Shown here: positions 1 to 64,000 of the stretch, piece by piece
How positions within the stretch are numbered: the stretch's first letter is position 1
Layout: every line of letters starts with the position of its first letter
NCBI GenBank assembly: GCA_020796225.1
Contig: CM036768.1
Coordinates: forward strand, 41,552,789-41,616,788
Direction: 5' to 3'
Origin: Arion vulgaris
Lineage: Eukaryota > Mollusca > Gastropoda > Stylommatophora > Arionidae
DNA length: 64,000 bases
Program-made: the position numbers and the translations under genes
Notes under the pieces: generated by a model
What the model was told of the DNA's origin: nothing
What the model saw: the letters and a program-made list of their open reading frames with translations, nothing else
The model's database searches: none

Positions 1-179
1 TCAGAGCCTTAACGATTTGAAATTTTGTTTCGGCCATTTTGTATTGTTTCCATGGCAACACTTTGACATTTTTTTAAACTAATTTTTTTCTACAATTCTA
101 AGTCATACTCTTTCAAAATGCTTATACAAATTTTATATTAATATGAAAACAACGAAAATAGATTCTTGATTTTCAAGAC

Positions 180-640
180 CCGAAGTGATAACTTTTCCAG
201 CGATTCTAAACAGGTGGAAATCACTAGAAGCCAGGTCTTGTCTATACTTTTCATCACCTGTAATGATCTAATTTAAGATGTCATCAGTTTCTTTTTAAAA
301 CGTTGCAGGAGTTCATGAGAAATGGAAATACTTATATCTTTCATTTCATCTGACAGCATGCGTGTCACCCATCTGGCACACACTTTTCAAAATCCAGAAA
401 CAGCAATGTTGTGCCCTACTACCTCCTTTGTAATTCCCAATTCAGCAGCAATTTGTGTTATTGCATGGCAACGATTTCAGAGGAACAATTCTTCAGCGCG
501 AACTTGATAAAACTGATCACTTGCAATCCCCGACCTTCCACTTCGTGGTTTCTCATTAAAATCTGATTGACTAGTATCTCAATCTTAAACACGTTTTACC
601 CAGCCTCTTACTGTACTCACATCAACTTACTAATCACCAT
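180..640 (-). pseudogene. mariner-like transposase remnant, internally deleted
   Basis: Read on the minus strand, this stretch gives mariner transposase landmarks in order: STVRGWVKRV (first helix-turn-helix end), KPRSGRSGIASDQ (linker), QIAAELGITKEVV (second HTH), ARWVTRML, then ITGDE (around the first catalytic Asp), followed directly by DLASSDFHLF, which in the family lies close to the third catalytic residue. The segment between ITGDE and DLASSDFHLF is missing, so the catalytic core is deleted. In-frame stops after WVKRV and after EELFL also kill it. The N-terminal coding part continues into the 58-bp tandem array on its right. The family call rests on the order of motifs and on the mariner-type DLAxSDFHLF signature; a SETMAR-like mariner is likely. 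No terminal inverted repeats were identified. Confidence 0.72.
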
Positions 641-644
641 AAAC

Positions 645-1350
645 AGGTTGGAGAATTTCAATTTCAGAAACATGATCCTCGCTACTCATTCAATAACATA
701 AACAGTTTGAGAATTTCAATTTCAGAAACATGATCCTCTTCACTCATTCAATAACATAAACAGTTTGAGAGTTTCAATTTCAGAAACATGATCCTCGCTA
801 CTCATTCAATAACATAAACAGTTTGAGAGTTTCAATTTCAGAAACATGATCCTCGCTACTCATTCAATAACATAAACAGTTTGAGAGTTTCAATTTCAGA
901 AACATGATCCTCTTCACTCATTCAATAACATAAACAGTTTGAGAGTTTCAATTTCAGAAACATGATCCTCTTCACTCATTCAATAACATAAACAGTTTGA
1001 GAGTTTCAATTTCAGAAACATGATCCTCTTCACTCATTCAATAACATCAACAGTTTGAGAGTTTCAATTTCAGAAACATGATCCTCTTCACTCATTCAAT
1101 AACATCAACAGTTTGAGAGTTTCAATTTCAGAAACATGATCCTCTTCACTCATTCAATAACATCAACAGTTTGAGAGTTTCAATTTCAGAAACATGATCC
1201 TCTTCACTCATTCAATAACATAACCAGTTTGAGAGTTTCAATTTCAGAAACATGATCCTCTTCACTCATTCAATAACATCAACAGTTTGAGAGTTTCAAT
1301 TTCAGAAACATGATCCTCTTCACTCATTCAATAACATCAACTTACTGATT
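645..1350. repeat. 58-bp minisatellite, about 12 copies
   Basis: Head-to-tail copies with a spacing of 58 bp; the motif TTCAGAAACATGATCCTC recurs at 663, 721, 779 and onward. Copies differ by a few substitutions (CGCTACT or CTTCACT after CATGATCCT; ATAAACAG or ATCAACAG). The last copy regains the sequence AACTTACTGATTACCATAAAC that flanks the first copy. Read on the minus strand, the unit encodes the N-terminal end of the neighbouring mariner remnant (MSSEDHVSEIEILQPVYGD). The array therefore looks like an amplification of transposase coding sequence. Confidence 0.95.
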
Positions 1351-1359
1351 ACCATAAAC

Positions 1360-3118
1360 AGTTTGAGAGCAAAATCCAAATCTTCTAGTTGACTATTTTC
1401 TACCCAATGGATGCCAGTTTTGCCCCTGCAACATTTTACCATTACCCAGTCAATGGTCACTTCAAACAATAGTTTGATATAGAATACAGCCTTGCTTTAC
1501 TCCGGTTTCAACCATAAATTAGTCGCTGTGTCCACCATCAGTGCGAACTGCACACTGTGAACCATCAAAGAGGATCTTGATAATGTTTATTATCATGTAT
1601 GGTATTCCATAACATCTCAGAAAATTGCACAGGGAGATTCTGTGTAGACTATAAAAAGCATTTTTAAAATCGTTGAAATTTAATATAAGGGGTTGTTGCT
1701 TCTCAATATGTTCCACCAAAATTAGTCGTGTGGTAATTATTTGGTCTAAGCAGCTTCTCCCAGATCTAAAACCAGCTTCTTTTTCTCTCAGGTTTATGTC
1801 CACTGCTCCTTTGATTCTAGTAAGAATGATTTTGTAGAAAATCGTGGTCATTAGTGATGAAAGGGTTATTTCCTCTCTAGTTGTTGGAATCTTTGAGATC
1901 ACTTTGTTTTTGTGGATCTTAACAATTGCTACCTTTTCCCTTTGATCTGGGACATTTTCTTCTTCCTATACTTTATTAAATAGTTCTTGCACCTGGCTAA
2001 TAGTTGTATCATCAGCCGCTTTGAGCATTTCTACAGTAATGTTGTCATCACCCACTGCCTTATTGTTTATCAAGGAACGGATTGCCTCCTTGACCTCAGC
2101 TACACTTATCATTTCTTCATGAATTTGTAGAGAGCTGTTTCTTGCCTCTTCGTCAAACTTGAGTACTACTAGTGGATCAGGTCTATTTAGGAGTTCTTTA
2201 AAATGTTCTGCCCATCTCCTCTTCTGCTCGGTATCTGATGTTAGTACTTTAATATTATTACTCTTGATTGGGCCACACTTTGAAACAAAAATTCCAGTAA
2301 GTTGTTCTAGTGTATTGTATAGTATTTTACTGTTTCCAGTTTTAGCTGCCTTTTCCCTTTCCTCAGTCAATCGAATGACATATGCTCTTTTGTCTCCTCT
2401 AGCCGCTCTTTTCCGTTCCTTGTCTTTTTGTCTATATTTCTCTTTAGCTTAGATTTCATCTGTTGCATCCTTAGTATTAAATATTGCTAGTTTCATCTTT
2501 TCTTCTTTCTTGAATACATTTCCAGGTGTCATCGCTTATCAATGGTTTTTCTGTCTTTCGTCTTTAATCCTGCGCTATTATTTGCTGCCCCCAATAGTAT
2601 GTCCTTTATCTTAGTCCATTTGTCTTCAATGTTCTGTTCATTTTCAGCATTGATTAACTCGAATCTATTCTTAAGTTCGAACTCATATTTCTCTTTAACT
2701 TCTTTATTTTGTAGTCTTTGACTGTCTATTCGCTGTTTGTCTTCTTTAGTATGGTGAATTTGCAATTTCAGTTTCAATTACTAGGGATAAATTATGATCA
2801 CTTCCTACATCTGCCCCTCTGTATGCACGGACATCCAGTAATGATGTTCTAAATTGTGTATTTATGCACATATGGTCAATCTGATTCCTGGTCACTCCAT
2901 CAGGTGAGCGCCAAGTAAGTTTAAGAATCTCCTTGTACGCAAAGATGGTACCTCCAATTACTACGTTTGATAGCATACATAACTCAGCCAGTCTTTCTCC
3001 ATTCTCATTCATTGTGTTTATTCCTTGTATTTCTATAACTCTCTCTACCCTTACATTATCACTTCCAACCTTGGTATTCAAGTCCCCCATTACTAATAAT
3101 ATTTGAAGTCCCCCATAA
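1360..3118 (-). pseudogene. RTE-like non-LTR retrotransposon, endonuclease-RT (copy 1)
   Basis: On the minus strand, reading from high to low coordinates, there are an APE-type endonuclease piece (2746-3090: MGDLNTKVGSDN, then NQIDHMCINTQFRTS, then RGADVGSDHNLSLV, the conserved catalytic SDH), a linker (2529-2777), the RT thumb/fingers region (1966-2370: EEMISVAEVKEAIRSL, DNITVEMLKA) and RT palm sequence (1519-1902: EAGFRSGRSCLDQI, LNFNDFKNAF). The family is the endonuclease-RT type often annotated CFDP2-like or RTE. Several frame breaks separate the pieces. The 3' side stops inside the region that would hold the FADD motif, where it meets the 58-bp array. A related copy lies at 36744-38264. 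Confidence 0.85.
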
Positions 3119-3135
3119 ATAAATACTTATACTGA

Positions 3136-3417
3136 TATTATGTAACAAAACTCAATGTCATTATGTAACAAAACTCAATGTCATTATGTAACAAAACTCA
3201 ATGTCATTATGTAACAAAACTCAATGTCATTATGTAACAAAACTCAATGTCATTATGTAACAAAACTCAATGTCATTATGTAACAAAACTCAATGTCATT
3301 ATGTAACAAAAATCAATGTCATTATGTAACAAAACTCAATGGCATTATGTAACAAAACTCAATGTCATTATGTAACAAAACTCAATGTCATTATGTAACA
3401 AAACTCAATGTCATTAT
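3136..3417. repeat. 23-bp minisatellite, about 12 copies
   Basis: Unit ATGTAACAAAACTCAATGTC plus ATT, repeated with almost no variation (single changes near 3310 and 3340). It starts about 20 bp beyond the 5' edge of the RTE-like LINE and ends about 150 bp before the 3' splice site of the M13 exon at 3571. Confidence 0.95.
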
Positions 3418-3570
3418 AATAAAAGAGAAAGGTAGTTTAAACACAAAGTTTCACTATTATAAAAGAAGGATAATTTCAACACAAAATGTTCATGTTAATC
3501 AAACAAATTTGTTGAAGTGTACGTTTATATGTCATGAAATTGCTATAACCTATTTATTTCCTATTTTTAG

Positions 3571-3698
3571 TATATGAATATGACACGGTTTTTCAAAGAA
3601 TTGGTTACATCTACCATCACTGTGAATGACACTGTGTATATAACTTCTGGAGCACAATTCACAACAATGATGGACTACTTTAGTACGTTACCTAAAAG
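3571..3698 (+). CDS. Internal exon of an M13 (neprilysin/ECE-like) zinc metallopeptidase
   Basis: A 128-nt exon bounded by a good acceptor (pyrimidine-rich, TATTTTTAG before 3571) and a good donor (GTAAGT from 3699). Frame 0 from 3571 gives 42 codons and two spare bases: MTRFFKELVTSTITVNDT, then VYITSGAQFTTMMDYFSTLP-K. The two bases AG join A at 29279 to complete Arg, giving STLPKR followed by TQANYIIWRV. That matches the M13 ectodomain segment in which a beta-like stretch (V-Y-x-x-x-x-x) leads into TPKRxLANYLxWR. M13 enzymes are type II membrane ectopeptidases that cut small peptides; the catalytic HExxH and ExxxD exons are not in this window. It lies between two minisatellite/transposon blocks. 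The exon itself is intact, so the gene may be functional. A retained transposon exon is unlikely given the domain match. Confidence 0.78.
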
Positions 3699-4129
3699 GT
3701 AAGTATTTGTTTCATAAGCGAGTCATCTGTTTAGGTAACTTATTCAAATATATTTCTCTGACAAAGACAGATCAGTGATTCATTATTTGGTATTTTAGAA
3801 ATAAACAATGTGGTTTCGTACTATCTCCTGTGTTGATCACCACAAATAGCTATAACAATTTTCTTTATTAATATAAGTTGGAGCAATTATTTTATACTGC
3901 GCATGTTAGGCTATTAATATAGATATATTTTAATGCTTAAAAGAAAAAAAAACCAGTGCATGATTGCCATGCTCACGGCTGTCATCTTTGAAAAAAGTTC
4001 ATGTATTTAGAATCATAAAATTGAGAAAACAAATAATTGATAAATAAAGGGATGATTCATAATCTGTAAGCATATCAAGAGCTATTGTCATATTGCTTTT
4101 TCGTATAAACTGTACAAATATTTTAGTTG
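3699..4129. other. Intron start, no recognised element
   Basis: Follows the donor of the M13 exon. AT-rich, no open frame of note, and a short poly-A run near 3943. I see no mobile-element signature here. Confidence 0.6.
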
Positions 4130-4469
4130 TATTTGTAAACTTATCACTCAGTCGAGTGCATTGCTTGCCGGCGTAGACGATCATGTCTCTCCACAAATCT
4201 CTCTGCTTGGTGCATGTAATCAGTTCTGACGTCGATCTTGTGTCGAACCATGATGTCAGGCCATCCAACATCTCCCTCTTTCTTCCGCGATCTCTTCTTC
4301 CCTGAATGTTACCTGTTGTTACCAAATATTCTAAACCTTCTCTTCGCATTATATGCCTGAAGAACCTTGATTGTCGAATTCTTATTCTTTTGATAAGGTT
4401 TCTTTGTGTACAGGTCTGGATTAAAACCTCCTCATTTGTTTTCTTCGCTGTCCATGAAATGTTCAGCAT
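4130..4469 (-). pseudogene. LINE C-terminal fragment
   Basis: Minus strand 4130-4469 reads MLNISWTAKKTNEEVL, RIRIRQSRFFRHIMRREGLE, GNIQGRRDRGRKREML, then KQRDLWRDMIVYAG. This is the usual tail of an APE-type LINE polyprotein (TNEEVL, xxFxGHIxRxxxLE, GxRxRGRxRxxxxDxL, DRxxWRxMV). Only this tail is present; the reverse transcriptase is absent. It ends at the CT microsatellite at 4474. Confidence 0.75.
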
Positions 4470-4473
4470 TCGT

Positions 4474-4500
4474 CTCTCTCTCTCTCTCTCTCTCTCTCTT
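4474..4500. repeat. (TC)n microsatellite
   Basis: Uninterrupted TC dinucleotides separating two LINE fragments. Confidence 0.95.
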
Positions 4501-4511
4501 GCGATTCCGGC

Positions 4512-5118
4512 CTAGACTGATGAACCAACTTTTATCATGAATGTTACCGTGTTTTTAAAGGACTCCGTTCCTCTGTACAGCTTCTCGCGAAGCTCTGTGT
4601 TTTGAGGCAAGGTTTCTTTTCTTATGTCTGCTATCAGTTGACAATCTTGCAGAACGTGTTCTGCCGTCATGTCCGCCTTTTGAAGGGCACAGGCTAGTTG
4701 TGATATGATCGAGAACTCCAAGTTTCAATTTTGTTAGCAATAGTGGGAAGGTCAAGAAGGAATCTTATTGACACTCATTAGGTATCTTTGGTGCATCCCA
4801 GAATGATATGTATTGCCTCATTTTGAATTCTTTCAAGTTTCACTGTTTGCGTAGGACTAATTGTTTGGAGAGCGCATGCATATTCTATACATGACAGAAC
4901 AATATTTTGATACAGGAGCACAAGATGGCGCTGCTTGATGTTGCCATGATTCTCAGTGCGGATAGTGCGTTGCGAGCCTTGGCAATAACTTGATCGATAT
5001 GGTCCCTAAAGAATAGACTGCGATCAAACTTTACACCCAAATAACTCATAGATGCTGTTCGAGTGAGTGTATGTCCATCTACAGAGGCATCTCCTTCTAA
5101 GCGTAACAGGCAAAGCTT
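4512..5118 (-). pseudogene. jockey-like LINE, C-terminal part
   Basis: Minus strand pieces in order: SYLGVKFDRSLFFRDHI with KARNALSALRIMA (5000-5070), then VKLERIQNEAIHIILGC (about 4800-4860), then a terminal piece with TAEHVLQDCQL and ELREKLYRG (4512-4721). YLGVxxDxxLxFxxHI, RIQNxAxRxILG and AEHxLxxC are typical of the region after the RT palm in LINEs that carry an RNase H-like tail. Frameshifts separate the parts. At about 5119 it meets a LINE of the opposite strand. Confidence 0.75.
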
Positions 5119-6460
5119 TGCACTAGTCCTTTCAAAACGACTACAGAAACTGGCGGAGCGTGTTCTTCCAGAGTCACAATGTGGATTCAGAGCTAGACGG
5201 TCAACAACTGACATGATATTTACCCTTCGACAGCTACAAGAGAAGTGCAGAGAGCAGAGCAAGCCTCTATGTATTGCTTTCGTGGATTTGACTAAGGCAT
5301 TCGACACAGTCAGCAGGCCAAGTCTTTATAAAATATTGAAGTATATTGGTTGTCCCCAAAGTTGCTCCAATTGATTGTTTCCTTCCATGAGGGCATGAAA
5401 GCCAGCATACAGTTCGATGGCAGCACATCTGATAGTTTTGAGGTTAAGAGTGGAGTCAAGCAGGGCTGTGTCCTTGCCCCACTCTCTTTGGTATCTTCTT
5501 CGCAGTCCTTTTGAACCACGCCTTAGGGGACGCTGATGGTGATGTTTTCATCCGCACTAGATCTGATGGTTCACTGTTTAACTTGGCTCGCTTAAGAGCC
5601 AAGACAAAACGACGGAAATACTTCTCAAGGACCTCCTTTTCGCTGACGATGCTGCCTTAGTCGCCCACAGTGAGACCACACTGCAAAGTCTAATTAATAA
5701 TTTGTCAAAGGCATGCGACCTCTTTTCTCTGACAATAAGTGTCTCCAAAACAGTTGTATTATGTCAGGAGGTAAGACATCAAACATCACTTTAAATGGCG
5801 ACCATCTAACACCAGTGCAAAAATTCTGCTATCTTGGGTCCACGGTCACTGCCAGCCTTTCTCTTGACGAGGAAATCAACGCTCGTATAAGGAGTGCCGC
5901 TACTACATTCGGCAAACTATCAAAGCGAGCGTGGGACAACAAAAATTGACATTGCAGACGAAGACTCAAATATATCGAGCCTGTGTAATTAGTTCTTTAC
6001 TATATGGCTCAGAAACATGGACAGCCTACTCAAGACACGAGAGGAGACTTAACATCTTTCACCTTCAATGTCTCCGCAAGATTATGAACATCAGGTGGTA
6101 CGACAAGATAACCAATACTGAAGTACTACAACGTGCAAATCTGCCTTCCATCATGGGCATGCTCAGCAGTAGACGACTAAGATGGTTGGGACATGTGAGA
6201 AGAATGGAAACTTATCGCATACCAAAACAAATGTTGTTCTGTGAACTTTCGGAGGAAGAGGCACCAGGGCAGACCACTGCTCAGATATAAAGATGTCTGC
6301 AAAACCTCAATGAAAACTTTTCTATAGATCCCAGCACATGGGAGGGACTAGCTGATGACAGAGTTGTGTGGAAAGCCAAATTACGGAAGGGCGCAGAGTC
6401 TTTTGAGAAGAGACTTATGTACGAGCTGAACAACAAGAGAGAAAAGCGAAAACTCAGAAG
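5119..6460 (+). pseudogene. LINE reverse transcriptase, RT core to C-terminus
   Basis: Plus-strand reading: LQKLAERVLPESQCGFRARR and IAFVDLTKAFDTVSR (RT motif A Asp), GVKQGCVLAP (motif B), LLKDLLFADDAALVAH near 5630-5680 (catalytic FADD), YLGSTVTASLSLDEEINARI, LLYGSETWTAYSRHERRLN, RRLRWLGHVRRM, and the tail WEGLADDRVVWKAKL. Motifs A, B and C are all visible, but the frame changes at least three times (near 5370, 5500 and 5940). The endonuclease is missing (5' truncation). The same family occurs at 8566-10910. Confidence 0.85.
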
Positions 6461-6464
6461 TTGT

Positions 6465-6985
6465 CACAGTAAAACACTTGCCTATTGACCGTCTGTAAAG
6501 ATGAAAAGGGCCATATATGTCCATCTATAGTGACATGTGGTGTTTCAGAATTCACAATATGATTATTTAGGGAGAACCATGATAGCACAGTTTTGATATG
6601 GTTTATCGTTGCACCAAAAACATCGCACCATAACATGACGCGGTCCATTTCTTCCTGTAGTTTATTAGCAATTTCATCCCTGTTTCTCCCATGTCTGTAC
6701 ACCATGATGTCGTCTGCAAATGACAGTGTTCGTCCCCTGCCAGATAGTTGCTGCTTCGTAATCATTATGGTGAATACATTGAATAGTATTGGAGATAGTG
6801 GGGACCCATATGGTAGGCCCGGTGAAAGTTGTGTCGGAACAGAGTACCAATTACCACACCTGAGTGTCACTTTTCTCTCTAGCGGGCGCTTGCAATCCAT
6901 CTTATGAGCATTGTATCGATATTGAATAGCGTGATCATTTGTATAAGGTTTGTGATTGGAACTTTGTTGTAGACATCCTCGAGAT
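6465..6985 (-). pseudogene. LINE reverse transcriptase, 3' half (split copy)
   Basis: Minus strand: LERKVTLRCGNW, LPYGSPLSPILFNVFT (motif B), LSFADDIMVYRHGRNRDEI (motif C FADD), then WCDVFGATINHIKTV. Its 5' continuation is at 8292-8570: the coding sequence stops at DLE on that side and resumes here with DVYNKVPI. The two halves are one LINE copy interrupted by the 1.3-kb repeat at 6986-8282, flanked by CCTCGAGAT on both sides (6977-6985 and 8283-8291). Confidence 0.83.
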
Positions 6986-8282
6986 ATTCTTCTTCTTCTT
7001 CTTCTTTCAATCATTCTTGACGGCCAATTTTATCATTCTTTTTGTGATATATAATTGGTCCTTTGACAGGAACGGAGTGATCTGCGTCGGGTCGATTGTG
7101 CGCCCATGGTGACTAGACTCGTCCATCCGGTTTCAGCCAGCTTTTGATTTACTAGGGTAAACTTTCCCTAGGGTACAAACCTTTCTGCCGACTATCGGAT
7201 CTCGCCTTTTCGATCAGCTTTGCCGTATATTTGGGCTTTGTGATCTACGCCAAGATAGTGAGTTACGCTGTTATGCCCTTTCTGACTGTGAGGTCGTTCC
7301 GGATTAGAAACATTTCACGGGGATTATGAGCTTGTCCTCGGACGGCGTCTTATTTGTATAAAACACCGTGTAAAGTATCGGACTTCGCCAATGTTCGGAT
7401 CCGGACAGTGTGTCAGATCTTTACATTGTCGACCTTACTTTACCGTTCACTTTTGAGTTTGTTCCGGAGTAGGAACATTCTCAGCCTTTCCTAGACGCGG
7501 GTCCGTACGTGGCAATTGGCAGTTTGCAGACGGAAAACACCGGCCTGGGGCCAATCACAAATAATGCAGAGGATAGTTTCAATCGGCGATAGCAATGCAA
7601 CTGAGGATTTTGCCATCCACCATCACCCGCCCAGTTCTTCTGGGGATGTTAGTTGTGACTGCAACAGTGCCTTGCCCGGCTGCCTCGCGGGTGTCAGTTC
7701 CGTTAGGCATCACCCACCTCAGTTCTTCCGGAGATGTTCGCTGTTATCGCAACAGTACCTTGCACGGTTTTTCCAAGGAGGGTAGTTTCGTTATGCACTA
7801 AAACGCAACTTTATGTTTTGTGCTCGGCAAACCTTGCCCAGTAGATCTATCTGCGTCATGCCACCGATGCGGAGTCAGCTGCAATCTCCCCTTGTACCGA
7901 CACGAAGGTAGACTTTTATTCGTTACGCATCTGACTTATTTATTCTTGCCCCACAGCTGGCAATGTTTGCACCCTCCTCAGGGCTTCGAGTTTCGGCCTA
8001 TGTGGCACACGTTTCGTCACTGGATGCACCTCTCATCCTTTCATGTTTACTAATCTCCCCATTGACAGAGAAATTGGTAATTTATGGCGGGACCTTTGAC
8101 TTACACGTCGAGCTTGTGTATGGAGACCCTTGCTCCGAACATGGCAATTTGTGTTCGGCCCTTACTCCCGGAGAGTAGGGATTATATCAGAGACGTTTCG
8201 CTGCTGCTTCTTTTTGTTCGGGGACTGTAGCAATATTTTGTTGGACGTCGGCCAGGAGAGTCGTGTATTTTGTTCGTATGGA
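6986..8282 (-). mobile_element. GAA-tailed repeat family, copy A (5' truncated)
   Basis: Reverse-complement relative of 20350-21464. Shared stretches include GTTTCAGCCAGCTTTTGATT (7130s, complement of 21300s), the segments around AACATCCCCGGAAGAACTGAGG, and the end ATATATCACAA...GAATGAT...(GAA)n at 6986-7005. The 9-bp direct repeat CCTCGAGAT lies immediately outside both ends. A simple 3' triplet tail, a 5' truncation and a short target-site duplication indicate insertion by target-primed reverse transcription. I find no conserved protein frame; ORFs across it are not shared in frame between copies. It interrupts an RT gene. Confidence 0.82.
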
Positions 8283-8570
8283 CCTCGAGATCTAGTACAG
8301 CAGCACATGTCTCCAAATCAGCCTGTAAACCTTCAAAGACGTCATATGCAAAGATCAATGCGTTGCCCCAAGTTTCTTTATTCCGACTGTATCCGCCGAG
8401 GGCGGAAGGAAACATGCGGCGTTCCTCCAAATCCCGCTCGAGTCTGCATACTACTAACCTTTCCAGAAGCTTGCCCACCGTGTTCTGCATTGAAATTATT
8501 GTAAAATCGCTTACGTGTGATTTTTGTTGGGTTGTGTCAGTAGTATTAAGTAACTGTGACCCCAACACTC
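8283..8570 (-). pseudogene. LINE reverse transcriptase, 5' half (split copy)
   Basis: Minus strand: TVGKLLERLVVCRLERDLEE, ALGGYSRNKETWGNALIFAY, LETCAAVLDLE. These are the RT fingers and the start of motif A (AAVLDLED). The continuation is at 6465-6985, beyond the inserted repeat. It abuts a LINE of opposite orientation near 8566. Confidence 0.83.
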
Positions 8571-9214
8571 TTCAGCATGCTGTTTACTGCCATGCTCACG
8601 GATGTCTTTTGGGAAGGCGACTCACATGGAGTAAAGATTAAATACAGGACAGACGGTAATATATTCAACCTTCGGAGGTTAAGATCTCCACCAAAGTAAG
8701 CGAATCAACTATCTCAAACTTGTTGTTTGATGATGACTGCGCTCTCGCTACCAACTCTGAGGAAGAAATGCACTTACATGGGCAAATTCTCAGTGACCTG
8801 TTGATAATTTTGGCCTTACCATTAACACAAAGAAAACAGAGGTCATGTTCCAGCCCGCCCCTAGAAAGTAGTACTACGAGCCAGTCATCAACATTAAACA
8901 CCAACGTCTCCTGCCAGCGGGAAACTTTGCCTATCTTGGCAGCCTCCTATCAAGATCGGCAAACATAGACTCTGAGGTCAACAATAGGATATCCAAAGCC
9001 AGTGCTCTGTTCGGAAGGCTACGTGTCACTGTGTGAGAGCGAAAAGGGATAATCGTAGCCACAAAGCTGAAAGTTTACCAGACCATACGGCTAACCACGC
9101 TGCTGTACGCAAGCGAAACATGGACAGTGTATAGCAGACACGCAAGAAAATTAAACCACTTTCCCACAAGCTGTCTACGCAGAACACTTAAATTAAGCTG
9201 GCAGGACAAAATTC
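8566..9214 (+). pseudogene. LINE RT and C-terminal region, left half (split by MULE)
   Basis: Plus strand: LFTAMLTDVFWEGDSHGVKI, DGNIFNLRRLKISTKV, LLFDDDCALATNSEEEMHLH (motif C with FDDD in place of FADD), [49 protein letters not shown]. The frame is broken several times. The coding sequence resumes at 10458 with IPDTEVL after a 1234-bp DNA transposon. Confidence 0.82.
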
Positions 9215-9225
9215 GGTACGTGACG

Positions 9226-9290
9226 TTTTGGCGCCGCCGTTTTGGCGCCGCCGTTTTGGCGCGACCGTTTTGGCGCAGGACGTTTTGGAG
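9226..9290 (+). repeat. Left terminal array of the MULE-like element
   Basis: Tandem CGTTTTGGCGC units, separated by CGC, GAC or AGGA. They are the reverse complement of the right terminal array. Confidence 0.88.
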
Positions 9291-9707
9291 CACAGATTCC
9301 TCAATAAATTTCAATAACCTTAATATTATTTTAATTTTGAATGTACATTTATATTAACTCTAATGAAACAATATACTTATACATCAACGTTTATTGGAAC
9401 AAATGCCATGTGTCTGAATTATATCATCAGCCGTTTTATTTGAGATGATCGAGAATTGATACGCTGACCAACTGAGTGTCATATCTTGTCCATCGCAAAT
9501 GTCAGAAATCCTGCCGCCCTTCCAAATGTTAATAGCTTGACCCGTTTACCCGTAAAGTGACCTAATCCGGTATTTGCCGCTTCTGTCTAATCACACGTGC
9601 GCTTTTAGTCTATAAAAGTGTAAGAATGTTCTAGACTCAATCTCAAAATAAGTAGAATTGGATAAATGTATCACATACTATTATTATAATTATGTGAACC
9701 CATTAAA

Positions 9708-9842
9708 ATGGAAAATGTTCCGTCAAAGCGTGGCAAAGAAAAGTTGAATCACGAAGGATACTTTTATGTGTTCGATAAGTTCAGTGCAGACCATTCCAAG
9801 AAGTTCTGGCGAACTTCATCTAAACCTATCCACGTCAACTAC
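9708..9842 (+). pseudogene. FLYWCH-like domain fragment inside the MULE
   Basis: From ATG at 9708 to a stop at 9843 the frame reads MENVPSKRGKEKLNHEGYFY then VFDKFSADHSKKFWR. This resembles the FLYWCH pattern (RGKExLxxxGYxYxxxKxxxxxxxWRC) but ends before the Cys/His zinc ligands. FLYWCH domains bind DNA in animal MULE transposases. Downstream sequence to about 10029 is open in another frame but I do not recognise it. Confidence 0.55.
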
Positions 9843-10305
9843 TAGATTGCGAGAACTGGGTTTGAAGATTGGTGTGGCAAGAAAAGAACGGTACAACAGG
9901 TATACGAGTCGGCTCATCAATCAAAATAGAACTGGTACGGTCAGTCGCTGGACGCTGATGGAGATATTGCGAAGGAGATCGGAGCACCTATGGACATGTC
10001 CGGAGTGCAATGAAGATATTCCAAACTGAAACTGAAACTGAGAGGAATTGCGCATAATTTTTGGATGGATTAAAAACACGGACTTTCGGAAAACTTATTA
10101 AAGGTAAAATATTGAACAAGATTCGTTAAACTTTATTCAAGTTTTATAAGTTGATTATTTGCATTGGCTAAAAGTAAAATATTTAACAGTATTCGTTAAA
10201 CGTTTTTAATTGATATATTTTGCATTGGATTGGATTTATTAAAAATTTATAATTTACTGAAAACAATTATTTATAAACATTAAGTTAAATATGAAGTTAT
10301 TTTTA

Positions 10306-10440
10306 AATGACGCCAAAACGGCTCTGCGCCAAAAAATCCTGCGTCAAAACGGTCGCGCCAAAATGGCTCTGCACCAAAAAATCCAGCGCCAAAACGGTCG
10401 CGCCAAAACGGTCGCGCCAAAACGGCGGCGCCAAAAAGTC
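10306..10440 (-). repeat. Right terminal array of the MULE-like element
   Basis: Complementary units GCGCCAAAACG with variants (TGCGCCAAAAAATCCTGCG). It is longer than the left array, so the two ends have expanded unequally. Confidence 0.88.
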
Positions 10441-10448
10441 CTGCTTCC

Positions 10449-10915
10449 ACAAAATTCCAGATACCGAAGTCCTCACAATAGTAAAGATCCCAAGCGTCAA
10501 TATCCTGTTGCAGAAGGCCCACGTATGATGTGTGGTCACGTTGCTCGGATGATTGATAAACACATCCCCAAACAGTAGATGTATGGCGAATTTGACGGAA
10601 AGGGGGAAGGAAGCCTGGGGGCATACGTTCTGCTGGTGGACAAAAAACCGCTTCAAAGGCACTCCTAAAGTATCTCTGAAATGCTTTTAAATAGACACCA
10701 CGTGCTGTGAATCCCTTACGCAAGATCGCCAAATGTGACGCTGTAACTGCACAAGAGGAACTCGCATAGCTGATAATCATCGTGACGTTGAGGCACAGAG
10801 AAAATGAGCTGCGCGAAAAGACACAACACGCACGTCTAACCTTGATCATGTATGCCCCACCTGTGGTAGGGGATTGTGTATTAGGATTTGATTCTACAGT
10901 CATTTCCGCACACAC
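10449..10915 (+). pseudogene. LINE C-terminal region, right half (split by MULE)
   Basis: Continues the LINE at 8566-9214: IPDTEVL, MMCGHVARMIDKHIPKQ, then a frame-broken segment (KVSLKCF, SLTQDRQM) and a C2H2-type finger, CPTCGRGLCIRI then FYSHFRTH (about 10853-10915). A C-terminal CxxC...HxxxH finger after RWxGHVxRM is typical of this LINE group. Confidence 0.8.
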
Positions 10916-10959
10916 CAGAAAATGCAGCAGCACACGTCTGAGACAGTTGTCATTATCGC

Positions 10960-11253
10960 TTGCAATGGAGGGCTGTTAGGGAAGTAACTGTGAAGCCATT
11001 CCTCCCTGATCTCTCCATTTTTTAAACTAGTGTTGAATTCTTTAATAAGCTCATTTATGTCTTCGTCCGATATCCTACTTATGTCACTGTATTGGATACC
11101 ATCGGGGCCTGGTGCGGTATTGTGTGATCTATTACGCATTGCAGGTATTTCCCCACTTGTGAATTCAAGATCGTCATTCCACTCCATGACGACACATTCC
11201 TCCGATAACAACGAAATTATATTGAGTCTTGCTCCTCTATCATTTCGATTCAT
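10960..11253 (-). pseudogene. LINE fragment before the RT core
   Basis: Minus strand: LEFTSGEIPAMRNRSHNTAP, then GPDGIQYSDISRISDEDINE and EFNTSLKNGEIREEW. The AxGPDGIxYxxI pattern is the LINE motif just upstream of RT motif 1. No RT core follows in the same frame. Confidence 0.72.
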
Positions 11254-11304
11254 CTGTTGAAAAAAGCGATTTCTTTATATTCATGCATAATCTTTTTCTT
11301 TTTT

Positions 11305-11420
11305 TCTTTCTCTCACTAATATGTCTATCAGGTATTGTAGATCTTGTCCATTTGTAGGCATGAGAATTGTGTCATCAGCGTATCTTAGATTGTTCATTTT
11401 AAACTTATGCTTTGCAAAAC
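11305..11420 (-). pseudogene. LINE RT motif C fragment
   Basis: Minus strand encodes MNNLRYADDTILMPTNGQD followed by LQYLIDILVRE. YADDTIL is the catalytic RT box. About 115 bp only; family not determined. Confidence 0.72.
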
Positions 11421-11424
11421 CCGT

Positions 11425-11929
11425 ACAAAATGTGTAATTTTGCATTGAAAATTAATTTTTAAAACAAATATTCGAAAACAAAATGTATTTTTAGCTATAA
11501 AACTATATATGAAATATTCACCTCAAATTCTGAGTATCTAGATTTAGTATTAGTTGAAAATCAAAGATATCCGACACAAACCAAATGGCAAAATACTATT
11601 TTGACAAAATTCTATTTTAAACTTGGTATGGGAAAGAAAAAAGGTTGGGGTTGGGCCTTTCTTATTAATTTGTTAATGCTAATTCGCAAACAAAAACACA
11701 TAATTTTGTGTGTAATCGATAGTACGGATATAACTTTCTAGAACTAAACACTTTGAAACATCGATGCTGTTCACCAATACTAATATTTTCTACAAAGCTA
11801 AGCCCTGTGGCTGTGAGACAAAATATAATTGAATAAAAGTGGACAATCCGCTATCACATAATAATAAATAATTATGCTAGTTACATTACACAGACAATTT
11901 ACTGGTCATGCACGTCGTTTTATAGACAA
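11425..11929. other. AT-rich DNA, no feature recognised
   Basis: No open frame, tandem repeat or recognisable element between the LINE fragment and the Helitron 3' end. Confidence 0.5.
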
Positions 11930-11940
11930 CTAGCTAAATA

Positions 11941-11959
11941 ACCCGGCTTCGCACGGGTG
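11941..11959 (-). other. Helitron 1 3' hairpin
   Basis: CCCGTGCGAAGCCGGG (minus strand) can fold into a short GC-rich stem; the same hairpin precedes the 3' end of Helitron 2 (63655-63672). Confidence 0.85.
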
Positions 11960-12048
11960 AAAGTTGTTAATAATCCTTGATGAGGAGTTGGTGACGCCGT
12001 TCCAAGAAATATCATTTTCTACTAAATATTGTACGTTATATTTATTTA

Positions 12049-13130
12049 TCAGTTAGGGCCAGATAGTAAACAACATTCCTTGTTTTCCCGTGAAAACACC
12101 ATGTCTTGAAGTTGTTCTATTGAGTGCACAATATTGCAGAAGACTTCTTGTAACTTGATTGTGTCAGTGTTTGGTTCTTTGCAAAGCCGCCCATCTCCTA
12201 AAGCAAGCAATTGATCAGCAAAGTGTCCAGCATTGACATCCTGCTGTAAATGGACCCTCATGTTGGTAGTTAATTTTAAATTTTGAACATGTCTCCAAAG
12301 ATGGGATGATTTCAGACGCGCCTTGAGCTCATCAACCATTGTTCCTCTAGGAATAATAGGAAGTGTTTGCCTGAAATCACCAGTAAGAACCACTACTGCT
12401 CCACCCATAAGTTGTCGATTGTTTCTAATATCTTGATGAGACCTGTTGAGTGCTTCTAGTCCTTGCTTGTGAATCATAGTACATTCATCCCAAACAATCA
12501 GTTTGCATTGTTGTAAAACTGCCGCTTTGCCTGTTCCTTTACTGATATTGCAAATTGGCACTTCGGTACGTGCTAAATCGAGTGGCAATTTAAGAGTAGA
12601 GTGGGCAGTTAGTCCTCCTTGAAGCAAAGTTGCTGCTATTCCAGAAGAAGTCATTGCAATTGCAATATGCGATTGAAAGCGAATTTTGAAAGGAGTAAAT
12701 TCATCACAAACGTCTTTCTTGTCCCTCAAATTTTGTGGATTTGATGGATTGCATGAGGTAATAAGAATGATGAAAAGTGATCTGATCTTTTGTGGTGATT
12801 CTGATGCAACTGTTTCTGTCATCGTAGCATGCCATTGGTTGTCGTCCTCCAGTAAATCAAGCTTTTGGCATGCTTCACGGAATGTTGCAGAAACTTGACC
12901 CTCAACCGTCTTTAATTCAGTAAATGATATTGTACCTCTAACGGTATGAAGTAGGATGCGGAGGTAGAAACATTCGAAATTGTTTGGATGAACAGTATAA
13001 ACCCGTCCCAAAACATCGCTAGATTTAACTCCATCAAACCCAACAACTGTGACTCCCTGCTTTCTTCTATTAAAATCTTTCCTTGACCTATCCCGTGTGT
13101 AATATTTAGCAACTTCAAAGTAAAGTAAAG
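12049..13130 (-). pseudogene. Helitron helicase domain (Pif1-like), Walker A lost
   Basis: The C-terminal half of the Helitron protein is a superfamily 1B Pif1-like DNA helicase that would unwind DNA during rolling-circle transposition. Visible motifs: SSGIAATLLQGGLTAHSTLK, KLIVWDECTMIHK (Walker B, DE), GAVVVLTGDFRQTLPIIPRG (motif III with sensor Gln) and LTTNMRV. Helitron 2 carries the phosphate-binding PGGTGKTFM at 62892-62918. Here that segment is replaced by a deletion junction (NLRDKKDVCDE, 12690-12730), so ATP binding should fail. The C-terminal part of the helicase is also cut short at 12049, shortly before the 3' hairpin. Confidence 0.85.
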
Positions 13131-13144
13131 TCTTTGCAAAGTCG

Positions 13145-14237
13145 TCATTTTGACAAAGCCCCAAAAAAGGCAGTTAAAGTTGTTCTTGGAAGTTGTTGAA
13201 CTCTGCGTTGAAAATTTTCTGTATTGAAGTAAACTCTCTGTCCGTTTTCAAGGTGGACGCTCAGTTGCATTACGGAGGGATATTTCTCATGAACTGGGAA
13301 ATCTAATATATGCCAAACTGCTTCATTGCTGCTGATGTAGTGGCCAGCACGATAACCTTCTATTTCATCAATCAATTCTCCATCTTTTTGAATCCCAAAC
13401 ACAGCTTGATCAGAACCTTTGTGTATGTATTTTAACACATATTTGATCGATTTTACTGAATTGCAGTGTGACAACATTCGACAATACGGAACAATCCATC
13501 TATTGTCGATGTTAAATTCAACTGAACTATTTGCTCTCTTAAGTATCTTAGTTGCTTCGAATCCTCCATCAGCTAACTTTCTTCTTCGATATAGTGGATA
13601 GCCATCTTCTCCAGTTTGATTTTCGAGCAACAGACTCTTCGGATATCGTTTGGTACATTTGCCGTCCTTCATACATGGGGAATATTCGGATTGATGTATC
13701 CACATGGTCCATGCACCATTTGCTCTATAACGGTTGTATGTAGTTGTGGATCTAAGTTCGGGTCAGGAATCTCCGACCTAATAATGTGATCAATATTATT
13801 TGGGTCAATCTTATTTAATAACCAAAATAATAAAGGGTTATGTGGCAAACCCCATTTCTGCCACTCTGTTGAAGACACCCAACATCTCCAGGACTAAAGA
13901 TCTCTCCCTTCTTTATAAGTTGCATGAATTTAATTAACTTTTGACGAAACACAAGTGCAATTAGATCATGTCTATCCAAATGTGACTGTCCGGGTAGTAA
14001 TTCATCTTGTATTTCTTTCCATTTTGGGTTACATGTAAACGTTATGAAGAGATCAGGTTTTTCATAATTGCGAATATAAGTAATCAAATCTTGGGTATAT
14101 TCATGAATATACCGCGGACCTCCGGTAAACTTTGATGGCAAAATAACCAACCTGCCATATTTGTTTGCCTGGCCATCTATCGCAATAGCATCCCTCAAAT
14201 GAACATATTCTTCTGAACGTAGTTTTGTTTGGTTCAA
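13145..14237 (-). pseudogene. Helitron Rep (HUH) domain, damaged active site
   Basis: Minus strand: EEYVHLRDAIAI, PSKFTGGPRYIHEYTQDLIT, KPDLFITFTCNPKWKEIQDE (13815-14237). A frame change follows, then EWQKWGLPHNPLLFWLLNKI, HTTVIEQMVHGPCGYINPN, CMKDGKCTKRYPK, and the KYIHKGSD region (13145-13705). In Helitron Rep the sequence after GLPH should supply the second His of the HxH metal site; here it is PHNP with a frameshift at the same place. The Rep nickase is therefore unlikely to work. GLPH, FTCNPKW and the KYxxKG site near the Tyr motif identify the family. Confidence 0.85.
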
Positions 14238-14439
14238 TCAAATATAGAGCAATCGTTCACATTCAATTTTTGCGAACATATCTACCAAAAATTGATGGAA
14301 TTGTTGGCGACAACTTAACAGGTGATTTGGAGTATCTCTGATCATGATTCGAAATGAGTAGAAATTCTTTGAAGAAACACACTTGTTTGAAATCAGTTTA
14401 GTGACTGGATCCCTTTGATTGATGCAAATGTAGTAGCCG

Positions 14440-15129
14440 TCTTCACCCCGAGGAAATAAAATTGGATACTGAAGGGCATCGTAAGATCTGTGTTTCTGAA
14501 ATTCGTTGCAGCTTGTTGTCTCGTTTTTGTAAAATTAAGTCTCGCTTTCCAAAATCATTTCCTGCTATGATAATGGCAACTTCGTTTACTACAGGTGCAT
14601 TATAAGTCCGCTCATGTTGACCGGTCGGATCTATGTCAGCGCGGATTGCAATTTTCCTGTCGTCAGTGGGCAATTGATCTAATACAGTCTTGAAACTTCT
14701 GACATAACTGTGTCAAGTGTGTAGCATACGTTGAATAGCTAACACTGTATTGTGATTAGTTCCTGGATTACAATTGATGCGCTGATTTGCCTCAGCTTCT
14801 TCATTACTCATGAAATAAATTTGAAGAAATTTTAAGTCTTCATTTGGTTGTAGCAAGAGTGAACCAAATTGATGATATACTTGACCTTGAATTTTAAAAG
14901 TTGGCATAAATCCTTGATGAGAAATTGGAGAAGTTGTGCCAAAAGATGTCATCTGAAAGCATGAATTGTATTTTCTGATATTTTTTAAGAAGTTAGAGTC
15001 AGCTATGTCGTCCATAAAAGATTTTAATGGTTCAGGTGGTTCTTTTAATGCAGGCAACTGAACTTTTCCTCCAGAGCAACACATTCCAGGTGTTTCACCA
15101 ATCCATTTTTTGCCTTGCAGTGAGGACAA
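14440..15129 (-). pseudogene. Helitron protein N-terminal region
   Basis: Minus strand 14713-15129: GMCCSGGKVQLPALKEPPEP, CFQMTSFGTTSPISHQGFMP, then FKIQGQVYHQFGSLL, the Helitron_like_N pattern, preceded by a Cys-rich entry. A second piece (14443-14673) reads DPTGQHERTYNAPVVNEVAI, also typical. The two are joined by a frame break. Position and order agree with the Rep domain downstream. Confidence 0.82.
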
Positions 15130-15172
15130 CCTCTGTCAATCCCCCAATAGCAATTATTGGGTATTTTTCGTA

Positions 15173-15499
15173 TTAACGATTATTATTGTAGTTGAATGCT
15201 TCATTCTTCAACAAAGACCATTTGGCAACTCGTGCTATTGCTCGTCGTCTGGCGTCTTGTTCGAGTCGGACAGCTGTTTGTTGACATGTTTCATTTGATC
15301 GGTTATCAGCCATGTGTGTCCTATTAGCTTCACGTTGAATTAAGACATCATCCTCGTCTTCTTGAACTCTAGCATTGGCCATTCTCGACCTATTAGCTTC
15401 CTTCCGATTTTCTGATATCATTACATTTTCTGCAGACCTACTTGCCGCTCTTCGTTTACAGTCGATTCTGGACTGACTGAAGAGGTTTTTTTTCTTAGG
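15173..15499 (-). pseudogene. Helitron protein N-terminus, repeat-rich
   Basis: Minus strand: REANRTHMADNRSNETCQQT, ARRRAIARV, upstream MISENRKEANRSRMANARVQ. Short REANRxxMA repeats at the N-terminus are common in Helitron proteins. The start codon lies at about 15690, beyond a LINE tail inserted within the first codons. Confidence 0.75.
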
Positions 15500-15675
15500 T
15501 TAGTTAGTTAGTTAGTTTGTTCCTTTCGAGCCAAAGGCGGCACATAGGGCAGAGGTTTTAGATCTCCATGTGATACGGTTCTTTGCTAGCAGTTGGAGAT
15601 CTTGTATGGTTTACATCCCAATAGTTTACTTTCTTGTTGGATGGTTCTTCGAAGAGTGGTCTTTGGTCTTCCACA
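15500..15675 (-). mobile_element. LINE 3' end inserted in the Helitron start codon region
   Basis: A 176-bp insertion that Helitron 2 lacks at the same place. It is flanked by the 9-bp direct repeat TTTCTTAGG (15491-15499 and 15676-15684). The minus strand encodes a LINE tail, CGRPKTTLRRTIQQESK then RITWRSKTSALCAAF, and ends in (AACT)n. Strong 5' truncation plus a tetranucleotide tail point to target-primed insertion. Confidence 0.85.
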
Positions 15676-16492
15676 TTTCTTAGGTGGCATTGCATATAAT
15701 GAATATTTTAACAATAAAAATGACCTGTGGAATTTTGACAAACACGCAAACCTAATATTTATCTATTTTCAAAATTGAGATTTGTTTGAGCTTTGACATT
15801 GACATTTTCTGTTGTTGAATAATATGTTGAGTGCAGGAAATGATAATGCGGATCTTAGCGCATTGTGTATATGAGCACATGAAATGATGACGCTATGTTT
15901 GGTAGCGGTCAACGTAGTAAATTTATGCAAATGTAGGGGTCACGTTGTGATAAATTGGTTTTCATTTATTTCAAAAAACGAATATTGATTCGATTTCGAA
16001 ATTCTTTCCACTGTTAATATAATTTTTAGTCGCATGCATGTTTTTACCTACAGTGGTGAATTGTTGATGCAAATTGAGGTCAGCTTGTTTGAACAATCAA
16101 ATGACGATTGTTATGCTATGAAAGAGGTCGAGGTTTCCATAGTTTCAAAACATACGTCATCGAATCTTGTGTATATATTAATGTGTACACGCTCAGTATA
16201 TATATATATGGAACTGCAGTAAAACTATTTGATTGGCAAAACACGTAATTACAAAGTACTGTAGTTTTACAAATTACAAAAACAATGACAAAATACAGCA
16301 ACGTTTCGACCAACAAGGCCTTTATCAAGCAAACGAACAAACAGGAGTGACACATTAAAATGAAACACAAATGGACGACCAAATACAAACGTATCTAAGG
16401 AAAATCTGGAATAAAAACGAATAACGAAATAAATGTAACACAAAAACACACATAAAAACTAGAAATAGAAAGGAAAAGAAACAATGAAACAT

Positions 16493-17143
16493 CTAGTAAA
16501 TATATAACTTGAATACATGCAACATATACCCATATAGATTACAAAGCAGGGAAGAGAAAGTACTAAGAAGCATAAGAATGGAATATAACATGAATACATG
16601 CAACATATACCCATATAGATTACAAAGCATGGGAAGAGAAAGTACTAAGAAGCATAAGAATGTAATACGTTGAGCCCGTGGTCGCAAGGTACCATACAAA
16701 GAAATCAACCGATTCTCCAGAGCAAATCGACTGCGATCATCCGAGGAACATGATCGGATGGCAGTGACCTGGACATCGTGAGCACCTAAATGGCCAGTGT
16801 CATTGAAATGGGTGGCTACAGGGGTCACAGAGCATTGGCGTATGTCGCGTAAGTGTTGGGCGAATCGGTCACTGAGCCTCTTGCCTGTCTCGCCGATATA
16901 AGCCTTGTTACACCGCTTACAGATAATATCATAGATAAGATTACGGGACTCGCATGTGAACCCATCGTCAATAAGAAACGTGCCTAAAGGAAAAGATACA
17001 GTACGCGTCTGTATCACATAAGCACACGTGTTGCAACGCCGACGACCACACTGGACAGTGCCAAAATGAGTCAGGATATTGGACTTAAGGCGACTGTGTA
17101 CCAACATATATTTAAGACTTCTGTCCCGTCTGTAAGACACCAA
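16493..17143 (-). pseudogene. Penelope-like GIY-YIG endonuclease domain
   Basis: Minus strand: LLVHSRLKSNILTHFGTVQC analog (SRLKSN), CGRRRCNTCAYV (Cys-rich linker of Penelope-like elements), FTCESRNLIYDIICKRCNKA, AYIGETGKRLSDRFAQHLRD, VATHFNDTGHLGAHDVQV, DRSRFALENRLISLYGT. The GIY-YIG core appears as IYDI/AYIG, with the catalytic Arg in GKRLSDR and the Glu/Asn of the ENRLI helix. This domain nicks target DNA for priming. It is the longest single-frame piece of this copy. The C-terminal 60 residues beyond LRPRAQRITF are read-through of the 3' UTR, where a ~65-bp segment is duplicated (16501-16565 and 16590-16655). Confidence 0.85.
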
Positions 17144-17535
17144 AGGATAGTTGGGAAGACAGAACGGGTCTCAGGATCTGATCTAAGGAGAGACAGATGA
17201 CGGAATAAAACATTTTTCACCAGGGAACTATGGGGGTGGTAAGTTAAGATAAGTTTTACTCTGTCAGAGTTAGTAGTCCTATGCTGACTGGTAAGGGCCT
17301 GCTGGCGAGTGATTTTCTGAACTCGATGCATAGTCGAGACAAGCACCCTCTCCGGGTATAGGCGCCTACGAAAGAAATCAAGCATCTCGCGAGCTCTCTC
17401 AAGAAAATCATCGTCCTCACTACAAAGGCGACGAAGGCGTAAGAGCTGCGAGAATGGCAAAGAGTCACGACAAGCCCGGGGATGGGAAGAAGTATAGAGG
17501 AGAAAACTATGTGCATCAGTAGGCTTGTAATATAC

Positions 17536-17617
17536 TGATGTATAGATAGTGGATAGGCGTAAGGTGATAGTAATGTCAAGAAAGCTCACCTTACACCTAT
17601 CCACTATCTATACATCA
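17536..17617. repeat. 32-bp inverted repeat at the 5' end of the Penelope-like element
   Basis: Arms 17536-17567 and 17586-17617 are complementary at 31 of 32 positions, with an 18-nt loop. The outer arm duplicates element sequence in inverted orientation right up to the target-site duplication. Confidence 0.92.
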
Positions 17618-17844
17618 GTGTACACGCTAAAACTTACGACAAATTGTAATCAAAAAATGGATAGGATAGCACAATTTGGTTTTAAATTATTTAAAAAACT
17701 AATATTGATCCGATTTCGAAAATCTTTCCACTGTTAACCTTATTTTGTTCTCGTGCGTGTTTCTGCCAACTTTGGTGATTTGTGGATGTAAACTAACGGC
17801 CTGTATAGTGAGACACACACAGATTTTGAAAAATATAGTATAGA

Positions 17845-18032
17845 TACTGAAATAAGGAGAATTATTCAAATTTATTGACATTGTAGACATAATTGAATGA
17901 CAGCAATGCACTTATCATTTGTAGGTTGGGCTTTACAACTCTCACCCTACACAACACAACATTTCAACATTTGGAGATAGTTTCCCTTCTTAGACATTAC
18001 TGTACATTAATATTTGAAGACTGGTTAGCGAA
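17845..18032. other. Spacer, no feature recognised
   Basis: Between the 5' end of Helitron 1 and a truncated Penelope-like element. No open frame. Confidence 0.5.
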
Positions 18033-18505
18033 ACATGTAAGAACAAAGTGCTTTAGTTTTACAAATACAGGAAAAATGACAATACACAGCAACGTTTCGA
18101 CCTAAGGCCCTTTATTAAGCAAACGATACAACAGGAGTGACGAATTTCAAGGAGCACTACATGTGGACGACTAAATACGGAGACATTCAAACGTATGTAA
18201 CGAAAATATGGGAATAAAAACGAAAAGCGAACTGAGTGCAATACAACAAATACCCACAAAAACGAGAAGTGGAAAAGAAAAGACACAATAACAAATCAAG
18301 TGAATATATAACATATATATGTAGAATATACAGGTATAGATTACAAGGCATAAGAAGAGAAAGTACTAAGAAGCATAGGAATGTAATGTGTTGAGTCCAT
18401 GAGGTCGCAAGGTACCATACAATGAAATAAAACGGTTCTCCAGAGCAAATTGACTACGATCATCAGAGGAGCATGATCAGATGGCTGTGACCTTGACACC
18501 GCGAA
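18033..18505 (-). mobile_element. Penelope-like element 3' fragment
   Basis: Same 3' tail as at 16250-16350 (CAGCAACGTTTCGACC, then GGCCCTTTATTAAGC), followed toward higher coordinates by the end of the GIY-YIG region (the complement of GATCATGCTCCTCTGATGAT). Strongly 5' truncated at about 18505. Confidence 0.83.
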
Positions 18506-18845
18506 TCAAAATCATCAGTTTCCAAAGTCGACAGATTTGACATCTCTGATTCACTTTCTGAATTGAAATCCTCTTCTTTTTATTTACTGTTAGAATCGTC
18601 TTGTGCACTGCAGGTTTTGAACAGAATATTCTTTTGAATCTTGGTTAGGCCTACACGATTTTGTTTTTTAGATTTAAATTTCTCTAGTTTGGAAAGCAGT
18701 TCTGCTTCAGACATTTCTTTTACAGGGTATCAGTTAAGATAGTTGTCTTGGCCCTCTTTCTACGCAGACTTAGTGCGGATGGTTTTGAAACTTCTTGATG
18801 ATGTGGACAAATTTGTGCTGGTGTTACTATAGATAATACGAATAG
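18506..18845 (-). pseudogene. pogo/Tigger-like transposase C-terminal tail
   Basis: Minus strand: TPAQICPHHQEVSKPS, RRKRAKTTILTDT, then VKEMSEAELLSKLEKFKSK and KKQNRVGLTKIQKNILF, followed by an acidic Ser/Glu/Asp-rich tail with one stop. RKxxKTxILTDTPxKxxLE followed by a basic and then an acidic tail is the end of jerky/Tigger (DDE_1) transposases. The catalytic domain is absent, so the identification rests on this tail only. Confidence 0.55.
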
Positions 18846-18859
18846 AAAACACCATAGTA

Positions 18860-19480
18860 AAGCAAGTTTCCTAATTCAAATATTTAGGCAGCATTTTCAC
18901 AGAGTACGGAAAACTAGATATGGAAATATACACAAGGTATCAAAAGCAAATGCAGTGACCTACCAGCTGGCATCATTACTACAACACCCAAAGATCAAGA
19001 TGGAAGTGAAAAGACAGATAATAAAAAGTATTTTCCTACCAACACTTTGTTACCAGTGCCAAACTTGGTCTCTTACAGCAACACATCCCAGAAAGCTCAC
19101 CACGTGTGAAATGAAATGCTTGAGGAAGGCAGTGGAAGTTACCAGGAAAGACGGACTATGAAATGAGGACATCAGAACTAGAGTGGGCATACATTCATGC
19201 ACCGAATACATTGAAAGACAATAAATGCAGTGGTTTGGACATTTAATGAGAATGAAATACAACCGACCACCAATAACAGCATACAATAAAAGAGATCCGA
19301 CACTAGAGCTAAGGAAGACCAAGAAAAAGATGGATAGACAATATCAAGACCACACTAGATAAACACGGATACAACGCAACAAGGGGACTCATCTAACCCT
19401 AGAACGCAAATTAAAGCTCCCATCCCTACGCTTAACGGCAAGAGTGGACAGTCAACTATATCTTCCACTTGAGATTAGAC
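18860..19480 (+). pseudogene. LINE C-terminal fragment
   Basis: Plus strand: ANAVTYQLASLLQHPKIKME, QIIKSIFLPTLCYQCQTWSL, RKLTTCEMKCLRKAVEVTRK, then RGRPRKRWIDNIKTTLDKHG in a shifted frame. This is the region after RT motif C in an APE-type LINE (SIFLPTLLYGSExWxL, EMKxLRKxxGxTRxD). It ends at the target site of the rDNA chimera (19484). Confidence 0.78.
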
Positions 19481-19499
19481 AATAGATAGTTACTATATA

Positions 19500-20032
19500 T
19501 CTGGGTTGTGCGTCTGCAAACTGTGCCTTCCCGTTTTGAAAATAACCGGACGGGCGAGCCAGTCAGCGAACGCGGTTCCCCAGTGTCGATAACCAATTGC
19601 GTGCATAGTCTCTAACGGCTGCGCGTGCCTCCTCGCTTTTCACGCGAACGAGGCTCCCAGCGAATAAGGGACAAGGTAGCGTCTGCTATTAAGACTCGCT
19701 CGCTCGCGCGCGCGGTCTTATTGGTGGTGTGTGTGTCCGTATATCGGAGTTTCTCGGTCGCGATGTGATGCAGTCAGTCTAAAATTTTAAACGCTCGACG
19801 GTGGTCTCGTTAAAGGCCCGGCTCTCGCAACGAGCTTGTGGGTCCGCAGGTAGTAACATGGTGTCGTTCTTTGCTTGGCGAGGCGCAAGTCTTGCCGGCA
19901 AAACTGTGGGAAGCGAGCGCTCGGTCGTTTCGCTTCAATTTCGCATTTTCGCCGGGGGCGTCGGGATCCGCTCTGCACAGAGCGCTGTCTCCCTACCCCG
20001 AGCATTGTCGGTCCAGTCTCGTCCATGACAGC
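19500..20032 (+). other. rDNA 5' external transcribed spacer copy
   Basis: GC-rich stretch ending exactly at an 18S 5' end, with CG-rich runs (TCGCTCGCTCGCGCGCGCGG near 19690) unlike the AT-rich neighbourhood. Assigned as 5'ETS from position only; ETS sequence is not conserved enough to recognise directly. ORFs here (19787-20158) are incidental. Confidence 0.7.
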
Positions 20033-20166
20033 TATCTGATTGATCCTGCCAGTAGTCATATGCTTGTCTCAAAGATTAAGACATGCATGTCTAAGTTCAC
20101 ACTGTCTCACGGTGAAACCGCGAATGGCTCATTAAATCAGTCGAGGTTCAATAGATGACACGATCC
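20033..20166 (+). rRNA. 18S rRNA 5' fragment (pseudogene)
   Basis: Starts TATCTGATTGATCCTGCCAG and includes AGTCATATGCTTGTCTCAAA, GGTGAAACCGCGAATGGCTC and TTAAATCAGTCGAGG, ending at GATGACACGATCC. It differs from the usual 18S at several conserved bases (AAGATTAAGACATG rather than AAGATTAAGCCATG; GAGGTTCAATAG rather than GAGGTTCCTTAG). Only the first 134 nt are present, so it is not functional. The TTCACACTGTCTCACGGTG signature looks lophotrochozoan from memory. Confidence 0.93.
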
Positions 20167-21464
20167 GGGTTCAAAAAGGCTCATGAGGTCATAGTGGTAA
20201 CATGAGCCAGGGTTAGCGAGGGGGGGCGCTAACCAAGACCCTGCCCCTAACCTCCACGCGGTGACCCTGGAAACAGACTCACGGTTCTGGTCTGGCTAAG
20301 AGGGCAGGGATCGGGAGAGGAAACTACTTGTAGTGGTAGCAGTGCAATTACGGAAATACGATAAAGATACATACAAATAAAATGCACAAATCTCCTGACC
20401 GATGTCCAACAAGATATTGCCCAAGTCCCTGAACGCAAAGAAACAGCAACGAAACGTCTCAGACATGGATGAGAGGTGCATCCAGTGACCAAACGTATGC
20501 CCATGTAGGGCGAAGCTCGAAGCCCTGAGGAGGGGCAAACATTGCCAGCCCGTCGGCAAGAATAAATAAGACAGGACCGTAACGAATGAAAGTCTACCCT
20601 CGTGTTGGTGCGAGAGAAAATTGCAGCTGACCCCGCATTGGTAGCCTGGTGCAGATACATGTACTGGGCAAGGTTTGCCGAGCGCAAAAGAACAAGTTGC
20701 GTTTAGTGCATAACGAAACTACCCGCCCTGGAAAAACCGTGCAAGGTACTGTGCGATTAAAATTAACATCCCCGGAAGAACTGAGGTTGGTGATGCCTAA
20801 CGGAACTGCCAGCCTTGGGGCAACTGGGCAAGGTTCGATTGCAGTCGTAACTAACATCCCCGGAATAACTGTGGCGGGTGATGGCGGCGAGCGCAAAATC
20901 CTCAGTTACGCTGATAGTGCCGACTGAAACGACCCTCTACATTGTTTGTACTCGGCCCCATGCCAGTGCTTTCGAGGTTAATTGCAAATTGCCACGTACC
21001 GATACGCGTCTAGAAAAGGCTGAGAATGTTCCTCCCCGGATCAAACTCAAAATGTACGGTAAAGCAAGGCCGACAATGTACGGATCAAACAGGAAGTTCG
21101 GGTCTGAACATTGGCGAAGGCCGATACTTTACACGGTGTCTTATACGAGTAAGACGCCGTCCGAGGATAAGCTTACAAGCCCCGAGAAATATTTCTCAGT
21201 CAGAACGGGCATAAACAGCGTAACTCACTGTCCCGGCGTAGATCACAAAGCCCAAAATACGGCAAAGCTGATCGTACCCTAGGGAAAGCTCACCCTAGTA
21301 AATCAAAAGCTGGCTGAAAACGAACACCCCACCGAAGGATAAGCAACTGGGCTCCAATAGGTGCTGAAGGCTGGTGCACGTACATTACGTTCGGATGTTT
21401 GGCTGTTTATATATCACAATGAGAATGATTAAAACAGGCCTAGAACGATCGAAGAAGAAGAAGA
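20167..21464 (+). mobile_element. GAA-tailed repeat family, copy B (longest, with 5' end)
   Basis: Related to 6986-8282 (inverse), to 24305-24641 (3' part) and to 55656-59767 (inverse, split). The 5' start shared with the last copy is TCAAAAAGGCTCATG. The first ~60 nt can form two hairpins: GGCTCATG/CATGAGCC and GTTAGCG/CGCTAAC. Inside are two direct subrepeats of about 87 bp (20709-20795 and 20796-20884, each with AACATCCCCGGAA.AACTG). It ends in (GAA)5. No protein domain recognised in any frame; whether it codes for anything is open. Confidence 0.82.
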
Positions 21465-21480
21465 AGATAGTTACTATATA

Positions 21481-21613
21481 ACTTTGTATCACTGTAGGTG
21501 GAGAACAAGTTTGGAAACTTGTAGGCCTACAATCTTGTCATACAGTCACATGTATTGTTGGCCTACAGTCAGTTTCAATAATTTCTTTTTTCACTGTGCT
21601 GGTAGATGCAATT
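21481..21613. other. Unrecognised spacer
   Basis: Short AT-rich stretch between the chimera and the 41-bp array. Confidence 0.4.
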
Positions 21614-21824
21614 GGAGTCTGGTCGGTTACAGTTGATGGTCAGAGATCATCATCAGAATCTGGTCGGTTACAGTTGATGGTCAGAGATCATCATCAGAGT
21701 CTGGTCGGTTACAGTTGATGGTCAGAGATCATCATCAGAGTCTGGTCGGTTACAGTTGATGGTCAGAGATCATCATCAGAGTCTGGTCGGTTACAGTTTA
21801 TGGTCAGAGATCATCATCAGTAAA
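21614..21824. repeat. 41-bp minisatellite, about 5 copies
   Basis: Units start GAGTCTGGTCGGTTACAGTT and end in ATCATCATCA, each 41 bp. Only single-base differences. Confidence 0.95.
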
Positions 21825-22563
21825 AATCATTCTGTTGAAGGGATACATACCACAAGCATTAAACCTACACTGGATTTTGGAACGAGTTAATGCTTACACA
21901 ATTGCATGTTCCATGAGTTCTCCAACATCATAAATAGTAAATCGTGATCAACAGTCCATGACTCACTGTGCCACTCATTGATGTGACCCACTCTGGCCCA
22001 ATACCACTCACTGTGGAAAAAAACGTCAACCTTTCTCTCTTATGGTGAATACTACATCTGCTCTTTATTAGGTGCATTCATAATACTACAAATAAGATTA
22101 GAGCAATAAAAAGTAATGGCTTTTAAATAAAAATAAATGTCATTTGTAAATCTGAACAATTTTCCTCATGATGTCAATATTTAATTCAGAAACGTGAAAC
22201 TAAATCTGAACTGTAGAAGTCTTACTTTCAACATAAAACACCCACAGGGACAATGATGGCAGGAAAAGCGAAGAGACGTAACTCTAGCATAATTTGTATT
22301 GTCTTCCACTGATTTCTTGACATAATTATCCATAACGACCCGCTTTACTCCGTGACCCATTGAGCCCCGGTCCCCCCTACAAATTTACATAATATTTGAA
22401 GGCAGGTTAGTCAACCCTGAAGAGATTACTACATCTTTACATTTACAGAAGTATTAGTCAGCTGTCTTCGCAGACAATCATACACATCATTAATATTTCA
22501 AGACAGTTTAGCTAATTTTCTTCTTAGAAAAAACGGCGGTTAGCTAGGTCTACTGTACACATA
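21825..22563. other. AT-rich DNA, no feature recognised
   Basis: No coding frame or recognisable element. ACCACTCACTGTGG-type words recur near 21960-22020, but not as a regular array. Confidence 0.4.
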
Positions 22564-22737
22564 TTCTCGAGCTTAGATCAGAACCATGTGTGCTCTTCAT
22601 CTCACAGTCTCGAGCTTAGATCAGAACCATGTGTGCTCTTCATCTCACAGTCTCGAGCGTAGATCAGAACCATGTGTGCTCTCCATCTCACAGTCTCGAG
22701 CTTAGAGCAGAACCATGTGTGCTCTCCATCTCGCTGT
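22564..22737. repeat. 43-bp minisatellite, about 4 copies
   Basis: Units begin TCTCGAGCTTAGATCAGAAC and end CATCTCACAG. The last copy changes ATCAGAACC to AGCAGAACC. Confidence 0.93.
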
Positions 22738-24304
22738 AGATGTTGATGAGTATGCAGGGTAAAGGCTCTAGGGGCGAACTGGTTAAACATAATCACCTTT
22801 CTTCATATCTGATATCTATTTTTGTTTGTACAACGTGTGATTCAACATTCGTTATATCACTGAAAGACTCTACAACAATTTCAGTGTCCATCGGTCGTTG
22901 AGCTAATGAACGAAATCCACAATGTGCATTTTCGACATCTCAACGATCGGTACTGTTTATACTGGTCCGTCTGCTCTCGTAGCACTGCGAACATCAGCTT
23001 ACCCAGAAACTTAAGGGGAGACAGGACAAACGGTTGCTAACTTTCTTATTTCTCAGTCAAATGAGATATTTTTTATCAGGTAGTACTAGGGATGGTCTGG
23101 AATGAAATATTATATAACTTTTAAATTAATTACTTGTCGGGTTACCATGGAAATGGCGGCCATGTTGGATTAGAAACAATGTCGTAAAGTAGGTAAATAC
23201 TCACAACTAGTTCATATTATTATTCTTTTTTAATTGAAATACTTAAATAAGCCATAGTTCTAGGCAGCTAGCAACTTTAAATTGTTCTGGAACAGATAAC
23301 AAGCCGATGGAAGTGCAATGGATAAGACATATACAATTTTTACCCGAAAAATAAGAACTTAGGGTTACTAAAAATATTGTGTTTAAAAATATATTTCTCA
23401 AAACTTGCATTTCTATATCTGAGTGCCCTCAGTATTGACAGATCTATATGTATGCCAAATTTCATATTTTTTTCAATGGTTACCGAGACTAACCTACCGA
23501 ACACTATCTAAATTAGAGAAAATCACAATTGTGAGAAAACTGCAATTTAAAAATATTTTTGGTGAAATATGAAAAGATCTTTAACTTACGAAAGAATTTC
23601 CCCATAAATCGCTTGTATACTTGACAGAACATCCGTCCCATATGGTTATATGTTAAATCCACCTGCATTATATGTGCCTCCTTCGTTCTGAGCTATCTCA
23701 TGTTATTTGATGTGGAGCATGAGAGAACTACCATTTTTAAATGTAGGCAAATATTGACGTAGATTAATGAGATAACTTTGTTTTTTTAGCTATGCAATTG
23801 ATAAAATCTTATGTGACAGCTTGAATATCATAGTTGAAAGATGTATTTGTCTCTACAAAATCTTTGGAATCTCCATCAATGAGCATCCGGCAATAAACAA
23901 GTTGTCTCTTTCTCACTGACCTGGCAAAAATAAGGTTGGCAGCTTCAGCTTCCATAGAATTGGAAGAACCCTCACAATTTTCGCACAATGATACTTTACA
24001 GTGATATATAATTCGATACGTCGAAACGAATATAGATACACATCACTAAGTACCAACCAAACCGTATTTCTAGACATTGTCTCTTAAAAAATACGTTAAA
24101 TATCCGAGAGGGTGGGCTGTTTAAAAACTCATTTTCAAATTTTTTTTTTAAAATAAATTTTTTTACTGATTTCGATTCTAGAGATATAAAACTAACAGAA
24201 TAAAACATATTTGGAAAATCGATATTTTAAAGAAAATATGTCAATGCATCAGTATTGAGACCCAATTATATACGGCATTAAAATACCAGTTAAGATTGTT
24301 TATC
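22738..24304. other. 1.5 kb AT-rich DNA, no feature recognised
   Basis: No ORF over 70 codons, no tandem repeat, no terminal repeats that I can see. CCATGGAAATGGCGGCCATG near 23145 echoes GGCCATTTTGTATTG..CCATGGCAAC at the window start, so an interspersed repeat is possible. Confidence 0.4.
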
Positions 24305-24641
24305 AAACGATGCGTACGGAACGACGTAACTTGGCAAAGACAGGAAATCCGATAGAGAAGACGCACATCACTAATTAACTCTGACCGTAAAGGTACCAAT
24401 GGTACGAGGACTCAAGGCAAGAGTTATACGGACAACAGGTTACCTGTAACGATCACACTTGTAGGAGCTAAGCATCAAACTACCTCTGAAGTCGGCGAGG
24501 CTGTCCGTATGGTTGAGGAACGCCTGTAAAAGGGTAATTTAGGCATAACGCAAAAGTCATTCAGAAGCGCAATAACAGACGTCATGACTTACCGCCTGAA
24601 TTAACTGCGGGCGTACGCGGAAGAAGTAGAAGAAGAAGAAA
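24305..24641 (+). mobile_element. GAA-tailed repeat family, copy C (3' end only)
   Basis: Matches the 3' third of the copy at 55656-56436 in reverse (GTCGGCGAGGCTGTCCGTAT and TTACCGCCTGAATTAA versus TTTCCGCCTGAATTAA) and ends GAAGAAGTAGAAGAAGAAGAA. Strongly 5' truncated. The 24-bp minisatellite starts at the very next base. Confidence 0.8.
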
Positions 24642-24948
24642 GTAACCGAGTACGATACGCGCATAGTAACCGAGTACGATACACGCATGGTAACCGAGTA
24701 CGATACACGCATGGTAACCGAGTGCGATACACGCATGGTAACCGAGTACGATACACGCATGGTAACCGAGTACGATACACGCATGGTAACAGGGTGAGAT
24801 ACACGCATGGTAAGCGAGTACGATACACGCATGTTAACAGGGTGAGATACACGCATGGTAACAGGGTGAGATACACGCATGGTAACAGGGTGAGATACAC
24901 GCATGGTAACCGAGTACGATACATGCATGGTAACAGGGTGAGATACAA
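24642..24948. repeat. 24-bp minisatellite, about 12 copies, two variants
   Basis: Unit variants GTAACCGAGTACGATACACG+CATG and GTAACAGGGTGAGATACACG+CATG are interspersed. The second variant matches the RTE-like LINE coding sequence GTAGCAGGGTGATATACA found (reversed) at about 31560. The array passes directly into RTE sequence (GTGAGATACAATGTGG at 24938). Confidence 0.95.
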
Positions 24949-27112
24949 TGTGGACATCTTAAGAAGTAGAAGGGAAAGAATATATTTAGTGTCACGATTT
25001 CCAACAATTTTGAGGCACTAAAAGAAGTTGATGAAGGCAACTGACATAAAGTTAAAGAAGCCTGGACTAGTACGTGTGATACTACCCTTGGGAAAAAGAT
25101 ACATTATCACAAGGAATGGCTATCAGAGACAATATTAGATAAGATAACGGAGAGAAGAGGCAGATACGTTGATCTCTGTAATAACAGAACAAAATCAGGA
25201 AAGGTTACAGCACAAGAGAAATACACAAAAGCCAACAAAAAAGTAAAAAGAAGTATAAAACCGGATAACCGAAGGTATTTAAAAGATCTGGCATAAGAAG
25301 TAGAAGCGGCAACATCTAAGGGTAACCTGAATGATTTATACGACACCATAAGAAAACTGGACGCGAAATACTAGCAAACAAATAAACCGATTAAGGACAA
25401 GACTGGAAGATTACTGGGCAATGCTCTAGAACAGATGCAGAGATGGGCAGAATACTTCAAAGACCTACTAGGTCGTTTCTCCAAAGTCAACTGGACATAG
25501 ATCCAGCTGCAAAAGATCTAGCAATCGACTGTAAAAAGCCAAGCAACGCGGAAATAAAGAAAGCCATTCTTCAACATCGAAATGATATACCTGCAGAGAC
25601 CATAAAGGCACATGCTGACATCTCAACAGACATGCTACAAGGCTTGCTATGAAAAGTCTAGGAGAAGGGAAAAATATCAAAAAAACTATGTAGACAAACT
25701 ACCAAAAAAAGGGTGATCTTCAAGAATGTCCGAACTGTATAGGAATAATGCTCCCGTATATACCAGACAAAGTACTAAGCAGAATCATCCTAGAGAGAAT
25801 CATGAACGCTACGGATGCAGAGATGAGCAAGCAGGATTTTGGCAAAATAGATTCTGCACGGATCAAATATCGACGCTGCGTATCATGGTGGAACAGTGCA
25901 TCGATTGGAACTCATTCCTCTATATCAACTTTGTAGATTATGAAAAGACATTTGATAGCCTAGACAGGGAAACACTCTTGAAACTGCTACGACACTATGA
26001 CGTCCCCCAGAAGATAACCAACCTAATTAATAAAATGTATGATGAGACAACGGCTAGAGTACTGCATGAAGGAAAACTGACCGAGTCATTTGAAATAAAG
26101 ACTGGTGTGCGACATGGCTGCCTTTTATCACCCTTCATTCTCCTGCTGTCTATTGACATGTTAATAAGATCAACAACAGCCAGGGAGAGAAATGCAATAC
26201 AGTAGACGATGATGCGTCAATTGGAGGATTTGGATTTGCAGACGATCTAGCACTCCTCTTCCACAGCCATCAACAACTGCAAGGGAAAATTGTTAAACTA
26301 GAAACAATCTCACAACTGGGTCTGACTTTGTGAGATTACTGAGATTAAACGCTAATACTAGAGATATAATCATATTGAGAGGAGCAACATTAAAAGAGGT
26401 GGTCACATGTACATATCTGAAAAATGTTATCAGCATTCAAGGTGGCACAGATGAAGATGTTAGGGTTAGAATACAAAAGAAAAGATCGGCATTTGCCATT
26501 CTATAGAACATATGGAGTTCAATAATGATCAGGAATAAAACTAAGATAATGATATTTAACTCAAATGTCAAGGCTGTCCTTCTATATTTAGCAGAGACAT
26601 GGAGAACAGCTTAGGGGAACATCAAAATGGTGCAGACATTCATCAATAGATGCCTTCGCAGGATGCTCCATCGGCGATGGTATGACAGGATCACAAACAG
26701 AGAACTGTGGGATAGAGCGATATAATTGCAAGTGGGAAATGAGATAAGGAGCAGAAGGTGGCGATGGATAGGTCACACACTGAAGAAACCCACTGACAGC
26801 AATACGAAACAGGCAATCCGATGAAGCGCCCAGGGCAATAGAGGTAAGGGAAGACCCAGGAACACATGAAGATGAAAATTGGAGACTTGGAAGAGTCTTG
26901 AAAAATTGGAAAAATGAAATGAATAAAGAATGGGAGAGAGTGGAGAAATAGGCAAAATTGGCCTTGGACATTCGGACTTCGAAGGACGTGGTTGTGGATC
27001 TATGCTTGGCTAGGGGCGAAGGACGTGGTTGTGTATCTATGCTTGGCTAGGGGCGAAGGACGTGGTTGTGTATCTATGCTTGGCTAGGGGCGAAGGGTGA
27101 AAAAGAAGAAGA
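24938..27112 (+). pseudogene. RTE-like LINE (copy 3), 5' truncated
   Basis: Plus strand: EAWTSTCDTTLGKKIHYHKE, KITERRGRYVDLCNNRTKSG, EQMQRWAEYFKDLLGR, then the RT core in 25726-26205: TDQISTLRIMVEQCIDWNSF, INFVDYEKTFDSLDRETL (motif A), IKTGVRHGCLLSPFILLLSI (motif B). FADDLALLFHSHQQL (motif C) is near 26240, and RRCSIGDGMTGS-region tail and IGHTLKKP are near 26770. The frame is broken by stops and shifts. It is the same subfamily as 29441-33533. The 3' end has a 37-bp triplication and a GAAAAAGAAGAAGA tail. Confidence 0.87.
26981..27091 (+). repeat. 37-bp triplication at the RTE 3' end
   Basis: Three tandem copies starting GAAGGACGTGGTTGTGTATC (26981, 27018, 27055), covering the last codons and 3' UTR of the RTE. 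Copy 4 (29441) has a single version. Confidence 0.93.
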
Positions 27113-29240
27113 GAACAAGATTAGATGTAGTTTGAGAACATAATTAAATGAAGTTTGAGAACATAATTAGATGAAGTTTGAGAACATAATTAGGTGAAGT
27201 TTGAGAACATAATTAAATGAAGTTTGAGAACATAATTAGATGAAGTTTGAGAACATAATTAAATGAAGTTTGAGAACATAATTAAATGAAGTTTGAGAAC
27301 ATAATTAGATGAAGTTTGAGAACATAATTAAATGAAGTTTGAGAACATAATTAAATAAAGTTTGAGAACATAATTAAATGAAGTTTGAGAACATAATTAA
27401 ATGAAGTTTGAGAACATAATTAGATGAAGTTTGAAAACATAATTAGATGAAGTTTGAGAACATAATTAGATGAAGTTTGAGAACATGATTAGATGAAGTT
27501 TGAGAACATGATTAGATGAAATTTGAGAACATGATTAGATGAAGTTTGAGAACATAATTAGATGAAGTTTGAGAACATAATTAAATGAAGTTTGAGAACA
27601 TAATTAGATGCAGTTTGAGAACATAATTAAATGTAGTTTGAGAACATGATTAGATGAAGTTTGAGAACATAATTAGATGAAGTTTGAGAACATAATTAGA
27701 TGAAGTTTGAGAACATAATTAGATGAAGTTTGAGAACATAATTAGATGAAGTTTGAGAACATGATTAGATGAAGTTTGAGAACATAATTAGATGAAGTTT
27801 GAGAACATAATTAGATGAAGTTTGAGAACATAATTAAATGAAGTTTGAGAACATAATTAAATGAAGTTTGAGAACATAATTAGGTGAAGTTTGAGAACAT
27901 GATTAGATGAAGTTTGAGAACATAATTAAATGAAGTTTGAGAACATAATTAGATGAAGTTTGAGAACATAATTAAATGAAGTTTGAGAACATAATTAAAT
28001 GAAGTTTGGGAACATAATTAAATGAAGTTTGAGAACATAATTAGATGTAGTTTGAGAACATAATTAGGTGAAGTTTGAGAACATGATTAGATGAAGTTTG
28101 AGAACATAATTAAATGAAGTTTGAGAACATAATTAGATGAAGTTTGAGAACATAATTAAATGAAGTTTGAGAACATGATTAGATGAAGTTTGAGAACATA
28201 ATTAGATGAAGTTTGAGAACATAATTAGGTGAAGTTTGAGAACATGATTAGATGAAGTTTGAGAACATAATTAGATGAAGTTTGAGAACAAGATTAGATG
28301 TAGTTTGAGAACATAATTAGATGAAGTTTGAGAACATGATTAGATGAAGTTTGAGAACATGATTAGATGAAGTTTGAGAACATGATTAGATGAAATTTGA
28401 GAACATGATTAGATGAAGTTTGAGAACATAATTAGATGTAGTTTGAGAACATAATTAGATGAAGTTTGAGAACATAATTAGATGCAGTTTGAGAACATAA
28501 TTAAATGAAGTTTGAGAACATAATTAAATGAAGTTTGAGAACATAATTAGGTGAAGTTTGAGAACATAATTATATGAATTTTGAGTACATAATTAAATGA
28601 AGTTTGAGAACATAATTAAATGAAGTCTGAGAACATAATTAGATGAAGTTTGAGAACATAATTAAATGAAGTTTGAGAACATAATTAAATGAAGTTTGGG
28701 AACATAATTAAATGAAGTTTGAGAACATAATTAGATGTAGTTTGAGAACATAATTAGGTGAAGTTTGAGAACATGATTAGATGAAGTTTGAGAACATAAT
28801 TAAATGAAGTTTGAGAACATAATTAGATGAAGTTTGAGAACATAATTAAATGAAGTTTGAGAACATAATTAGGTGAAGTTTGAGAACATAATTAAATGAA
28901 GTTTGAGAATATAATTAGATGAAGTTTGAGAACATAATTAGGTGAAGTTTGAGAACATAATTAGATGAAGTTTGAGAACATAATTAGGTGAAGTTTGAGA
29001 ACATAATTAGATGAAGTTTGAGAACAAGATTAGATGTAGTTTGAGAACATAATTATATGAAGTTTGAGAACATAATTAGATGAATTTTGAGAACATAATT
29101 AGATGAAGTTTGAGAACAAGATTAGATGTAGTTTGAGAACATAATTATATGAAGTTTGAGAATATAATTAGATGAATTTTGAGAACATAATTAGATGTAG
29201 TTTGAGAAAATGTTTAGATGCTGTTTGAGAACATGATGTT
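27113..29240. repeat. 23-bp minisatellite, about 92 copies
   Basis: Unit TTAGATGAAGTTTGAGAACA+TAA with recurring variants (TTAAATG, TTAGGTG, TGTAG for TGAAG, ATGATT for ATAATT). It begins in the GAA tail of the RTE and ends 38 bp before the M13 exon acceptor. Blocks such as TTAGGTG...ATGATTAGATG recur at about 27870, 28060 and 28750, pointing to segmental duplication within the array. Confidence 0.96.
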
Positions 29241-29278
29241 TTTGAACCAAGTGTAAGTGTGTATTTGTTTTTGATCAG

Positions 29279-29372
29279 AACACAAGCGAATTACATCATA
29301 TGGCGAGTAATTGACTCTCTTGAAAATACACTTGTACCACCAAATGACAAAATGAGTACTCTATGGAAGAAT
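29279..29372 (+). CDS. Second M13 metallopeptidase exon
   Basis: 94-nt exon: acceptor TTTGTTTTTGATCAG before 29279, donor GTAAGT from 29373. The first base completes an Arg codon with AG at 3697-3698, then 31 codons: TQANYIIWRVIDSLENTLVP and PNDKMSTLWKN. ANYxxWRV is the conserved helix of M13 peptidases that follows the xPKR turn, so the two exons are adjacent in the mRNA and share phase 2. It ends in phase 0. The next M13 exon was not found in this window, so the downstream intron is also very long or the gene is broken. The reading frame is clean here. Confidence 0.82.
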
Positions 29373-32025
29373 GTAAGTTAATAATACATTAAGTTGATAT
29401 TACCATTATGAAATTACCAATGTCACTATGTGTATGTATTCTTCTTCTTCACTCTTCTCCCCTAGAGAAGCATTGGTCAGCAACCACGGCCTTCCAAGCA
29501 CGCCTATCCAAGGCCATCCTTTCCAGATCTCTCCAGTCTCTCCCTATTTTCTCGTATCCGTCTCCAACTTCCGTCTTCAGGTACTCCTCGACCTTCCCTA
29601 CTTCTCTTGCCCTGGGGTTCCATCGGAGAACCTGTCTTGTGATGCTGTTAGGCGTTTCCTCAGTGTGTGTCATATCCATTGCCGCCTTCTGTTCATTATA
29701 TGTTGTTCCACCTGTCGTTGTCTTGTTCTACCCCAGAGTTTCCTGTTTGTAGTCATGTCATACCATGACAAATTGAGTTTACTGCGCAGGCATCTATTGA
29801 TGAATGCCTGCAAAGTTTTGATGTTCCCCTTAGTTGTTCTCCATGTCACTGCTAAATATAGAAGGTCAGCCTTGATATTTGAGTTAAATATCATTATCTT
29901 AGTTTTATTCTTGATCATTCTTGAACTCCATATTGTATTCAAAATGGCAAATGCTGATCTTTTGTATTCTAATCCTAACATCTTCATATGTGCCACCTTG
30001 AATGTTAATAACACATTCCAAATATATAAATGTGACCAGCTCTTTTAATAGTGATCCTCTCAGTTTGATTGGGTCTCTGGAATTAGAATTTAATGATCTT
30101 TGATTTATTTGTCCCCATGAATAGTTAGACCCAGTTGTTATGAGATTGTTTCCAGTTTAGTTGTTTTTTCTTGTATCTGTTGATGGCTTTGGAAGAGGAG
30201 TGCTAGATCGTCTGCAAAATCTAAGTCCTCCAATTGACTCATCATGGTCCACTGTATTCCATTTCTCCCTCTGGCTGTTGTTGATCTCATTATCCAATCA
30301 ATAACTAGAAGAGGAAGGGTGATAAAAGGCAGCCCTGTATCAAACCTATCTTTATTTCAAAAGGCATCTGCCAGTCTGCCTTCATGCAGTACTATACCCA
30401 TTGTCTCCTTATAAATTTTCTTTTTTAGGTTGGTTAGCTTCAGGAGGACTCCATAATGCCGTAGCAGTTTCCAGAGTGTTTCCCTGTCTAGGCTATCAAA
30501 TGTCTTTTCATAATCGACAAATTTGATATAGAGGAATGAGTTCCACTCGATGTTCTGTTTCACTATGATACACAGCGTTGATATTTGATCCGTGCAAATC
30601 TGTTTTGCCAAAATCATGCCTGTTTATCTCGTAGTACTGCATCTGTAGTTGTCTTGAGTGTCTCTAGGACGATTTGGCTTTGTATTTTGCCTGGTACAGA
30701 CAGGAGTATTATTCCTCTATAGTTTGAGCATTCTTACAGATCACTATTTTTTGGTAATTTGACTATACAACCTTCTATCCAGTCTTTTGTTATTTCTTCT
30801 CTCTCCCAATTTTTCCTAGCAACCCATGTAGCATGTCTGTTGAGATGTCAGCATTTGCCTATAAGGCATCTGCAGCAATACCATCTGGCCCTGTAGCTTA
30901 AGCATTTTGTAACTGAAGAATGGCTTTCTTTATTTCAGCGTTGTTTGGCTTGTTACAGTCGATTGCTAGATCTTTTGCGGTTGGATTTATGTCTGATTGG
31001 CTTTGGGGGACTAGCCTGTTTAGTAGGTCTTTAAAGTATTCTGCCCATTTCTTCATCTGCTCTTGAGTACTGCCCATTAATCTTCCAGCCTTGTCCTTAA
31101 TCGGTTTATTTGTTTGTTGGTATTTCGCTGCCAATTTCCTGGTGTTGTCATATAAATCGTTCAGGTTACTCTTAGCTGCTACCTCCTCTGCTTCTCTTGC
31201 CAGATCGTCTATGTGCCTTATTTATCCGCTTGTATACTTCTTTTCACCTCTTTGTTGGCTTTTGTGTATTTCTCTTGTGATGTGGCTTTTGCTGATCTTG
31301 TTCTGCGATTACAGAGGTCGGTCTTTCTGCCTCTTCTCTCTGTTATCTTATCTAATGTTGACCGATATCCATTCTTTGTGGTGGTATATCTTTTTTCCAA
31401 GGATAGTCTCACATGCGCTAGTCCAGGCTTCTTTAACCTTGTGCCAGTGATCTTCAATATATCCTTCATTGACTTCTTCTAATGCATCGAATTTGTTGGA
31501 AATCGTGACACAAAATATATCCTTTCCCTTCTGCTCCTTCAGATGTACCACATTGTATATCACCCTGCTACTATGTAAGGTCAGCGTGAATCTCTTTAGT
31601 TTCACTCTCACCTTAGCTATTACAAGGTGGTGATCATAGGCAACATCTGCTCCTCTATTGGCTTTAATATCATAAAGTGACCTTCTGAACTTCCCTGTAA
31701 TGCAGATGTGGTCGATTTAGTTTTTCTGTCCTGTGATCTGGTGACATCCATGTAGCTGTGTGGATTCTTTTGTGTTGGAAAAGGCTGCCTCCTATAATCA
31801 ACTGGTTTGCTGCACAGAGATCCACGAACATCTCTCCATTTTCATTTATCTCCCCAGTCCATGTCTGACCATAGTTTCCTTGAAACCCCAGTTGTCCCTA
31901 CATATTTGTGCATTAAATTCTTCTATCCAGATAGTAAGGACCTTACTTTTAAATTTGCCTAATGCACCCTGCAATTTGTTGTAGAACTCTTCGTTTATTT
32001 GTTCTTCGTTGTCATTTGTTGGGGC

Positions 32026-32069
32026 GTAGCATTGGCGTAGCATTGACGTAGCATTGACGTAGCATTGGA
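32026..32069. repeat. 11-bp tandem repeat, 4 copies
   Basis: GGCGTAGCATT or GACGTAGCATT four times, inside the codons for the endonuclease QCYAPTND motif, adding repeated QCY-type residues. Confidence 0.9.
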
Positions 32070-32114
32070 CTATGTTCAGTTTAATTTTAACGTTTCTTCT
32101 TTCTTCTTCTTTTA

Positions 32115-32950
32115 TCGTCATACTGCTACCGGGTTGTTGCCCAGTGTCGTCATACTGCTACCGGGTTGTTGCCCAGTATCGTCATACTGCTACCGGGTTG
32201 TTGCCCAGTGTCGTCATACTGCTACCGGGTTGTTGCCCAGTGTCGTCATACTGCTACCGGGTTGTTGCCCAGTGTCGTCATACTGCTACCGGGTTGTTGC
32301 CCAGTGTCGTCATACTGCTATCGGGTTGTTGCCCAGTGTCGTCATACTGCTACCGGGTTGTTGCCCAGTGTCGTCATACTGCTACCGGGTTGTTGCCCAG
32401 TGTCGTCATACTGCTACCGGGTTGTTGCCCAGTGTCGTCATACTGCTACCGGGTTGTTGCCCAGTATCGTCATACTGCTACCGGGTTGTTGCCCAGTGTC
32501 GTCATACTGCTACCGGGTTGTTGCCCAGTGTCGTCATTCTGCTACCGGGTTGTTGCCCAGTGTCGTCATACTGCTACCGGGTTGTTTCCCAGTGTCGTCA
32601 TACTGCTACCGGGTTGTTGCCCAGTGTCGTCATACTGCTACCGGGTTGTTGTCCAGTGTCGTCATACTGCTACCGGGTTGTTGCCCAGTGTCGTCATACT
32701 GCTACCGGGTTGTTGCCCAGTGTCGTCATACTGCTACCGGGTTGTTTCCCAGTGTCGTCATACTGCTACCGGGTTGTTGCCCAGTGTCGTCATACTGCTA
32801 CCGGGTTGTTGCCCAGTGTCGTCATACTGCTACCGGGTTGTTGCCCAGTGTCGTCATACTGCTACCGGGTTGTTTCCCAGTATCGTCATACTGCTACCGG
32901 GTTGTTGCCCAGTGTCGTCATACTGCTACCGGGTTGTTGCCCAGTGTCGT
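32115..32950. repeat. 32-bp minisatellite, about 26 copies
   Basis: Unit CATACTGCTACCGGGTTGTT+GCCCAGTGTCGT, spacing 32 bp (32119, 32151 and on). Variants: GTATCGTC, TGTTTCCC, GTTGTCC. It lies within the endonuclease coding part of the RTE at 29441-33533. The unit has no stop in any plus frame, so ORFs of 270-349 codons appear in all three plus frames; these are by-products of the repeat. Confidence 0.96.
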
Positions 32951-33533
32951 GGTTTTCTGTTTTGTCTTGCGCTGTTAATGTTAGCGTTTGAGGTCCTGAA
33001 ATGTGCTCGGATCATAGTTGGTCCTAACGGCTCCCATTCAATTAATCCCGTTTGTTATTATTTGTCCAACATCAATGCTACACTCTGCTTGTGTGGTGAG
33101 TCTTCCTCCTCTCTTCCCTGAGTATAGCATTGTTTACCGTGTAGTAAGTCTAGTGCGTCCTGCATTTGTCCATCTGGTTTCGCCCAGTCTTAGGATGACC
33201 AGTACATATGTCCTCATTTCCTGTGCCACCGGTGCCGTCTTCCAAGTTTCGAACATCGTGCGGACATTCCAGGTTCCAATACTGGAGATCTTCTGGGTTG
33301 AAAGAAGGTGAGTCGGCAGACCGATTTCCTTTCAGATTTCACTGGGCCGCTTCATGTGTCCCTCTTTGTAGGGCCTTCTTCTTCCTCGGGTGGCGAGCTA
33401 GTTGTGGTTTCTGTAGCAATATAGTGCTTTTACGGAGTGGGGTAGCTCCTTAGTCGCCTCTTACGACATGCGTAGCAGGTAGCAGGGGTTCTATTCTTTA
33501 CACACCATTTAAGGCACCGGTAATCACTCGGGC

Positions 33534-34745
33534 ATGTGTATGTATTATTGAAGTTATAATCTCTCTATGTGTATGTATTATTGAAGTTATAATCTCTGTA
33601 TGTGTATGTATTATTGAAGTTATAATCTCACTATGTGTATGTATTATTGAAGTTATAATCTCACTATGTGTATGTATTATTGAAGTTATAATCTCACTAT
33701 GGGTATGTATTATTGAAGTTATAATCTCACTATGTGTGTGTATTATTGAAGTTATAATCTCACTATGTGTGTATGTATTATTGAAGTTATAATCTCTCTA
33801 TGTGTATGTATTATTGAAGATATAATCTCACTATGTGTATGTATTATTGAAGATATAATCTCTCTATGTGTATGTATTATTGAAGATATAATCTCACTAT
33901 ATGTGAATGTATTATTGAAGATATAATATCACTATGTGTGTATGTATTATTGATGATATAATATCACTATGTGTATGTATTATTGAAGATATAATATCAC
34001 TATGTGTGTATGTATTATTGAAGATATAATCTCTCTATATGTGTATGTATTACTGAAGATATAATCTCACTATGTGTATGTATTATTGAAGATATAATAT
34101 CACTATGTGTATGTATTATTGAAGATATAATATCACTATGTGTATGTATTATTGAAGATATAATATCACTATGTGTATGTATTATTGAAGATATAATATC
34201 ACTATGTGTATGTATTATTGAAGATATAATCTCACTATGTGTATGTATTATTGAAGATATAATCTCTCTATATGTGTATGTATTATTGAAGATATAATCT
34301 CTCTATATGTGTATGTATTATTGAAGATATAATCTCACTATATGTGTATGTATTATTGAAGATATAATCTCACTATATGTGTATGTATTATTGAAGATAT
34401 AATCTCTCTATATGTGTATGTATTATTGAAGATATAATCTCTCTATATGTGTATGTATTATTGAAGATATAATCTCTCTATATGTGTATGCATTATTGAA
34501 GATATAATCTCTCTATATGTGTATGTATTATTGAAGATATAATCTCACTATATGTGTATGTATTATTGAAGATATAATCTCTCTATATGTGTATGTATTA
34601 TTGAAGATATAATCTGTCTATATGTGTATGTATTATTGAAGATATAATCTCTCTATATGTGTATGTATTATTGAAGTTATAATCTCTCTATGTGTATGTA
34701 TTATTGAAGTTATAATCTCACTATGTGTATGTATTATTGAAGATA
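33534..34745. repeat. 33-35-bp minisatellite, about 35 copies
   Basis: Core TGTATGTATTATTGAAGATA with linker TAATCTCTCTATATG (35 bp) or TAATCTCACTATG (33 bp). The left part uses GAAGTTATAATC and the right part GAAGATATAATC, with GTTATAATC again at the far right. The first unit overlaps the target duplication of the RTE. Confidence 0.95.
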
Positions 34746-34821
34746 GATTAAAACATAAATTAAAATAGTTTGACATGTGACCGACGAGAGTGTGAATAAA
34801 TAAGATGGTATAATTAATCGT

Positions 34822-35187
34822 CAGTATGTGCAGTCTGGTGGTAACTGAATCCCTACTTCTTCTACGTTGGTGACCCTGTATTCAGTATGTGCAGTCTGGT
34901 GGTAACTGAATCCCTACTTCTTCTACGTTGGTGACCCTGTATTCAGTATGTGCAGTCTGGTGGTAACTGAATCCCTACTTCTTCTACGTTGGTGACCTTG
35001 TATTCAGTATGTGCAGTCTGGTGGTAACTGAATCCCTACTTCTTCTACGTTGGTGACCCTGTATTCAGTATGTGCAGTCTGGTGGTAACTGAATCCCTAC
35101 TACTTCTACGTTGGTAACCCTGTATTCAGTATGTGCAGTCTGGTGGTAACTGAATCCCTACTTCTTCTACGTTGGTGACCCTGTATT
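34822..35187. repeat. 61-bp minisatellite, 6 copies
   Basis: Units begin CAGTATGTGCAGTCTGGTGG at 34822, 34883, 34944, 35005, 35066 and 35127. Each includes CTTCTTCTACGTTGGTGACC; differences are single bases. Confidence 0.96.
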
Positions 35188-35719
35188 CAGTATGTATATA
35201 TACAGCCTGGCAAAGCGAGTAGTGATTGATGAGTGTAGCTACATATATGTTGTCAGTAATAAAATTACCAGTTTTATCTTACATAAGATTTGCTCACAAA
35301 TCAGATAAAAATAATCTGAGTGTGCTAGTTCCTATCAGATTTCCCAAGCCGACACCCACGGATCAAGTTACAGCACACATACTGTACAGTTTTATCTGTG
35401 TCATCTATCTCGTACAGCATCGCTAGAGTGTAGAAGTAACGTAAACATATCATATTGACATGTTTGGTCTTGTCATAGTGTTTAGTACTGACGTGCTGTG
35501 TCAATGAAAGCCGTATACATGTTGAATATCTCTGAAATGAAATGTGTTTGCTCGTCAGTGAATCAAAGCAAAGATATCAGAATAGTTGACTTTAATAATG
35601 TTGACAGTTTGACTGATTTCTATCGCCATTATAGCATCCCATGCGACCTCAAAAGCATTGAAGAAAACGTTCCGATTACACATACTGGTAAACACGTCGC
35701 TGTACTGATCATAGAGTTA
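35188..35719. other. Unassigned DNA with a plus-strand open frame
   Basis: Plus strand from 35498 is open for 130 codons, but its second half is the complement of the polymerase remnant. The first ~75 codons (MSMKAVYMLNISEMKCV, then RIVDFNNVDSLTDFYRHYSI) match nothing I recognise. It could belong to the same Polinton-like element or be chance. Confidence 0.35.
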
Positions 35720-36465
35720 AGCTCTTCTCCGCCTATGCAAACAGGATCTCCAAATGGCGTACACATCTTCAGTCTCCACTTGGAACAGCAGGCTGTCTGT
35801 GTCCGTGTAGCACAGCTCGGCCTTCTCTTCGTATTGTGCCCTGATGCCGTTGTACCAGAAGTTATACATAATAATCTTGCTGAGATCTAGAATGGCTTAC
35901 CCAGTATAGACATGTCGATTAAGCTTGATGTTGCTTTTATTGTTATAAATCGCTACGAGATTACCGCTAAATATCTTGTGGGACTCGTACGCTGGGTCTG
36001 CCACCAGCCGTCGTAGTCTATCTGCCTCTGCGGTCCTGACCAGGTCGACTCGGATACTCTTGCGAATGTTCTCCATCGTTTTACTAAATACCACATTGTT
36101 CATGATTTTGAAGAAGTCCTTCTGAAATTCTTACGGCTTCAGTTCGTAGCTTTGTATTCATATCGATGTAGAGCATCATCCACATGCTCTGCCTGAACTT
36201 CAGCGCTCTATGGATATTCGTGACCATCATGCCCAAGTTGTGATATAGCTTGGGGTTTCTATAGTGGACAAAGTCGTGCGTCTTGGGGTAGAGGTTTGGC
36301 ACCAACTTGTCACACTGTGTATTAGCTCCCCAACTCTCTCTGGAGTGTTCGTTAGTAGTCGCTTAGCCACTGCTCTGGGATGGCAATCGTTTCAGGTGCC
36401 AGTGGGTAATCACCATGAGCTTTATGCAGATGTTCAGGTATTCAAAAACATATACTTCAGTATAT
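35720..36465 (-). pseudogene. Protein-primed DNA polymerase B remnant, Polinton/Maverick type
   Basis: Minus strand, from high coordinates: IPEHLHKAHGDYPLAPETIA (36390-36450), LVPNLYPKTHDFVHYRNPK, RALKFRQSMWM, YIDMNTKLR (36084-36305), KTMENIRK with LVADPAYESHKIFSGNLVAI (35897-36103), and ELCYTDTDSLLFQVE (about 35800). YxDTDS is polymerase motif C, with a metal-binding Asp. These are features of the B-family polymerase that replicates Polinton/Maverick elements. Frame changes occur near 36305, 36100 and 35895. The exonuclease domain and all other Polinton genes are absent. A mitochondrial-plasmid type polymerase is the main alternative. Confidence 0.78.
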
Positions 36466-36494
36466 ATCCTCACTGCATTATCTGGGGTTCCGAT

Positions 36495-36731
36495 AAATAT
36501 AATACGGGTGATAGGCCAGGAATAAAAATAAAACGTGCATGAGGTCAGGTATAAAAAGAAAGTGTAATTGATAAGGTATAAATATGAAACATGTGATAGG
36601 TCAGAAATAAATATGAAACGTATTGTAGATCCGGAATAAATATAAAGCGTGCGATTGGTCACGTGTAAATATGAAACGTGCGATAGATCGCGTATAAATA
36701 TGAAATATATGATGGGTCAGGAATAAATATG
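36495..36731. repeat. ~29-bp satellite, left block
   Basis: Degenerate units GATAGGTCAGGTATAAATAT plus GAAACGTGC. Continuous in type with 38265-41560; separated from it by an RTE-like LINE. Confidence 0.88.
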
Positions 36732-36743
36732 AAATGTATGATA

Positions 36744-38264
36744 AAAGATTTTAAAAATAATTCCTCTCGTACCGTTATACTTTACATAGGGCCTGCAAGT
36801 AATTTCTCCATACCGCTCAATTCTGGGCAGCTCGCTCAATTTCCTCCATGGAACTGAGACCGATATTTCCTGCCTCTCTCAGCAAAGTTCGTTTCTGGGT
36901 CTCCTTAGGTCTACCTCTCTTTCTTGAACCCTTTGCATCCACTTCAATGCCTGCTTTGATATTCGTTGATCATTTCTCCTCAAGGTGTGCCCAACATATC
37001 TCCATCTTCTCTTTCTTATAAAATTTGTCAGTAGTGGTTGACCAGACATGTCTCTGATTTCCTCACTTCTCCTGAATTCGTTCCATTTTATATTCATTAT
37101 TTTTGGCAGACATCTATTTTCAAATGCATTCAACTTTCTTTCTATATCTTTAGTCATTTTCCAACTCTCGCTAGCATATGTTAGGATTGATACAACATTT
37201 GAATTGAAAATTCGTAATTTAGTTTTAATACTATATAACTTGCAGTTCCATATTTTATTTAGATTTTTAAAAGCTGATGTTGCTTTGTCAATTCGTATCA
37301 TAATTTATTTTTAACATTTCCTGTGCAATCAAAATTGCTACCCAAATAGGTGAACTGCTCTGTTATTTTTATCATTTTAGATTCAGGTGTGATATCTGCA
37401 TTACTTGCCATATGTGTCTTCATTATATTTGTTTTTCATAGATTATCTGCAGTCCAACTTTTGATGCTATAGATGACAAGTTGTCTGTTTTCTTTGCATA
37501 TCTTGGTTGTTTCTACTTAACAAGGCAATATCATCTGCAAAATCAAAATCTTCTAGTTGACCATTTTCTACCCAATCGATGCCAGTTTCGCCCCTGCAAC
37601 ATTTTCGCATAACCCAGTCAATGGCCACTCCAAACAATAGCGGAGATAGAATACAGTCTTGCTTTACTCCGGTTTCAACCATAAACCAGTCGCTGTGTCC
37701 ACCATCAGTGCGAACTGCACACTGTAAACCATCATAGAGGCTCTTAATAATGTTTATTATTTTAATTGGTATTCCATAGCATCTCAGAATATTCCACAGA
37801 GAGATTATGTGTAGACTATCAAAGGCTTTTTAAAATCGATTAAATTTAGTATGAGTGGCTGTTGCTTCTCAATATGTTCATCCTAAATTAAATATGGCTA
37901 GTTTCATCTTTCTTCTTTCTTGAATACATTCCCAGGTGTCATCGCTTAATTCAGTGTTTTCTGTCTTTCGTCTTTAATCCTGCGCTATTATTTGCTGCCC
38001 CCAATAGTGTGTCCTTTATCTTAGTTCTTTTGTCTTCAATGTTCTGTTCATTTTCACCATTGAGTAACTCAAACCTATTCTTAAGTTCGAGCTGATATTC
38101 CTCTTTTACTTCTTTATTTTGTAGCCTTTGACTGTCTATTCGCAGTTGTTCTTTTTTTTAGTATGATGAATTTTCAATTTCAGTTTCAATTTACCTATGC
38201 ATAAATTATGATCACTTCCTACATCTGCACTTCTGTATGCACAGACATTCAGAAATGATGTTCT
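36744..38264 (-). pseudogene. RTE-like LINE (copy 2) inserted in satellite
   Basis: Minus strand: RT motif B and C region (37467-37682: KQDCILSPLLFGVAIDWVMR, LEDFDFADDIALLSRNNQDM) and C-terminus (36879-37301: LRIFNSNVVSILTYASESWK, RRWRYVGHTLRRNDQRISKQ). Fragments of the linker are at 37900-38190. Internally deleted between about 37860 and 37900. It is close to copy 1 (1360-3118). AAATGTATGATA flanks both ends (36732-36743, 38265-38276), but this word is also part of the satellite unit, so the duplication is not independent proof. Confidence 0.85.
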
Positions 38265-41200
38265 AAATGTATGATAGGTCAGAAATAAATATGAAATGTA
38301 TGATAGGTCAGAAATAAATATGAAATGTATGATAGGTCAGAAATAAATATGAAATGTATGATAGGTCAGAAATAAATATGAAATGTATGATAGGTCAGAA
38401 AGAAATATGAAATGTATGATAGGTCAGTAATAAATATGAAATGTATGATAGGTCAGAAATAAATATAAAATGTATGATAGGTCAGTAATAAATATGAAAG
38501 ATGTGATAGATGAGGTATAAATAGGATACGTGCACTATATCTTGCATAAAAATGAAACGTGTGATAGGTTAGGAATAAATATAAAAAGTATATTAGGTCA
38601 GGAATAAATATGAAGCGTGTCAAAGGTCAGGAAAAAATGTAAAGATGAGAAGTCACGTATAAATATAAAACGTGAGATAGAACAGGTATAAAAATGAAAC
38701 GTGCGTAGATTAGGAATAAATATGAAACATACGAGAGGTCTGTATCAATATTAAAATTGTCATAGGTCAGGTATAAATATGAAACGTGTGATAGTTAAGT
38801 TAGAAATATGAATATGTTATAAGTCATGAATAAATATTAAACGTAGTGTAGATCAGGAATAAATATAAAGCGTGCGATAGGTCACGTATAAATATGAAAC
38901 GTGCGACAGATCGTGTATAAATATGAAATGTATGATATGTCAGGAATAAATATGAAATGTATGATATGTCAGCAATAAATATAAAATGTATGATAGGTCA
39001 GGAATAAATATGAAAGATGTGATAGATGAGGTGTAAATAGGATACGTGCACTATATATTGCATAAAAATGAAACGTGTGATAGGTTAGGAAGAAATATAA
39101 AGCGCGTGATATGTCACATATAAATAATAAATATGCGATAGGTCAGGTATAAATATGAATAAATACGGAACGTGTTTGGTCAGATATGATTATAAAAAGT
39201 GCGATAGGTCAGGTATAATTATCAAAAGTGTCATAGGTCAGGTATAAATATAAAACGTGCGATAGATCAGGTAAAGAAATGAAACGTACGATAGATCAGG
39301 TATAAAAATGAAGCGTGTGAATAGGTCAGGTATAAATATCAAACGTGTAAAAGGTTAGGTATAAATATGACACGTGTGATAGGAAAGTTAGAAATATGAA
39401 ACTGTTATAGTTCAGGAATAAACATGAAACGTATGCTAGTTTAGGAATAAATATGAAATGTACGATAGGTCAGGTATAAATATGAAACGTTCGCTTGGTC
39501 AGGTATAAACTTGAAACTTGCACTTGGTCAGTTATAAATATGAAATTTTTTATAGATCAGGAATAAATATAAAACGTGTAATAGGTCAGGAACAAAAATG
39601 TGAAGTGTTCGAGAAGTCACGTCTAAATATGAAACGTGTAATAGGTCAGGAACAAAAATGTGAAGCGTTCGAGAAGTCACGTCTAAATATAAAACGTGTA
39701 ATAGGTCAGGAACAAAATGGTAAAGCGTTCGAGAAGTCACGTCTAAATATGAAACGTGTAATAGGTCAGGAACAAAAATGTAAAGCGTTCGAGAAGTCAC
39801 GTCTAAATATAAAACGTGTAATAGGTCAGGAACAAAAATGTGAAGTGTTCGAGAAGTCACGTCTAAATATGAAACGTGTAATAGGTCAGGAACAAAAATG
39901 TGAAGCGTTCGAGAAGTCACGTCTAAATATAAAACGTGTAATAGGTCAGGAACAAAATGGTAAAGCGTTCGAGAAGTCACGTCTAAATATGAAACGTGTA
40001 ATAGGTCAGGAACAAAAATGTAAAGCGTTCGAGAAGTCACGTCTAAATATAAAACGTGTAATAGGTCAGGAACAAAAATGTAAAGCGTTCGAGAAGTCAC
40101 GTCTAAATATAAAACGTGTAATAGGTCAGGAAAAAAAATGTGAAGCGTTCGAGAAGTCACGTCTAAATATGAAACGGGCGATAGATCCGGTATAACTATT
40201 AAACTTGTGATTGGTCAGGTATAAATATGAAACGTGGAGTAGGTCAGGTATAAAAAGATATCGTGTAAAAGGTAAGATATAAATATGCAATGTGTGATAG
40301 GTCAGGAAGAAATATAAAAGGTATATTAGGTCAGAAATAAATATGAAACGTGTCAAAGGTCAGGAAAAAAATGTAAAGCATGCGAGAAGTCACGTATAAA
40401 TATTAAACATGCGATAGAACAGGTATAAATATGAAACGTGCGTAGATTAGGAATAAATATGAAACATGCGAGAGATCTGGTATAAATATTAAACTTGTTA
40501 TAGGTCAGGTATAAATATGAAACGTGTGATAGTTAAGTTAGAAATATGAATCTGTTATAGGTCAGGAATAAATATTAAACGTTGTATAGATCAGGAATAA
40601 ATATAACGTTTCGATAGGTCACTTATAAATATTAAACGTGCGATAGATCGTGTAAAAATATGGAATGTATGATGGAGCAGGAATAAATATGATATGTATG
40701 ATAGGTCAGCAATAAATATGAAATGTATGATAGGTCAGCAATAAATATGAAATGTATGATAGGTCAGCAATAAATATGAAATGTATGATAGGTCAGGAAT
40801 AAATATGAAATGTATGATAGGTCAGGAATAAATATGAAACATGTGATAGATGAGGTATAAATATGATACGTGCACTATATCTTGCTTAAAAATGAAACGT
40901 GTGATAGGTTAGGAAGAAGTATAAAGCGCGTGATATGTCACATATAAATAGAAATATGTGATAGGTCAGGTATAAATATGAATAAATACGGAACGTGTTT
41001 GGTCAGATATGATTATGAAAAAGCGATAGTTCAGGTATAATTATCAAACGTTTCATAGGTCAGGTATAAATACAAAGCGTGCGTTAGGTCAAGTATAAAT
41101 ATGAAATGTGCGATAGGTCAGGTATAAATATGAAAAGTGTGATAGGTCAGGAATAAATATGAAACGTGTGATAGGTCAGGAATAGGTCAGGTATGAAATT

Positions 41201-41560
41201 GAAATGTACTATAGGTCAAGGAAAAATTTGAAACGTGCACTTGGTCAAGTATAAATATGAAACGTGCACTTGGTCAAATATAAATATGAAACGTGTGATT
41301 GGTAAGATATAAATATGACACGTGAGATATGTCATGGAAAAAATATGAAACTTGTGACAGGTCACGTATAAATATGAAAATAGCGTTAGATCAGGTGTAA
41401 ATACTAAACGTGTGATAGGTCAGGTATAAATATAAAACGTTCACTTGGTAAGGTATAAAGATGAAACGTGCAATAGGTCAGGTACAAATATGAAACTTGC
41501 GATACGTCAGGAATAAAAATGTAACGTGTAAAGGTCACGTATAAATATGAAATGTCCTTG
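38265..41560. repeat. ~29-bp satellite, main block with higher-order structure
   Basis: About 3.3 kb of units around GATAGGTCAGGTATAAATAT+GAAACGTGC. Divergence is high except in local homogenised blocks: 38270-38500 (AATGTATGATAGGTCAGAAA), 39585-40170 (60-bp dimers) and 40690-40830. A ~240-bp segment (38500-38790) resembles 40290-40520, so larger duplications exist as well. Confidence 0.92.
39601..40080. repeat. Perfect 240-bp higher-order repeat, two copies
   Basis: 39601-39840 and 39841-40080 are identical. Each contains four 60-bp dimers, distinguished by GTGAAGTG, GTGAAGCG, GGTAAAGC and GTAAAGC starts and by AATATGAAAC or AATATAAAAC. Because 60 is a multiple of 3, long frames exist on both strands (39518-40195 +, 39528-40160 -); they are not evidence of coding. 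Confidence 0.95.
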
Positions 41561-41879
41561 TCAGTCCTATTATGCTGCTTCTTTTACTATATCCTTTTAT
41601 CCTTGTCGTTTCTGGTCCGTGGTCGAATTGCTTCCTACTCATTCATCTAATTAATACTTAGTATTATCCTTCCTACATATCAATCTGAACATTCAACTAT
41701 CATACAGAAGGATATATCTAATACGAGATTAATTTTGTTTATTTTTCACAAATAGAAACTACAAAAATTATAAACATATCCTTTATCAATACATCAAAAG
41801 CTATACATAACATACATTTTTACATATAACCATACCTTTTTTCTCTAGTAAAATGTAAACAAATATTCTGTCCCTAGAG
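41561..41879. other. AT-rich spacer, no feature recognised
   Basis: Between the satellite and the 57-bp array. Confidence 0.4.
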
Positions 41880-43865
41880 AGGCCGAAATGCTCACGTTGC
41901 TGCACTTGCTGTATGACTAGTTCTATTCGCTTAGGGAGGTCGAAATGCTCACTTTGCAGCACTTGCTGTATGACTAATTCTATTCGCTTAGGGAGGTCGA
42001 AATGTTCACTTTGCTGCACTTGACTAGTTCTATTCGCTTAGGGAGGTCGAAATGCTCACTTTGCTGCACTTGCTGTATGACTAGTTCTATTCGCTTAGGG
42101 AGGTCGAAATGTTCATTTTGCTGCACTTGCTGTATGACTAGTTCTCTTCGCTTAGGGAGGCCGAAATGTTCATTTTGCTGTACTTGCTGTATGACTAGTT
42201 CTATTCGCTTAGGGAGGTCGAAATGCTCACTTTGCTGCACTTGCTGTATGACTAGTTCTATTCGCTTAGGGAGGTCGAAATGCTCACTTTGCTGCACTTG
42301 CTGTATGACTAGTTCTAGTCGCTTAGGGAGGCCGAAATGTTCATTTTACTGTACTTGCTGTATGACTAGTTCTATTCGCTTAGGGAGGCCGAAATGTTCA
42401 TTTTGCTGTACTTGCTGTATGACTAGTTCTAGTCGCTTAGGGAGGCCGAAATGTTCATTTTACTGTACTTGCTGTATGACTAGTTCTATTCGCTTAGGGA
42501 GGTCGAAATGTTCACTTTGCTGCACTTGCTGTATGACTAGTTCTATTCGCTTAGGGAGGTCGAAATGTTCATTTTGCTGCACTTGACTAGTTTTATTCGC
42601 TTAGGGAGGTCGAAATGTTCATTTTGCTGCACTTGACTAGTTCTATTCGCTTAGGGAGGTCGAAATGTTCACTTTGCTGCACTTGCTGTATGACTAGTTC
42701 TATTCGCTTAGGTAGGTCGAAATGTTCATTTTGCTGCACTTGACTAGTTCTATTCGCTTAGGGAGGCCGAAATGTTCATTTTGCTGTACTTGCTGTATGA
42801 CTAGTTATATTCGCTTAGGGAGGTCGAAATGTTCACTTTGCTGCACTTTCTGTATGACTAGTTCTATTCGCTTAGGGAGGTCGAAATGCTCACTTTGCTG
42901 CACTTGCTGTATGACTAGTTCTATTTGCTTAGGGAGGTCGAAATGTTCACTTTGCTGCACTTGCTGTATGACTAGTTCTATTCGCTTAGGGAGGCCGAAA
43001 TGTTCACTTTGCTGCACTTGCTGTATGACTAGTTCTATTCGCTTAGGTCGGTCGAAATGTTCACTTTGCTGCACTTGACTAGTTCTATTCGCTTAGGGAG
43101 GTCGAAATGTTCACTTTGCTGCACTTGCTGTATGACTAGTTCTATTGGCTTAGGGAGGTCGAAATGTTCACTTTGCTGCACTTGCTGTATGACTAGTTCT
43201 ATTCGCTTAGGTCGGTCGAAATGTTCACTTTGCTGCACTTGCTGTATAACTAGTTCTATTCGCTTAGGTCGGTCGAAATGTTCATTTTGCTGCACTTGCT
43301 GTATGACTAGTTCTATTGGCTTAGGGAGGTCGAAATGTTCACTTTGCTGCACTTGCTGTATGACTAGTTCTATTCGCTTAGGTCGGTCGAAATGTTCACT
43401 TTGCTGCACTTGCTGTATGACTAGTTCTATTCGCTTAGGTCGGTCGAAATGTTCATTTTGCTGCACTTGACTAGTTCTATTCGCTTAGGGAGGTCGAAAT
43501 GTTCACTTTGCTGCACTTGCTGTATGACTAGTTCTATTGGCTTAGGGAGGTCGAAATGTTCACTTTGCTGCACTTGCTGTATGACTAGTTCTATTCGCTT
43601 AGGTCGGTCGAAATGTTCACTTTGCTGCACTTGCTGTATGACTAGTTCTATTCGCTTAGGGAGGTCGAAATGTTCATTTTGCTGCACTTGCTGCATGACT
43701 AGTTCTATTCGCTTAGGGAGGCCGAAATGTTCATTTTGCTGCACTTGACTAGTTCTATTCGCTTAGGGAGGTCGAAATGTTCATTTTGCTGCACTTGACT
43801 AGTTCTATTCGCTTAGGGAGGCCGAAATGTTCATTTTGCTACACTTGACTAGTTCTATTCGCTAG
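41880..43865. repeat. 57-bp minisatellite, about 35 copies, with 50-bp short units
   Basis: Unit CTGCACTTGCTGTATGACTA+GTTCTATTCGCTTAGGGAGG+TCGAAATGTTCACTTTG (57 bp). About nine units lack CTGTATG (50 bp). Variants: GGTCGGTCG for GGGAGGTCG, GGCCGAA, ATTTTG. A block of about 380 bp with the order normal/ATTGGC/GGTCGG recurs at about 43080, 43300 and 43470. Confidence 0.95.
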
Positions 43866-44949
43866 AAGGTTTGGTCTCACTATCTTTCTATCTCTATGAA
43901 CTATGTTCACACAATATTACTAGGGTTTCTTACCTCCTACTGAGTCTAGTGACACATTTACTGGAAATACGGTTCTTGTCACTAATCACAGTTCCTCCTG
44001 TTAAAATGTCAGTGTTTGTTCTATGTGTGGAATTCGTGGATATCTTGTAGTCATCTCGAATCTAAACCCATAAGAAGTAAATTGGTATGGCTTCTTGGCA
44101 GCAAAGATCGTCGGCGTAGAATAACTAATATACTCTATACTCAGTCTGAACTCTCGAAGTAAGTAGATGAGTCGTGATTTCTTTTGGACAGCCTGACTGC
44201 AACGTTCCTCTGTGAGTCTGACTATAACTCAGGGCGACGCTCTGTGTCTCTTGTTGTCGTTCTGGTCTAAATCAGCTCTGTATTTTAGCTATTCTATGTA
44301 TCTCTTCTACTCTGTCTGCTGGCGAATATTAACTGTGTGTCTCTTATTTTAGACTACAATCATTGACTAGTCGAATCTTTCTATCTGTAACTGTCTCTGT
44401 CTCAGACTATCCTCTCTGACTGTCCCTGGGTCTGTCTCTGTATATCCCTGAATGATCTTCGCCTTATGTGTTTCTATCTCTGATCCCAGACTACCTACAC
44501 TGACTGTCCCTGGGTCTGTCTCTGCCCCTCTGAATCGCTGAATCCCTCTGAATGCTCTGTCCTGAATGATCCAAATCCATTCTATTTATCCTATGGCATT
44601 GGTCTTTGTTTCTAGTCGGAGATTGGTCTGTAAAAACTCCCACGGTCAAATCTACTAGTTACAGGTTGGAAAAACCCAGCGGAATTGATACTCTGACCGG
44701 ACAATCACCTAAGTGTTTCTAAAAAAATAATATAATTAAACTAAACTTGGCTGCAGTGGAAAGAAAAAAACAGGGCAAAAGTTCAACTTTCCGTTAACTA
44801 ACAACCCGCTTGCTAATATATCTGGTCTGTTATTGTATGCTCACAGACTTGGTATACGGTTATCTTTTGTTCTATTGTAAATACATGCCTAGTTGGAAGT
44901 GTGACTAAATTAAGGAAGCGAAAAACCTGGTACCCTATTTTCACTGCTA
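43866..44949. other. 1.1 kb without recognised genes
   Basis: CT/TG-rich. GACTGTCCCTGGGTCTGTCT occurs twice (about 44418 and 44503), part of an imperfect ~90-bp duplication. No coding frame found. Confidence 0.45.
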
Positions 44950-47645
44950 CATCGTTTGTGTCTGTTCCTTCCTAGTCCATTCATTCTGTGGTACACTGTG
45001 TGGTCTTCTAGTCTCTTGAAATTTTCTGCTTATTTTTGTGTTCTGCTCTCTCTTATATCTTCTATTGGTTGTAGGTCTGTCGTCTTCTCCATTTCCTGTA
45101 TTGGGGTAGATCTCATTCCTCCTGTAATAATTTTTATATTTTGGTTCTGAACACGGTTGATTTTAATGAAATTGGATTGGGCTACAGTTGCCCATGCAGA
45201 GATTTCATAGTCCAGTGTCGGACGAACATATCCCATATATAACTTCTTCAAAACACTGTTATCTGTCCCCCCTCACAAATTGTGTGCGCTAGTTTTTCAT
45301 GATTGCCATCCTGGAGTTTGCTCTGGTTTTGTGTTATTTCTGAACCGTTCATGTCATGCGTTGGTTGAAGGTGATTCCAAGGTATGTGTGTTTTTTTTAT
45401 GGGAGCAATATATGGTTTTTTAGTAGGAGCCCTGGACTTTGGGGCTTGGTTGATAGCGAGAAAATCGTGTATGTCATTTTCTTTTCATTGGCTTTGATCA
45501 GTCATGTAATGGACCATTAGTCTAGGGATGTGAGGGTCTGTTGTATTCTGCTTGTTGCAGCGGTAATGATGTCCACAGGTCCAAGTCATCTGAATACAGG
45601 GCATGGTGGATCCTTCTGGGTATGTTCTCGGTTATGTCATTGGTGTATATGCGGAACAATGTTGGCGACAGTTCTGAGGAACTCCTTGTTCTCGTTTTGT
45701 TTTCCTACTCGTAAACTCTTGCACTTGCACTTTAGCAGTTCTTTTTTCTGGATACTGGGATATCCATTTGTGTATTTGTCCTGCTACTTAGTTTCTGCGC
45801 AACTTCACTTTTTGGCCAACCTTCCACACTTTATCAAAAGCCTCAGATCTACCGATGCTGCTAGCTTTCGTTTTCCCTCTTGAAAAGCATCCTCTGTCTC
45901 CTGGGCAATATATGTTACCTGATCTTTTGCAGATGTGTGTTTTCGGAAGCCTGCTTTATTGGGGGAATAGTAAGCCTTTTTCTTCCAGATGCCACATTAG
46001 TCTGGTGTTGATCATGCGCTCTAGCAATTTTCCTACGCAGCTCAGTAGGCTAATTGGTCTATAACTGCTAGGGTCTGTGGGATCCTTCCCGGACTATTTT
46101 ATCTTTAAAAGTATACTTTCCTTCCATTCTTTGGGTATAACGCCACTTTTCCAGCTACAGTTAAAAATTTCTAGTAGCTTCTTTTTCGCTTGTCGTCCAG
46201 CTCTATTAGCATTTCGTTTGTTACCCCGTCACAGCCTGGTGATTTTATTTTCTTCAGAGAGCGTAATGCTTTTTCCAATGTATGCGTTGTGAATTTAGTT
46301 GTCATGTGTTCCTCGGAGGGTCCCTGAATGAGGTCGTGGGCCATTAGTTCTTCTTTTAAGGTTTCCTCCATTTCTTCAGGAACATCTATATGATTTACTT
46401 GTGTAAAGTGCTCACTAAGGATATTGGCAGCTTGTTTCCCTTGCTGTTCATCATTCTGTTTGATGGTGATTGTGTCATTGTATTTTTTTTCATGATTTAG
46501 TGCCCTGGCTAGCTTCCACAATTTAAATCCGTCTATGTCTAGTTTCAGGCTTTCTGTTTTTTCTATCCAGTTGTTTCTAGCATTTTCATTAAGTGTTTGT
46601 TTGTATCTTGCAGAAGTGGCTTTTAGCTTAATGTTTGCTTCTGTTGTTCTTTCTATTTCTACATTGTCTCTAGCTTTTGTTATTTCTACTTCTAGTTGTT
46701 CTAATTCGTCTGTCCCGAATGGGCTGTAGTTTGGTCTCGCACCTCGAGGGATGGACTCAGTGGCTGCTTTTTGGAGGGCTTTGTTGACGTCTACAACCCC
46801 AGTTTTTAGCATACTCTTGTGTATGTTTAGGGGTTCAAAGCATAGGTCTGTTATGAGTGCAAATTTCCCCATATTCTACCCGTTTGTAGTTCCATCTTGG
46901 TAGCAGCTTGTTTTGCTGTGGGGAGTGTGTCACATTTACGACCAGCTAAACCGGTATGTGGTCATTTCCTGCGAGTTGGTCTAGCACCATTCTATCTATT
47001 GTGTGGTGGATATCTCCTGTACTAAAGGCCAGGTCTGGAGGTGGTTTTCCAGGTTATGGAGTAGTAGCTAGGTTTATCCTCAGCATTGTTGATTAAGTGT
47101 AGGTTGCTGTCTATCTCCCAATCTTCCACCTCGTCACCTCTGTTATTAGTTTCCTGGTAACCACACCGCTTGGAATAACTTCTAAAGTCTCCAACTATTA
47201 TGCAGTTGGTAGGTTTTATGTCCATGTTCTCCAGCACTAGGTCTTTGTTTGGAGGGCAGTAGATGTTGTAAATCCGAGTGCTCCCAATTGGGGTTGTTGC
47301 GTCTATCCCTACAATTTCTGACTGTCTACTAGCGCATACTGCTATTTCTTTACATGCAAGCTGGTTTCGGGTGAGAAACATGACTCCATCCTTGGGTCCT
47401 TCCCTGTCTAGTTGGAATGTCCGATTTCCTCTAATGGAAAATCTATGGCTAGATTTAAGGTTCGTTTTTTGTATGCATGATATGTCTATTTGCTCCTGTT
47501 GTAGATGTTTCGTTAATGAGATTTTCTTCTTAAGTACTCCTTCTGCATTCCACTGCATAACGTTGATTATTCTATGATTTGCTTCACTAATGTTTGTCCC
47601 TTCAAACTGTCCCCTGGCTCGGAGACTAGGATCAATCACTCCTGC
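44950..47645 (-). pseudogene. jockey-like LINE, endonuclease and reverse transcriptase
   Basis: Minus strand: APE endonuclease (47022-47639: IINVMQWNAEGVLKKK, IDISCIQKTNLKSSHRF, TRIYNIYCPPNKDL, NCIIVGDF), linker (46171-46872: RYKQTLNENARNNWIEKTES, IKSPGCDGVTNEML), then frame-broken RT: motif A region VDLRLLIKCGR (45830), TLFRIYTNDITENIPRR and ALYSDDLDLW (about 45580-45650, motif C with YSDD for YADD), and the thumb LYMGYVRPTLDYEISAWATV, KINRVQNQNIKIITGGMRST (45030-45251). The RNase H tail expected for this type is not attached here but appears at 49080-50040. Confidence 0.85.
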
Positions 47646-48065
47646 CTTCTTTTGAAACTCCAGTTGCCACTATTCTTTTTTCATATACTAGTCGAAGTTG
47701 TCGAAAAACGAATTGCGCTGCACATTGTGCATTCGTCTTCTGCGGTGCTTCAGTTAGGCTGCCTTTAGCCTTAATGTATTAACCTTCAAGGCAGCAGGTT
47801 AGACTCGCTCTTAGTCCATCATCACGCGGTGCGCTACCTATCGATAACAGGTAACGCTATTCTTCGATACGGCGCCGGAACGCTCAATGCCACAATGTAC
47901 GGTCAGGCGTTTGCTCTGACCATACATACACAAACACGGACACTAATTATCACATTCTATCCGCTGATAGTGACCAGAATTCGCGTCAATAACACAATAA
48001 ACACAAGAAATCGCGCACAGTTTATTCGTTATGAATATTAAAGCCGTCATGTTGGCGACCAGGAA
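47646..48065. other. GC-balanced spacer, possible LINE 5' region
   Basis: Lies just upstream (minus strand) of the LINE endonuclease ORF and could be its 5' UTR. I see no promoter element that I can name. Confidence 0.4.
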
Positions 48066-49062
48066 GCGAACTCTAGGTCAGGTATGAATTTGAAACGTGC
48101 GATACGTCGGACATAAATATGAAACATGCGATATGTCGGACATAAATATGAAACATGTGATAGTCAGGAATAAATATGAAACGTGCAATAGGTCAGCAGT
48201 AAATATGAAATATGCGATAGGTCAGGTATAAATATGAAACATGCGATAGTCAGGAATAAATATGAAACGTGCGATAGGTCAGGTATAAATATGAAACGTG
48301 AGCTAGGTCAGCAAAAAATATGAAACGTGCAATAGGTCAGCAGTAAATATGAAACATGTGATAGGTCTGATATAAATATGAAACATGTGATAGGTCAGGT
48401 ATACATATGAAACATGCGATAGGTTAGGTATAAATATGAAACATGCGATAGGTCATGGATAAATATGAGACGTGCGATAGGTCCGCAAAAAATATGAAAC
48501 GTGCAATAAGTCATGTATGAAATTGAAACGTGCGATATGTCAGGTATAAGTATGGAACGTGCGATATGTCAGGTATAAGTATGGAACGTGCGATATGTCA
48601 GGTGTAAGTATGAAACGTGCGATATGTCAGGTATAAGTATGGAACGTGCGATATGTCAGGTGTAAGTATGAAACGTGCGATATGTCAGGTATAAGTATGG
48701 AACGTGCGATATGTCAGGTATAAGTATGGAACGTGCGATATGTCAGGTGTAAGTATGAAACGTGCGATATGTCAGGTATAAGTATGGAACGTGCGATATG
48801 TCAGGTATAAGTATGGAACGTGCGATATGTCAGGTGTAAGTATGGAACGTGCGATATGTCAGGTATAAGTATGGAACGTGCGATATGTCAGGTATAAGTA
48901 TGGAACGTGCGATATGTCAGGTATAAGTATGGAACGTGCGATAGGTCGGCAACTAAAATGAAACGTGCGACAGATCAGCAATAAATATGAAAGGTGCGAT
49001 AGGTCAGCAATAAATATGAAAGGTGCGATAGGTCAGCATTAAATATAAAACGTGCGATAGGC
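48066..49062. repeat. ~29-bp satellite, right block
   Basis: Same family as 38265-41560. A homogeneous sub-block at 48530-48935 uses GTGCGATATGTCAGGTATAA+GTATGGAAC, with a recurring order of GGTATAAG and GGTGTAAG units. Confidence 0.92.
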
Positions 49063-49074
49063 TAGTTGTGATAA

Positions 49075-50042
49075 TTTTAAATTTGTGAAACATGTGGGCG
49101 TGGAGCCTGTTGTGGCCGGTACGGAGTCGAAGTATGGCAACTTGTTCACTACGAGACAGACCATAGTATCCGTCGCTGTTGTTGTGGTGAGGATGATCTT
49201 TTGTCCATTTGTCTCTATAGTGCCAGTCGATGGTTGTTCTGGCTTCCTCATAACTGACCTAGAGATCAGTTTCAGGTAGTCTCCCGCATTCTTTAGCTAG
49301 TCTGTCGGCATATTCGTTTCCACTTATATTACAGTGTGATGGTATCCACTGAATGACGGTGAGTTTGAGTGAGCGCGCTAGTTCATCGAGGGTCGCTTCC
49401 AGCTCTGTTTTTTCTACGCCTTTGAGTGCCGTGATGACCGATAGAGCATCGGTGAATATCACGACTTTGTTGCGAGAGGTGTTTCTTCTCTCCAGGTTCA
49501 TTTCGGCCGCTGTTCTTATTGTCTCTGCCTCTGCCTAGTAGTTATTTGAGTATTTTCCTGTGGCAATCGCTTTTGTGAACGTCACTTTCTGTGAGAGTTT
49601 AAGCACTATTCCTCCTCCACCATCGCTGATTGCGTTCCTTGCCGACCCGTCAGTGTGCACGTGTGTCCACTTATTACCGGGTATTCTGTCGATATATGTT
49701 TTTCTGTGGCTGCTCTTCTCTCGCCAAGTTTTCTTGCTGCCCTTTTTTCAGTATACCTATGATTGATTCCTTTAGTTCCGACATTTTTGTTTTCCACGGC
49801 GGGCACATATCTGTTGCCGATATTAATTTGGCTTTGCAGTTTGCTAGGACCGGATGGTCTGTGGTCAGTGCTTAGGCGTTTTTTGCGTAGCTGGTCCTCT
49901 GTATTCTGCCCCTTCCGAATCCGTTCAGTGTTTCGTACATAGGTGGGAATCGAGCTGTTTGATTTTTTCCGCCAACACCAAGACTTTTCTGTCCCTTCGA
50001 CCTGCCATTGGTTGGATGCCTGGGATTGTTTACGAACCACGC
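49075..50042 (-). pseudogene. LINE RNase H domain and C-terminus
   Basis: Minus strand: HVHTDGSARNAISDGGGGIV (first Asp; near 49640-49680), a stop before AEAETIRTAAEMNLE (Glu), VVIFTDALSVITALKGVE (second Asp), TVIQWIPSHCNISGNEYADR (His and last Asp; 49259-49501), then a tail at 49039-49251. The D-E-D-D set of RNase H is visible. Residues 49606-50040 form a frame-shifted linker. This domain removes the RNA template and is found in jockey/I-type LINEs. It may be the 3' part of the same family as 44950-47645. Confidence 0.82.
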
Positions 50043-50044
50043 TT

Positions 50045-50893
50045 TGTCTGTCTTTTCTTCCGTTGAGTTGCTACTCGAGAGAACCTATCGTCTCTTCCTC
50101 CTTGATGTGTGCTCATTGTACATTTCTATACCTCATCCTGACGGCCTTAAAGCTCTCCAGTTCTTTCTCGATAGGAGAACTAATCCAATTGTGTCAACTT
50201 CTGCTCTCCTTCGTATTGCGGAACTAGTTCTCACTCTTAACTCCTTTCAGTTTAATGACCAGTTCTTAGAGCAGATCAGTAGGGTTGTCATGGGTACTAA
50301 AATGGGACCTAGTTATGCTTGTCTATTCATGGGTTATCTTGAACACCTAGTATGGACTACATATGATGGCCCCCTTCCGTCTGTCTATGACATATACATT
50401 GATGACTGTATTGGCATTACTGATATGCCTGAAGCTGATTGATCACGCTTCATTACTTTCATTAATGTTTTCAACCCTTCTATTCGTTTTACTTCTCACA
50501 TCCCCACTACTTGTGTTAACTTTCTTGACATTACTATCTACATACGCCTATCCACTATCACTACATCAGGATATTACAAGCATACTGATGCACTAATTTC
50601 TCCTTTATACTTCTTCCCATCCCCGGGCATGTCGTTACTCTTTGCCATACTCGCAGCTCTTGCGCATTCGTCGCCTATGTAGCGAGGACGATGATTTTCT
50701 TGAGAGAGCTTGCGAGATGCTTGATTTCTTTCGCAGGCGCCTATACCCAGAGAGAGTGCTTGTCTGGGCTATGCATCGAGTTCAGAAAATCACTCGCCAG
50801 CAGGCCCTCACCAGCCAGCATAGGACCTCTAACTCTGACAGAGTAAAACTTATCTTAACTGTCCACCCCCATAGTTCACTGGTGAAAAATGTT
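50045..50893 (+). pseudogene. Penelope-like RT, plus-strand piece
   Basis: Plus strand: RTYRLFLLDVCSLYISIPHP (motif A, DVCSLY), LEQISRVVMGTKMGPSYACL (motif B), VYDIYIDDCIGITDM (motif C, YIDD), then a stop and VNFLDITIYIRLSTITTS. A later frame gives QLLRIRRLCSEDDDFLERAC, MHRVQKITRQQALTSQHRT. The order fits Penelope-like RT. It stops within the RT-endonuclease linker, where the inverted copy begins. Confidence 0.87.
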
Positions 50894-50899
50894 TAAATG

Positions 50900-52437
50900 A
50901 AAAAATGAAGAAGCATAGGAATGTAATGCGTTGAGTTCAAGAGGTCGCAAAGTGCCATATAATGAAATAAAACGGTTCTCCAGGGCGAATCGACTGCGAT
51001 CATCGGAGGAACATGATCGGATGGCTGTGACCTGGACATCGTCAACTCCTGAATGGCCAGTATCATTGAAATGAGTGGCCACAGGAGTCACAGAGCATTG
51101 GCGAATGTCGCGTAAGTGTTGGGCGAATCGGTCACTGAGCCTCTTACCGGTTTCACCAATATAGGCCTTATGGCATCGTTTGCAGGTGATAGCATAGATG
51201 ATATTGCGGGACTCACACGTGAAACTGTCTTGAATGGTATAGGTAGCTTTTGGAAAAGAGACAGTACGGGTCTGTATTACATATGCACATGTATTACAGC
51301 GCCGACGGCCACATTGGATGGTGCCAAAGTGACTCTGGGTGTTAGGCTTGAGGCGACTGTGTACCAACAAATCCTTGAGGCTTCTGTCCCGTCTGTACGC
51401 CACCAAAGGATAGTGTTGGAAGACTGAACGTGTCTCAGGATCAGACTGAAGAATAGGAGATGATGGAATAAGACCTTTTCACCAGGGAACTATGAGGGTG
51501 GAAAGTTAAGATAAGTTTAACCCTGTCAGACTTGGGGGGTTCTAAGTATGTGAGAGAGGGCCTCCTGGCGAGCGATTAGCTGAACCCGATGCATGGCACA
51601 TTCTCCGGGTGTAGGCGTTGGCGGAAGAAATCAAGCATCTCATGAGCTCTATCAAGAAAATCGTCGTCCTCGCTACAGAGGCGACGAAGGCGTAAGAGTT
51701 GAGAGAAGGTAAAGAGTCACGACAAGCCTGGGGATGGGAAGGGGTATACAGAAGAAAGCTATGTGTATCAGTAGGCTTGTAGTATACTGATGTAGTGATA
51801 GGGGATAGGCTGATGGTGATAGTGATGTCAAGAAAATTGACACAGGAGGTAGAGATGTGAGAGGTGAACCGAATAGCAGGATTGAAGGCATTGATGAAGG
51901 TAATGAAGCGTGACAAATCGGCTTCAGACATATCGGTAACTCCAATACAATCATCGATGTATCTATGATACACGAACGGAAGAAGGCCATCATAGGTGTT
52001 CCATACTAAGTGTTCAAGATGACCCATGAATAGACAAGCATAGCTGGGTCCCATTTTAGTACCCATGGCGACCCCACTAATCTGTTCGAAGAACTGGTCA
52101 TTGAACTGAAAGGAGTTGAGAGTGAAAACTAGTTCTGCAAGACGAAGGAGAGTCGAGGTGGAGACAAGAGGGTTAGTTCTCCTGTCGAGAAAAAACTGGA
52201 GAGCTTGAAGTCCGTCAGAATGAGGTATAGAGGTATACAGTGAGCAGACATCAAGGAGGAAGAGGCGATAAGTCCTGCCAGGCAACAACTTAATAGAAGA
52301 AAAACAGACAAAGTGTGGTTAGTATCTTTCAAGAATGAAGGTAGTGTGGTGACTATAGGGTTGAAGCTTCGCCCTGTACCTTCTACCACTCCTCTCAATT
52401 GTCCACAACTATCTTCTCCTCCCACCCAGGTTGTCAC
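50900..52437 (-). pseudogene. Penelope-like element, minus-strand piece (RT plus GIY-YIG)
   Basis: Minus strand: NPIVTTLPSFLKDTNH (52380), RLFLLDVCSLYTSIPHSDGL, GVAMGTKMGPSYACLFMGHL, FVYHRYIDDCIGVTDMSEAD (motif C), CVNFLDITITISLSPITTS (51542-52288), then the endonuclease (50876-51406): SHFGTIQCGRRRCNTCAYV, CKRCHKAYIGETGKRLSDRF, PVATHFNDTGHSGVDDVQ, FALENRFISLYGT. The RT palm runs 248 codons unbroken. A frame break separates RT from GIY-YIG near 51540. The 3' UTR is missing. Confidence 0.88.
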
Positions 52438-53625
52438 ATAGCATATACATAGCTTTCTTCTGTATACCTCTTCCCATCCCCAGGCTTGTCGTGACTCTTT
52501 ACCTTTCTCTCAACTCTTACGCCTTCGTCGCCTCTGCAGCGAGGACGACGATTTTCTTGATAGAGCTCATGAGATGCTTGATTTCTTCCGCCAGCGCCTA
52601 CACCCGGAGAATGTGCCATGCATCGGGTTCAGCTAATCGCTCGCCAGGAGGCCCTCTCTCACATACTTAGAAACCCCAAGTCTGACAGGGTTAAACTTAT
52701 CTTAACTTTCCACCCTCATAGTTCCCTGGTGAAAAAGGTCTTATTCCATCATCTCCTATTCTTCAGTCTGATCCTGAGACACGTTCAGTCTTCCAACACT
52801 ATCCTTTGGTGGCGTACAGACGGGACAGAAGCCTCAAGGATTTGTTGGTACACAGTCGCCTCAAGCCTAACACCCAGAGTCACTTTGGCACCATCCAATG
52901 TGGCCGTCGGCGCTGTAATACATGTGCATATGTAATACAGACCCGTACTGTCTCTTTTCCAAAGCTACCTATACCATTCAAGACAGTTTCACGTGTGAGT
53001 TCCGCAATATCATCTATGCTATCACCTGCAAACGATGCCATAAGGCCTATATTGGTGAAACCGGTAAGAGGCTCAGTGACCGATTCGCCCAACACTTACG
53101 CGACATTCGCCAATGCTCTGTGACTCCTGTGGCCACTCATTTCAATGATACTGGCCATTCAGGAGTTGACGATGTTCAGGTCACAGCCATCCGATCATGT
53201 TCCTCCGATGATCGCAGTCGATTCGCCCTGTGGAACCGTTTTATTTCATTATATGGCACTTTGCGACCTCTTGGACTCAACGCATTACATTCCTATGCTT
53301 CTTAGTACTGTCTTATCTCGTGCCTTGTTATCTATATGTGTGTTTGCTCAATATATGTGTCATTTATCCACTATATTGTTTATTGTTCCTCTCCTTTTCC
53401 ACTTTCGGTTTTTGTGTTGCACTCATTTCGTTGTTCGTTTTATTCCCAGATTTTCATCAGATAGGTTTATGTCTCACATGTAATCGTCCATTTGTAGTGT
53501 TCCTCGAAATTCGTCATTCTTGTTGTATTGTTTGCTTGATAAAGGCCTTTTGGTCGAAACGTTGCTGTTTATCGTCACTGTTTATGTATTTTGTAAAACT
53601 GTAGTACTTTGTTTTTACGTGTTTA
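52438..53625 (+). pseudogene. Penelope-like element, plus-strand piece with 3' tail
   Basis: Begins near the end of the RT, mirrors 50905-51760, and runs through the GIY-YIG endonuclease (CKRCHKAYIGETGKRLSDRF, 53020-53085) to a complete 3' UTR with CTTGATAAAGGCC and CGAAACGTTGCTG (53535-53570) and GTAAAACTGTAGTACTTTG. A frameshift lies near 52965 (CLFSKATYTIQD). Nearly identical to the inverted copy, so recently duplicated. Confidence 0.87.
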
Positions 53626-53631
53626 CCTATA

Positions 53632-55217
53632 GTCATAGGTGTATCTCGCTATTTGTATGAAGCTATTGTATCATATTTGTTGGCTTATCAAAACTGACAT
53701 TGATATCACATTCATAATGAGTCTGAAGTGCACATTTATAACAATGCAAAGGTTACAGTTTTACTATACCAACACTTCCGTAGGGAATCTAAGAGGTCAT
53801 CTATATTGCGATATTCATAACCCTGAGAAACGAACGCAACTGGCGCTTGGTCTGAATAGAGAATCCTTTTCCCGATGGATTAAACAGGACACAAAGTGCA
53901 CTAATGTCAAGCAAGGAAGGAAAAGAACAATTGACTACTTTGACATAGATGTCATAAGACAGGAGCTCTTGAAAATGTTTGCGACAAATCAACTTGTTAC
54001 TCTCAGGAAACTGAAATTAAAACTGCAATCAGATTGCAGCATAGACATTTCTAAAAGTACTCTATGGAAAATTGTAAGAGCCGCCGGCTTCACCTTCAGA
54101 AAAACTATAGGCGGCAGGAATATTATTGTGAAAAGCCACATTTAATTGCTGCCTGAAGTAAATACCTGAGGCAGATCCGTGAGCGGCGGAGGCAAGGCTA
54201 TGATATTGTATATTTGGACGAATCCTGGGTCAATGCTCACCACACCAATGCTAAAGAATGGCAATCAGTAGACGGTGAACAGAAAAGAAAAATACCAAGC
54301 AGCAAAGGCCAGCGTATTATACTAACACATGCAGGAAGCAGTGAAGAAGGTCTTGTCCTTGACGCTGGACTTATTTTCCAATCAAAAAGTACCGACGGTA
54401 GGGACTACACACAGAAATGAATGGACATATTTTCAGGCACTGGATGGAGAAAGATCTACTTCCAATTCTAAACAGACCATCATGCTTGGTAATGGATAAT
54501 GCATCCTATCACAACGCAGTATCAGCGGAAGACAAAGTACCAACTGCATCAAATACAAAAGATCAAATTAGGACTTGGCTTGCTAAGGAAAATGTCAGCT
54601 TCGATGATACATATTTGAAACCCGAGTTGTTGCACCTGGTGAGGATGACAAATAAGACAAAGGTGTTTCATATTGACAAACATGAAACACCTTTGCGGAT
54701 TACGGCCACACGTCTTTGCGACTACCTCCATATCATGCTTACCTCAATCCGATAGAGCTTGTCTGGGCTAAAGTAAAAGGGCAAGTTGCAGAACAGAACA
54801 GGACGTTTAAAATGTGTGATGTTGAAGTTCTGACACGTGAGTCCCTCTCAATGATAGACATGCAGTTCTGGAAGAAGTGTGTTGAACATGTGCTCCGAGA
54901 GGAAGACGAGTACTGGTACCGAGATGGATTACAATTTGTCCAGCCAGTAACAATTATCAACCTCATGGAATCGTCAGATTCGGGATGATACAAATCATAC
55001 TTTGATTACAGACTGAGAAATAGCAACGTATACATTTCCATATCCAAATGCGTCTACCATCATACAATTTGTGGTGAAGTTAAGACACCCTGGGGTCTAA
55101 TGGTGACCGAAGGGAGGACTAACTGTTGCATATTGTATCCAAGTTCACGATTGCACATAAAGGGCAACACACTTAATTACTTGACCTATCAAGTTAATAT
55201 GGAGATACACCTATGAA
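53632..55217 (+). mobile_element. Tc1/mariner-superfamily (DDE_3) transposon
   Basis: Terminal inverted repeats TCATAGGTGTATCTC (53633-53647 and complement 55202-55216) with TA on both outer sides (53630-53631, 55218-55219), the insertion signature of this superfamily. The element holds a broken transposase gene. It is inserted 3' of the Penelope-like tail. Confidence 0.87.
53740..54988 (+). pseudogene. IS630/Tc1-type DDE transposase, frame-broken
   Basis: Plus strand: GLNRESFSRWIKQD and GRKRTIDYFDIDVIRQELLK, LVTLRKLKLKLQSDCSIDIS, STLWKIVRAAGFTFRK (DNA-binding part, 53639-54145). The frame changes, then DIVYLDESWVNAHHTNAKEW (first Asp, near 54215), LVMDNASYHNAV (second Asp, near 54490), YLKPELLHLVRMTNKTKVFH, and LNPIELVWAKVKGQVAE (catalytic Glu, near 54745). 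All three acidic residues remain, but stops at about 54143 and 54418 and a shift near 54720 disable the gene. The long D-to-E spacing (over 80 residues) sets it apart from classical Tc1 or mariner. Confidence 0.85.
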
Positions 55218-55219
55218 TA

Positions 55220-55470
55220 GAATTGACATGGACAAATTCTAGGGATTACTGTAAAATCTAAAATTTGAGCCCCGTATTTGCAATTGTCATAAAAGATCAA
55301 AGGAATTCGCCGATGTGCAAAATCCGTAGCATCTATGGACTACTGGTTAGCTTTATTTTAGCGTCATGGATATTCTAAGGCTGCATGCAAAAATCACTGA
55401 TATCCAACAGGTAGTTTTCGAGAAAATCAATGTCAACCGTGCTCACGAATTAATGGACAGACTATAGCAG
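55220..55470. other. Spacer, no feature recognised
   Basis: AT-rich, no open frame. Confidence 0.4.
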
Positions 55471-55650
55471 TTTACCCGTTCTTCGCACGGGGAATTTAGT
55501 TTTAATCAATTTGTAAAGTCCCTTAAAGAAATATGCCACGCTGCTTCAAAATCAACTTCTTCCCCATTAAAAACAATAAGTTTTCTCTTCATACAACAGC
55601 CAGTAAAACCTGATACAACATAGTTTCCCTTCCCGTGAAAGTTAACAATT
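55468..55650 (-). mobile_element. Possible Helitron 3' end
   Basis: Minus strand has the hairpin CCCCGTGCGAAGAACGGG, like the 3' hairpins of Helitrons 1 and 2, followed by TAAACTGCTATAG then T. The terminal CTRR is not perfect, and no 5' end was found. The internal words CCAGTAAAACCTGATACAAC recur at 59804 and, diverged, at 59950. Confidence 0.4.
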
Positions 55651-55655
55651 AACAA

Positions 55656-56444
55656 TTTCTTCTTCTTCTTCGCAAACGCACACTATTAATTCAGGCGGAA
55701 AGTCAAGACGCCTGGTATTGCTCTTCTGACTGATTTTTGCGTGGGCCTATATTACCCTATTATAGGTGTCCCTCAACCATACGGACAGCCTCGCCGACTT
55801 TAGAGGAACTTGAAGTTTAGATCCTTCAAGAGTGATCGTTGCAGGAGACCTATTGTCCTTGTAACTATTTCTCGGACAGAGTTAGTTTTAGTGAAGGCAT
55901 AACATTGACTTCTTTAACGGCTTTCCTGCCTTTGTTGAGGTCGTTCCATACACAACGTAAGATAACCGCTCTTTAATGATCTTTTAGTGCCGTAAATTTG
56001 GGCTTAGATCTACGCCAAAGAGCATTAGCTTATATGCTCTGATTGGGTGAGGTCGCTAAGGTAAAGACCCGAACGATCTCGACCCTTCTAGCGCTAGTCA
56101 CAGGAAGTATCACCTTTTTGGTGTTGCTTTGTCAAACAAACGATCATAAGTTTGCGGTATGCTTAGGCTGTATGTGATCTGAGCAATGACATTTGAACGT
56201 TATCTGTGTAGAATGATCGACGTCCGAAAAGTATTGCCCTTAGCCAATGCTTGGGTTTGCACCAGTCAAGCCTTTGCATTATCAGCCATATTCTTTTATC
56301 CACGGTGAGTTTGTTTCTGAGTAGGAGTATATTCTCAGCCGCTTCAGAGCGCGTGTCGTTACTTGGCAATTTGCATGGATTTCATCTTGTATTTTCCTGT
56401 CTCCATGAAACAATGGTCTGAGACTGCATACATATATTCTAGAG
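55656..56444 (-). mobile_element. GAA-tailed repeat family, copy D, 3' part
   Basis: Minus strand end (GAA)n at 55656-55671. Similar to copy C over its 3' 300 bp and to copy A further inward (TTTGGGCTTAGATCTACGCC; GAGTAGGAGTATATTCTCAG). The element is split here by the hAT element; TTCTAGAG is the duplicated target. Confidence 0.78.
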
Positions 56445-56767
56445 CAGTGTTTCCCAACCTTTGTTTGCCATGCCCCACCAAAGCCTTTACAAAATTATTG
56501 TGCCTCCCTCCCTATATGTAACATATAAACAATTTTTAATTTCCAAAAATTGAATTGTTCACTGAAGAAACCTAAATGATAGGTTTTAGGAAGAAATCAT
56601 TAGGTAATTGTTGAGTAAACACAATAAGTAAATTATCAAAACATATAATAGAGAACTGAAATTCAAGAATGAAATAATTTTATTGGCAGATTTTTCTATA
56701 TTACTTTAATTATTAGTAAAGGAACCCTTTCATACCTCGTGGTATATAGGTCAATACAGTGTTAGGC

Positions 56768-57040
56768 GAGACCGCGGTGGCGTAGTTGTTAGTGAACTCG
56801 CTTCTCAAGGCTGGTGGTCTCGGTTCAGCTCCGCAATGCGCGTGGAATTTTCCCGACCACGACGGCTCTCAGGTCGACCCAGCCTCAACTGGGTACCAGA
56901 CATGCTCTGGGAAAGTAAAGGCGGCCGGCGTGATGCTGACCACATCACCCATCGTGTGCCGACGGTCAATGAAAAATACAGGCCTAACACTGTATTGACC
57001 TATATACCACGAGGTATTAAAGGGTTCCTTTACTTTACCT
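56768..57040 (+). mobile_element. tRNA-derived SINE, plus-strand copy
   Basis: Head GCGGTGGCGTAGTTGTTAGT (A-box-like) and GGTCTCGGTTCAGCTCC (B-box-like) about 40 bp apart, then a body with GGCCGGCGTGATGCTGACCA and a tail CCTTTACTTTACCTTAC. A tail fragment in the opposite orientation precedes it (56717-56764). Confidence 0.78.
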
Positions 57041-57042
57041 TA

Positions 57043-57270
57043 CAGTGTTAGGCCTGTATTTTTCATTGACCGTCGGCACACGATGGGTGATGTGGTCAGC
57101 ATCACGCCGGCCGCCTTTACTTTCCCAGAGCATGTCTGGTACCCAGTTGAGGCTGGGTCGACCTGAAACCGTCGCGGTCGGGAAAAATTCCACGCACATT
57201 GCGGAGCTGAACCCAGACCACCAGCCTTGCGAAGCGAGTTCACTAACAACTACGCTACAGCGGCTCTCAC
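57043..57270 (-). mobile_element. tRNA-derived SINE, inverted copy
   Basis: Near-identical inverse of 56768-56985 (differences such as ACGGCTCTCAGG versus the complement of GAAACCGTCGCGG). The two copies sit tail to tail with about 55 bp between, forming a ~220-bp-arm palindrome. Confidence 0.8.
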
Positions 57271-57299
57271 TTTAATTATTAGTAATTACTAATTACTTA

Positions 57300-57768
57300 C
57301 ATTTAGTGAGATCCTTGCACTTGATGCATGCTGCAAAGAAATATTATGTTAGATTCTAATTTAGTTAGTTTCAGTCTCAAGTCTCCTCGTTGTGTTTTAT
57401 CCAGCCGATTTCTTTTCCTTTTTTTTCGTTTGTAGCAGCAAATCATCTATGGCAATAAATCCACATTCAGCTAAGTATGAAGAAGGAAGGGTAACAACAG
57501 TTTTCGTGCACATGTGGTTGAATTTGTATATTTTATTTATGTTTCTTCACAAAGCCATGTCGTCGCTCCTTTTATATTAAAAACAGTTTTTAACTGACTC
57601 ATCATTTTGCATTTCTGCGAGTTCAGCTTCATGCTGCATATTTGAAATATTAGACACATTTTTTAATGTGGACACGTCAACAAATGGAAATTCCAAAACG
57701 AAATGAGCATTCAAAGATAAAATTAAACTACTTAACGTATTTAATTGTAGAAACATATTGATGGTCAC
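57300..57768 (-). pseudogene. hAT transposase C-terminal domain
   Basis: Minus strand: FVLEFPFVDVSTLKNVSNIS and ELAEMQNDESVKNCF (57577-57768), then ARKLLLPFL, LAECGFIAIDDLLLQTKKK and RGDLRLKLTKLE-type sequence (57340-57530). This is the hAT dimerisation region (xPFxVDVxxLPxxLQxELxELQxDxxLKxxF ... VECGFSAVxxLLTKKRNRL) of ZBED5-like transposases. Stops and shifts are present; the catalytic region is not recognisable between 57770 and 58060. Confidence 0.75.
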
Positions 57769-57769
57769 T

Positions 57770-58052
57770 TATAATACATTACATTCATCCTATTATTTTA
57801 TTGTGAAAGATATTGAGAATGATACAACTGAAAATATTATTTTTCTTTGATAAATGACGTATTAGGAATGTGCAACGTCCATTCTTTAGATGCAATTATC
57901 TCATTACAGTTACAATTACAACTATCGATATTCACATGATACTGCATCACATAAACAATATTGTCGCTTAAGTTAAATGATCTTCATCACTGTCATAAGT
58001 TATAATTTAATCTAGCAATACTCAAGACTGCACTGTATCAACTTATTTTAGT
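57770..58052. other. Interior of the hAT element, no motif recognised
   Basis: AT-rich; presumably decayed transposase sequence. Confidence 0.4.
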
Positions 58053-58062
58053 CTTCATGACA

Positions 58063-58308
58063 GAAACGTTTATTGCATATCCTTTACAGGGCTTTGCTAT
58101 TCAACCCCAGCTCTTTAACGCTGTTTGTGATTTTCTAGGCATTATTACGTTTAGTAGTTTGCATTGCTTTCTGAACGGGTGGCGCCTTCGTCCTTTCGTA
58201 AAACTCCACGCGAAACAATTTGCAACAAAACTGTCCGCATCGTGACTCGAACTCAGAACGTCGGGGTTAATAGACCGAGTCACTATCCCATAAGCCACAG
58301 ACGCCACC
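58063..58308 (-). mobile_element. tRNA-derived SINE, second family, complete copy
   Basis: Flanked by the 10-bp direct repeat CTTCATGACA (58053-58062, 58309-58318). Minus strand starts GGTGGCGTCTGTGGCTTATG and has GAGTTCGAGTC (B box) about 60 bp in, as in a tRNA-like head. The body includes AATAATGCCTAGAAAATCAC and CAGCGTTAAAGAGCTGGGGT. It ends in ATGCAATAAACG. Confidence 0.85.
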
Positions 58309-58643
58309 CTTCATGACAAGTTGACAAATGTCGGACATATAAACATTTTTTTAATGACTCGATTTTAACACAATAACACATGCTTTCCCGCTTTCAAATC
58401 TTTGTTAAAAGGAGTTAGCAATGTACCTAGATATAAGACTGTCCGTGTATTTAAGATTTTTTAGCTTCAGTAACGTGATTGTGAAGCAACATTCGTTTTT
58501 GTCAACAGACATGCAAAAGCTGTTATATCGGTTTTGCAACATCATGAACATTAGTTAAACTCTGTACGGGCCCATTGTCCCCTTAACAATGAAAATGCCC
58601 CCTGTGGGGCGTGGGCTCCACGTTGGGAAACAGGGTTCTAGAG

Positions 58644-59767
58644 GGTCGTTTCAATCGGCACTAGCAACTTAACTGAGGTTTTGCTCTCGCCGCCATAGCC
58701 CACCTCAGTTCTTTCGTAGATGTTAGTTGTTATTGAAACTGTACCTGCCCGTTTTCAGGGAGGACAGCTGTCCGACCATACCCACCTCAGATCTTCCGAG
58801 GATGTTAGTTGTTTTGGCAACCGTACCTTGCCCGGTTGTCCCATTGAGGGCAGTTTCGTTAGGCACTGAACGCAACTTTAGAATTTGCGCTCGTTCAACT
58901 TTATCCCAAAAGGTTTTTCCGCTCTTAGCCTCATTACGAGGTTTCCGCATACCCTGCCATATATCGACGCAATCAGTTACAGTGTGTTCCAAAAACACTT
59001 ACCGAGACCATTGTTTTTTACTGGGTTCAAGCCACTGCTGTGCTATCCAGTTTTCACCTCCTCATCAGGGTGAACCACTCACCCTTAAGTTTTCACGCCT
59101 TCCCGTCGCCCTATCAGGAGCACTATGCGTGTCTATCCTTTCTTTCGACTCAGCCGAGACTTTTGATTCGTTACTCATCGGTCTTATTTGTTTTTGCCCA
59201 ACAGCTGGCGATTTGCTTGCAGCCCTTTACTCTAGGGAGTTAGGTTTCCTTCACTGACGACTACTGTTTCTTTCGTTTCTGTTCAGGGCCCCAAATTTCG
59301 CCCAATGTGGGCCCACGTACAACTCAGCCCTGGTCCTGAATATCGGGCTCTTGGAGAACGAGATAGAGAGCTAGAGCTATACTGGCTCGAGTTTCGCCTA
59401 CGTGGGTCCATGTCTTTTCGTTAGATGCACCTCTCATCCCTTTCATCCTGATGCGGTCATTTTTTATATTTGCATTCGTTCACTGACGGCTCGCACTCTG
59501 CGGTATTCTTACGTTTCTGCCAAACTGGGGCTTTGTTTCTACAGACATCGGTCAGAAGATGCGTGCATTTTGTTCGTATTTGTGGACCAGCATTTATTTT
59601 CCGTGCTTGCGCTGCTACCACTACCAGTAGTTCTGCCGAGCTCTGTCTCCCTTACCCATACCGGAACCAAAGTCTGTTTTCAGGGTTACCACGTAGCGGT
59701 AGAGGACAGGGTCTTGGTAAGTGCCCCTTCACTAATCCTGGCGTATTTTGCCGCTATGCGCCTTTGA
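58644..59767 (-). mobile_element. GAA-tailed repeat family, copy D, 5' part
   Basis: Continues 55656-56444 beyond the hAT insertion. Minus strand begins TCAAAGGCGCATAGCGG (59767 downward), matching the start of copy B. Hairpin positions are kept with different bases (GGCGCAT/..TACGCC; TTAGTG/CACTTA). It shares AAGACCCTGTCCTCTACC..CGTGGTAACCCTG..AACAGAC and the ~87-bp subrepeats with copy B. Confidence 0.82.
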
Positions 59768-60262
59768 CTACAAATAACTATTTAAAATGTCTCTTATTTC
59801 GATTGCCAGTAAAACCTGATGCAACAGAATTCCCGTTAAAGTTAAATTTATTTTAAATCTAGTGGTAATATTTCACCACTTTTAAAGTTATACTTGTTAT
59901 AATTTTAAGCTGATCTTCTGAGCCCACCTAATTTGTTCCTCGTTTCGATTGCCAATATAACCTGATACAATTGAATTCTCGTAGAAGTTGAAAAATAACT
60001 ATTAGCAAATTAAATTTATTCAGAATTTATTCAGTATTAAATTATCGATGTGTTTAAAAAAGAAAAATTGTTCGAACGTGAATCGAGATCATGTAGCGCA
60101 TGTCTCGCAATGTAGGTAAGCCAACTTATAAATAAATGTGTTTAAAATACGTTATGTTAATAGTGACGTTATTTTAGCATTATATCACCAGGACTTGAGC
60201 GGAAAGTAATAATTTGGTTGTAATATCTTTGTAAAAGTCTATATGGGCTGTGACTTTCGACA
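59768..60262. other. AT-rich stretch with a ~50-bp duplication
   Basis: TTTCGATTGCCAGTAAAACC (59792) and TTTCGATTGCCAATATAACC (59941) begin two diverged copies about 150 bp apart; a third relative is at 55605. The source element is unknown. Confidence 0.5.
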
Positions 60263-60372
60263 CCTTGTTGTATTGTTTGCTTGATAAAGGCCTTGTTGGT
60301 CAAAACGCTACTGTGTATTGCCATTGTTTTTGTACTTTGTAAAACTATCGTACTTTGTGATTACACGGTTAG
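60263..60372 (+). mobile_element. Penelope-like 3' tail fragment
   Basis: TTGTTGTATTGTTTGCTTGA then TAAAGGCC, GGTCAAAACGCTACTG and GTACTTTGTAAAACTATCG match the tail at 53520-53610. No coding part attached. Confidence 0.8.
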
Positions 60373-61345
60373 CCGAAAATAACAACATGATCACGTGACC
60401 TGGAACGTCGGGAAAACATGGATATACATTTCGGCGAATTATACGCACAATGACCATGTGCGTTAATTTGGAATATGGTTATAGAAAGGAACAAGTAGTT
60501 CAGTTTGATAATTTGGCCCTCTTTGTATCTTTGAAAGCTACCTTCTTGACAAATTTCAAGTCTGTAGGATGTCCAGATATCTCCAAACAATTGAGACATA
60601 CATACAATGTAACTCAACTGATTCTTATCTAAACTATATTTTCCAAAATCTGTGTGTGTGTCTCACTATACACGCGGTTAGTTTACATCCACAAATCACC
60701 AAAGTTGGCAGAAACACGCACGAGACCAAAATATGGCTAACAGTGGAACGATTTTCCAAATCGGACCAATATTGTTTTAAAATAATTTAAAACCAAAGTT
60801 TGCTATCCTATCCAATTTTTTTACAATTTGTCGTAAGTCTTAGAGTGTCACATTATATATACACAGATTCGATGATGTATGTTTTGAAACTATGGAAACC
60901 TCGACCTCTTTCATAGCATAACAATCGTCATTTGATTGTTCAAACAAGCTGACCTCAATTTGCATCAACAATTCACCAAAGTAGGTAAATACATGCATGC
61001 GACTAAAAATTATATTAACAGTGGAAAGAATTTCGAAATCGAATCAATATTCGTTTTTTTAAATAAATTAAAACCAATTTATCACAACGTGACCTCTACA
61101 TTTGCATACATTTACTAAGTTGAGCGATACCAAACATAGCGTCATCATTTCATGTGCTCATATACGCAATGCGCTAAAATCCGCATTGTCATTTCCTGCA
61201 CTCAACAGATTATTCAACAACGGAAAATTTCAATGTCAAAGCTCAAACAAATCTCAATTTTGAAAATAGATAAATATTAGGTGTGCGTGTTTGTCAAAAT
61301 TCACAGGTCATTTTATTGTTATTGTTAAAATATTCATTATATGCA

Positions 61346-62045
61346 ATGTCACCTAAGAAAAGAAAACTCTTCAGTCAGTCCAGAATCGACTGTAAACGAA
61401 GAGCGGCAATTAGGTCTGCAGAAAATGTAATGATATAGAAAATCGGAAGGAAGCTAATAGGTCGAGAATGGCCAATGCTTAGATCCACAACTGCATAAAA
61501 CCGTTATAGAACAAATAGTGCATGGACCATGTGGATACATCAATCCGAATTCCCCATGTATGAAGGACGGCAAATGTACCAAAACGATATCCGAAGAGTC
61601 TGTTGCTTAAAACTCAAACTGGAGAAGATGGCTATCCACTATATCGAAGAAGAAAGTTAGCTGATGGAGGATTCGAAGCAACTAAGAAACTTAAGAGAGG
61701 AAATAGTTCAGTTAAATTTAACATCGACAATAGATGGATTGTTCCGTATTGTCCAATGTTGTCACGAATGTTTGATGCACATATTAATGTTGAGTACTGC
61801 AATTCAGTAAAGTCGATCAAATATGTCTTAAAATACATACACAAAGGTTCTGATCAAGCTGTGTTTGGCATTCAAAAAGATGGAGAATTGATTGATGAAA
61901 TAGAAGGTTATCGTGCTGGCCGCTACATCAGCAGCAATGAAGCAGTTTGGCGGATATTGGATTTCCCCATTCATCAGAGATATCCTCCGTAATGCAACTG
62001 AGCGTCCACCTTGAAAACGGACAGAGAGTTTACTTCAATACAGAC
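61346..62045 (+). pseudogene. Helitron 2 protein, N-terminus fused to late Rep region
   Basis: ATG at 61346 gives MSPKKRKLFSQSRIDCKRR and stops at 61436; then RKEANRSRMANA, the deletion junction, then HKTVIEQIVHGPCGYINPN, CMKDGKCTK, and the long frame 61603-61992 (GEDGYPLYRRRKLADGGFEA, KYVLKYIHKGSDQAVF, GRYISSNEAVWRILDFP). This last part holds the KYxxKG region near the Rep Tyr site. The HxH motif is deleted. Confidence 0.82.
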
Positions 62046-62084
62046 AATTTTTAACGCAGAGTTCAACAACTTCCAAGAACAACT

Positions 62085-63560
62085 TTAACTGCCTTTTTGG
62101 AGCTTTGTCAAAATGACGACTTTGCAAAGACTTTACTTTACTTTGAAGTTGCTAAATATTACACACGGGATAGGTCAAGGACAACTTTTAATAGAAGAAA
62201 GCAGGGAGTCACAGTTGTGGGTTCGATGGAGTTAAATCTAGCGATGTTTTAGGACGTGTTTATACTGTACATCCAAACAATTTCGAATGTTTCTACCTCC
62301 GCATCCTACTTCATACCGTTAGAGGTACAATATCATTTACTGAATTAAAGACGGTTGAGGGTCAAGTTTCTGCAACATTCCGTGAAGCATGCCAAAAGCT
62401 TGATTTACTGGAGGACGACAATCAATGGCATGCTACGATGGCAGAAACAGTTGCATCAGAATCACCACAAAAGATCAGATCACTTTTCATCATTCTTATT
62501 ACCTTATGCAATCCATCAAATCCACAAAATTTGTGGACACATTCAAGGAAAGTATGTCGGAAGATATTCTTAATCGTACAAGAGAACAGAATCCTGACTT
62601 GCAAATTGTTTATAACGAAGATATATTTAACGAAGTTTTAATCATCATAGAGGATAAAGTTATTGTCATGGTTGGTAAAACTTTAAAAAATTAACTTCAC
62701 ATCCAGCAAAAACAACATCAATCGTTTGCAGAGAGAAATACTTAAAGAAACCGCTTACAATGCCGACGACTTAGAGCATTACGTAACCATCAATGAGAAA
62801 CTATTAGTTAATGACCAAAGAAATGTTTACGATATAACTATAAAACGAGTGAATGGTGGTACAGGCGATCTATTCTTCATTAATGCACCAGGAGGGACAG
62901 GAAAGACGTTTATGATGAATTTACTCCTTTCAAAAATTCGCTTTCAGTCGCATATTGCAATTGCAATGGCTTCTTCTGGAATAGCAGCAACTTTGCTTCA
63001 AGGAGGACTAACTGTCCACTCTACTTTTAAATTGCCACTCGATTTAGCACGTACCGAAGAGCCAATTTGCAACATCAGTAAAGGAACAGGCAAAGCGGCA
63101 GTTTTACAACAATGCAAATTGATTGTTTGGGATGAATGCACTATGATTCACAAGCATGGACTAGAAGCACTCAACAGGTCTCATCAAGATATTAGAAACA
63201 ATTGACAACTTATGTGTGGAGCAGTAGTGGTTCTTGCTGGTGATTTCAGGCAAACACTTCCTATTATTCCTAGAGGAACAATGGCTGATGATCTCAAGGC
63301 GTGTCTGAAATCATCCCATCTTTGGAGACATGTTCAAAATTTAAAATTAACTACCAAAGTGAGGGTCCATTTACTTTAGGATGTCAATACTTGACAATTT
63401 GCTGATCACTTGCTTGCTTTAGGAGATGGGCGACTTTGCAAGGAACCAAACACTGACACAATCAAGCTACCAGAAAACAATATTGTGCACTCAATAGAAC
63501 AACTTCAAGACATGGTGTTTTCACGGGAAAACAAGGAATGTTGTTTACTATCAGGCCCTA
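62085..63560 (+). pseudogene. Helitron 2 Pif1-like helicase, with Walker A
   Basis: Plus strand: ENNQWHATMAETVA-type lead-in, then FFINAPGGTGKTFMMNLLLS (Walker A, 62876-62935), SSGIAATLLQGGLTVHSTFK, KLIVWDECTMIHKHGLEALN (Walker B), a stop at 63203, then VVVLAGDFRQTLPII. Frame breaks near 62200, 62700 and 63203, plus stops at 63376 and 63392. It keeps the nucleotide-binding segment lost from Helitron 1 but lacks the Rep domain. Confidence 0.85.
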
Positions 63561-63721
63561 ACTGATAAATAAATATAACGTACAATATTTAGAAGAAAAT
63601 GGTATCTCTTGGAACGGCGTCACCAATTCCTCATCAAGGTTTGCTAACAACTTTCACCCGTGCGAAGCCGGGTTAATCAACTAATATATATATATAAATT
63701 GCGCAATCTGATATTGTCTCT

Positions 63722-63920
63722 ATCTGAGTTCGAATCACGCTGCGTACAGTTTGGTTGCAAATTGTTTCGCGTTAATTTTTATAAAAGGACGATGTCACCA
63801 TCCGTTCAGAAAGTAAAGGCAAACTACTGAACGTAATAATGCCTAGAAAAATCACAAACAGCGTTAAAAAGCTGGGGTTGATTTGCAAAGTCATGTAAAG
63901 GATATGCAATTAACTTTTTA
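63722..63920 (+). mobile_element. tRNA-derived SINE, second family, 5' truncated copy
   Basis: Matches 58063-58250 in inverse: GAGTTCGAATCACGCTGCGT, GCAAATTGTTTCGCGT, AATAATGCCTAGAAAAATCA, GTTAAAAAGCTGGGGTTGAT, and the end AAAGGATATGCAAT. It begins at the B box. Confidence 0.82.
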
Positions 63921-64000
63921 AACGTTTGTTCATTTCTGATCTAATCAAATATCTTGTTGTCCTATGACGGGAAGGTTCTCTTAGGTACCTCGGCGGTAAA

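Follow-up and report, generated by a model that had tools for sequence, protein, structure and literature searches.

A composite insertion in a 64-kb stretch of Arion vulgaris DNA (the window) joins the beginning of the pre-rRNA to a non-coding repeat, R. With a probability of about 70%, we attribute it to an 18S-preferring LINE and its satellite R, which are co-transcribed with pre-rRNA, processed by a ribozyme and sometimes copied uncut. Both elements would insert repeatedly at one place in the 18S gene and at many other genomic sites. Within the 18S gene no promoter of their own would be needed, as Pol I transcription beginning at the rRNA start would continue through them. A putative HDV-like ribozyme located at the first base of the element would cut it free and give rise to solo copies starting with GGGGTC, while uncut RNA, often with a P1 damaged by the variable 18S/element junction, would be reverse-transcribed whole. 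Such whole-transcript copies would carry a 5'ETS-18S head beginning at the Pol I start, and a head copy reinserted at the 18S site would produce a next transcript with two heads, and so on.

The window insertion is a single composite copy

The insertion (19499-21465) is framed by a target-site duplication (TSD) of AGATAGTTACTATAT (Table 1). The sequence-only reading, an earlier interpretation of the window, had described a 16-nt direct repeat, and this pair is present around the whole insertion: in a + strand search of the 64-kb window, the 16-mer AGATAGTTACTATATA had two exact occurrences, at 19484 and 21465, which enclose the ETS, the 18S part, the repeat and the (GAA)5 tail. Any exact 15-mer repeat appeared in 1 of 500 shuffles of the 2.2-kb segment, using a crude shuffle of 2-base blocks. 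The last A of the 16-mer is ambiguous, however. By eye, an A precedes TCTGGG in all seven head copies of the first set and lies outside the TSD in three of them (L009, L010, L014), so that 15 nt is the safe length of the duplication. For the same reason the rDNA part begins with A19499 and not with T19500 as first proposed, in agreement with the native sequence ACTAT/ATCTGGG (the slash marks the junction here and below). As the TSD encloses the whole composite, the data support the product of a single retrotransposition event, in line with the original proposal.

The 18S portion is indeed 134 nt long and directly followed by the repeat. Its match to SSU_rRNA_eukarya (RF01960; E 6.7e-9) is below the gathering score, and an Rfam scan of the whole window at gathering scores returned no matches. 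The identity of the ETS was confirmed by three native rDNA units (L090-L092). A 41-nt tandem repeat in five copies (21615-21820) is located shortly downstream of the insertion.

Table 1. Parts of the insertion and their positions in the window.
Feature	Position	Strand	Basis or remark
Left target-site duplication, AGATAGTTACTATAT	19484..19498	+	Next A possibly common to TSD and rDNA part
5' external transcribed spacer up to the 18S start; its first base is the presumed Pol I start	19499..20032	+	Native rDNA L090-L092
18S rRNA nt 1-134	20033..20166	+	Rfam RF01960 and native rDNA
GATGACACGATCC, 18S sequence duplicated around the element in 18S	20154..20166	+	Left and right 18S junctions
HDV-like ribozyme motif, 5' end of repeat	20167..20309	+	Rfam drz-agam-1; P1 by eye
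Repeat R, non-coding partner of the LINE	20167..21450	+	34 repeat-only copies; 5' end common with LINE
(GAA)5 tail	21451..21465	+	Sequence
Right target-site duplication	21465..21479	+	A21465 doubles as end of (GAA)5

Heads start inside native rDNA

The native units L090 (C1400), L091 (C7) and L092 (C1858) are 90.7, 97.2 and 95.0% identical to the head majority sequence. They extend upstream of the head start through a common block, roughly GTTAATCCACTCC.GGAACATA.TATAT, and downstream of the head sequence into ACTTGGATAAC. Since native rDNA runs on upstream of the first head base, with the boundary at ACTAT/ATCTGGG, the heads start inside the rDNA. This common first base probably marks the Pol I start, predicted as ATCTGGGTTG, because the copy of a complete primary transcript would stop there; Pol I is thus the putative polymerase of the element. 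The sequence-only reading had suggested 19500 as this start: the position directly downstream of the conserved block fits well, but the base is 19499. It had also named rDNA upstream of 19500 as an observation that would speak against it. What precedes this point in the window is the target duplication, and native rDNA by chance has a similar ACTATATCTGGG at the position matching the left flank of the window. Transcription of the head by Pol III was considered and rejected, as TTTT runs in the head (by eye) speak against it.

Two types of rDNA were observed: L090 differs clearly from L091 and L092 in the promoter-side spacer and over the initial ~190 nt of the ETS, and the remaining ETS and the 18S are nearly identical between them.

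Head copies are dispersed across the genome

We searched the genome (1.52 Gb, 3227 contigs, with an apparently mollusc-like 18S) with an ETS plus 18S query, which gave 1132 first-look candidates, 40 of which were scored and resulted in 46 matches. An R-like or LINE body was visible in 29 of the 30 loci from this query, and in the thirtieth (L067) R was visible in a longer stretch. Over both searches, 33 unique head loci were read, 27 with an R body and 6 with a LINE body; each locus was counted once, the window being L048, and L065, L067, L061, L076 and L050 were replaced by longer versions (L078-L081) or dropped as repeats. All 33 begin at one identical base (A, window 19499) and run into the 18S. 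The search for further ETS-18S-repeat joins recommended with the initial interpretation was therefore productive: its read-through account is correct in kind, and the locus belongs to a large family.

A TSD around the whole composite was found in 20 of 21 testable head loci compared with 1 of 420 mismatched pairs, where testable means a (GAA)3 tail in the stretch examined (21 of the 33 loci; the other 12 were left out). This test drew on the same 33 loci, named by other identifiers. The sole tested locus without a TSD was L011. Loci with several heads also lie inside one TSD: L050 (2 heads), L079 (3), L080 (2) and L078 (5). In the case of L068/L083, which has a LINE body, GAATAAACAA was seen by eye on either side.

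Single-head copies differ from the head majority sequence by 1-10 substitutions over ~670 nt. In a phylogeny built from the R portion of 41 copies, the seven head copies of the first set need five changes, four of them forced by well-supported branches. This topology suggests that head copies derive from at least four repeat lineages. A single chimeric founder was rejected, as the head copies spread over several R lineages on the tree. Among titles and abstract openings in the open-licence literature, we found no description of a retroelement family with 5'ETS-18S heads.

R is a non-coding repeat with a partner LINE

The query containing R, a repeat of ~1.3 kb, gave 6071 first-look candidates, 40 of which were scored. 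Altogether, 34 repeat-only copies were read, nearly all starting with GGGGTC or one base away and ending in (GAA)n tails; most have short TSDs and sit at unrelated sites. The longest ORF of the window within R encodes 146 aa on the opposite strand, and R was taken as non-coding.

In the six head loci with a LINE, the body has ~150 nt at the 5' end in common with R, followed by an endonuclease ORF. Pieces of the LINE in L083 contain an AP endonuclease (PF14529/PF03372), a reverse transcriptase (RVT_1, PF00078) and an RNase H domain (PF00075) in interrupted frames, which together form an I-superfamily-type domain set. R has two features of a SIDE, a 5' end in common with a LINE and no ORF of its own. 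For its middle and 3' part, no counterpart was found in the LINE beyond a 65-nt match (R positions 1139-1203), which is internal in the LINE, and the 3' ends of the two are alike in their purine-rich tails only. Based on the common 5' end and these tails, R is probably mobilised by the partner LINE.

The window also contains older headless relatives of R on the minus strand. One (6991-8280) is 5'-truncated and, by eye, adjoins a reverse-transcriptase-like ORF (6454-7014); the other (58639-59758, with a further piece near 56331-56375) is interrupted by other insertions. Two further minus-strand stretches, 49059-50029 and 4499-4702, are 78% and 82% identical to the LINE of L083.

A probable recurrent insertion site in the 18S gene

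By script, GATC(C) is the last 18S sequence on the left side in 23 of the 33 head loci, or in 24 if L062 is added by eye, while the body side of the 18S/element junction is variable, with ~18 junction types counted by eye over the 33 loci. A fixed 18S side with a varying body side resembles the 5' junctions of R1, which are reported to vary at the end of a 14-nt TSD (PMC2718515). Eight or nine of the 33 heads stop short of GATC(C), and L056 has an additional ETS-18S piece; both would be expected from template jumping as well.

The right-hand side was found with an 18S query (253 candidates, 40 scored), which returned six matches beginning at the start of the duplication. Four of these (L084, L085, L088, L089) are junctions between a LINE 3' end and the right-hand 18S side, which starts at GATGACACGATCC with some substitutions. 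The remaining two, L086 and L087, were rejected as element joins: they begin near the right-junction point, yet are diverged ETS-18S copies. L086 has CCTTAGATGACACG in place of the CAATAGATGACACG of native units. The identities of the four LINE ends to L083 are unequal (97, 86, 83 and 80% among the four), so the ends are probably of different ages. L085, L088 and L089 have (GA)n tails, whereas L083 has a GGAAGGAAGAA-type end; this suggests that older lineages of the LINE had used this 18S site too. At L084, the 18S persists at model positions 441-591; no left 18S junction of this LINE was found in L093-L097.

For R, the right-hand junction is known from one locus, L011, which reads R-(GAA)n-GATGACACGATCC, then a head, then a second R. 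The two sides of the site were thus seen in separate loci, and the best reading of these junctions is that the 18S site after GGTTCAATA/GATGACACGATCC is used recurrently, with a 13-nt duplication. The sequence-only reading had placed a repeat ~134 nt into an 18S gene, read through from the rRNA start. This is still the best reading, but the proposed search for rDNA units with the repeat at this position revealed no such unit: among the 40 scored places, 12 belong to presumed rDNA arrays (a C7 cluster of five, C1400, C1858, C1082, C977 and C2193), none of which has its start at the insertion point, so that array units carrying the insertion were not seen. This absence, the single locus behind the right-hand junction of R and the below-gathering match of the putative ribozyme are the weakest points of the account.

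Head copies often lack a full P1 in the HDV-like motif

The Rfam model of an HDV-like ribozyme, drz-agam-1, matched the window copy at 20227-20308 with 31.2 bits, under the gathering score of 37, and eight of nine further loci scanned with 27.5-31.6 bits, likewise below gathering (exception: L064). The motif is located at the 5' end of R and LINE alike. The model leaves P1 open; by eye, GGGGTC, the first six bases of solo copies, pairs with GACCCT downstream of P3, and two additional hairpins lie in between. Cleavage is predicted before GGGGTC, and the repeat-only copies start at this predicted cut. The window copy has GGGTTC instead of GGGGTC, which makes a full P1 impossible.

A full P1 is possible in 31 of 34 solo copies, selected by score and with L046 counted as pairing, versus 15 of 33 head copies (Fisher p 5.9e-5). 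Here, fewer than six pairs count as broken, five of six being easily reached by chance, and two of the 18 broken head copies are LINE copies with AGGGCC. An earlier comparison had been weak, with six pairs in 4 of 7 head copies and in 30 of 33 solo copies scored (L046 was not scorable). The contrast is support and not proof for a tendency of head copies to lack a working cutter, with the loss often located at the 18S junction, because template jumping could lead to the same difference and the solo copies were selected by score. The 15 head copies that kept the head despite a full P1 run counter to the proposed mechanism.

Tandem heads

Successive heads in L078, L079, L080 and L081 are joined as GATC(C)/ATCTGGG. 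L078 has five heads by alignment and four by script pattern, and one of them extends to ~nt 363 of the 18S before the next head begins. If a head copy reinserts at the 18S site and is then read through anew, GATCC/A(+1) joins are predicted, and we infer this route as the origin of the tandem heads. They would also arise by template jumping, in which reverse transcription reaches the 5' end of one pre-rRNA fragment and goes on at the 3' end of a second fragment. If heads were added by reinsertion, the R-proximal head should be the older one. The substitutions per head agree with this in L078 (3, 6, 2, 5, then 14) and L080 (3, then 9), but not in L079 (6, 5, 3) and L081 (5, 4). The R-proximal heads are thus not consistently the most diverged, which also speaks against the mechanism.

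Alternative origins of the heads

Joining of pre-rRNA to the element by template jumping during reverse transcription would account for the varied body starts and the extra bases at the join, for the tandem heads, for the L078 head reaching ~nt 363 and for the extra ETS-18S piece in L056, and R2 is reported to jump in vivo to U12 snRNA and tRNA (PMC3414825). We nevertheless consider it unlikely, as in most cases (24 of 33) the pre-rRNA would have to possess a discrete 3' end at 18S nt 134, and as both the LINE 3' ends on the right-hand side of the site and the junction of an R tail with GATGACACGATCC in L011 would be left unexplained. A fragment ending in GATCC might itself be the upstream product of the ribozyme cut, and template jumping and read-through may both operate. 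Template switching, named as the alternative in the sequence-only reading, may therefore contribute.

Much less probable still is an inherited chimera, in which ETS-18S was captured once, fixed as the 5' part of the element, perhaps as a promoter, and spread with it. This would require one head in at least four R lineages and in LINE as well as R, and it is at odds with the ~18 junction types and with single-head loci 1-10 substitutions from a majority sequence that native rDNA matches. It would fit the large number of head candidates (1132 at first look, 40 scored), the odd joins common to L066, L070 and L011 (AGAATTCAAAAG) and to L063 and L081, as well as the tandem heads, which are reminiscent of the promoter monomers of some LINEs. 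The window by itself would be compatible with a single accidental event at this locus, but 33 loci with separate TSDs, several lineages and tandem heads make the probability of this negligible. We also rejected a rare accident involving a single repeat in a single rDNA unit, since the 18S site was used by several lineages.

Within the favoured account of read-through and incomplete cutting, the head copies could represent a genomic archive of single transcripts, recording a failed ribozyme cut, the Pol I start, a junction that fingerprints the source rDNA unit and, in the number of tandem heads, the passages through the 18S. We regard this extension as tentative, at somewhat less than even odds. 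If true, LINE and satellite would gain one 5' pre-rRNA head per 18S passage.

Relation to known rDNA elements

R7 is a retrotransposon of arthropod 18S genes; no paper that mentions R7Ag1 by name was found in the open-licence literature. R2 and R8 form a separate group with a restriction-like endonuclease, whereas the present LINE has an AP endonuclease, which places it outside the R2/R8 clade. L1Tc/ingi of trypanosomatids are, to our knowledge, located outside rDNA and do not carry rRNA heads.

The system resembles R1 of the arthropod 28S, described as an APE-type LINE in an rRNA gene with copies outside rDNA, part of which are inferred to include 6-27 nt of the 28S sequence upstream (PMC2718515). 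It differs from R1 in its 18S location, its RNase H domain, its very numerous dispersed copies and the length of pre-rRNA these carry (~670 nt counted from the transcript start, in some copies in tandem). A putative HDV-like ribozyme would be shared with R2, in which the ribozyme is reported to free the element from the rRNA co-transcript (PMC3774820), and the location in the 18S with R8 of hydra (PMC5035012). R is comparable to the Drosophila R2 SIDEs, presented as non-coding partners that keep the ribozyme of the LINE and depend on rRNA co-transcription (PMC3414825), as it is a non-coding partner with the 5' ribozyme motif of its LINE; in contrast to these, R is dispersed, and for its middle and 3' part no LINE counterpart was found except for the 65-nt match. 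A 5' HDV-like motif in a LINE and in its short non-coding partner is also the feature in common with L1Tc/ingi, where such a ribozyme is reported at the 5' end of the LINE and its short relatives (PMC4035085). The best reading is that the present system works like R1 and R2, but is of the APE/RNase H type and resides in the 18S.

The many-locus sequence evidence from one genome points to a retroelement that resides in an rRNA gene, is fully read through by transcription initiated at the rRNA start, and has left insertions of its ribozyme-cut as well as its uncut RNA. The R1/R2 lifestyle of rRNA co-transcription, ribozyme processing and satellites would thereby extend to an 18S-inserted LINE of the APE/RNase H type, and the model suggests an uncomplicated way in which a retroelement can acquire repeated 5' units. 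The Pol I start of this animal, and whether ribozyme failure selects the RNA that is reverse-transcribed whole, can now be tested.

Other repeats in the window

Long tandem repeats that read as repetitive ORFs are located at 32065-33121, 39518-40195 and 42002-43470. By eye, the ORFs at 16493-17604, 50008-52288 and 12049-14237 resemble Penelope-like elements (GIY-YIG-like end) and Helitrons (helicase-like).
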